Positions 1 through 34,411 of a DNA stretch of 34,411 nucleotides are shown here, one piece after another (the first letter of the stretch is position 1; each line of letters begins with the position of its first letter). Both the position numbers and the translations under genes were made by a program. Source of the stretch: Verrucomicrobiales bacterium (GTDB lineage Bacteria > Verrucomicrobiota > Verrucomicrobiia > Limisphaerales > UBA1100); NCBI GenBank assembly GCA_005809105.1, contig SYLI01000012.1:1-34411 (forward strand). The letters are read 5' to 3'. The notes beneath the pieces were generated by a model. That model did not search any database. It saw only the letters and a program-made list of their open reading frames with translations, and was not told the origin of the DNA.

Positions 1-37
1 ATGATCACGCGTCAACATGGTATGATCACGCGTCAAC
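1..37. repeat. 16-bp direct repeat, two copies, at the left window edge
   Basis: The 16-base string atgatcacgcgtcaac occurs at 1-16 and again at 22-37, separated by five bases, giving a 21-base period. The first copy starts at the first base of the window, so the repeat may be part of a longer array to the left. Only two copies are visible and no further copy follows. I cannot assign a function. Confidence 0.8.
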
Positions 38-335
38 CGGCTGCGCCGGGGGCATTAACAGGTCGATCCGGAGACGATCAGGGTCGGATCGCGCTCAAGA
101 CAGACATTCTGGTGGGCGCCACCATGTTGATGGCTCACCGCAGGTGCCCCCCGCAGGGGATGTTGCCGTGCGCAGCACCGCAGGCGCGCATAAAGGTTGA
201 ATCCAAAGGGAAAATCTGGTAGGGTTGGGCCTTAAGCATACCCCAAAGATGGAGGGTGCCATGCGAGTGCGCACCAAGTGCTGGAGTAGGCGAAGGAACA
301 CGCCGACGCCAGCAAAGGGAAACCGGAGAGGGTGT
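1..335. other. Leading region with no convincing gene
   Basis: Besides the 16-base direct repeat, a frame is open from the window edge to a TAG at 220-222. Its translation (73 residues from position 1) is repetitive at the start and resembles nothing I know. It could be the tail of a gene beginning outside the window. No tRNA-like fold, clear promoter or terminator is visible. A GGAGAGG purine run at 325-331 is the ribosome binding site of the gene starting at 336. Confidence 0.5.
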
Positions 336-1397
336 ATGGTCGACAAGGCAGGAAGAGCGTTTCTACCAATCTTGGTGGCGTGCTTGGGCGCGTTGGCCGC
401 TGCGTGTGCGAGTGCGTCCTCGCGTCCGGCTGTGGTGGTGGTTGAGGACACGTCGCCGCTCGTGGAGGCCGACCGGCTGTTGCTGCTCGCGGGCAATGGC
501 ACTGAAATCCCCGTGGACGCGCCGGATTGGACGCAGGCGCGGTACTTTCACGAAACCAACCGGGGCAGGCCCTACACCGGCAGGATTGAATCGAGCTATA
601 CCAATGGCGCGAAACGGCTGCGCGCCTCGGTTCGCGATGGCAGGCTCGAGGGACAGGGGTTTGTCTGGCACGAGAATGGCAAGCCCATGCTGGAGCTGAG
701 CTACAGCAGTGGCAATGTGGTGGGGCGCAAGGAGTGGAAGGACGACGGGATGCTGGTTTCCACCTTTCCCGATACCGCGCCGCCCACGCTGCCGCCTCCG
801 ACGGGCACCACCAATGAGATTCCCGCAGGGGCGGTGGATTTTGCTACCATTGAGAAGCGCGGCAACCTCCTCTATGAAATCACGGAGATGATCGTGCCCT
901 TCACCGGCATCACGGTGGAGAAACATCCCAAGGGCAGAGTCGCCCGCATCCAGCGGTTTAAGGAGGGAATGCGCGAAGGGCTGACGCAGGAATGGCATTC
1001 CAACGGTCAACTGCGCTTTCAGGCGGTCTATCACGAGGACAATCCCGACGGTGTGGTGAGCTGCTGGTATCCCAACGGCAGGAAGGAGTACGAGAACACG
1101 TGGACGGGGGGGTTCCCCGAATTGCGCGTCACCTTTGCCCCCGATGGCACCGAGAGCGGGCGGGTGGACAAGGACGGCAACGGCCGGTTGGTGCGATTCT
1201 ACTATCCCAGCGGCAAGCGCAAGGCCGAGGAGGAGTACAAGGACAACCCCCTGGCCCCGGTGAAGGAAACGTGGTGGTACGAGGATGGCACGCTGCAGGA
1301 TCCGCCCGCACCGCCGCTCACTCCGCCCACGCTGCCGCCTTCCTCAAGGGAGCCTTTGCGCGAGCCGCGACTTGCAGGACGCGCCAGTGGGCGTTAA
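336..1397 (+). CDS. Exported MORN-like (YwqK-type) repeat lipoprotein
   Basis: This is a 353-residue predicted envelope protein. The chosen ATG at 336 has a GGAGAGG ribosome site just upstream and begins a signal peptide (hydrophobic residues 9-24) ending in LAAAC, a plausible but imperfect lipobox with Cys24. From about residue 88 to 340 there are roughly seven degenerate units with an aromatic-x-(N/D/S)-G turn followed by a short strand and a G/E-rich turn (YTNGAKR, HENGKPM, HSNGQLR, YPNGRKE, YPSGKRK, YEDGTLQ). These are typical of the MORN_2/YwqK repeat family, often found in surface or toxin-associated proteins. The tail is proline- and arginine-rich. An in-frame upstream ATG at 225 would give 37 extra basic residues ahead of the signal and is unlikely. 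The ligand is unknown. The next gene starts 10 bases downstream, so the two are probably co-transcribed. Confidence 0.8.
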   Translation: MVDKAGRAFLPILVACLGALAAACASASSRPAVVVVEDTSPLVEADRLLLLAGNGTEIPVDAPDWTQARYFHETNRGRPYTGRIESSYTNGAKRLRASVRDGRLEGQGFVWHENGKPMLELSYSSGNVVGRKEWKDDGMLVSTFPDTAPPTLPPPTGTTNEIPAGAVDFATIEKRGNLLYEITEMIVPFTGITVEKHPKGRVARIQRFKEGMREGLTQEWHSNGQLRFQAVYHEDNPDGVVSCWYPNGRKEYENTWTGGFPELRVTFAPDGTESGRVDKDGNGRLVRFYYPSGKRKAEEEYKDNPLAPVKETWWYEDGTLQDPPAPPLTPPTLPPSSREPLREPRLAGRASGR

Positions 1398-1407
1398 GCT
1401 CCCTGAT

Positions 1408-1878
1408 ATGAAGAAGGGGCTTCTCTTCGCGGCATTGCTGGCCGCGCTGGCGGGTGTGGCGGCGGTTTCATGGGAGGCCCAAAGTTGGCGCGGCACGGTT
1501 GAACTGGTGGACGCCGACACGCTTCATCGCCGCTTGCGTCAGGATCCACTGCGGCTTGAACACGCCTTTATCCGCGGCCATGACCTGCACCTGCGCATTC
1601 GCTACGAGGGCGGTGCGCAACCCCACGAATTTCGCCTGCTGGCACGGCGCGAGCCCAAGGTCATCATCTGGCGCGACAAGCACCCGGTGCCGCCACCCCG
1701 GCCGCACGTGCTCTATCTCTCGCACCACGCGAATGGCGAACGCTCACACACGCCATTGGAGGCTGAGCTGGTGTTCGACCTGCGCCCACTGCGCCAGGAC
1801 TGGCCCGGCCCCATTCCACTGCGGCTTGGTTCGCCGCATCTCAAGGAAGGCGCGGGCTTTGAATTGATTCTCAAGTAG
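1408..1878 (+). CDS. Small exported or membrane-anchored protein of unknown function
   Basis: I do not recognise this 156-residue protein. The ATG at 1408 directly begins a basic-hydrophobic signal or anchor (MKKGLLFAALLAALAGVAAV), so this start is preferred over an ATG at 1285 that overlaps the upstream gene. After the anchor comes a mature domain of about 135 residues rich in Arg, His and Pro. Alternating hydrophobic stretches (LHLRIRYEG, LVFDLRPLR, GFELILK) suggest a beta-sandwich. There are no cysteines and no visible catalytic motif. It follows the MORN-like lipoprotein by 10 bases, and its last eight bases overlap the end of the convergent DUF1214 gene, so the two units run into each other without a terminator. 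Confidence 0.65.
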   Translation: MKKGLLFAALLAALAGVAAVSWEAQSWRGTVELVDADTLHRRLRQDPLRLEHAFIRGHDLHLRIRYEGGAQPHEFRLLARREPKVIIWRDKHPVPPPRPHVLYLSHHANGERSHTPLEAELVFDLRPLRQDWPGPIPLRLGSPHLKEGAGFELILK

Positions 1879-2938
1879 GCAGCGGCACGACTCGGAATAC
1901 CGGCACGGGTGGTGCCTGCTCCGCCAACAGCCACCGCAGCGCCACGCAGCCTTCCCGGTGGCCGCCCGTGTCCAGCCAGTTGGGCGTGCCCGGAGGGCGA
2001 TGCGCCACAACGATGCGGAAGGAGCCGTCGGGTTCCGGACGCAACCGGGTGTGATTGAGGCTCACCTGCTGCCGCCGATACTCGCGCGATTCGAGCCACC
2101 GGCTCCAAAGCTGCGCCGACCAATAGCGGGCGGCGGGCGCCCGGGCCGTGATTTCAAGCGCCTGATTTTCCTCCAGCCGGTACCAGCCGCCGACATACCG
2201 GTTGTCCGGCGTGGGAAACAGGCTGGCCAGCCCGGCCGCATCGCTCTCCACCGAAATGGCGTTGGGTCGGGCCATCCACGCGGAGGTTGCCGTGGCCGTG
2301 TTGTCCAGCGTGCGTTCCACCGCCTCGCCCAGTGCGCGAAGGCGCCACGCCACCTCTTTGGGGGATGGCGGCGCCGGCGGCGGCACGTTGCCCACCAGTT
2401 CCACTTCCAGCTTCGCAGGCTCCATGGCGCGATGGTCGGCAAAGTACTGGCGCACCACCATCGAGCGCGCGTTGGCCGCCAGCGGCAGCCAGTTGCCGCC
2501 CTGGGCGGGCGGCTGCGCCGAGAGCACGAGCTCAAAGCGGCCGTCGTCGCCACAACGCAGTTCGCGGTCGGAGACATTCGCCAGGATCACATTGCGCGTT
2601 CCCTGCAGGCCGTACACGCAGAAGGCGAGGTAGAGGTCATTGCCGCGCCGGCCGTGCAGCCGGTAGCTCAAATCGGGCCGCAACGAGAGGCGGTCGTAGA
2701 GCGTGTCAGGGTTGTCGCCGTAAAACTTGCGCGTGGGCGTCATGATCCGCGCCAACGACGGGTATTGCGGATCCTGCTCCATGTAGAGCTCGGTCATCGC
2801 CGCGATGACGCGCGTCAGAAACCGGCTGCCTTCCGCGCGTTCGGCGGCGTCGCGCCCGGCCGTGAGCTCCTCCATGCGATGACCGGCGCGATGCAGCGAC
2901 GCCAGCATGGCTTCCCAGGATGAAGGTAATGCGTCCAT
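1871..2938 (-). CDS. DUF1214-type protein
   Basis: A 355-residue protein from the ATG at 2938, the first in-frame ATG after the preceding sulfotransferase stop. The C-terminal half (about 195-350) matches what I know of DUF1214 (PF06742): an RPNAISVESD-like stretch with aspartates, a GGWYRLEENQALEI strand pair, a WSRWLESREY segment and a final conserved RIVVAHRPPGTPNWLDTGGH block. The N-terminal half is mostly helical, with LYMEQDPQYPS and YGDNPDTLYDRLSL segments. No signal peptide is visible, so it is probably cytoplasmic. It begins 22 bases after the sulfotransferase stop on the same strand. DUF1214 and Sulfotransfer_3 proteins are commonly neighbours in bacteria, which suggests a shared lipid or steroid-like substrate; the biochemical role is unknown. 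Confidence 0.75.
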   Translation of the reverse strand: MDALPSSWEAMLASLHRAGHRMEELTAGRDAAERAEGSRFLTRVIAAMTELYMEQDPQYPSLARIMTPTRKFYGDNPDTLYDRLSLRPDLSYRLHGRRGNDLYLAFCVYGLQGTRNVILANVSDRELRCGDDGRFELVLSAQPPAQGGNWLPLAANARSMVVRQYFADHRAMEPAKLEVELVGNVPPPAPPSPKEVAWRLRALGEAVERTLDNTATATSAWMARPNAISVESDAAGLASLFPTPDNRYVGGWYRLEENQALEITARAPAARYWSAQLWSRWLESREYRRQQVSLNHTRLRPEPDGSFRIVVAHRPPGTPNWLDTGGHREGCVALRWLLAEQAPPVPVFRVVPLPT

Positions 2939-2960
2939 GGTGTTTTGAAGGAGTCGTGGG

Positions 2961-4091
2961 TCAGTCCATGCCAGCGGCCCCGTGGAAACTGGCATCGTCG
3001 GCAAAGTCCTCCCGCAGCGACCTGGCGTTGAGCCCAAACTCTTCGGGCGAATAGTCGTGCGGGCCATGCCGGTGCTGCCGGTTGGACTTGCGCCACGCCT
3101 CCATGCGCTGCTGGAACTTCTGGGTAAACTCGTATCCGTGATGCGCGTAGATGCGCGCCACCGCACCGATGGGATCGCGCAGCAGATCGCGGTAGTGAAT
3201 GTCCAGAAACTGGCCGGGAGGCGCCGATTCGCGCACGCGCCGCGCATTCTTGAGCACGCGCATCAGCCGGTCGCGCCAGTGCGCACCGAGGGCGGTCTTG
3301 TCCACGCGCTCAGAGGCGGCGCCTCGCAGCACCTCGCAGAGGCTGCAGAGCGATGGCAGCACCTCCACGGGGTCGCGGTGGGTCTGTACGATGCGCGCCT
3401 CGGGAAAGATCGCCAGGAGACCGGCCAGCCCGAAGAGGTGGCGCGGCGCCTTAAACACCCAGTGGCACCCGTTGCGCTTCCAGCCCAGAAGCTGCACCAT
3501 CCTGCGGAAGTACTGGTACGAGGCCGTGTCCGACTCGCGCTGGGCCAGCCACGCCGAGTACGAGGGCACGTGGGCGCGCAGCTCGAAGATGAGGTCAATG
3601 AAGGTGTGCTCCATGAGCCAGAGGCATTCCTCGGGCCCGCGCGGATCCAAGTGATGCACGGCCGCCAGCCTCGGAGCCAGGCGATGGAAGCCGCGCGCCC
3701 AGTCTTCCACGGCGCGGATGCGCGGATCATGCTCGAAATCCACCGGCGCAGGCGAGGGGTAGAGCCCCTCCCAGAAATGGAGGTAGCGCGCGGATGGATC
3801 GCAGGCGAGCAGGCCGTGCAAGAGCGTGGTGCCCGTGCGCGGCAGGCCCAGGATGAAGAGCGGGCGCGGGATGTCGACGCGTTGGATTTCCGGATGCGCG
3901 GTCCAGTCGCGCTGGACTTTCAAGCGGTTGCAAAGCAGCCGCAGCACCGTGCGTTCCATCATGAGCGCGCCCTGCGGTGTGAGTTGCGCCTCCTCACGAA
4001 GCGATCGCAGCAGCAGATCCATCGGCTCGCGGAAGGCGCAGCTCCCAAAGTCCGTCAACCCGCCGGCCTGCCGCGTGGCGCGCGCCAGCAA
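2961..4091 (-). CDS. Sulfotransferase family protein (Sulfotransfer_3 type)
   Basis: A predicted PAPS-dependent sulfotransferase of 376 residues. The 5'-phosphosulfate binding loop is FILGLPRTGTTLLH (residues 79-92). The 3'-phosphate binding segment is RIVQTHRDPVEVLPS (233-247). FKAPRH (213-218) is a further conserved family segment. No signal peptide is seen, so it is likely cytoplasmic. The start is uncertain. TTG at 4091 is shown, but family-like sequence (FEPEALLARA) continues upstream in frame to a TAA at 4137-4139, and the only other start there is a CTG at 4133. No ATG exists in that stretch, so the gene uses a rare start or lost its original one. It is followed by the DUF1214 gene after 22 bases and is divergent from the sulfatase. 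The substrate is unknown. Confidence 0.85.
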   Translation of the reverse strand: MLARATRQAGGLTDFGSCAFREPMDLLLRSLREEAQLTPQGALMMERTVLRLLCNRLKVQRDWTAHPEIQRVDIPRPLFILGLPRTGTTLLHGLLACDPSARYLHFWEGLYPSPAPVDFEHDPRIRAVEDWARGFHRLAPRLAAVHHLDPRGPEECLWLMEHTFIDLIFELRAHVPSYSAWLAQRESDTASYQYFRRMVQLLGWKRNGCHWVFKAPRHLFGLAGLLAIFPEARIVQTHRDPVEVLPSLCSLCEVLRGAASERVDKTALGAHWRDRLMRVLKNARRVRESAPPGQFLDIHYRDLLRDPIGAVARIYAHHGYEFTQKFQQRMEAWRKSNRQHRHGPHDYSPEEFGLNARSLREDFADDASFHGAAGMD

Positions 4092-4190
4092 CGCTTCCGG
4101 CTCGAAGGTGGTGGCGGCAGTGTGGATGCGCAGCGTTTAGCGCACCGGGCGCGCCCGCGTCAACGCCATTGCGCCATGGCTGAGGCTGGA

Positions 4191-4219
4191 TTGACCGGCC
4201 CCGATCCCCGGGGCATTCT
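4191..4219 (+). promoter_or_regulatory. Candidate sigma70-type promoter of the sulfatase gene
   Basis: TTGACC at 4191-4196 is a good -35 box. CATTCT at 4214-4219, 17 bases downstream, is only a weak -10 (three of six). The ATG at 4226 lies six bases after the -10, so transcription would start at or near the start codon, and no Shine-Dalgarno sequence is visible. This suggests a leaderless or nearly leaderless message. It is a pattern match only. Confidence 0.3.
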
Positions 4220-4225
4220 CGTCTC

Positions 4226-6043
4226 ATGATCCGGCTTGGAAGCGCCGCGCTGGCGGCATGGTTGGCAGTAGAGACGGCTGCGGCGGCGACTGCGGCAGCG
4301 CCCGCGCCCAACATCGTATTGGTCCTCATCGACGACTTGGGCTGGGCTGATTTGGGCTGCTACGGCAGCAAGTTTCATCGCACGCCCAATCTCGACCGGT
4401 TGGCGAAGGAAGGCATGCGCTTCACCGACGCCTACGCGGCGTGCCCCGTGTGTTCGCCCACGCGCGCCGCGCTCATGACGGGAAAGTACCCGGCCCGTCT
4501 GCGCCTCACCGACTGGCTGCCCGGCCGTGGCGATCGCGCCGACCAGATGCTCGCACGTCCGGCGTTTCGCCCCAACCTGCCGCTGGAAGAGGCGACGCTT
4601 CCTGAATTGTTAGCCAAGGCCGGTTACCGCTCGGCGCACATCGGCAAGTGGCACTTGGGCGCAGAGGGTTTTGGGCCCGGGGCGCAGGGCTTCGCGCACC
4701 ACGTGGCGGGCGATCACACGGGTTCGCCGCTGAGCTACTTTGCGCCTTTCCAGCGCGGCGGCAGGTTCATGCCCGGTCTGGAAAAAGCCGAGGCAGGGGA
4801 GTATCTCACCGACCGCCTCACGACCGAGGCGTGCCGGTTCATCGAAAGCAGCAAGGCCGCGCCGTTCTTTCTCTACCTTGCGCACTACGCCGTTCACATC
4901 CCGCTGGCGGCAAAGACGGAAAAGCTCAAAGGCTATCCCAGCGTCACTTCGCCGCCGGGCACCCAGACCAACCGCGTCTATGCCGCGATGGTGGAAAGCA
5001 TGGACGAGAGCGTTGGCCGCGTGATGCGCTGCCTTGAGGAGCATAAGCTTGCGGGCAACACGCTCATCCTCTTTACCAGCGACAACGGCGGCCTGTGCAC
5101 CTTGGAGGGGCCCAACACGCCGGCCACCTACAACGCGCCGCTGCGCGAAGGCAAAGGCTGGCTCTACGAAGGCGGTATTCGCGTGCCGCTTCTGGCGCGG
5201 TGGCCGGGCGTGGTGACGGCCGGGGGCACCTGCAATGAGCCCGTGAGCAGCGTGGACCTCTTCGCCACGGCGCTGGCGGCTGCGGGCGTGCCGGTGCCCG
5301 GCGGCACAGACGGTGTGAGCCTCCTGCCTCTCTTGCGTGGGCAGGCGCAATCGCGCGGGCCCATCTTCTGGCACTATCCGCACTACAGCAATCAGGGCGG
5401 CAAGCCCGGTGGCGCGGTGCGCGAGGGCGACTGGAAACTCTTGGAGTGGTATGAAAGCGGGCGCAACGAACTCTTCAACGTGCGCGCCGACCGGGGCGAG
5501 TCCCAAAACCTCGCGCCCAAGGAGCCGGAGAGAGCCGCCCGTCTGCAGGCTCAACTGGACCGGTGGCGCCGCGAAACCGGCGCGCAGATGATGCTGGCCA
5601 ATCCGGACTACCGCCCCAACCCGCCCAACGCCGCCGGCGCCATCGTGCTGCCGGCGCGCACCGCGCAGGTGCACGGGCGCATGCTGCGCTACGAGCCGCT
5701 GCCTCACAAAGAGACGCTGGGCTACTGGGTGGAGGCGGACGACTGGGCCAGTTTCGAGTTCACGGTGGACAAGCCCGGGGTGTTTGAAGTGGAAGCCCTG
5801 CAAGGCTGCGGCAAGGGCCACGGGGGCAGCGTGGTCGCCTTTGGCGTGGGCGCGCAGCGGCTGGAGATGACGGTGGAAGACACCGGCCACTTCCAAAACT
5901 TTGTGCCGCGGGTTGTGGGGAAAGTGACGCTGACTGAGCCGGGCCGACACACGCTCTCCGTGCGCGCCCTGAAGAAGGCCAAGGCGGCGGTGATGGATCT
6001 TCGCAGCGTCACCCTGCGGCCGGTGCCTGCGGCACGGCAATAA
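4226..6043 (+). CDS. Exported arylsulfatase-type sulfatase with C-terminal accessory domain
   Basis: A 605-residue type I sulfatase predicted to hydrolyse sulfate esters outside the cytoplasm. Residues 1-26 form a signal peptide. The metal site begins with LVLIDDLGW (32-40, Asp36/Asp37). The formylglycine signature CSPTR lies at 76-80, so Cys76 is the residue oxidised by a formylglycine-generating enzyme. GKWHLG (140-145), His224 and TSDNGG (284-289, Asp286/Asn287) complete the usual active-site set, and EGGIRVP (315-321) is also family-typical. The catalytic part ends near residue 450. The last roughly 130 residues form a beta-rich extra domain (WVEADDWASFEFTV onward) that looks like a carbohydrate-binding type sandwich. 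No formylglycine-generating enzyme gene is in the window. It is divergent from a sulfotransferase and convergent with the aldo/keto reductase. Confidence 0.92.
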   Translation: MIRLGSAALAAWLAVETAAAATAAAPAPNIVLVLIDDLGWADLGCYGSKFHRTPNLDRLAKEGMRFTDAYAACPVCSPTRAALMTGKYPARLRLTDWLPGRGDRADQMLARPAFRPNLPLEEATLPELLAKAGYRSAHIGKWHLGAEGFGPGAQGFAHHVAGDHTGSPLSYFAPFQRGGRFMPGLEKAEAGEYLTDRLTTEACRFIESSKAAPFFLYLAHYAVHIPLAAKTEKLKGYPSVTSPPGTQTNRVYAAMVESMDESVGRVMRCLEEHKLAGNTLILFTSDNGGLCTLEGPNTPATYNAPLREGKGWLYEGGIRVPLLARWPGVVTAGGTCNEPVSSVDLFATALAAAGVPVPGGTDGVSLLPLLRGQAQSRGPIFWHYPHYSNQGGKPGGAVREGDWKLLEWYESGRNELFNVRADRGESQNLAPKEPERAARLQAQLDRWRRETGAQMMLANPDYRPNPPNAAGAIVLPARTAQVHGRMLRYEPLPHKETLGYWVEADDWASFEFTVDKPGVFEVEALQGCGKGHGGSVVAFGVGAQRLEMTVEDTGHFQNFVPRVVGKVTLTEPGRHTLSVRALKKAKAAVMDLRSVTLRPVPAARQ

Positions 6044-6051
6044 TTGCATTG

Positions 6052-6082
6052 AGCAATGGCAAGGGGCGCAGCCCCTATTGCT
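6052..6082. terminator. Stem-loop between convergent sulfatase and aldo/keto reductase genes
   Basis: An interrupted inverted repeat has inner arms AGGGGC (6062-6067) and GCCCCT (6071-6076) around a three-base loop, plus outer arms AGCAAT (6052-6057) and ATTGCT (6077-6082), with a four-base bulge on the left side. It covers the stop codon of the aldo/keto reductase and follows the sulfatase stop by eight bases. There is no T-run on either strand, so it is a possible bidirectional terminator or 3'-end stabiliser. Confidence 0.45.
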
Positions 6083-7079
6083 GAGCGCAGGTCGCCGTGG
6101 CGCGCAGAAATTCCGAGTGCGCCTCTTCGATGGACTGAAGCTCTGCGCGGCCAAGTCGCCACTCTGCCGCGGCGGCGATTTCCGTAATCTGTCCGCTGCG
6201 GCGCGCGCCGACGATGGCGCTGGTCACTTCATGCCGCGCCAGCACCCATGCGGTCGCAAGCTGCCCCACCGAGTGGCCACTTTCCTGGGCAATGGACTGG
6301 AGCCGCGCCACCAGCCTCAGGAAGTGGGGCTTGCGCGGCGGATGCAGCAGCGCGGCGACGGGATGATCGGGCTTGTGGCGGCGCCAGTCGTTGGGCGGCA
6401 GCGCGGCAATCCATGCTTCGGTCACCTTGCCGGTGAGCAGCCCCGATTCCATGGGACTGTACACAAGAAGCCCGCAATCATGCGCGGCGCACCACGCCAT
6501 CTGGCCGCTGGTTTCAATCTGGCGGTTGAGAAGGCTGTAGCGCGGCTGCAGCGACGCGACGGGCCCCAGCCGCTGCGCTCGCTCCATCTGCCCGGCCGAA
6601 AAGTTGGAGACGGCAGGCCAGCGAATCTTGCCCTGCTTCTGAAGGTCCAGCAGAGTCTGCCACGCTTCCTCGACCATGCTGTCGGGCTCGGGCCAGTGGA
6701 GCTGGTAGAGGTCAATCACCTCCACTCCCAGGCGCCGCAGCGAGCCTTCCACCTCTTCCAGGATGGTGCCCCGGGAAATATACCTGCGCGGGAAGCGCTT
6801 TTCGTCGGGCAACACACCGCACTTGGTGGCGACCACCACGGGCTCTTTCCACTCGCGCAGGGCCTTGGCCACCACTTCCTCCGCCACGCCAAATCCGTAG
6901 GCGTGCGCGGTGTCGATCCAGTTGATGCCCGATTCGAGCCCCTCAAGAATGGCCTTGATGGAGTCGCGCTCGTCCTGCGGCCCCCAGCCCATTCCCCAGT
7001 CGCCGCCGCCGATGGCCCAAGTGCCGATGCCCAAAGGGGTGATGTGAAGATCCGTCTTGCCCATGGGGCGAGTTTGCAT
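6075..7079 (-). CDS. Aldo/keto reductase
   Basis: A 334-residue NADPH-dependent aldo/keto reductase (PF00248) expected to reduce sugar or other carbonyls in the cytoplasm. The N-terminus has the family pattern PLGIGTWAIGG (15-25). The catalytic tetrad is visible as Asp56 and Tyr61 in NWIDTAHAYGFG, Lys86 in VVATKCG and His128 in LYQLHWP. VSNFSAGQ and YSPMESGLLTGKV are further conserved blocks. The cofactor-binding end is AIVGARRSGQITE, typical of the AKR11/12-like general stress and sugar reductases. There is no signal peptide, unlike most neighbours. It ends inside a stem-loop shared with the convergent sulfatase. The proline-rich exported protein lies 73 bases upstream on the same strand and may share its transcript. 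The substrate is not predictable. Confidence 0.93.
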   Translation of the reverse strand: MQTRPMGKTDLHITPLGIGTWAIGGGDWGMGWGPQDERDSIKAILEGLESGINWIDTAHAYGFGVAEEVVAKALREWKEPVVVATKCGVLPDEKRFPRRYISRGTILEEVEGSLRRLGVEVIDLYQLHWPEPDSMVEEAWQTLLDLQKQGKIRWPAVSNFSAGQMERAQRLGPVASLQPRYSLLNRQIETSGQMAWCAAHDCGLLVYSPMESGLLTGKVTEAWIAALPPNDWRRHKPDHPVAALLHPPRKPHFLRLVARLQSIAQESGHSVGQLATAWVLARHEVTSAIVGARRSGQITEIAAAAEWRLGRAELQSIEEAHSEFLRATATCAQQ

Positions 7080-7152
7080 GCGCCAGGATTAAAACCCGCA
7101 CCCGCCGCCATTGGCAAGCCGCGGGCGCCCAAGGGGGCGTTTTTGGCGCGGC

Positions 7153-7593
7153 CTAAAAACCGCGGCGCGGCGGCGGAGGCGGGGGCGTCGGGACGCCCGG
7201 GATGGGCCGCGGCGCCATTGGCTGCTCGGCGATGGGAATGAAGTGCAACCCCGTCACCGTCACGGGTTTGCCGTTCATAAAGATGGTGGATTGCGACTGC
7301 TGCAACCATGAAACCATGCCGGTGGCCGTGTCGATTTTTAACACCACCGGGATCGGCTTGCCGTTCGCAGGGGTTTGCGCGGGGAGGAGCTGGAATCGCC
7401 CCGGTTGGATCATCTCCGGCGGAATGTCAGTCGCCACGCCGGGCACTCCTTCGGCGATGTCCGCGGGTGGCGGGGCTGGAACGGGCGCGATGGTGGGATT
7501 CGATGGCTTGGGTTGCGCCTTCGCCGGGCTGGAAAGACACGCCAGCATGATGGCCGCGCTCAAGAGCAAAGGGGGTTTTGTCCTCATAATCAT
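7153..7593 (-). CDS. Small proline-rich exported protein, function unknown
   Basis: 146 residues from the ATG at 7593; a second ATG at 7587 is equally possible. A Sec signal peptide spans about 1-26 (hydrophobic 9-20, ending SSPAKA). The mature part has a proline-rich arm (NPTIAPVPAPPPA) and a compact centre, VVLKIDTATGMVSWL (83-97), followed by a strand pair around FMNGKPVTVTGLHFIPI. It ends in a second proline-rich tail with seven consecutive prolines before RRGF. The centre resembles short exported proteins that carry a KIDT-x-TG-x-(V/A)-W segment, but I cannot name a family. It is divergent from the large membrane-protein gene at 7816 and upstream of the aldo/keto reductase. Confidence 0.6.
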   Translation of the reverse strand: MIMRTKPPLLLSAAIMLACLSSPAKAQPKPSNPTIAPVPAPPPADIAEGVPGVATDIPPEMIQPGRFQLLPAQTPANGKPIPVVLKIDTATGMVSWLQQSQSTIFMNGKPVTVTGLHFIPIAEQPMAPRPIPGVPTPPPPPPRRGF

Positions 7594-7611
7594 GAGCCTG
7601 ACACCGGATGG

Positions 7612-7630
7612 AGTTGCATCAAGTGCAACT
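7612..7630. promoter_or_regulatory. Seven-base perfect inverted repeat, possible operator
   Basis: AGTTGCA (7612-7618) and TGCAACT (7624-7630) are exact inverted copies around TCAAG. The element lies 18 bases upstream of the start of the proline-rich protein gene, within the 222-base region shared with the divergent gene at 7816. It could bind a dimeric regulator or form a short leader hairpin. Confidence 0.3.
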
Positions 7631-7685
7631 TGCGTAGCACCGCCATGCGACGGCAAGAGAGGAGTGTTGACCGATGGTGAAAACT

Positions 7686-7714
7686 TTGTGAACATGTGCC
7701 AGCCGGTTTAGTCT
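7686..7714 (+). promoter_or_regulatory. Candidate sigma70-type promoter for the 7816 operon
   Basis: TTGTGA (7686-7691) and TAGTCT (7709-7714) are 17 bases apart and would place the transcript start near 7721. An AGGAGAGG purine run (7718-7725) follows. That run sits 12 bases before a GTG at 7738 which is in frame with the 7816 gene, so it may instead mark a longer N-terminus. Confidence 0.3.
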
Positions 7715-7815
7715 ATTAGGAGAGGCAAGTCGGCCGGGTGCCAGTGGGAGTGGAGGCGTCAAGTCCAAGGACGAGCGCCCGCAACTTAAGCAGCCGGTTC
7801 ACGCATAGCAAGTCC

Positions 7816-9591
7816 ATGACAGGCACGACAACAACGAGCTCACGCCCATCGGGTTTTCGGCTGGGCGTTGCCTTGCTTTCCGGCATCGGGATCATCGTGC
7901 TGGGTTGGATGCTGCCGGTGTATCAGGGCATGCTGCACCCGGCGGTGGTGGAACGCGCCGGGGCCGGCTCGCAAAGCGCAGGCGCATTCGGCCTTGAACT
8001 GGCAACCAAAAGCTTCCAGCCCAACCCGCAGGCAGCGCGCATTGTGTTGCTGGCGGCGCAATCCGCGCCGGGCGCCGCGCCCGAGGCGGCGGCGAAACTT
8101 AAAGCCGCGCTGGCCGGCACGACGGATCGCGACGCGGGCATCAACTATTTCCTGGCGGGGAAAAACCGGCAGGCGTTTCAGGCCCAACTGCCCGTAGGGC
8201 AGCCCGGCGGCATCGCCAGCGAAGCGGCCCGCATCCTTGAATTGAGCGAGCTGGCAGAGCTGCGCGAGCTGGAGCCGGCCATCATGCTCACGGCATGGCT
8301 GCATTCGCAGAACCTCATCACCGACACGCTCTCGCGCGAGATTCTCAACCACGGCCAGTCCGGCAACATCGCCACGCTGCGGCGCGGTTTCATGGCCGTC
8401 AGCACTCTGGCCGACCAGCTCGACGTGCACCAGCTCATGGCGGTGCTCGACCTCATGCCCGACGTGCGCACGCTCTCGGAGTACTCGCACATCGCGCTCG
8501 TGCAGACGATGTTGCCGCCCTTTGCAAGTCTGGGCAACCACGACAAGGATTTGTTCAAGGACGAGCTGCCCGCGGGCCCGATGCGCGAAATGTTCGACAA
8601 GTTTGACGCGGACAAGAACGGCAAGCTCGACGTGCAGGAATGGCTCTTGCAGGCGCGGATGCCGCTGTCGTACACCGACTTTCCTGCGGGTTACACGGCG
8701 ATGCTTTGGTTGGGCACGCCGGAGGGCGCGCGTCAGGTGGTGCAATACCTTCTCAACCACGGCAGACAGGGCGACGAGTTCCTGTACTGGGCCATCGGCC
8801 AGGGCAGGGGCGCGGTGGAATTTGTCGTGCGGCACGGCGGGGCACTGGGCCAGCGCCGTGGCTCTGGCTTGGATGCGCTGGCGGTGGTGGGGTTCCGCAA
8901 CCCCGGCATGGCGATGGTGCTGCGCTACGTGCTCTTTGGTCTTGGCGCCCTGCTGTTGGTGTGGGTTTGGAACCGCCTCTGGCCGCTGGCCGCTCGTGGC
9001 ACGGGGGATTTGCCCGGCTACTTGTGGAACCGGCGCGCGCTGGCGGTGGCGGGGGCGCTGGTGCTGGCGATGATCAGCGAGCCCATGTTCTTTCAGACGG
9101 CGCAATCCTCCGAATACGACGTCGCCATCAAGCTTCCTCTTGCCGCAGCGGCTGCCGACGCAGCCAAAGCGTCCCCAGTGAACGTCAAAGACAAACGCAA
9201 CGCACCTATGACCGGAAACATCGCCACCTCGGACATGTGGAGAAACGTCGTGATGACGCTTCTTTTCGCCGCCATCCAAATCTGGGTTTACCTGACCTGC
9301 GTGCAAAAGATCCGCCAGATCGAGGAGGATTCGGCGGAGCCGCGCCTCAAGCTCCGGTTGCTGGACAATGAAGACAACTTTTTTGACATGGGCCTGTACA
9401 TCGGCATCGGCGGCACGGCGCTCGGTCTGGCGTTGATCATGCTCGAGGTCTTCCAGAAACCCGTGGCGGCGTACGCCTCCAACATCTTTGGGATCATGTG
9501 CGTGGCGGCTGTGAAAATCTGGCACGTCCGCCAGGCCAAGAAACGCCTTATCATCCAGGTTCGCAAGGCCGAGGGCGTTGCCGCCCTCTAG
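7816..9591 (+). CDS. Six-helix membrane protein with EF-hand loop and ExbB/TolQ/MotA-like C-terminal hairpin
   Basis: 591 residues from the ATG at 7816; an in-frame GTG at 7738 would add 26 residues. Predicted helices lie at about 16-36, 366-388, 408-424, 477-496, 523-546 and 552-569. Basic residues put both ends in the cytoplasm and residues 37-365 in the periplasm. The periplasmic part is helical and Ala/Leu-rich, and carries one complete EF-hand loop, DADKNGKLDVQE (264-275), with Asp264, Asp266, Asn268, Asp272 and Glu275 at the usual calcium positions. The last three helices have the order and orientation of ExbB/TolQ/MotA. The fifth contains GIGGTALG (530-537), close to the GLxGTVxG motif of those proton channels. 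The cytoplasmic loop between helices four and five is short, about 26 residues. The stator relationship is my inference; the family is unnamed to me. The next gene starts 13 bases downstream. Confidence 0.8.
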   Translation: MTGTTTTSSRPSGFRLGVALLSGIGIIVLGWMLPVYQGMLHPAVVERAGAGSQSAGAFGLELATKSFQPNPQAARIVLLAAQSAPGAAPEAAAKLKAALAGTTDRDAGINYFLAGKNRQAFQAQLPVGQPGGIASEAARILELSELAELRELEPAIMLTAWLHSQNLITDTLSREILNHGQSGNIATLRRGFMAVSTLADQLDVHQLMAVLDLMPDVRTLSEYSHIALVQTMLPPFASLGNHDKDLFKDELPAGPMREMFDKFDADKNGKLDVQEWLLQARMPLSYTDFPAGYTAMLWLGTPEGARQVVQYLLNHGRQGDEFLYWAIGQGRGAVEFVVRHGGALGQRRGSGLDALAVVGFRNPGMAMVLRYVLFGLGALLLVWVWNRLWPLAARGTGDLPGYLWNRRALAVAGALVLAMISEPMFFQTAQSSEYDVAIKLPLAAAAADAAKASPVNVKDKRNAPMTGNIATSDMWRNVVMTLLFAAIQIWVYLTCVQKIRQIEEDSAEPRLKLRLLDNEDNFFDMGLYIGIGGTALGLALIMLEVFQKPVAAYASNIFGIMCVAAVKIWHVRQAKKRLIIQVRKAEGVAAL

Positions 9592-9604
9592 GAAGAGGAT
9601 CTCC

Positions 9605-11365
9605 ATGAACAAGACGCTGTTGCTGATGCTGATCGACTTCCTGCTGCTCCACATCATCCACGACTCGCCGTGGACGAAGGTGGACGCGCGCGACGCGCGC
9701 GCCGGGGCCGGCACCCAAACCTACGCGCAACACGCGGACGAGCTACAGTTCGTGCGGCTGCGCCTGCGCGAGGAGCAGAAGGATCGCGCCGTCGCGCAGC
9801 AGCAGTTGGCGTTCAATCGCGCCGGCGATGCCGATCGCCAGAAGAAATTCGCCGATTTGCAGAGGAAGCTATTGGACGCCCAGGAGAGCACCAGCATCGC
9901 CAGCGAAGCGCAGAAGGAACTGGATCGGCAGCGCCTCGTGGCGCTCAAGGACGCCAACGATCGGCGCGAGCTGCTCGAAACCAAGGTGCGGGAGATTATC
10001 GAGGGCCAGAAGCACCTCTCCAGCATGACCAACGAAGTGCGCCTGTTGACCGAGCGCACCACCAAGCTGGAGGGTGACAACCGTGTGTTGGTGGCCGACC
10101 GGTCCCGTTTTGAGGCCGACAACAACCGCCTCAAGGGTGACAATGCGAAACTCACCGACGCCCACGAGAAAGCCCAAAACCAGATTGGCGACCTCAGGGT
10201 GAACCTGACGGCAGCCAACACCAAGCTGTCCAATGCGCAGACTCAAGCCGATGGTTTGGACAAGGCCAACCGAACCCTGACCGGCCAGTTGGCTCAAACG
10301 CAGCAGGAACGCGCGCAGTTCAAGGCCCAAGCCGATGGGCTGGGGAAGCAACTGACGGACGAGAAGCAAACCTCGACGCGCCTGCAGGGGGATCTCACCA
10401 AGTCTCAGACCGAATTGGCGACGGAGAGCGCCCGGCGGGCGGGCGCCGAGGCGAACTTTGTGCGCGAAGCCAAGGTCAACGACAGTCTGCGCACCGAGAT
10501 CAAGAAGACACTCGATTCGAGCATCGAGACCGGCAATTCCAATCTGGAAATCACGCGCGCGGCGCGGCAGAAGTTGGAAGACCTGGCCAAGGCACAGCCC
10601 ATCAGCCCCAACCGCCTGTTCACGGAGTTCCTGCCCAGCCGGGTGAAGCTCTCGATGCAGCTTAATCGCACGCAGCCCGCCGTGGCCTTCATCGGAAACA
10701 AGCCCGTGTCACTTCCCAAGGAGGCCCAAGGACAGTCGGAGCCCGTCCTCATTGAAGGCAGCCAGTACCTCTACGCGCTCATCCATGTCAGCGACTCGCC
10801 CTTCCAATTTGGAAATGGCGTGGCGGGATGGGAAAAGGCCAGCGGCACCTTCGTGGGGAAATCCCCCCAGCAACAGGTGCCGGTGCATTGGCTGGGCTTC
10901 CTAAAGCAGGATCCCCGCGTGATCTCCGTGCCGCTGCACAAGGGGGCGAAGACGGTGCTGGGGGTGGACAAACCCTACACACTGGCCAAGGAGCCCGAGA
11001 AATATGCCGAGGCGCTGATCGTCCACGAGGGGCGCGACTATGGCGTGGTGGAGTTCAAAGTGGAGCCGGGTAAGCCCAACTACGTGCGGATGGACAAGCC
11101 CTTCCTTGGCGGGCTTTTCAGCCGCAAGTTCAACCCCTCCGAGGGCGACATCGTGCTGAGCCGCGCGGGCGAACTGATCGGCATCATGGTCAACGACAAG
11201 TATTGCCTCGTGCTGCGCGAGGGTGATCTGGACAATCTCAAGAACGGCTACGCGGACTTTGTTGTCTTTAACGACAAGGCATCGGTGGGCGCGATCGGCG
11301 GCAAGGGCGGCAAGCTGGAGGCTTTCTCGCAAGCCATCCAGAGCAAACCCGGCGACTTGCGCTAG
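9605..11365 (+). CDS. N-anchored long coiled-coil protein with degenerate trypsin-like end domain
   Basis: 586 residues. The ATG at 9605 has AGAGGA five bases upstream and starts the membrane helix directly. The single helix (about 4-18) contains an acidic residue, Asp11, in LLMLIDFLLLHII. That is the arrangement of the ion-conducting Asp in ExbD, TolR and MotB. Residues 45 to about 330 are highly charged with heptad-like Leu/Ala spacing, a coiled coil some 40 nm long if continuous. Residues 340-560 form a beta-rich domain with a segment SEGDIVLSRAGELIGIMVN (512-530). It resembles the GDSGGPxxxxxGxLxGI region of trypsin-like proteases, with Ile516 where the catalytic Ser would be, so it is probably inactive. 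It is co-transcribed with the six-helix protein. The exact partner or cargo is unknown. Confidence 0.8.
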   Translation: MNKTLLLMLIDFLLLHIIHDSPWTKVDARDARAGAGTQTYAQHADELQFVRLRLREEQKDRAVAQQQLAFNRAGDADRQKKFADLQRKLLDAQESTSIASEAQKELDRQRLVALKDANDRRELLETKVREIIEGQKHLSSMTNEVRLLTERTTKLEGDNRVLVADRSRFEADNNRLKGDNAKLTDAHEKAQNQIGDLRVNLTAANTKLSNAQTQADGLDKANRTLTGQLAQTQQERAQFKAQADGLGKQLTDEKQTSTRLQGDLTKSQTELATESARRAGAEANFVREAKVNDSLRTEIKKTLDSSIETGNSNLEITRAARQKLEDLAKAQPISPNRLFTEFLPSRVKLSMQLNRTQPAVAFIGNKPVSLPKEAQGQSEPVLIEGSQYLYALIHVSDSPFQFGNGVAGWEKASGTFVGKSPQQQVPVHWLGFLKQDPRVISVPLHKGAKTVLGVDKPYTLAKEPEKYAEALIVHEGRDYGVVEFKVEPGKPNYVRMDKPFLGGLFSRKFNPSEGDIVLSRAGELIGIMVNDKYCLVLREGDLDNLKNGYADFVVFNDKASVGAIGGKGGKLEAFSQAIQSKPGDLR

Positions 11366-11396
11366 GGGCGCGCCCAGAGACGCGGGGCTGCGGGGC

Positions 11397-11424
11397 TTGA
11401 CGAGAGGGGCGCCGGGTCTAGTAT
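11397..11424 (+). promoter_or_regulatory. Sigma70-type promoter upstream of PSD1 module A
   Basis: TTGACG (11397-11402) and TAGTAT (11419-11424) are separated by 16 bases, and both are good matches to consensus. The ATG at 11440 follows 15 bases after the -10, giving a leader of only about 8-9 bases and no Shine-Dalgarno sequence. It lies in the 74-base gap after the coiled-coil gene, which makes the PSD1/DUF1501 pair a separate transcription unit. Confidence 0.5.
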
Positions 11425-11439
11425 CCCATCATTCCCGCC

Positions 11440-14400
11440 ATGAGCAGACTAAAAGGACTCTTCGGCCTTGGGATGCTGGCCGCGCTGAGCGCGGGGGCGG
11501 TGGATTTCCAGAAAGACGTGCGGCCTGTTCTCAAGGCCCGGTGTTTCGCGTGCCACGGTGCCTTGAAACAAAAGGCGGGACTGCGCCTGGACACCGTGGC
11601 GGCCATGCGCCGCGGCGGCGAATCGGGCCCGGCGGTGGAACCCGGCAGCCCCGACAAGAGCCGGCTGTTAAAGCGCGCCACGGCCGCCGCACTTGGGGAT
11701 CGCATGCCGCCCGAGGGCGAGCCCTTGCAACCGCGCGAGATTGAGGCGCTGCGAGAGTGGATTGCCTTGGGCGCGTCCGCCCCGAAGGAGGATGTGGCCG
11801 AAGTGGACCCCAAAGCCCACTGGGCCTTCCAGGCGCCCATCCGCGCAAAGAACGCTTCTGCCGGGAAGGGCAACCTGATTGACACGCTGCTTGCCCTGGA
11901 GCATCAGCAGCGCGGCATCCGCCCCTCCCCTCCGGAGGACAAGTCGTTGCTCCTGCGCCGCGTGTACCTGGACCTCATCGGCCTGCCTCCCACGCTTGAC
12001 GAACTGCGCGCCTTTCGAGCGGACACTGCGCCCGACGCATACGAGAAGGTGGTGGATCGCCTTCTGGCCAGTCCCCACTACGGCGAGCGCTGGGGCCGGC
12101 ACTGGATGGACATCTGGCGCTACACCGACTGGTACGGACTGGGGGCGCAACTGCGCCACTCGCAGAAGCACATCTGGCACTGGCGCGACTGGATCCTGGA
12201 ATCGCTCAACACCGACAAGGGCTACGACCTCATGATCCGGCAGATGCTCTGCGCCGATGAACTCTGGCCAACCGACCGCGAGGCGCTTGCCGCCACGGGT
12301 TTTCTGGCGCGCAACTACTACCTCTTTAACCGCACCACGTGGCTTGATGACACCATTGAGCACACCGCCAAGGCTTTCCTCGGCCTCACCTTCCAATGCG
12401 CCAAATGCCACGACCACAAGTTTGACCCCATCAGCCATCAGGACTACTACAAGATGAGGGCGTTCTTCGAGCCCTATCAGGTGCGGCTGGACGCCTTGCC
12501 CGGACAGGCCGACCTGGAGAAGGATGGACTGCCGCGGGTGTTTGACGCCCATCCGGAGGCCCTCACCCACCTGCATCGCCGAGGCAACGACCGCGATCCT
12601 GATACCAACCGCCTCATCGCGCCGGGCGTCCCTGATGTCCTCGCCTTCCGCCCCATCGTCGTCCAATCCGTCGCGCTCCCGCTGGATTCCCATTCGCCTT
12701 CGGTTCAATCCTTCGTGCTGGAAGACCAGCTGCGCGCCGCCAGTGGGGCCGTGCAGGCTGCCGAGGCTGCGGTTGAAAGCGCTCGCCGCCACCTTGCATC
12801 CACTGCAAACGCAACCCAACCCGCGCCAGTGACGAGCGCCGCCGCGACCAACTTTGTAAAGTTTGATTTTGATCGGCTGCCCGGCCTCGACTGGGAAGTG
12901 GGGCCGGGTGAGTGGATATTTGCGGATGGGCGATACACTCAATCCAAAGTGGGCGCGGCCGAACGAGCTCGATTACGCACCCGCCAGCCTCACCCGGCGG
13001 ATTTTGAGGCGATCTTCAAGTTCAAGATCACCGGCGGGATGATGTGGAAATCCGTCGGCCTCTGCTTCGATGTCGCCGCAGGCCGTGAGAAGCTCGTTTA
13101 CTTAAGCGCGTACGAAGGCGGATCCAAACTGCAACTAAGCTACGACACCGGCACAGGCCACACCTATCCGCCCGGGGCCATGCAGAACCGACCGGTGAAG
13201 CTCAATGAGAGCTACGAGCTCTCCGTGCGCGTGCGTGGGGCACTCGTCAATGTGGCGGTGGACGGCAAGCATGCGCTGGCCTATCGGCTGCCCGCGAAGC
13301 GCGAGCCAGGAGTTCTGGACCTCATCACCTTCGATGCCGCCGCCCAGTTCCAATCCATCGAAATCCGCCCCTTGCCGGCAGCCACCCTGCTCGCGGAAGC
13401 CGGCTCGTCCCCGGCCGAGTCCGATCCGGCTTTAGCCCGGCTCGCCCTGACTGCTGCGGAGAAGGCGTTGAGTGCCGCGCAACTGCGCCTGCCGATGTTG
13501 CGCACCGCACACGCTGCCGACCGCGCGCGCGCGGCGCAGGAACCCGGAACGGCCCCGGTGGCCGACCTGGTGCGTGCGGCGGCGCTGGCAGCTCGCCGCG
13601 CCGAGTTGGCCACGGCTGCCGAAGCGGCCGCCCGTGCAGAATTAAAACACGCCAGTGCGGACGCCAAATCCAAGCCCGCTGCCGAGAAGGAATGGAAGGC
13701 GGCGCAGGCCAAATGGGCTGCCGCGCAGAAAGCCGTGGACTCGCCGGGAGACCAATACCCTTCGTTGAGTGCGTCTTCTAAAGCCGCCGAAGGCCCCGAG
13801 GAAAGCGAGGCCAGCCGGAACAAGCCCTACCCCAGGCACAGCACCGGGCGGCGCAGCGCCCTGGCGCAGTGGGTGGCGCACCGGGACAACCCGCTCACGG
13901 CGCGCGTGGCCGTGAACCACGTCTGGCTGCGGCATTTTGGCCAGCCGCTGGTGGAATCGGTGACCGACTTCGGGCGGCGCGCGCCGGCCCCGCCGCTGCA
14001 ATCGCTGCTCGACACCCTCGCGGTGGACTTCATGGAAGGCGGCTGGAAAATGAAGCCGCTGCACCGGCTGATGGTGACGAGCCAGGCGTATCGGCGGAGC
14101 GGCGCGTCTGCGGCCGCGCCGGCCGGCGCGGTGGATCCGGACAATCGCTTCTTCGGCCGGCGCCATGCCACGCGCATGGAATCGGACCTCATCCGTGATG
14201 GCCTGCTGCATCTGGCCGGGGTGTTAAACCCCAAGCTGGGAGGGCCCACGATGAGCCCCAAGGGCGCCGACACGTCGAACCGGCGCAGCCTGTACTTCAC
14301 CCATTCGCGCGATGACGTGCATCCGTTTCTGGATATGTTTGATCATGTGAACCAGCTGGATTGCTACCGGCGCTTTGAGAGCGTCGTGCCGCAGCAGGCG

Positions 14401-14676
14401 TTGGCGCTGACCAACAGTGAGCTGGCGATGACGATGGCGAGGACGGCCGCCGCGCGGCTGGAACGCTCCGGCCCGGAGGGCGACTTTGCCGCGCGTGCCT
14501 TCGAGGCGGTCCTCTGCCGCGAGCCGTCCCCGGCCGAGCGGGCCGCCTGCGAAACGATGCTCTCGGAGACGATCGCCCTGTTGCAACGGCTCAAGCACCC
14601 CGAACCAGCGCGGCGCGCGCGCGAAAACCTGGTCCACGCGCTGTTTAATCACAACGACTTTATCACCGTCCGATGA
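11440..14676 (+). CDS. PSD1 module A: PSCyt1-DUF1549-DUF1553 cytochrome protein with concanavalin-like insert
   Basis: 1078 residues, exported (signal peptide about 1-21, ending SAGA). The PSCyt1 cytochrome c domain starts at [11 protein letters not shown] and has CFACH (Cys35, Cys38, His39) and RMPPEGEP as the likely Met-ligand region. DUF1549 spans about 147-350, with [29 protein letters not shown] and a second heme-type site [11 protein letters not shown] (Cys320, Cys323, His324). Residues about 471-655 form an inserted beta-sandwich ([18 protein letters not shown] onward) that looks like a LamG/DUF1080-type domain. An Ala-rich helical stretch follows to about 780. DUF1553 runs from about 803 ([18 protein letters not shown]) to the end. 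The predicted role is periplasmic electron transfer or oxidation linked to its DUF1501 partner, with which it overlaps by four bases (ATGA). The substrate is unknown. Confidence 0.92.
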
Positions 14677-16121
14677 GCCATCCATTCATGCCCGGCGACT
14701 GCGCCAGCCGCCGCCATTTCCTGGCCCGCACAGGCTGGGGCTTCGGGTCGTTCGCGCTGGCGGCGATGCAGGCACGCGAGGCACGCGCCGAGACGTGGGC
14801 GCCGCCGGATGGCCGGCCGCATCACGCCGGGAAGGCCCGGAGCGTCATCTGGATTTTTCTGCGCGGAGGGCTGAGCCATCTGGAGAGTTTCGACCCCAAG
14901 CCGGCGTTAAACCAGTATGCAGGAAAGACCTTTGCCAGCACCCCCTTCAAGGGCATCAACGACCCTGAGCGGCGCAAGCGTGTGCGGGTTGTGGTGGTGA
15001 ATGACGCCAACGGGCAACAGCGCGAGGTGGTCTATCCGCTGCAGGTCGGGTTCAAACGATACGGGCAGAGCGGCATCGAGGTCAGCGACTGGTTCCCGCA
15101 CTTGGGCGCCTGTGTGGATGATCTGGCGATCGTGCGATCGATGTGGACGACCGACGATAACCACGGCGCGCAGGTTCAGTTCCACTCGGGCCGCCACATG
15201 CTTGACCCTCGCGTGCCGACCATCGGCGCATGGATCACCTACGGCTTGGGAACGCTCAACGAAAACCTGCCGCAATTTATCCTGATGGGCCCGCGGTTCT
15301 TCGACGTGCGCGACGGGCACTATCTGGGCCCGGCCTTCGACTCGGTGCCGCTCAAGGTGAACCCGGCCAACCCGCTGCCCTTTGGCAAGCCGCAGCGGGA
15401 TCTGTCACGCGAGGAGCAGGCCCTGGAGTTCTCGCTGATCAAACAGCTCAACGAGCTGACGGCTCTGCGCCATCCTGATGACGCCACGCTGCGCGCGCGC
15501 ATCAAGTCCTACGAGCTGGCATTTCGCATGCAGCAATCGGTGCCCGATGTGGTGAATCTGAATCAGGAATCGGCGTCCACGCGCGCCCTGTACGGGCTGG
15601 ACGAGCCGGTGACGCAGCCGATGGGCACCCAGCTTCTGGGCGCGCGGCGGCTGGTGGAGCGTGGCGTGCGCTTCATCCAGATCATGCATGGCGACGGTGC
15701 GGCGGGGGCGTGGGATGCCCACTCGGGCTTGAAGGCCAACCACTCCAGGCTGGCGGCGCAGGTGGACAAGCCCGTGGCCGGTTTGTTGCGCGACCTCAAG
15801 TCGCGGGGCATGCTTGAGCAGACCCTCGTGGTGTTTGCCACCGAATTTGGGCGCACGCCCGGCTCGCAGAGCGGCGATGGGCGAGACCACCACCCTTATG
15901 GGTTTTCCGTGTGGATGGCCGGCGGTGGTGTCCGCGGCGGCGTGGCGCATGGCACCACCGATGAACTGGGGTTTCATGCGGACGAGCACGCGCATTACGT
16001 GACCGATGTTCACGCCACCATGATGCACCTCTTGGGGCTGGACGCGCGCAAGCTGGAGGTGCCGGGGCAGAAGCGGCTGGAAAGCGACTTTGGCCGCGTG
16101 ATTTCGCAGGTGCTCGCCTAA
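14673..16121 (+). CDS. DUF1501 protein, Tat-exported (module A)
   Basis: 482 residues. The twin-arginine signal [20 protein letters not shown] (about 12-31) indicates folded export. The mature protein has the DUF1501 (PF07394) hallmarks: [21 protein letters not shown] near the start, [20 protein letters not shown] in the middle, [15 protein letters not shown], and an alkaline-phosphatase-like end with [22 protein letters not shown] and [13 protein letters not shown]. The family belongs to the alkaline phosphatase/sulfatase fold superfamily, but its enzymatic activity is not established. The start codon lies inside the last codons of the PSD1 gene, so the two are translationally coupled. It is convergent with module B, with 51 bases between stops. 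Confidence 0.92.
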
Positions 16122-16172
16122 CCGGGCTTTGTTTTCAGGGAGCGGACCCCGCTGCCTGCCCCGTCTGCAAAC

Positions 16173-19127
16173 CTAGGGCAGATACACGAATTCGTTGGTT
16201 TGAAGCAGCACCTGCGCGAGCTTCTCCCACGGCGCCAAGGGTTGCTGGCTTGGGGTGCGCCCCGCCTGCGGCGGACGCTGCGAACCCTTAGCCTTGGCCT
16301 TGCCTTTGCCAGCCGGCTTGACCGTGGATGGCGTGGCTTTGGGCGCCGGTTCGACGGGCTTTTGCTGCTCCACAAACGCCAGCGCGGCGGCCGTCTCCGC
16401 TGCGGTGGGCGCTCGTTGGAAGAGGATTTCGTAGAGGGCACTCACCTTGTCCTTTGGCGTCTGGCCCTGTTGCACGACGGACCGGGCCGCCAGCCTGCGC
16501 GATTGCTCCAGCACGAAGGGGCTGTTCATGAGATAGAGCGCCTGCTGCGGCACCGTGGTCTCGATGCGCTCGGCCGAGCTCATGTCCGGATTGGCAAAGT
16601 CAAACACCTGAAACATGCCGGGAAGCTCGGCACGATTGACGTACCCGTAGACCGTGCGGCGCGTGGAGCCGGTCAAAAGATTGGCCGGAGGGCCCCGGCG
16701 CGCGGGGTCAAGATTGTCGCCCGCCGCCAGGAGCGTGTCGCGCATCGCCTCCAAATCCAGCCGCCGAACCGGCCATTTCCACAGGAGCTTGTTGGCGGGA
16801 TCGGCCTCCGAGAAATCGCGGCTGCCGGTGGACGCCTGCTGGTACACGCCCGAACTCATGATGAGGCGGTTGAGCTTCTTGATGGACCAGCCCTCGTTGA
16901 TAAACCACTGCGAGAGCCAATCGAGAAGTTCGGGATGCGAGGGCGCCTCGCCGCGCAGGCCGAAGTCGCTGGGGGTGCGCACGATTCCCTCGCCGAAATG
17001 CCATTGCCACACGCGGTTGACGATGACCCGTGCCGTGAGCGGGTTCGTGGGCCCGGCGATGGCACGCGCCAGATCGAGCCGGCCGCTGCCTTCGCTGAAG
17101 GGCTTGCGCGCCGCGCCTTCCACCAGATTCAGAAACTGTCGGGGAACACGGTCGCCCAGGTTCGCGCGCTCGCCGCGAATGAGAATGCGCGAGTCGCGCA
17201 CCTGCGGCGCATCCTTGATGGCCATGGCTCTCACCGGCGAACCCGGATGGGTGATGTCCAATTGCGTGAGGGCTTCCAGCATGGTCTGTTGCCGGTTGCG
17301 CACGCGATTGCCCACAAACCGGCCGACTTCGCGCGGATCGAGCCCCAGCGGCGTGCGCACCTCAAACACCATCTGCCGGAGTGCTTCGCTGTCCGGATCG
17401 GCCAGCGCGGGAACCGCCGGCTCCCGGGCGGCAACACGGCGCCGCTGCGCGCCACCCGCTTCAGGGCGCCCGGTGGCAGCCAGTAAATGGGCCGTGGGAT
17501 ACTGGCCCTTCATCTGTTTTTCCACCGCGGAAAACACGCCCGCGTAAATGTTGGCAACCTCGCGGAGTGATTTGGGTTCCGCTCCCGCGAAGGCCTTGGC
17601 GACGATGGGGTTTGCCTTCACCGTGCCCTCACCGGCGGCGATGCGCCCGGCCAGCGCCTTGGCAGCGGCGGCAAATTCTTTCTCGGGAAGCCCGGCAAAT
17701 TGGAACCAAGGGTCGAACACGGGGTTGGGTTGTTTCTTCCACGCGGCAAGGCTCGCGGCCCATTGTTCAAAGGCCGCGGTGTTGAGGCTCGCTTCGCGCG
17801 CCACGGCCGCCGCCTGCTTGCTGGCGGTCTTTCCATCCAAAAGGCGCTGCGCCTGCATGAGGTAGTCGGCCGAGCTCTTCGTCAGATCGGACAAGAGGGT
17901 GTTGTACTCGCGAAGGGCGTATTCATGGGCTTCCTTCTGCACCTTCTCCCGCGCGGCCATGTAGTCGCGGTAGGCGGGCGTGTCGCTATTGTCCGCAAGC
18001 GCGGGGCGGTCGTCCTGGCTGCTGGCAAACACACCATGGAGCGAATAATAGTCCGCCGTGGGGATCGGATCGAACTTGTGGTCGTGGCAGCGTGCGCAGG
18101 AGACCGTCAAACCCATGAACCCCTTGGACACCACGTCAATCCGGTCGTCAATGACCTCGTTGGCGTCGTTCATGAATCGCTTGCCCACGGTGATGAAGCC
18201 CAGCGCGGCGAGGTCTTCGCGGCGCGCGCCCGGCAGGGCATCGGCGGCGATCTGCTCCATGATGAACTGGTTGTAGGGCTTGTCGGTGTTAAACGCCTCG
18301 ATCACCCAGTCGCGGTAGGTCCACGCGAAGGGGAACGCCGGATCGGGGCGGTTGCCTCCCGCGCGGTCGCCGCTGTTATCCGCGTAACGCGCGACATCCA
18401 GCCAGTAGCGGCCCCACCGCTCGCCGTACTGCGGAGTAGAAAGGAGCCGGTCAACCACCTTGGCAAACGCGTCGGGTGCGGTGTCGGCGCAGAAGGCCTC
18501 CGTCTCGGCGAGTGTCGGGGGAAGGCCGGTCAAGTCGTAGTGCGCCCGACGCAGAAGAAGCCGCTTGTCTGCGGCCGGAGCGGGGGTGATTTTCGCCGCG
18601 CGCTGGCTTTCCCGGATGAACGCGTCGATGGGATTGCGCACCCAGGAATCCTTCGTGGCCGGCACCTGCGGCCGGGACAGCGGCTGAAAGGCCCAGTGAG
18701 CGCGGGCTTGCGCCTCGGTGTAAAAAACCTTGCGCGCGCCTCCCGTGGACGGGCCAATGCGAGGATCGGGCGCACCCAGGCGGATCCACGTTTCAAGATC
18801 CGCCACCTGCTCGGCACTGAGCGCGGTCTTGGGCGGCATCACCAGCTTGGGATCGGCGCGGCGCACGGCCTTGATGAGCAGGCTTGCCTCGGGCTTGCCG
18901 GGCTCAATGGCTTCGCCACTGTTGCCGCCGGCCAGCAGCGCCTCGCGGGTGTCGAGGGCCAGACCGGCCTTGGCCTTGGTCGCGCTGCTGTGACACTCGT
19001 AGCAGTTCTGCGCCAGAATGGGCCGGATGCGTTTCTCAAAAAACTCGACCTGCTTGGGATCGAGTTTGTCGTCGGCAAACAGCAGCGAACCCAGGCTGGC
19101 CAGAGCGGCGGTGAGCAGTGGTTTCAT
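16173..19127 (-). CDS. PSD1 module B: PSCyt1-DUF1549-DUF1553 cytochrome protein
   Basis: 984 residues with a Sec signal peptide (1-18, ending SLLFA). The PSCyt1 domain has CYECH (Cys42, Cys45, His46) and LVMPPKTALS as the Met-containing loop. DUF1549 (about 165-370) has RLLLRRAHYDLTGLPPT, YGERWGRYWLDVARYADN and [11 protein letters not shown] (Cys344, Cys347, His348). DUF1553 begins near 690 (NPLTARVIVNRVWQWHFG) and shows QALYLMNSPFVLEQSRRLA. Residues 923-967 form a Lys/Pro/Ala-rich linker (AGKGKAKAKGSQRPPQAGR inside it) that interrupts the end of DUF1553; the closing KLAQVLLQTNEFVYLP block follows. That insertion is unusual. The gene follows its DUF1501 partner by 24 bases, reversed relative to modules A and C. 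No ribosome binding site is evident. Confidence 0.92.
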   Translation of the reverse strand: MKPLLTAALASLGSLLFADDKLDPKQVEFFEKRIRPILAQNCYECHSSATKAKAGLALDTREALLAGGNSGEAIEPGKPEASLLIKAVRRADPKLVMPPKTALSAEQVADLETWIRLGAPDPRIGPSTGGARKVFYTEAQARAHWAFQPLSRPQVPATKDSWVRNPIDAFIRESQRAAKITPAPAADKRLLLRRAHYDLTGLPPTLAETEAFCADTAPDAFAKVVDRLLSTPQYGERWGRYWLDVARYADNSGDRAGGNRPDPAFPFAWTYRDWVIEAFNTDKPYNQFIMEQIAADALPGARREDLAALGFITVGKRFMNDANEVIDDRIDVVSKGFMGLTVSCARCHDHKFDPIPTADYYSLHGVFASSQDDRPALADNSDTPAYRDYMAAREKVQKEAHEYALREYNTLLSDLTKSSADYLMQAQRLLDGKTASKQAAAVAREASLNTAAFEQWAASLAAWKKQPNPVFDPWFQFAGLPEKEFAAAAKALAGRIAAGEGTVKANPIVAKAFAGAEPKSLREVANIYAGVFSAVEKQMKGQYPTAHLLAATGRPEAGGAQRRRVAAREPAVPALADPDSEALRQMVFEVRTPLGLDPREVGRFVGNRVRNRQQTMLEALTQLDITHPGSPVRAMAIKDAPQVRDSRILIRGERANLGDRVPRQFLNLVEGAARKPFSEGSGRLDLARAIAGPTNPLTARVIVNRVWQWHFGEGIVRTPSDFGLRGEAPSHPELLDWLSQWFINEGWSIKKLNRLIMSSGVYQQASTGSRDFSEADPANKLLWKWPVRRLDLEAMRDTLLAAGDNLDPARRGPPANLLTGSTRRTVYGYVNRAELPGMFQVFDFANPDMSSAERIETTVPQQALYLMNSPFVLEQSRRLAARSVVQQGQTPKDKVSALYEILFQRAPTAAETAAALAFVEQQKPVEPAPKATPSTVKPAGKGKAKAKGSQRPPQAGRTPSQQPLAPWEKLAQVLLQTNEFVYLP

Positions 19128-19151
19128 GCGGGAGAACGGGCGGCCCCGGCT

Positions 19152-20561
19152 TCAGGCGATGAGGTTGCCCACCACGTTGCCATACACATCGGTCAGGCGG
19201 AAATCGCGCCCGCTGTGGCGGTAGGTGAGCTTCTCGTGGTCAAAGCCCATGAGCTTGAGCACCGTGGCATGCAGGTCGTGGACATGCACCTTGTCCTTCA
19301 CGGCGTCGTATCCGAATTCGTCGGTGGCGCCGTGGACGACTCCGCGCCTCACGCCGCCGCCGGCCAACCACATGGAAAAGCCGCGGTGGTGATGATCGCG
19401 GCCCGGTTCGGCGCGCCCGCCACGGTCATGGCGCGGGGTGCGGCCAAATTCGCCACCCCAGACGACCAGGGTTTCATCCAGCAGGCCGCGTTGCTTGAGG
19501 TCCTTGAGCAGCGCGCCGATGGGCTGGTCGCACTCGCCGGCGCGACGGGCCACATTGGTCTTTACGTCCTGATGGTGATCCCAACCGTTGTGCCACACCT
19601 GCACAAAGCGCACGCCGCGCTCCACCAGCCGCCGGGCCGTGAGCAGCCGGTCGCCCATCTGCGTGGCGCCGTAGAGGGCGCGCATGTCCGTGTTTTCTTT
19701 CGTCAGGTCAAAGGCATCGGTGGCGGCCGTCTGCATCTTGAAAGCCAGTTCGAAGGACTGGATGCGCGCTTCGAGCGCGGACTCCGCTTCCAGCGTCTTC
19801 TTGTGCTGGGCGTTGAGTTTCGCAAGAAGGTCCATCTGCTGGCGCTGCTCTTCGAGGGTGAGGCTGTAGTTTTTGATGTTCTCGATGGCGCGCTCGACAT
19901 TGCCCCCGGTGTTGCTCACCAGTGTGCCCTGGAAGGCGCCCGGCAGGAACCCCGAACGCCAGTTCTTGGCGCCGCCCAGGCCGCCGCCCAGCGCGATGAA
20001 TCCCGGCAGGTTCTGGTTGTCGGTGCCCAGTCCGTACAGAAGCCACGATCCCATCGAGGGCTTCACCATCCGGCCCGATCCGGTGTTCATCATCACGGTC
20101 GCAAATTCATGCGAGGGGATGTCGGTGTGCATGGAGCGGACAACCGCGACTTCGTCGATGCTCTCGCCAATCTTGGGGAACACTTCGCACACCTCGGTTC
20201 CGCACTTGCCCATCTTGGTGAACTTGAAAGGCGAAGGCAGCGGGACACCGCCGATTTCCTTGACGTTGGTGTCGGCAAACTTGGCCATGCCCGGCTTGGG
20301 ATCCCACGTGTCCAGATGCGTGGGGCCTCCCTGTGCGAAGATGTGAATCACGCGCTTGGCCTTCACCGGGAAATGGGGCTTGCGCGGCAGGGAGGGCGAC
20401 GCGGTGGCCAGCTGCTGCAACGCCGCGGAAGGGTTGCCCAATGTCTCTGGCAGCATCGTGGCCAGGCCCAACGCTCCCATTCCCATGCCGAAGCGCCCGA
20501 GAAACTGGCGCCGAGTCTGGAAAAAATCCTGCAGCTGCGGTCGGTGTTCTTGAATGTTCAT
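19152..20561 (-). CDS. DUF1501 protein, Tat-exported (module B)
   Basis: 469 residues from the ATG at 20561, chosen because AAGG lies five bases upstream and because it places the twin-arginine motif TRRQFLGRFGMGMGALGLA near residue 17. An upstream in-frame start at 20639 would bury the signal. Conserved DUF1501 blocks are [83 protein letters not shown] and GRDHHHRGFSMWLAGGGVRRG. The C-terminus carries HDLHATVLKLMGFDHEKLTYRHSGRD, shortened in module A. The His-rich metal-site residues look intact. It is the first gene of the pair and is separated from PSD1-B by only 24 bases. Confidence 0.92.
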   Translation of the reverse strand: MNIQEHRPQLQDFFQTRRQFLGRFGMGMGALGLATMLPETLGNPSAALQQLATASPSLPRKPHFPVKAKRVIHIFAQGGPTHLDTWDPKPGMAKFADTNVKEIGGVPLPSPFKFTKMGKCGTEVCEVFPKIGESIDEVAVVRSMHTDIPSHEFATVMMNTGSGRMVKPSMGSWLLYGLGTDNQNLPGFIALGGGLGGAKNWRSGFLPGAFQGTLVSNTGGNVERAIENIKNYSLTLEEQRQQMDLLAKLNAQHKKTLEAESALEARIQSFELAFKMQTAATDAFDLTKENTDMRALYGATQMGDRLLTARRLVERGVRFVQVWHNGWDHHQDVKTNVARRAGECDQPIGALLKDLKQRGLLDETLVVWGGEFGRTPRHDRGGRAEPGRDHHHRGFSMWLAGGGVRRGVVHGATDEFGYDAVKDKVHVHDLHATVLKLMGFDHEKLTYRHSGRDFRLTDVYGNVVGNLIA

Positions 20562-20680
20562 ATTTGCCTTATTACTGCCGGAGACGCCGGATTTTGGACA
20601 ATGGACTTGCAATGGGGAGGATACGCAATTTGCCCACAAAGGCTGCTGGAAAAACTCGGGGATTCTGACGGAGGAAGGCT

Positions 20681-20806
20681 CTAGTCAGACTTTGACCTCA
20701 GGAGCCTGACCGCCCCCAACATCGCCGCCACCATCAGTCCCAGCCAGAGCAGGTCGCTGGTGTGCCAGTGCAGTTGTGAGGTGAGGTGGGCAAAAGTCGG
20801 TTGCAT
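20681..20806 (-). CDS. Possible small single-helix membrane protein
   Basis: A 41-residue frame from the ATG at 20806 to a TAG at 20681. It contains a hydrophobic helix LLWLGLMVAAMLGAVRLL followed by RSKSD, so it would be an N-out or N-in membrane peptide with a basic end. It lies between the module C terminator and the DUF1501 gene of module B, with 119 bases to the latter. There is no Shine-Dalgarno sequence, and a longer start at 20911 crosses the terminator hairpin and is unlikely. I do not recognise a family; it may be a chance frame. Confidence 0.3.
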   Translation of the reverse strand: MQPTFAHLTSQLHWHTSDLLWLGLMVAAMLGAVRLLRSKSD

Positions 20807-20867
20807 GTTGGTGTGTGTGTAACAGAGCAGGGGCACCCGTGGCAAGCGGGCGGCCCGAGCAGGCAGC

Positions 20868-20891
20868 AAAAAACCCCGCCCGAAGGCGGGG
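20868..20891 (-). terminator. Rho-independent terminator of module C
   Basis: Read on the minus strand, CCCCGCC and GGCGGGG form a seven-base-pair GC stem (20885-20891 with 20874-20880) around a stable TTCG tetraloop, directly followed by six T (20868-20873). It lies 29 bases after the stop of the DUF1501 gene and ends the PSD1-C/DUF1501 transcript. Confidence 0.9.
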
Positions 20892-20919
20892 CTTGAAACC
20901 AGTTGGGTCAATTCAAAGG

Positions 20920-22224
20920 CTAGAAGAGCTGCGGAATAACGTTTCCGTTGCGCACGATCATCACCGGGCGACCTGTCGGAGTGTTGTACTCCTTGGCGTA
21001 GTCCACTCCCAGCGCATTGAAGTAACTGGCCGCCACGTCATCCGGCGTGATGGCCTTGTCCTTCGGGCCTTCACCCTTGGCGTCGGACGCGCCAATCACC
21101 TGGCCGCCCTTCATGCCGCCACCGGCCATCACGCAGAACATGGCGCGCGGATAGTGATCGCGGCCGGCGCGCTGGTTGATCTTTGGCGTGCGCCCGAATT
21201 CGCCCGTCACCAAGACGGCCGTGCTGTCGAGCAGCCCCTTGGCATGAAGCGCCAGCAGCAGGCCCGACAGGCCCGCGTCAAGCTGTGGCAAGAGCCGCGT
21301 CTTGAGCGAGGGGAAGTTGCCGTTGTGCGTGTCCCAGCCGCCCAGGTTCAAGGTGACAAACCTCACGCCCGCCTCCACCAGCCGCGTGGCCAAGAGGCAG
21401 CTTTGGGAGAAGTCCTGCTTGTCGAACAGGTTCACCACCGCCTCCGACTCGCGCGACAGGTCAAACGCCTCGCGCGCCTTGGTGGAACGCATCATGGCGT
21501 AGGCCTTGCTGCTGAACTCGTCCATGCCGGAGAGCACCTTGTCTTCCTTGGCAAACTCGCCAAAGGCCTGGTCGTACTTCTTGATGAGGTTCTGCCGCCG
21601 ATCCACGTCCTCCAGCGTCACGCCGTTGCGAAGTGCGAGGCCACGCACTTCCATGCGCACTCCAGCGCGAGGCGCTGCACCGGTGTCAAAGGGTCCGTAC
21701 TCCACGCCGAGGTAGCCGGTGGGATAGTCGCCCTGATTGGGGATGGCCACGAACGCGGGCATCTCAGGCGAGCTGCCCTTCTCACGGCTCATCACCGCGC
21801 CGTACGTCGGATAGCGCAGGGATGGCACGGGGCGATTGCCGGTCATCATGTACAACGTGCCCAGGTTGTGCGCCGCCAGGGTGTGGCTCACACCTCGCAG
21901 GATGACATATTTATCAGCGCACTTGGCCAGCTTGGGCATATGCTCGCAAATGCGCATGCCAGGCACGTTGGTCGCCGTCTCCTTGAACTCGCCACGGTGG
22001 GTCTCGGGCGCGTCAGGCTTGAGGTCAAACGAATCCATGTGGCTGGGGCCGCCGACCAGCCGGATGAGAATGCCCGCCTTGGCCTTGGCAGAGGGGTTCA
22101 CCGCGCCTTCCTTGCCCATCGCCAGGAAACGGGAGAGGCCCATTCCAATGCCCATGCCCGTCAACGCTCCCACCCGGAGGAAGTCGCGCCGCTGGACGCC
22201 GTCGCAGAATAGATGTGTTGCCAT
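20920..22224 (-). CDS. DUF1501 protein, Tat-exported (module C)
   Basis: 434 residues. The ATG at 22224 has a strong AGGAG (22231-22235) six bases upstream. The Tat signal is QRRDFLRVGALTGMGIGMGL (about 11-30). DUF1501 blocks are AGILIRLVGGPSHMDSFDLKP, VILRGVSHTLAAHNLGTLYM, TRLVEAGVRFVTLNLGGWDTH, AVLVTGEFGRTPKINQRAGRDHY and RAMFCVMAGGGMKGGQVIGAS. It is shorter and more diverged than the module A and B copies, and lacks the HHH triple of module B (RDHYPRA instead). The gene starts 35 bases after the PSD1-C stop and is followed by a clear terminator, so the two form one operon. Confidence 0.92.
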   Translation of the reverse strand: MATHLFCDGVQRRDFLRVGALTGMGIGMGLSRFLAMGKEGAVNPSAKAKAGILIRLVGGPSHMDSFDLKPDAPETHRGEFKETATNVPGMRICEHMPKLAKCADKYVILRGVSHTLAAHNLGTLYMMTGNRPVPSLRYPTYGAVMSREKGSSPEMPAFVAIPNQGDYPTGYLGVEYGPFDTGAAPRAGVRMEVRGLALRNGVTLEDVDRRQNLIKKYDQAFGEFAKEDKVLSGMDEFSSKAYAMMRSTKAREAFDLSRESEAVVNLFDKQDFSQSCLLATRLVEAGVRFVTLNLGGWDTHNGNFPSLKTRLLPQLDAGLSGLLLALHAKGLLDSTAVLVTGEFGRTPKINQRAGRDHYPRAMFCVMAGGGMKGGQVIGASDAKGEGPKDKAITPDDVAASYFNALGVDYAKEYNTPTGRPVMIVRNGNVIPQLF

Positions 22225-22259
22225 GTCGTTCTCCTGTTGGTTTTCGGTTGTTTTCTAAA

Positions 22260-24836
22260 TCAGTGGTTGACCATGAACTCTTTGGTGTTCAGCAAAGCCC
22301 AAAGCAAATCGCGCACGCCGATGTAAGTCTCCTGCGCCGCCGCAAGATCCGCCTTGGCCTGATCCATCTCCTTGGCCGTGGGCTGGCGGCTCAGGGTTCG
22401 AAGGAACGCCTCCTCGACGATCTGCTCGGGCTTGGCGGCGGTGCCTGTCTTGGATTGCGCGGCCCGGCGCACCTCATCCACCCAACTGCCGGTCTCGCGG
22501 CTTGCCTGCTCCAGGCGGCCCAGCATTTCCGGATCGTTGCGCGTGTAGATGGTTTGGAGCAGGGTGGGGTCGCTGGTGCGCTCGCAGTCGCAGTTGGTCT
22601 CGCGCGCGGGCTTGCCAAAGATGTTCAGCATGTAGGAGGAACCCGTGCGCCGCTGCCCGGGCGCGTTGTAACCCAGGCTCTGCGGGCCAATGGCGCGGAT
22701 CTCCATGTTGGAGGCGAATTCCGCCGCCTTGGAGGCGGAGGCGCTGGCCAGGCTCATGGCGTCGGCCACCACCTCAGCCGGAAGGCGGCGGATCATTTGG
22801 TGGCTGAAGTTTTTGTCGTCGTGCTGATTGGTGGGATTGGTCTTCCACGAGCGCTGGTAGGTGTCGCTATTGAGGATCTCGCGGTGAAGCCACTTCATGT
22901 CGTAGCCGCTCTGCACGAAGCCGTCGGAGAGGTAGTCCATCAATTCGGCATTGGAGGGCGGGTTGGCAAGGTTCTGGTCGTCGGCAGGCTCCACCAGCCC
23001 GCGGCCAAAGTAGCTGGCCCAAGTGCGGTTGACGAAGGCGCGCGCAAAGTAAGGGTTGTTCTTGTCCTTGAGCCACGCCATCAGAGGCTGGCGCGGATCG
23101 GGGAACTCCGCCGCCACCACCTGGGTTCCACCCAGCAGTTTGGGTGTGATGACCCGGCCGGCAAAGTTGGGGTTGCGCCGCTTGTTTTGTTCAATCTCGC
23201 GCTCGGTCAACCGGCGCGTCGGGGGCGCCAGCACAAAAACCTCCTGCCACGGCACCGGGTCGCCTGTCTTAAGGCGGGCGTTTGCGGCGCGCTGGATCTG
23301 GTTCTGGGGGTTGGTGTTGTTGGCGTCGACGTTGGCCTCGGAGCGGATCGTGGCGGTGAGCTTGTTGTAATTGAAATCCCCATCCTCCTTGCGCACCTGC
23401 TGGGCGAAACGCAGCGGCTCAAAGAAGGCCTGGAACTGCTGAAAATCCTGCTGGGTCCATTGGTCAAAGGGGTGCTTGTGGCACTGGGCGCACTGGATGC
23501 GCACACCCAGAAAGCTGTAGGCGAAGGCCATCGCCTTCTCCTCGGCCATGCGCAGGTTCTGGCGCGACCAGAACCACGGCATGTTTTCGCGCTCGGCGAA
23601 GCTCACCGGATCCTTGTCGCGGAAGTAGCCTCCCATTTCCTTGCACATGTCCTCAAAAGTTTGATCGGGCTTGGTGCGCGTGGTGGCCAGTACGATGCCT
23701 TCGATGAGCTTGTCGTAGGGGACATTGTTGGCGATGCGGTGGTTGAGCCAGTCGTACCACTGGCGCGCCAGGGTGGTCTGAAGGTTGTTGCCAATATTAT
23801 TATTGAGGCGCAGTTGCTGGGCGCTGTTGCCGGTGTAGTCAGAGAGCTTGGTGGCCCACCACGCCGCGTAGCCGGGGCGACTGAGTAATTCGTCGATCTT
23901 GCGTGAGCGCTTGTCGGCGCGGCGATCCGCCGCAAATTGCCGCGCTTCGTCGGGCAAGGGCAGCGTGCCTGTGATGTCCAGACTGGCGCGGCGCAGGAAT
24001 TCCGCATCGCTGCAAACGTCCGCCGGCAGGATGCCCACCTTGCGCAGCTTTTGAATCACCAGCTGATCCACCTTGGTGCGGCCCGTCACCTTGGGGTACT
24101 TGGCGCCGTTTTGCGCGCTCACGGGAAGCATCACCGGGATGGGATGCACGCCGTTGTCATAAAACACCACCACGTGGGAATCGCCCTTGCCCAGCACTTT
24201 CACGATGCCGTCCTCGCTGACTTCCGCCACCGATTCGTCGTTGGTGCGGAATCGGGAAAGCTGCGTGACATCCTCCACCGTGCCATCCTTCCAGTGCGCC
24301 AGCACTCGCAGCGCAACCTTGTCGCCCGGCTTGGTGAACACGATTTCCTTCGGGGTCACCTCCAGCCGGTCAAACGTGCCGGTGGCCTCCACATCCAGCT
24401 TGGCCCCCTGCTGGATCCATTTGAGGAACACGTTGTGCTCCCAGCTGCCTTCGTCGTAACGGCGCCCGCCCTTGTGGGCGACTTGCTTGGTGGGCTTCTG
24501 GATGAACAGGCTCTTTTCCGGCTCCTCCAAATTCACCCGGATGCGGTACTCCTTATCGGCCGTGATGGCCTTGTGATCCTTCTCAAAGTCGTATCCAAAG
24601 AGGGACAGGCGAAAGTCGCCGCGCCCCTGGAACGAGCCATGACACTCGCGGCCACTGCAACCAAGCTTGCTGGCCAAAGGAACCACATGCCGGCGGAAAC
24701 TGGGGCTCTCAGCCGTGGCAATCTTGCCGCCGAAGCGCTCATTGGCCGTCTGAAGCTTGGCGCCGGCAGCTTGTGTCGTCGGTGCGAGCGCGACCGCCAG
24801 CACCAAGGCCCATGGCAGGAAAAATCGCAAATTCAT
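22260..24836 (-). CDS. PSD1 module C: BIG2-DUF1549-DUF1553 protein with CX4CH site
   Basis: 858 residues with a signal peptide (1-24, ending TTQAA). Instead of a CxxCH cytochrome domain, the N-terminus has KLGCSGRECHGSFQGRGDFR, a CX4CH site (Cys60, Cys65, His66) of the subclass that continues RLSLFGYD. Residues about 155-240 are a bacterial Ig-like (BIG2) domain (FDRLEVTPKEIVFTKPGDKV ... VAEVSEDGIVKVLGKG). DUF1549 runs from about 255 to 475, with FLRRASLDITGTLP and CAQCHKHPFDQW (Cys449, Cys452, His453). DUF1553 runs from about 585 (NPYFARAFVNRTWASYFGRG) to the end (YIGVRDLLWALLNTKEFMVNH). The predicted location is the periplasm. It is first in an operon with the DUF1501 gene. The function is presumed redox, substrate unknown. 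Confidence 0.92.
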   Translation of the reverse strand: MNLRFFLPWALVLAVALAPTTQAAGAKLQTANERFGGKIATAESPSFRRHVVPLASKLGCSGRECHGSFQGRGDFRLSLFGYDFEKDHKAITADKEYRIRVNLEEPEKSLFIQKPTKQVAHKGGRRYDEGSWEHNVFLKWIQQGAKLDVEATGTFDRLEVTPKEIVFTKPGDKVALRVLAHWKDGTVEDVTQLSRFRTNDESVAEVSEDGIVKVLGKGDSHVVVFYDNGVHPIPVMLPVSAQNGAKYPKVTGRTKVDQLVIQKLRKVGILPADVCSDAEFLRRASLDITGTLPLPDEARQFAADRRADKRSRKIDELLSRPGYAAWWATKLSDYTGNSAQQLRLNNNIGNNLQTTLARQWYDWLNHRIANNVPYDKLIEGIVLATTRTKPDQTFEDMCKEMGGYFRDKDPVSFAERENMPWFWSRQNLRMAEEKAMAFAYSFLGVRIQCAQCHKHPFDQWTQQDFQQFQAFFEPLRFAQQVRKEDGDFNYNKLTATIRSEANVDANNTNPQNQIQRAANARLKTGDPVPWQEVFVLAPPTRRLTEREIEQNKRRNPNFAGRVITPKLLGGTQVVAAEFPDPRQPLMAWLKDKNNPYFARAFVNRTWASYFGRGLVEPADDQNLANPPSNAELMDYLSDGFVQSGYDMKWLHREILNSDTYQRSWKTNPTNQHDDKNFSHQMIRRLPAEVVADAMSLASASASKAAEFASNMEIRAIGPQSLGYNAPGQRRTGSSYMLNIFGKPARETNCDCERTSDPTLLQTIYTRNDPEMLGRLEQASRETGSWVDEVRRAAQSKTGTAAKPEQIVEEAFLRTLSRQPTAKEMDQAKADLAAAQETYIGVRDLLWALLNTKEFMVNH

Positions 24837-24972
24837 ATGGTTTGGCAGAAAATAGACGCTGGGGACTTGGAGGTTATTTCATCAAAAAAACTTCCCTTTC
24901 CCACAATACCTTTCTGGTTGACTCCCGATTGCCCGGAGAATGGACATGCTGACTTTGCATCAGAGCGGCCGG

Positions 24973-27138
24973 TCACTCATTGAAGGCTTTGGGGCGGTTG
25001 ATAGATTCCACGAAGCTCTCCGCGGTGGCAAAGACGGCCTGGGACTTGCCCGGCGGGGTGTCGAGAAAGAGCACGAAGTCCAGCGTCCGGCTGGCTTGGC
25101 CCCGTTCGCTGGCAAACTTGCGCGCGATGCCCAGTGCCGGCAGCGTGTCTTTGCCCAAAATCCGCTCCATGGGGAAGGAAAGCAGGCCGTCGTAGCTGCG
25201 GTACACCAGCTCGGTGCAGACCACCTTGTCGTCGGTGCCAAAGTCGAAGTTGAAATCGTAGGGTTTGCCGTGGTGGGTAAAGGCACGGCGCAGCGCCTGA
25301 GCAATCTGTTCACGCGACAGCCGCGGGCGCAGCACGGCCACGTAGTCGGCGTGCAGCGAGTGTTCAAGCGAGGAGAAGACGACGCCTTCGCTGACGGCCT
25401 CCACGATGACGCGCGGATGGCCGTTCTCGGGTGCGGTGTAGGCTTCCCAATGCGCGCGCACCTCGGGCGCCTGGTCGATTCCCAAGGCGCGCAGCTGCTC
25501 GGGCGTGCCCACATAGAGCGCGGCATGAGGCCAGAAGCCCGGAAGAAATGCGTTGGACAGATACCAGTTGCGCCGCTCCAACAGGATGTCGCCGGGCTGC
25601 AATTGTGGCCGGAGTTCCTCCAACTGCGCCTCCGAGATGTTCGGTGCGCGGGTGGAAATGCGCGTGTCTCCCACCAGCGTGGCCATGAGAATCTGCGCTT
25701 CGTACACGGGCGAGTACACGTCGCGCTGAGCGCGTCGCACGATGCGCGAAAAGCGGGCGCGCCACGGGTTGAGCCCGGTTTGGCGCACCTGGCGCACGGC
25801 GTCGTCGATGCGCCGCTCCAGCCATTGCATCTGCTCGTCGGAATAGGCCTGCGCGGCGCGCAGCGCCCGGCGCCGTTCGGGCCGCTCAAAGTCGTCGGCC
25901 AAGCCCAAGAACCAGCGCAGGTGCCCGCCTGAGGTGACGCTGTAGTAAACGTGGTCAAACATCCCCGCCTCCAGGCCCCACGCGGGCGCGGCCTCGTTCA
26001 GTTTGGCGCGGGCGCGGGCGTCGTCGCGGTAGCGCGCCACAAACTCGTGCCCGGTCTCCAGCGCCGTCGCGGCGGCGCACAGGCCCAGCAGATACGCCCT
26101 TCCCCGCAGCCGCTCGTCGGTGACGGCCTTGTGCCCGGCGTACATCGCCACCATGCTGGTGAGCGCGTCGCGGTGCGCCAGATAGCGGATGAAACACCAG
26201 CGGATCCGGTCGTCCTCCCGGGGCGTGTACACCTCCCGGCCTTCGGCGCGCAGCGCCGCCACCACCTGCCCGTGCAGCGACGCCGCCTCAGCGCGAAGCG
26301 CCTCCAGTTCCGCCGCGTGGATTTTCAGCCGGTCCAAATCCTCGGCGGTCTGCCGCGCCAACTGGTCGTGCGGCATGGCGATGATGGCCGCGGGGAACAG
26401 CTCGAAGGGACTGGGCGGCGCGACACTGACGCGGCCAATGTAGAAGCCGCCTCCCGCCAGCAGGGCCAACAGGCCCGCCATCGAGGCCAGACTGGCCCAG
26501 CGCGGCCATCTCGTGGCATGAGGCGGGCGCGCCGCCAGCCATGAGAAAACGATGCCGCAGGAACCCGCCGCGGCGGCCAGCGCAGCCATGGTGGCCGCGA
26601 GATTCCACCATGCCGGCGCGGGAGCCATCAGCTTCTGGCGGAACATCAACACCACCAGCAGGGCTCCCAAGGCGCCGGTGCCCGCCAGCGTGGCTTTGCC
26701 GCGCTTGCTCTCCCACCGGGCGCCCGCGCGCCAGAGGATTTGCAGCAAGCCAAGGAACACCGAGGCCACCACCGTGGCGCCCCACAAGCGCCAGCCCAGA
26801 TTGGTGGGATGCAGCCGCCACGGTTCGAACCAAACCAGAAGCTGGTAAAACACCTGCGAGGCGAGCACACACAGCAGCGCCGCCCGGCCCATCGCGGTGA
26901 GAGGCCGGTCTGCCGGATGGCTCGCCCGGGCCAGCGCCAAGCCCACAAGTATGCCCACGGCACTGAAGACCAGTTGCGCGTGCAATCCCGAGAACCGGCC
27001 CCGGCCAAATCCCGCAAGCAGCAGCATCAACAGCGCCGCTGCCGTGCCCCAAAACAACTGCCGATAGGCCCGGCGCAACGCGGCCAAACCCTCCGGTTCG
27101 CCGGCCGCCGGTGAGGACTGCCCCGTGGCGGACGTCAT
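24973..27138 (-). CDS. Seven-helix membrane protein fused to YaeF/YiiX-type (C92) cysteine peptidase domain
   Basis: 721 residues. Residues 1-235 hold about seven hydrophobic helices (29-46, 52-71, 84-103, 119-137, 152-167, 179-204, 216-234). Residues 258-300 are a probable coiled coil, and 305-500 a helical region I cannot name. The end (about 512-695) matches the permuted papain-like YaeF/YiiX family (PF05708): LQPGDILLERRNWYLSNA, then His538 in FWPHAALYVG, Glu580 in VIVEAVSEGV and Cys641 in VVCTELVYRSYDG, all expected catalytic or conserved residues. Members act on amide or thioester bonds of peptides or lipoproteins, but the substrate here is unknown. YiiX proteins are usually small and soluble, so the large membrane part is unusual. 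The gene overlaps the upstream thioredoxin-fold gene by four bases. Confidence 0.8.
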   Translation of the reverse strand: MTSATGQSSPAAGEPEGLAALRRAYRQLFWGTAAALLMLLLAGFGRGRFSGLHAQLVFSAVGILVGLALARASHPADRPLTAMGRAALLCVLASQVFYQLLVWFEPWRLHPTNLGWRLWGATVVASVFLGLLQILWRAGARWESKRGKATLAGTGALGALLVVLMFRQKLMAPAPAWWNLAATMAALAAAAGSCGIVFSWLAARPPHATRWPRWASLASMAGLLALLAGGGFYIGRVSVAPPSPFELFPAAIIAMPHDQLARQTAEDLDRLKIHAAELEALRAEAASLHGQVVAALRAEGREVYTPREDDRIRWCFIRYLAHRDALTSMVAMYAGHKAVTDERLRGRAYLLGLCAAATALETGHEFVARYRDDARARAKLNEAAPAWGLEAGMFDHVYYSVTSGGHLRWFLGLADDFERPERRRALRAAQAYSDEQMQWLERRIDDAVRQVRQTGLNPWRARFSRIVRRAQRDVYSPVYEAQILMATLVGDTRISTRAPNISEAQLEELRPQLQPGDILLERRNWYLSNAFLPGFWPHAALYVGTPEQLRALGIDQAPEVRAHWEAYTAPENGHPRVIVEAVSEGVVFSSLEHSLHADYVAVLRPRLSREQIAQALRRAFTHHGKPYDFNFDFGTDDKVVCTELVYRSYDGLLSFPMERILGKDTLPALGIARKFASERGQASRTLDFVLFLDTPPGKSQAVFATAESFVESINRPKAFNE

Positions 27139-27677
27139 TTGCCGGCGGCTTCCACCGCCTTCACGACCGGGGGCGCGTCCGTCTCATTGAGCGAGGCGTA
27201 CGCGAACCGGGCGTGAATCTTGCCCTGCACCACCACCAGCGTGGTGACGAGCGCGCGGTCGTTGAGTTGCCAGGCGGGCGGACCGGCGGCGTCGCCAGGA
27301 AAGAGGGCCAGCGCGCAAGACTTGAACTTGAGCGCCTCATGCACGCGCGGCAGTTGGGCTTTAGTCTTCTCCTTGTCGGCCGCAAGCCACACCGCCACCA
27401 AGTACCCGCCCTTGTTTTGACTCGTGAGTGCGTCGTCGAGCGCGCGCAAGTACCTTGCCGCCGGCCGGCCCCATCCTTCCTCGCGCATCAGCACGTACAC
27501 GGTGGTTTCCGCCTTGCGCAACGCCGGGTAGTCCACCTTTTTCCCCGCATGGGAGCCTGTGATGTCCTGGATTTCCAGCGCCGGAACCTTCACGCCCACC
27601 TTGGGGCCAGATTCCAATTCGGCCGCGCCCGCCGCGAAGGCCGCGCCCAAGAGAAGCAGGATGAACTTGAACTTCAT
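27135..27677 (-). CDS. Exported thioredoxin-fold protein lacking the CxxC motif
   Basis: 180 residues with a Sec signal peptide (1-19, GAAFAAGAA). The mature part begins like AhpC/TSA or TlpA-type proteins (GVKVPALEIQDITG, 28-41). A strand TTVYVLMREEGWGRPAARYL (58-77) follows, where the redox-active WCxxC would normally sit. Here no cysteine is present there; the only Cys in the mature protein is Cys121 in SCALALFPGD. The rest (GYLVAVWLAAD, VTTLVVVQGKIHARFAY, VVKAVEAAGK) fits the thioredoxin fold. It is probably a binding rather than redox protein. It is translationally coupled (ATGA overlap) to the membrane peptidase, so the two likely act together. The fold call is by pattern only. Confidence 0.65.
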   Translation of the reverse strand: MKFKFILLLLGAAFAAGAAELESGPKVGVKVPALEIQDITGSHAGKKVDYPALRKAETTVYVLMREEGWGRPAARYLRALDDALTSQNKGGYLVAVWLAADKEKTKAQLPRVHEALKFKSCALALFPGDAAGPPAWQLNDRALVTTLVVVQGKIHARFAYASLNETDAPPVVKAVEAAGK

Positions 27678-27815
27678 GGTCGTGTGGAGTGGGGGGATTT
27701 GAGTGCGCTAGGTCTAGGAGTTTGCTTAGGGCAGGGGGCGTTGTCAATGGATGGGGGTGGTGTGCCGTGGAAAAAAGCTGGCCATGCGCCGTCCCCGATG
27801 GCTAGAGTCCCCGGC

Positions 27816-28235
27816 GTGAAACACACCTTCTCATTCATCGTCGCGGCAGCCGTTGCCGCCGGGTTCGGTTCTGGCTGCGACCAGCAAGACTCACACGACG
27901 GCCACGACCACGGCAACAAGCCGCAAAAAGTGGACAACGCCACCAAGCCCTCAGGCGGCGGTGCAACCACCCCGTCGGGCAATGCCACGACGCCCGCAGG
28001 CAACGCGACCAAGACCTCGGGCGCGGCGTATCCCATCAAGGTGTGCGTGGTCTCCGGCGAGGATCTGGGCAGCATGGGCAAGCCCGAGGAAGTGACCCAC
28101 AAGGGTGTGCTGGTGAAGCTTTGCTGCGAGGGTTGCAAAGAGGACTTTGACAAGGATCCCGCCAAGTACGTGGCGCTGCTTCAGGCCGGCGGGCCCAAGC
28201 CCAAGGCCAAGCCCGAGGTTAAGCCCAAAGGCTAG
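27816..28235 (+). CDS. Metal-binding lipoprotein with His-rich segment and YHS/TRASH-like domain
   Basis: 139 residues. The start is GTG at 27816, directly before the signal (MKHTFSFIVAAAVAAGFGSGC); an in-frame ATG at 27798 would add six residues. GSGC is an acceptable lipobox with Cys21. The mature N-terminus has DSHDGHDHGN, a metal-binding His/Asp cluster, then three NAT-x-P/T-x-G repeats forming a linker (about 41-69). The C-terminal domain (72-122) has CVVSGEDLGSMGKP and LCCEGCKEDFDKDPAKYV, with Cys77, Cys103, Cys104 and Cys107 as the likely metal ligands. This is the pattern of YHS/TRASH-type copper or other heavy-metal binding domains. The tail is Lys/Pro-rich. It is divergent from the thioredoxin-fold gene and precedes the propeller-heme gene by 94 bases. 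Confidence 0.75.
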   Translation: MKHTFSFIVAAAVAAGFGSGCDQQDSHDGHDHGNKPQKVDNATKPSGGGATTPSGNATTPAGNATKTSGAAYPIKVCVVSGEDLGSMGKPEEVTHKGVLVKLCCEGCKEDFDKDPAKYVALLQAGGPKPKAKPEVKPKG

Positions 28236-28248
28236 GACGGCAGCCACG

Positions 28249-28283
28249 GCCACGCGCAGCCCCCCCCGCCCTGCTCGCGTGGC
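28249..28283. terminator. GC-rich stem-loop after the metal-binding lipoprotein gene
   Basis: GCCACGCG (28249-28256) and CGCGTGGC (28276-28283) form an eight-base-pair perfect stem with a 19-base C-rich loop, 13 bases after the lipoprotein stop. The next T-run (28311-28316) is 27 bases further on and is more likely part of the downstream promoter region, so intrinsic termination is uncertain. Confidence 0.4.
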
Positions 28284-28329
28284 TGTCCACTCTAGAGCGG
28301 GGTTGGTGGGTTTTTTAATTCCACGAGCC

Positions 28330-31300
28330 ATGAAACGTATCATTGCCTTGTTCGGTTCTTTTGTCGCGGGGGTGTTGATGTCCGCCCAGGTGCCCGAGTG
28401 GATCTGGCACGAGAACTCACAGGGCGCGGCGCCCGGCAACAATGAGCGGCGGTTCTTCCGCAAGGCGTTCACCGTGGAAGGCAAGGTGCAGAAGGCCACG
28501 CTGCGTTTCACGGTGGACAACGAAGGCACGGCCTTTGTGAACGGCCGGTCGGTGGCCTCGGTGCCGGACTGGCAGCAGACGGCCGTGGCCGATGTGGGTG
28601 CTGACATCAAGCAAGGCGCCAACGTGCTGGCCATCCGTGGCATCAATCACGGCGGCGCGGCGGGCGTGGTGGCGCGTTTGGAACTCTCGCTGGAAGGCGG
28701 CGTGAAATACGAGGTGGTCACCGACGCCAGTTGGGTTTCGTTCCCCGAAGATCAGGCTGGGTGGCAGCAGGTGGCCTTCAAGGCCGAGGGCTGGACGAAG
28801 GTGAAGCCCGTGGCCAAGCTGGGGGCGGCGCCGTGGGGCGACGTGTTCGTCGGCGCAGGCCCCAAGGCCGCCGCCGGGCGGCGCGAGGCGACCGCTGCGG
28901 AGTCGCTCTACACCCTGCCCGGTTTCAAGGTCGAACGCGTGGCCAACGCCGAGCCCGAGGAAGGCTCGTGGGTCAACCTGTGCAAGGACAACAAAGGCCG
29001 CCTCATCATCAGCCCGCAATGGGGGCGAGCACCCACGCCCGAGGAGGAATCGCGCCGTGGATTGCTGCGCGTGACCTTGGCGCCCGACGGCAGCGTGGCC
29101 AAGCGCGATTTCATTGCGCAGCCGCTCTACGACGCGCAAGGCATGGTGTGGGTGGGCAAGGCGCTTTACGTGGTCGTCAACAAGTACAGCACCAAGTTTG
29201 AGAGTGGGCTTTATCGGATCACCGACGATGGCACCGACACATGGCGCAAGATTGAGCTACTCAAGAAGATTCCCGGCGGCGGCGAGCACGGGCCGCATGC
29301 AGTGGAGCTGGGCCCCGACGGCATGCTCTATGTCATCGCCGGCAACCACACGAAGGTGGTCGAGAGCGTCTCCGCGCAATCGCCGCATCGCCATTACGGC
29401 GAGGATCATGTCTTGCCGCGCCAGTGGGATGGCAACGGCCACGCCGCTGGCGTGCTGGCTCCGGGCGGCCAAGTGTACCGCACCGACTTGGAGGGCAAAG
29501 AGTGGCAGATGTACTGCGCGGGGTTCCGCAATCAGTACGACTTTGGCTTCAATGCCGACGGGGAGATTTTCACCTTCGACAGCGACATGGAGTGGGAGTG
29601 GGGCATGCACTGGTACCGTGCCACGCGCGTGTATCACTGCTCAAGCGGCGCGGATTTTGGCTGGCGTTCGGGCTCGGGCAAGTGGCCCGCTTACTACGCC
29701 GATGGCCTGCCGCCTGCGCTGGACGTGGGCGTGGGCTGCCCCACGGGCACCAAGTTTGGTTACGGCGCCAAGTTTCCCGCCAAGTACCAGCGCGCCTACT
29801 ACATTCTGGACTGGACCTTTGGCCGCATCATCGCCGTCCACCTCACTCCGCAGGGCGCCACCTACTCGGGCGCGATGGAGAATTTCATTTGCCCCAAGGG
29901 GCTGGTCACTCCCGGCGCACCCAAGCCGCCGCTCAACGTGACCGACATGGAAATCGGCGCCGATGGCGCGGCCTACTTCACCGTGGGCGGCCGTGGTGTG
30001 CAGTCGGGGCTCTACCGCGTGACGTACAACGGCAGTGACAGCACCGCGCCGGCGATTCTCAAAGACGAAACAGGCGCGGCAGCGCGCACGCTTCGGCGGA
30101 AGATCGAGACCTACCACGGCAAGGCGGACGCCGGCGCAGTGGAATTTGTGTGGCCACACTTGGGCAGCACCGACCGCTGGATTCGTTATGCGGCGCGCAT
30201 CGCGCTCGAGTCGCAGCCGGTGGCAAAGTGGCAGCAACGCGCGCTGGACGAACAGGACGCCAACGCTGCGCTGACGGCACTCATGGCGCTGGCCCGCGTG
30301 GGCGGCAAGGAGGCGCAGGAAGACTTGCTGCGCGCCCTTTCCAAATTCCCGCTGGCGAAGATTTCCGAGGAGCAGCAGTTGGAAAAGCTGCGGCTCATTC
30401 AGGTGTGCTTTGCGCGCCACGGCAAGCCCTCCACCGACGTTGCAAAAATGGCCGGCGACAAGCTCTCGGAAGCGTATCCCACAAAATCGGAACGCGTGAA
30501 CCGCGAGCTCTGCCAGCTTCTGGTATTTCTTGAAGTGCCGGGCACGGCCCAGCGCACACTCGCGCTCATCGATGCGGCGCCCACACAGGAGCAGCAGATG
30601 GCCTACCTGTTCCCGCTTCGCAATCTGGCCACCGGCTGGACGATTGAGCAGCGCAAGCACTACCTCTCCACGCTCAATGGTTTTCCCGACCCCAACGCAG
30701 GCCATGACCCGCAGGTGACGCGATGGTTTGAGGAGGCCGGGCGGCCCTATGGCGATGGCAACAGCTTTCGCAAGCAGCTCGACCTCATCCGCAAGGACGC
30801 GGCCGCGACGATGGAGACGGCCGAGCGCACTGCGTTGGCGGCGCTGGTCAATGTCAGTTCCTCAAGCGGCGGCACCGGCCGGCCCGCCGTGACCTTCCCC
30901 AAGCCGCAGCCCCGCACCACGGTGGTGAAGCAATGGGAGATGGCGGATCTGCTGCCCGACCTTGAGCGTGCTGTCACGGGGCGCAACTGGGCGCGCGGCC
31001 AGCAGGCGTTTGTGGATGCGCAGTGTTTGGCCTGCCACAAGATGGGCAACGAAGGCGGTGGTCTTGGGCCGGATTTGACGGCGGTGGCGGCGCGCTTCAC
31101 GCGGCGCGACGTGCTCGATTCGATGATCGATCCCTCCAAGGTGGTCAGCGAACAATTCATGAACACCACCTTCGTCCTCAAGAACGGCGATGATGTTTCG
31201 GGCCGTCTGGTGGATGAGACGGGAGACCGGGTGATCATCCAAGCCAACCCGTTCACGGTGGACCGCACCGAAATCAAGAAGGCCGACATCCAGTCGCGCA

Positions 31301-31425
31301 AGCCCTCGAAGCTCTCGCCGATGCCCGCGGGCTTGCTCAACGGTCTCTCCAAGGAGGAGATTCTTGACCTCCTTGCCTACCTCGACGCAGCAGGCCGCAA
31401 GAATCACCCCGCGTTCAAGAAGTAG
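28330..31425 (+). CDS. PVC-type beta-propeller/HEAT/cytochrome c protein (TIGR02603 type)
   Basis: 1031 residues, exported (signal 1-20, ending VLMSAQ). Residues about 22-118 are a galactose-binding-like beta-sandwich (WIWHENSQGAAPGNNERRFF). About 190-565 is a beta-propeller of the glucose/sorbosone dehydrogenase-like type found in Pirellula/Verrucomicrobium proteins (TIGR02604), with GEHGPHAVELGPDGMLYVI, QVYRTDLEGKEW and DFGWRSGSGKWPAYYADG. About 575-860 is helical and HEAT-like. The end (about 886-1031) is the TIGR02603 heme domain: ARGQQAFVDAQCLACHKMGN (heme Cys899, Cys902, His903), GGGLGPDLTAVAARF, and VVIIQ/LKNGDDVSGRL strands. The ATG at 28330 begins the signal directly; upstream in-frame sequence overlaps the lipoprotein gene. 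It likely oxidises a sugar or alcohol in the periplasm and passes electrons to the heme; the substrate is unknown. Confidence 0.9.
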   Translation: MKRIIALFGSFVAGVLMSAQVPEWIWHENSQGAAPGNNERRFFRKAFTVEGKVQKATLRFTVDNEGTAFVNGRSVASVPDWQQTAVADVGADIKQGANVLAIRGINHGGAAGVVARLELSLEGGVKYEVVTDASWVSFPEDQAGWQQVAFKAEGWTKVKPVAKLGAAPWGDVFVGAGPKAAAGRREATAAESLYTLPGFKVERVANAEPEEGSWVNLCKDNKGRLIISPQWGRAPTPEEESRRGLLRVTLAPDGSVAKRDFIAQPLYDAQGMVWVGKALYVVVNKYSTKFESGLYRITDDGTDTWRKIELLKKIPGGGEHGPHAVELGPDGMLYVIAGNHTKVVESVSAQSPHRHYGEDHVLPRQWDGNGHAAGVLAPGGQVYRTDLEGKEWQMYCAGFRNQYDFGFNADGEIFTFDSDMEWEWGMHWYRATRVYHCSSGADFGWRSGSGKWPAYYADGLPPALDVGVGCPTGTKFGYGAKFPAKYQRAYYILDWTFGRIIAVHLTPQGATYSGAMENFICPKGLVTPGAPKPPLNVTDMEIGADGAAYFTVGGRGVQSGLYRVTYNGSDSTAPAILKDETGAAARTLRRKIETYHGKADAGAVEFVWPHLGSTDRWIRYAARIALESQPVAKWQQRALDEQDANAALTALMALARVGGKEAQEDLLRALSKFPLAKISEEQQLEKLRLIQVCFARHGKPSTDVAKMAGDKLSEAYPTKSERVNRELCQLLVFLEVPGTAQRTLALIDAAPTQEQQMAYLFPLRNLATGWTIEQRKHYLSTLNGFPDPNAGHDPQVTRWFEEAGRPYGDGNSFRKQLDLIRKDAAATMETAERTALAALVNVSSSSGGTGRPAVTFPKPQPRTTVVKQWEMADLLPDLERAVTGRNWARGQQAFVDAQCLACHKMGNEGGGLGPDLTAVAARFTRRDVLDSMIDPSKVVSEQFMNTTFVLKNGDDVSGRLVDETGDRVIIQANPFTVDRTEIKKADIQSRKPSKLSPMPAGLLNGLSKEEILDLLAYLDAAGRKNHPAFKK

Positions 31426-31449
31426 TGCCAAGCCGGCGGAGGGGGCAGA

Positions 31450-32814
31450 CTACGCCAGCGCCCAGCCCTTGCGGTATTCGCGCCGAATGAAAGGCGCTGC
31501 CTCGGGCGCGTTGGTGGCTGCCAGCTTGGCGGCATCCCATTGAATCTTCTTTCCCACGCGATAGGCCACATTGCCCAGGTGGTTGGCTTCGGTGAGCCAG
31601 CCTGAGTACTCAAAGTTGGCGTGCGGCTGCTTCCCGTTGCGGATGGCGTCGAGCCATTCCTGATGGTGGCTGCGCACTCTGGGAATGAAAGGATCGGGCC
31701 CCTTGAAGCCCGCAAATTCATTCTCTGGCAGGAGCAGGTGTTTGCCATAGTCGGAAAGCAGCATGCCCTTCTCCCCCACAAACAGATGGCCGCTGCCCCA
31801 TTGCGGAATCTTCTTTTGCTTCCACAAGTCGGGCTTGTTCTCGCCCTGATACCAGGTGATTTTCACCGGAGGCAAGTCGCCTCGCGCTCCGTATTCGTAG
31901 GTGGCCTGCATCGACGCAGGTGCAATTTCATCGTGCGCCGGTGGGCCGCTGGCCTCGATCGTGAGGGGCGCCTTGAGCGCGAGCGCCCAGAAGGGCAGGT
32001 CGATCCAGTGCGAGCCCAGGTCGCTCATCGTCCCATTGCCAAAATCCCACCAGCGATACCACTTCGGGCCCGGGAAATAGACATCGTGGAAGGGGCGCAA
32101 GGGCGCGGGCCCCACCCACAAATCCCAGTCCAATCCCGCAGGCACGGGCTTGGCGTCCTTGGGGCGCTCGGTGACATGCACAATGTCGCCATGGCGCTTG
32201 GCCGCCTCGGCCGACTGCAACCCCCACGCGCGCCCCACCCATACATGGGCCTCGCGCACTTTGCCGATGGCTCCGGATTGGATGAGTTCCACCACGCGCC
32301 GGTAGTTTTCCGTCGCATGAATCTGGATTCCCATCTGCGTCGCCAATGCCGGTCGCGCGGCGGCGGCCTCGCGGATCGCGCGCGCCTCCGCAATGCTGTG
32401 CGTGAGCGGCTTCTCGCAATACACATGCTTGCCGGCCTGAAGCGCCAGCAGCGTTGCAAACGCGTGCGTGTGTTCGCAGGTGCTCACCACCACGGCGTCG
32501 AAGTCACGGGCCTTGTCAAAGAGCTTGCGAAAATCCGTGAACGTCGCCGCCTGCAGGTGCTTCTGCTTGGCCGCATCCAGATTGCGCTGGTTCACATCGC
32601 ACAACGCGGCGATGTACTCGCCCGACACGCTGGCCATGTTGCCCGCGCCGCGCCCGCCGGAGCCGATAATCGCCATCGCGATCTTGTCGTTGGGATTCTT
32701 TGCGCGAAGCAAAGCCGGGAAGCCCAGCGCCAATCCTGCCGTGGCTGCTGAGAGAAACTGGCGCCGCGAGGTTCCTAAAACGCGCTGGGTGCTGCGAGTA
32801 ATTGGTCTGGCCAT
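31450..32814 (-). CDS. Gfo/Idh/MocA family oxidoreductase, Tat-exported
   Basis: 454 residues. A twin-arginine signal [21 protein letters not shown] (about 15-35) precedes a Rossmann domain with the NAD(P)-binding turn [12 protein letters not shown] (49-60) and the family motif [11 protein letters not shown] (130-140, Lys135). The C-terminal half has [20 protein letters not shown] and [20 protein letters not shown], typical of PVC exported members, which often act on sugars or cyclitols. Tat export fits a protein that must fold around NAD(P) before leaving the cytoplasm. It is convergent with the propeller-heme gene (24 bases between stops). Upstream is a low-GC region and a candidate TTGACC promoter. 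The sugar substrate is unknown. Confidence 0.93.
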
Positions 32815-33208
32815 GGCCTACCTTGCATCAAGGTGAGGCCGTGGTCAATATGAGGCGTTTTTCGTACTCATCCAGAATACCGCATGCTTATTTGTATCTA
32901 GTGCAAAGCATGGGTTAATCCACTTAATCACAGGAGACTTCGAAATTCTGATTGCAGAGTGCCCGCTCCCGCGTGGCTGGCACGCTTGGGTTTTTGGCTA
33001 GAAACTGAAAACAGGCGCCTATTTAGGAAGCGTGGTATTTCACCATCCAATTTGGTGCTCCCACACGGGTTATTTCCGTGCATATCGCCTGATTCTTGGT
33101 TCACCCGCATTGGCACGTCCGATGCTCTTGGTACTCAATTTGGGTGCAGCCGCGCGTGTGGTTTATACCTCAGAAGTTGGAATTACCGCGCTAAACATTG
33201 AAGTCGCC
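32815..33208. other. AT-richer intergenic region between divergent genes
   Basis: About 394 bases with clearly lower GC than the surrounding genes. No convincing gene is visible: short frames run through it but lack a recognisable signal or domain. It should hold promoters for the oxidoreductase (-) and the pseudopilin (+). For the pseudopilin I see no strong -35/-10 pair. Confidence 0.55.
32820..32848 (-). promoter_or_regulatory. Candidate promoter of the Gfo/Idh/MocA gene
   Basis: On the minus strand TTGACC (32848-32843) is followed after 17 bases by CAAGGT (32825-32820), a weak -10. The ATG at 32814 is five bases further on. The same stretch contains AAGG close to the start, so CAAGGT may instead be part of a ribosome binding site. 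Confidence 0.25.
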
Positions 33209-34288
33209 ATGAAAAGTGAAAACACATCAAAAACTGGGTTCACGCTGATTGAATTGCTGGTGGTGGTGGTCATCATCGGCATTCTTGCCAGTATGTTGTT
33301 GCCTGCATTGAGCAGTGGCAGGAAGAAAGCCAATCGCACCAAATGCGCGAGCAACTTGAACCAGATTACCAAGGCTTTCAACAGCTTTGCCACCTCGAAC
33401 AAAGATTTCCCGTGGATGCTCTCGGGTACTGCAGCCAACGCGGCCTACGGGCGGGTGCCCGATCGGCGCAATGGCGTGAGCTACCACAGCGGCTCTGCAG
33501 ATCGCGGTTGGTACTCGCGCAGCATCGAGGTGATGTGGTCGGTGGTGGGCGATGAGCTAAAGACCGTAAAGTCGCTGCTTTCGCCGTGCGATCCGGGCAG
33601 CCAGTCCACCAACGAATCCGAAGAAAACGAGGAGAAGAACTGGAAGGACGCGGTGTTTAGCGGCAACAACTGGGCGAATGGCTCCGGCCAGAGCTATGCG
33701 ATCTGCAAAGGCTCCTCGGCGCAGGCCGGGCGCACCATAGTTGGGGTCACCAAGAATGCGCACATGTCCGATGCCCATAGCAACGGCGTGACAGCGTACG
33801 TGCGTCCCACCAGTCCGCGGCTTAACGCCGCAGGCGGATACGACCTGTGCCCCGATGGCGACCGTTGGGGTACGGGTGGCGGCTGGGGCAAGGACGCTTC
33901 GGTGGTGCATTCCAGCGGCGAGCGCTGGAACTTCTACAACAACCCGCTTCACGACGGCTGGGGCGATGTGGACGGCTGGGACGCCTACCTCAACGCCGGC
34001 CGGGTGGGATTCACCAGCTCGCAAGGGGTCAAACTCAGTGCGTTCATGGGGTCGGACGTCAGCACGACTGCGACCTTCGCTGCTGAGAACCATCAGCCGC
34101 GCAGGATCTACAACAACCTGATGATGTCCGGGCTGGACGCCAATCAGGGACAGATTGCCTTCGCGGATGGCTCCACGGGGATCATCAACGACACCGGACT
34201 GGCCTCGGCACTGCGCGAGCACGCGCAGCAGAAGGGATCGCACGACCAGCCCTTGGAAGTTTATAGCCGGCCCAACCGGCGTCGCTAG
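33209..34288 (+). CDS. Type II/IV pseudopilin-like protein (prepilin N-terminal methylation signal)
   Basis: 359 residues. The ATG at 33209 directly precedes the prepilin signal [20 protein letters not shown]: cleavage is expected after Gly10, leaving Phe11 and Glu15, followed by a hydrophobic helix ending [10 protein letters not shown]. Longer in-frame starts upstream (33032) would place over 50 residues before this signal and are rejected. The body is Asn/Gly/Trp-rich with [17 protein letters not shown] and [19 protein letters not shown]. The end has [15 protein letters not shown], the place of the PVC H-X9-DG motif (TIGR04294), but Asp stands where the His is expected. It is likely membrane anchored and surface- or secretion-related. 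It is a stand-alone unit with its own terminator. Confidence 0.88.
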
Positions 34289-34312
34289 AGACAGAATAGC
34301 AATACTTTAGGC

Positions 34313-34343
34313 AACGCCACCCGCAAGGGTGGCGTTTTCTTTT
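34313..34343 (+). terminator. Rho-independent terminator of the pseudopilin gene
   Basis: AACGCCACCC (34313-34322) and GGGTGGCGTT (34327-34336) form a ten-base-pair stem with a GCAA tetraloop, followed by TTCTTTT. It starts 25 bases after the stop codon. Confidence 0.9.
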
Positions 34344-34411
34344 GCGTGGGGTGTAACATAAATCCTCCACTTTGCGTCATCTCCACGCGAATGACGCTAT
34401 TGAATAGCCAG

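Follow-up and report, generated by a model that had tools for sequence, protein, structure and literature searches.

A conserved Verrucomicrobiota gene pair encoding a candidate stator-like membrane protein and a partner with a long arm and an HtrA-fold head

A two-gene locus conserved across Verrucomicrobiota

The window, by which we mean the whole 34,411-nucleotide stretch of DNA that was analysed, is part of a 3.0 Mb draft genome and carries two adjacent genes on the + strand, here called A and B, separated by a gap of 13 nt. A purine-rich GGAAGAGGA lies upstream of the B start codon. An adjacent gene pair of this kind, with three terminal helices in A and a single N-terminal helix in B, had been proposed from the sequence before our analysis, and both gene calls and hydropathy bore the arrangement out. 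The features discussed below are as follows, with coordinates in the window and the evidence in brackets.

7816–9591, + strand: gene A, six-helix membrane protein, 591 aa (ATG; open frame and start common to relatives; helices; co-occurrence with B)
7939–8898, + strand: A residues 42–361, large helical domain of 320 residues after the first helix, predicted to be periplasmic (AlphaFold2 helices)
8584–8646, + strand: EF-hand-like loop, A residues 257–277 (Pfam EF-hand_1, E 1.4e-5)
9247–9519, + strand: A residues 478–568, three-helix core, candidate channel sleeve (hydropathy, model, alignment to ExbB helices 1–3, homology to short A proteins)
9415–9417, + strand: Thr534 of A, in YIGIGGTA (in register with the ExbB GLxGTV threonine; invariant in 62 sequences)
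9478–9483, + strand: Ser555-Asn556 of A (invariant in the full-length A alignment; hhalign register with the threonine pair of ExbB helix 3)
9605–11365, + strand: gene B, 586 aa, encoding an arm and head anchored in the membrane (ATG start)
9605–9670, + strand: B residues 1–22, single membrane helix and most conserved part of B (invariant columns; hydropathy, segment 1–19)
9635–9637, + strand: Asp11 of B, within the membrane helix (invariant in 55 aligned B proteins and in B proteins found through the C-terminus alone)
9722–10549, + strand: B residues 40–315, proline-free helical arm, probable coiled coil (no proline; generic coiled-coil matches)
10568–11362, + strand: B residues 322–586, HtrA/trypsin-fold head (AlphaFold2 pLDDT 86.6; Foldseek match to DegP; VIA)
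11141–11149, + strand: Glu513-Gly514-Asp515 of B, at the place of the protease Ser-Gly-Gly (hhalign against HtrA-like proteins encoded in this genome)

Named relatives were almost all from Verrucomicrobiota, ranging from Pedosphaera-like metagenome genomes to Opitutaceae and one Ereboglobus record; the few with odd record titles are probably mislabelled metagenome bins. A single-protein query against genome contigs returned no match, and no Rfam RNA was found in the A/B region.

B directly followed A at 52 of 53 loci in a first set and at all 79 testable loci in a second. Conserved pairing held up in a genomic survey using separate profiles for A and for the head of B, which found near-perfect co-occurrence among 387 sampled Verrucomicrobiota genomes: both genes in 125, A only in 1, B only in 1 and neither in 260, counts that carry no significance claim as the genomes share ancestry and are not independent. 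Within the window's class, the genomes with A were exactly those with B (46 genomes). The two genes were unlinked in two members of this class, lying on different contigs in genome G355 and about 70 kb apart in G361; because both are present even there, the dependence between A and B is functional and not merely positional. Together, A and B are a real obligate pair, unclassified before in the libraries and papers searched.

No third gene common to all A/B loci was found. A Ser/Thr protein kinase gene lay immediately 3′ of B at 10 of the 16 loci that encode a short form of A (described below) and was not there at the other 6; in the four kinases scanned, the Pkinase match had E-values from 6e-29 to 7e-37, a membrane helix was predicted beyond the kinase domain in three of the four, and three carried an FGE-sulfatase-type domain at the C-terminus. 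The kinase gene is neither beside the window's pair nor in the window's class and, since it is also missing from those six short-A loci, it is not part of the core system.

Protein A and its channel-like core

Hydropathy placed six membrane segments in A, at residues 17–35, 366–384, 408–426, 478–496, 525–543 and 550–568, and an AlphaFold2 model built from 62 aligned relatives (mean pLDDT 84) showed long helices at 470–504, 522–542 and 550–585. The additional N-terminal half to which the original prediction had drawn attention is real, but its large helical domain (residues 42–361) is missing in the short A proteins of other classes; because it is limited to some lineages, we regard this half as accessory and not core. 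The EF-hand reported within it scored 24.8 bits, slightly under the Pfam cut-off of 25.4, and was seen in the window's family only. A fold search with full-length A against the PDB gave no match with E < 1, and full-length A by VIA matched only assorted helical proteins.

Outside the window's class, most A proteins have about 180 aa and four helices, and a profile of this short form matched the core of the window's A with an E-value of 5.6e-15. Should the pair be confirmed as proposed below, the sequence needed for the core would be shown to be small. The short form carries a conserved stretch PLYxGLFGT(V/I), also seen as PLYIGLFGT[IV], followed by AYSSTLIGII. The window's own genome encodes an ExbB-family protein (L001) that contains PFIGLFGTVWG and has ALATTLAGLLVAIP in its last helix; that the short-A stretch nearly repeats the PFIGLFGTV of this ExbB protein was counted in favour of a stator-like reading.

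In the window's A, the corresponding motif is GIGGTALG (residues 530–537, including Thr534). Its placement in the fifth helix and its likeness to a channel motif, both proposed originally, agreed with hydropathy, the model and a motif count, in which G[LI]xGT[VIA] occurred in 118 of 133 A proteins and not once in the predicted membrane segments of 875 other ORFs (37,586 residues in all), so that its presence in A is not a matter of chance. Thr534 was invariant in 15 members of the window's family and in 62 full-length A homologues, and the threonine is kept in the short A proteins save for Ser in two distant forms. Also invariant in A are Gly530, Gly533, Ala535, Ser555, Asn556 and Gly559, with Ser-Thr as the counterpart of Ser555-Asn556 in other lineages. 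The loop between the first two core helices is only about 27 aa long (499–525), and the cytoplasmic domain that ExbB has there is absent. The order of the helices and the positively charged loops of A fit the ExbB topology, which was likewise counted for the stator-like reading.

Profile comparisons pointed the same way, if weakly. Aligned by hhalign with 30 verrucomicrobial ExbB/TolQ/MotA sequences, the A core gave E-values of 0.0044 and, with the order swapped, 0.0016, compared with 0.35 and 0.49 for reversed sequences; with a larger set the values were 0.0036–0.0052, against 0.19–0.31 reversed and 0.05–0.39 for four unrelated membrane families. The sequences compared do not count as independent, however, and HHalign itself gave these A-core matches a probability of just 7–16%. 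The register of the 30-sequence alignment placed GIxGT on GLLGTV and Ser555-Asn556 on Thr-Thr, and the swapped-order alignment also set helix 4 of A on helix 1 of ExbB. The 30 ExbB sequences, scored against the profile of short A, ranked right behind the A proteins, at a median of 3.35 bits versus −0.8 when reversed. From these alignments, the A core is likely, but not proven, to be related to MotA/TolQ/ExbB.

Neither A nor short A had a fitting family in Pfam or NCBIfam, or a MotA_ExbB match above chance; PF01618 had five matches in the window's genome, none of them at A, and A profiles matched no channel protein among PDB sequences. B matched no Pfam family, PF02472 included, and the alignment of its helix region with ExbD was not significant (E 0.2, with the reversed sequence scoring better at 0.03). 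By these strict tests of sequence, the pair lies outside PF01618 and PF02472. The similarity to channel families that had been anticipated was thus found weakly for the A core and not for the helix of B. A known defence system (Zorya and others) was considered and rejected, as PADLOC returned nothing for A and only generic coil matches for B.

Protein B: membrane helix, arm and head

Within residues 1–15 of B, M1, N2, T4, L5, L6, L7, D11, F12 and L15 were invariant in 55 sequences. The motif search by which some B proteins had been gathered demanded the Asp, and B proteins were therefore collected again using a C-terminal profile alone: 100 of 102 full-length proteins found in this way had an Asp in the N-terminal hydrophobic segment. 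In the remaining two (L219 and L255), the wrong stretch of an over-long frame had been taken, and their aligned B proteins do have D11. An Asp was found in the N-terminal hydrophobic segment of only 31 of 213 unrelated control ORFs, and the conservation of B residues 1–15 together with this Asp is unlike that of a signal peptide. The expectation that Thr534 and Asp11 would both be conserved was therefore upheld in the A and B alignments. Almost no sequence stands ahead of the helix of B, a feature counted against the stator-like reading. A lipoprotein was also considered and rejected: the residue before Asp11 is often Cys (Ile in the window), with no lipobox preceding it.

The arm (residues 40–315) matched only generic coiled-coil and SMC-like profiles. 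If it forms one continuous coiled coil, at 0.15 nm per residue it would be roughly 40 nm long, enough to span a periplasm.

The head, comprising the 265 C-terminal residues, is not of ExbD or OmpA type. Its best Foldseek match was DegP (E 1.2e-6, probability 1.00), and VIA placed it with HtrA proteases at a Z of about 12. When the head was aligned by hhalign to HtrA-like proteins from the window's genome, His394 fell on the catalytic His and Glu513 on the catalytic serine, a position that varies among B relatives (Glu, Lys, Arg, Gln or Thr) and is followed by the invariant Gly514-Asp515. A trypsin fold is thus predicted and the catalytic serine of HtrA (S1C) proteases missing, in line with the pseudo-protease head suggested at the outset. 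No PDZ match was found in B with Pfam. Binding is the most likely role for the head.

A possible ion-driven machine and its relation to known systems

Ion-driven machines with a 5:2 stoichiometry, of which only a few kinds are known, supply the power for flagella and gliding as well as for outer-membrane import and cell division. Their B helices each place a conserved Asp within an A pentamer, and binding and release of ions bring about relative motion (PMC9389320, PMC12215075); the pore of ExbB has the conserved threonines Thr148 and Thr181 (PMC12215075).

We favour, with some reserve, the reading that A and B together make up an inner-membrane machine driven by ions and built on the 5:2 stator plan, though very distant from its ExbBD, TolQR and MotAB counterparts. 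For the stator-like character first proposed, the invariant residues speak clearly and the profile link of A weakly, with added support from the pairing and from the compact form of A with its ExbB-like motif, whereas the comparison of the B helix with ExbD speaks against it. In such a machine, residues 478–568 of A would form a pentameric sleeve with Thr534 and Ser555/Asn556 on its inner wall, in which two B subunits would be seated through their single helix. Uptake and release of a proton (or other cation) by Asp11 would drive stepwise motion of A against B. The arm would pass this motion, or the force, on through the periplasm, and the HtrA-fold head at its end would bind a partner rather than cut it. 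The large helical domain of A in the window's class might act as a plug or anchor around the arm's base. If A is anchored and the arm of B moves, as proposed for GldLM, this periplasmic domain would be a candidate for the anchor.

A fuller version, which we offer tentatively and would not expect to hold in every part, is of a new phylum-wide proton- or sodium-driven motor with a coiled-coil arm and a peptide-binding HtrA pseudo-protease, in which an envelope chaperone or sensor would be pulled or turned as ions flow, and to which one lineage has added a transmembrane Ser/Thr kinase that reports or gates its state.

Three other readings were weighed. Buried polar pairs can act in assembly alone, and A and B might form a static trans-envelope scaffold or sensor, held together in the membrane by Asp11 and Thr534 with no passage of ions, whose head senses misfolded or outer-membrane proteins. 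A head of peptide-binding type with no protease activity expected, and the weakness of the stator profile link, would suit such a scaffold; we nevertheless consider it unlikely, as the match to the channel motif, the further polar site one helix on and the order of the helices are each placed as a channel would require. It is more improbable still that the pair is an ion- or voltage-responsive signalling complex with no mechanical output, in which ion binding at Asp11 alters the state of the complex and the cytoplasm senses this, through the kinase in one lineage. The kinase directly after B at those 10 short-A loci speaks for such a complex, but neither the window's class nor the other 6 loci have one, and the long arm and head would be superfluous.

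That the genes are unrelated, A being a membrane protein in its own right and B a secreted one whose signal peptide is cleaved off, we regard as very improbable indeed. The N-terminus of B is short, hydrophobic and like a signal sequence, but the hydrophobic segment is its most conserved part and bears the invariant Asp, and the genes co-occur almost perfectly even where unlinked; on these grounds, a signal peptide beside an unrelated neighbour was rejected.

If the favoured reading, an ion-driven machine of the stator type, is confirmed, it would add one more kind of machine that current profiles have missed, in about one-third of the sampled Verrucomicrobiota genomes. The pair would then also be a well-defined model in which a matched Asp and Thr could be mutated to study how long periplasmic arms are moved by such machines. 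It would further connect the flow of ions with a binding head of HtrA type and, in a single lineage, with a Ser/Thr kinase.

Among known systems, ExbB/ExbD and TolQ/TolR (PF01618, PF02472) share with this pair a two-gene operon, a three-helix core with the GLxGT threonine and a second polar position in the last helix, and a partner with one N-terminal helix and an Asp. A has no match in Pfam, however, and its core helices 1 and 2 are joined by the loop of about 27 aa where ExbB and TolQ have a cytoplasmic domain; those proteins also lack the extra N-terminal half that A has in the window's class; the periplasmic domain of ExbD and TolR is replaced in B by the coiled-coil arm and HtrA-fold head. 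With HtrA/DegP proteases, this head shares its predicted fold and a His394 that aligns with the catalytic His, but it differs in the varied residue at the nucleophile position, in Gly-Asp for Gly-Gly and in giving no PDZ match.

GldL/GldM (PorL/PorM) resemble this pair in showing no clear sequence homology to MotAB and in combining a small A subunit, whose core helices are not separated by a big cytoplasmic domain, with a very long periplasmic B arm (PMC9389320). The GldM arm, however, is a chain of folded domains where B probably has a coiled coil tipped by a trypsin fold, and the GLxGT motif of this pair is nearer to ExbB. TolQ-like proteins paired with membrane-tethered vWA proteins, reported from Verrucomicrobia too, have the periplasmic part of B swapped for an unrelated domain and the Asp kept (PMC12204202). 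They are a precedent for a swapped head, and B likewise keeps its Asp; there, however, an ordinary TolQ homologue serves as the A subunit and a vWA domain as the head, whereas Pfam does not recognise the A described here, and its partner ends in an HtrA-like head.

Genes upstream of A

In the L125 family of relatives, dozens of loci carry antisense ORFs placed similarly to the peptide deformylase gene of L125, which suggests that the gene neighbourhood around A, the membrane protein gene of the pair, is conserved within this family. A Pfam search of the proline-rich ORF of the window returned no matches.

L125 5968-6543, - strand: peptide deformylase gene, divergent from A and immediately upstream of it
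Window 7153-7695, - strand: proline-rich ORF of 180 residues, upstream of A

Kinase genes beside short-A loci

A Ser/Thr protein kinase gene lay immediately 3' of B, the adjoining partner gene, in 10 of the 16 loci with a short, four-helix A; these kinases frequently had an FGE-sulfatase-type domain at the C-terminus.

Ser/Thr protein kinase genes after B:
L091 8751-10364
L092 2111-4762
L102 8957-11548
L106 1858-4422

Split and variant genes

B was broken across frames in two draft genomes; L051 has a stretch of N inside the arm, which makes assembly error likely.

L050 5881-7550: broken B
L051 7194-8928: broken B

In L099, L100 and L101, where B starts N-terminally with MRPxLLVIIMDFLVSSLL, the motif of the long A (outside the window's class) was changed to YCGLALTIFAF, with the threonine retained.

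Follow-up and report, generated by a model that had tools for sequence, protein, structure and literature searches.

The known YaeF/YiiX members of peptidase family C92 (PF05708) are short proteins, among them YiiX of E. coli (2if6) and BcPPNE of B. cereus (3kw0). According to the cited passages of Xu et al. (PMC3142127), YiiX was crystallised with a fatty acid, the permuted members have a hydrophobic S1 site, a conserved tyrosine is the fourth catalytic residue, and the amidase activity of YiiX is a proposal only; a passage of PMC10318531 calls C92 members lipid amidases. In the passages cited, the functions of the bacterial YaeF/YiiX-like proteins are termed poorly understood (PMC7387801) or unknown (PMC3142127). 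The protein described here is encoded in a window (the whole stretch of DNA analysed, 34,411 nucleotides) from a Verrucomicrobiales bacterium. It shares with these proteins the PF05708 profile, the permuted residue order, the four catalytic residues and the fold, but here the C92 domain is preceded by seven membrane helices and a helical domain.

Staphylococcus aureus LnsA, which acts with LnsB, is likewise a YiiX-like enzyme of lipid acyl transfer at the membrane (PMC7387801, cited passage). However, LnsA needs a separate membrane partner, whereas the window protein has its membrane part in the same chain and Lnt is encoded in its genome. Tox-Act1 and TseH combine the permuted fold with the His and Cys residues and have reported phospholipase activity, Tox-Act1 cleaving phosphatidylglycerol and phosphatidylethanolamine (PMC12994826, cited passages). 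These two are secreted interbacterial effectors, whereas the window protein is chromosomal and membrane-bound, with no toxin context seen. The LRAT/HRASLS acyltransferases and phospholipases A (PF04970) apply permuted NlpC/P60 chemistry to phospholipid acyl chains; we propose the likeness by analogy, although PF04970 is absent among the Pfam matches of the window protein at E up to 1. Finally, LplT-Aas (acyl-[ACP]-phospholipid O-acyltransferase, NF006386) is a single polypeptide in which a membrane module is joined to PlsC and another lipid enzyme. It has no C92 domain, but it adjoins a relative of the window protein at one locus (L034).

Domains and genomic setting of the window protein

The gene, its upstream neighbour and the features of its product lie on the minus strand:

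27135..27677, minus: upstream gene, 180 aa, with a 4-base overlap at the C92 gene start
24973..27138, minus: C92 membrane-protein gene, 721 aa (ATG-started open reading frame, translation, orthologues)
26425..27093, minus: predicted seven-helix membrane domain, residues 16-238 (AlphaFold2, hydropathy, 15-member alignment)
25666..26370, minus: predicted all-helical domain, residues 257-491, about 235 residues (AlphaFold2, conservation)
25141..25605, minus: PF05708 (Peptidase_C92) match, residues 512-666 (profile match, 3kw0_B fold match)
25525..25527, minus: codon of His538, predicted catalytic (sequence position, conservation)
25399..25401, minus: codon of Glu580, predicted third catalytic residue (sequence position, conservation)
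25258..25260, minus: codon of Tyr627, counterpart of the superfamily signature tyrosine (alignment to 2if6, PMC3142127, conservation)
25216..25218, minus: codon of Cys641, predicted catalytic (sequence position, conservation)

Since full-length orthologues occur in the same genus (75% identity) and the same family (46-51% identity), the open reading frame is a real gene. It is the only one matched by PF05708 in its genome, which is about 96% complete. The profile search returned 69.6 bits against a cut-off of 27 (E 4.4e-19), in agreement with the YaeF/YiiX assignment of the original prediction. Its numbering of His538, Glu580 and Cys641 was also correct, and Tyr627 completes the set that it had left one residue short. 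The four residues follow the permuted order His, Glu, Tyr, Cys, and each is invariant in 66/66 rows of our alignment (A3); of 26 more distant members, all keep His, Glu and Cys and 25 keep Tyr. Tyr627 aligns with the YDF tyrosine of YiiX (2if6; match E 8.4e-4).

The AlphaFold2 model, built from 66 aligned sequences, has a mean pLDDT of 89.6 and a pTM of 0.75, and its alpha/beta domain begins at about residue 503. A Foldseek search with the full-length model had no match with E at or below 0.001. Re-alignment of the Foldseek candidates ranked 3kw0_B, the B. cereus C92 enzyme, first, with residues 504-693 of the model superposing at Z 12.8 (rmsd 2.4, 148 aligned residues). The window protein belongs to C92 by profile, residues and fold, and as modelled its C-terminal domain is a circularly permuted papain-like fold of the C92 type. 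The YiiX equivalog NF007458 scored 26.7 bits against a cut-off of 216; DUF4105/Lnb is absent among the Pfam matches at E up to 1, and the window protein itself has no match to PF01553 (PlsC).

The hydropathy profile shows seven peaks between residues 27 and 235 and a weak eighth at 237-255, and AlphaFold2 places seven long helices at 16-238, both of which bear out the seven membrane helices first proposed. The original prediction further named a coiled coil and an unnamed helical domain of about 200 residues. The latter stands, at about 235 residues and without any Pfam family at E up to 1 for residues 257-491, but the supposed coiled coil is better read as the single 43-residue helix (257-299) with which this domain opens in the model. 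Asn381-Glu382 of a KLNE motif in the helical domain are invariant in 66/66 rows of A3, and in the more distant members the N is kept in 20/26 and the E in 18/26. The membrane and helical domains have generic helical fold matches only (Z at most 9.2 and 10.8, respectively), with no Foldseek match at E 0.001.

The C92 gene is surrounded by DUF1501, PSCyt/PSD1, cytochrome and oxidoreductase genes, none of which encodes a lipid enzyme. Two PSCyt2/PSD1 plus DUF1501 gene pairs adjoin it at 16173-24836 on the minus strand, one of them with a PSCyt1 cytochrome domain. The product of the 180-aa upstream gene has a signal-peptide-like N-terminus, as read by eye, and matched no Pfam or NCBIfam family. 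Its homologue also adjoins the C92 gene in G001 (L003/L025, one contig) and G008 (L014), and it is a possible operon partner of the window gene. It had been regarded as a conserved neighbour; among the gathered loci, its place beside the C92 gene is confined to the same genus and a single other genome of the family, and the idea of a conserved operon partner was rejected on this ground.

A shared helical-C92 core with varied N-terminal modules

A first search for relatives covered 58 genomes, that of the window included, and found matches in 25. Full-length members of the same family have open frames of 715-774 codons with the layout of the window protein. Five matches from other families of the order have frames of 965-1015 codons in which PF01553 stands ahead of the core (5/5 scanned); these families have further matches in shorter frames. 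Genomes of the window's family also contain frames of about 200-350 codons that weakly match the C92 part only (e.g. G003:C57 and G011:C57; none in G000), which are perhaps ordinary YiiX-like proteins.

A scan of the GTDB species collection gave 404 related stretches, of which the best 80 were retained. PlsC and the core, or part of the core, share one open reading frame in 42 of these, and in 21 the N-terminus is a multi-helix region like that of the window protein (hereafter the 7TM form; two of the 21, L029 and L030, are nearly identical). The remaining 17 are cut at contig ends, frame-broken or have other N-termini. Thus, the helical domain and the C92 domain form a shared core that carries varied N-terminal modules. 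The original prediction implied that membrane-fused C92 proteins are rare; instead they are numerous, at least 21 of the best 80 loci sharing the exact architecture, and these relatives rule out a lone architecture. The architecture is thus not unique, but no description of it, or of the PlsC and CDP-alcohol phosphatidyltransferase fusions below, was found among the matches listed in the open-licence literature. The cited passages of PMC12419801, on papain-like domains, are silent on these fusions.

From the PlsC fusions 41 members were extracted, and 32 full-length ones were aligned. All 32 matched both PF01553 and PF05708, and NH....D (NHxxxxD), FPEG and the four C92 residues are invariant in them. 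The best NCBIfam matches of the fused PlsC domains are general phospholipid acyltransferases in 32/32; lyso-ornithine lipid acyltransferase models are also matched, in 29/32 and 11/32, below the cut-off where scores are shown. The model of one fusion, L079 (pLDDT 84.2, pTM 0.51), superposes on PlsC 5kym with Z 17.9 (rmsd 2.9, 189 aligned) and on 3kw0 with Z 12.6 (rmsd 2.8, 151 aligned). In L057 (4882-7932, MAG), the PlsC part occupies the frame directly preceding that of the core, with one in-frame stop between them, which is either a sequencing error or a mark of a pseudogene. The window's genome has three PF01553 genes, which look ordinary. The best of them scores 47 bits against the fused-PlsC profile, compared with 134-497 bits for the fused members (the highest scores come from the profile-building genomes), and the idea of a separate copy of the fused PlsC in that genome was rejected.

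In a quick maximum-likelihood tree of 66 cores, the 38 rows of the PlsC form are split by a branch with SH-aLRT 94 from those of the 7TM form, to which 23 rows were assigned by label (L041 and L043 among them, with incomplete N-termini). The 7TM-labelled rows group with the frame-broken L044 at SH-aLRT 90; by a warning of the program, long outgroup branches may be joined falsely in this tree. Both forms are present in records titled Planctomycetota and Verrucomicrobiota, although some MAG titles are doubtful: L030 is titled Planctomycetaceae yet is nearly identical to L029. The 7TM-form alignment holds 15 sequences including the window protein.

A search of the phylum covered 288 genomes that are at least 80% complete and gave matches in 43, 35 of them above 100 bits; the other eight are weak and lie in frames of 118-305 codons. 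The N-termini of 20 loci from the stronger matches were classified by eye: four have a lipobox, three a Sec-type signal, five three membrane helices, one PlsC and one a CDP-alcohol phosphatidyltransferase, and six are without visible signal. L115, L117, L118, L120, L121 and L122 are members of 447-491 codons that hold the helical-C92 core and show no visible export signal; they are perhaps a cytoplasmic branch. The catalytic His lies in G.FKHG, as opposed to GFWPHA, in L114, L116, L119, L123, L124 and L135, four of these six having a lipobox and one a Sec-type signal.

The CDP-alcohol phosphatidyltransferase fusion (L127:887-3334 in G330, and L129-L132) is a single open reading frame for this enzyme, three membrane helices and the helical-C92 core. 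Among the 31 genomes searched in one order, with the query genome counted, five have it. The fused enzyme of L127 matched PF01066 with 35.6 bits (cut-off 22). Both active-site residue sets are invariant in 5/5, that of the transferase being D..DG..R..G...D...D, which we take to be its signature. In G351, the transferase and the core are separate neighbouring genes. Together with the five loci with three membrane helices, G351 makes six loci examined, in all of which a homologue of the CDP-alcohol phosphatidyltransferase gene lies upstream of the core gene on the same strand, adjoining it in three and separated from it by two genes in three (PF01066 confirmed for the two scanned). Because four of the genomes share genus code g104, the six loci represent about three lineages; G144 is a seventh candidate. 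In L136, L137 and L138, proteins of DUF3943/OMP_b-brl and DUF3187 (families identified in L138) are encoded between the transferase and C92 genes.

Placement of the active site and genes beside the 7TM form

The predicted inside loops of the 7TM form hold on average 11.9 Lys and Arg residues and the predicted outside loops 4.4 (mean of 21 members), and this bias places the C92 domain outside. In 21 of 23 members without PlsC (including L059 and L083, putatively 7TM), the 15 residues preceding the last membrane helix have a higher net positive charge than the 15 following it, and the same bias is seen in 36 of 41 members with PlsC. The lipobox and signal-peptide forms of the core agree with an outside C92 domain. 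From the charge distribution and these exported forms, the C92 active site is probably periplasmic, which gives a likely answer to the question, raised with the original prediction, of the side that it faces. Export of the core is not universal, as six of the 20 loci are without visible signal. How often the PlsC form crosses the membrane is ambiguous; if its C92 domain is outside, a hydrophobic stretch of L079 near 298-337 must not fully cross the membrane.

In L034, a Planctomycetota record, a 1143-aa LplT-Aas gene (4515-7943) lies about 30 bases upstream of the 7TM C92 gene on the same strand and scores 1263 bits against NF006386 (cut-off 1221, equivalog level). No other clear phospholipid enzyme was found beside 7TM members among the part of the neighbours that was scanned. 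These neighbours include an SSF transporter, YchF, Obg, a TIM barrel, a PTR2 transporter, a PQQ repeat, thioredoxin, aminotransferases and a kinase, and suggest nothing about function. A 766-aa frame two places upstream of the 7TM C92 gene of L051 (5122-7419) has weak DCC1-like and MBOAT_2 matches, the latter just over the cut-off. A 1138-aa frame beside L038, considered as a second LplT-Aas, matched no family and may be a false open reading frame. Elsewhere in the window's genome, the NF006386 profile matched an Aas-like gene and, with its LplT half, a transporter; this is a loose test, since 13 of 14 control genomes also give some match.

Candidate reactions of the core

The lipid context of the core is strongly suggested. 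The membrane-anchored, lipid-modifying enzyme of the original prediction gains weight from the fusion of the core to PlsC (32/32) and to CDP-alcohol phosphatidyltransferase (five genomes), from the transferase genes near six loci, from LplT-Aas beside L034 and from the lipid-acting permuted NlpC/P60 relatives. Since these fusion partners and neighbours belong to phospholipid synthesis and repair, we favour acyl-ester chemistry on phospholipids. The window protein may be a cysteine acyl-hydrolase or acyltransferase that is embedded in the membrane and acts in phospholipid remodelling in the manner of LRAT/HRASLS, with its C92 domain on the periplasmic face of the inner membrane; we give this a little less than an even chance. 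His538, Glu580, Tyr627 and Cys641 would attack a fatty-acyl ester of a membrane phospholipid, an acyl-thioester would form on Cys641, and the acyl chain would pass from there to water or a second lipid by LRAT/HRASLS-like chemistry. The lysophospholipid could be re-acylated by enzymes of the PlsC or LplT-Aas type, fused or encoded nearby in many relatives. In this scheme we infer the periplasmic side, the acyl-ester substrate, the thioester step and the coupling to re-acylation. Against phospholipid remodelling, the window form has no fused lipid enzyme and non-lipid neighbours, and among the neighbours scanned a clear lipid enzyme adjoins just one 7TM locus (L034); the YiiX equivalog is far below its cut-off, six of 20 members have no visible signal, and the crossings of the PlsC form are ambiguous. 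Xu et al. instead propose an amidase for YiiX in the passages cited (PMC3142127).

The original prediction also suggested an amidase, a candidate activity taken from the family name. Amide chemistry would fit an enzyme for the synthesis or cleavage of a special acyl lipid, such as N-acyl-phosphatidylethanolamine or a lipo-amino acid, and not for the recycling of ordinary phospholipid chains. HRASLS enzymes produce N-acyl-phosphatidylethanolamine (PMC7387801, cited passage), cleavage of fatty acid-amino acid amides was proposed for YiiX by Xu et al. (PMC3142127, cited passage), some fused PlsC domains match the lyso-ornithine models, below the cut-off where scores are shown, and the CDP-alcohol phosphatidyltransferase fusion hints at a head-group step. 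We nevertheless consider a special lipid rather unlikely, as the best matches of the fused PlsC are general phospholipid acyltransferases throughout and no specific lipid can be named. Canonical NlpC/P60 members are cell-wall hydrolases, and this precedent, with the probably periplasmic C92 domain, would suit a membrane-held peptidoglycan or peptide hydrolase. However, the partners are lipid enzymes, the hydrophobic S1 site of permuted members was judged unfit for peptides (PMC3142127, cited passage), and the permuted members tested act on lipids (PMC12994826, cited passage), which leaves such a hydrolase highly improbable.

A probably periplasmic site would also serve a lipoprotein acyl-modifying enzyme, either N-acyltransferase or deacylase, like LnsA of S. 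aureus or Lnb of Bacteroides. YiiX-like LnsA is needed with LnsB for lipoprotein N-acylation (PMC7387801), and DUF4105/Lnb is a permuted NlpC/P60 lipoprotein N-acyltransferase (PMC12994826), as stated in the passages cited. However, Lnt scores over the cut-off in the window's genome and in 53 of 58 relatives, so the N-acylation step is not vacant; this weakens the lipoprotein reading, and the idea of a missing Lnt was dropped as the leading one. The fusion partners, moreover, are phospholipid-synthesis enzymes and DUF4105 is unmatched at E up to 1, and we regard a role on lipoproteins as unlikely.

Returning to the remodelling of phospholipids, it is possible, if on the doubtful side, that lipids are remodelled by a two-sided machine with the helical-C92 core as its outer half and that the 7TM protein of the window sets the same half on a different membrane module. 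A fused chain would then combine a cytoplasmic PlsC or CDP-alcohol phosphatidyltransferase site with a periplasmic thiol acyl-hydrolase or acyltransferase, coupling inner-leaflet synthesis to outer-leaflet editing.

A large C92 subfamily fused to, or encoded beside, phospholipid-synthesis enzymes provides a direct and testable clue to function. The PlsC-C92 fusions could serve as they are as constructs in complementation and lipidomics. Should the two-sided topology hold, phospholipid synthesis and the editing of the outer leaflet would be linked across the membrane by a single chain in Planctomycetota and Verrucomicrobiota, phyla whose membranes are of wide interest.
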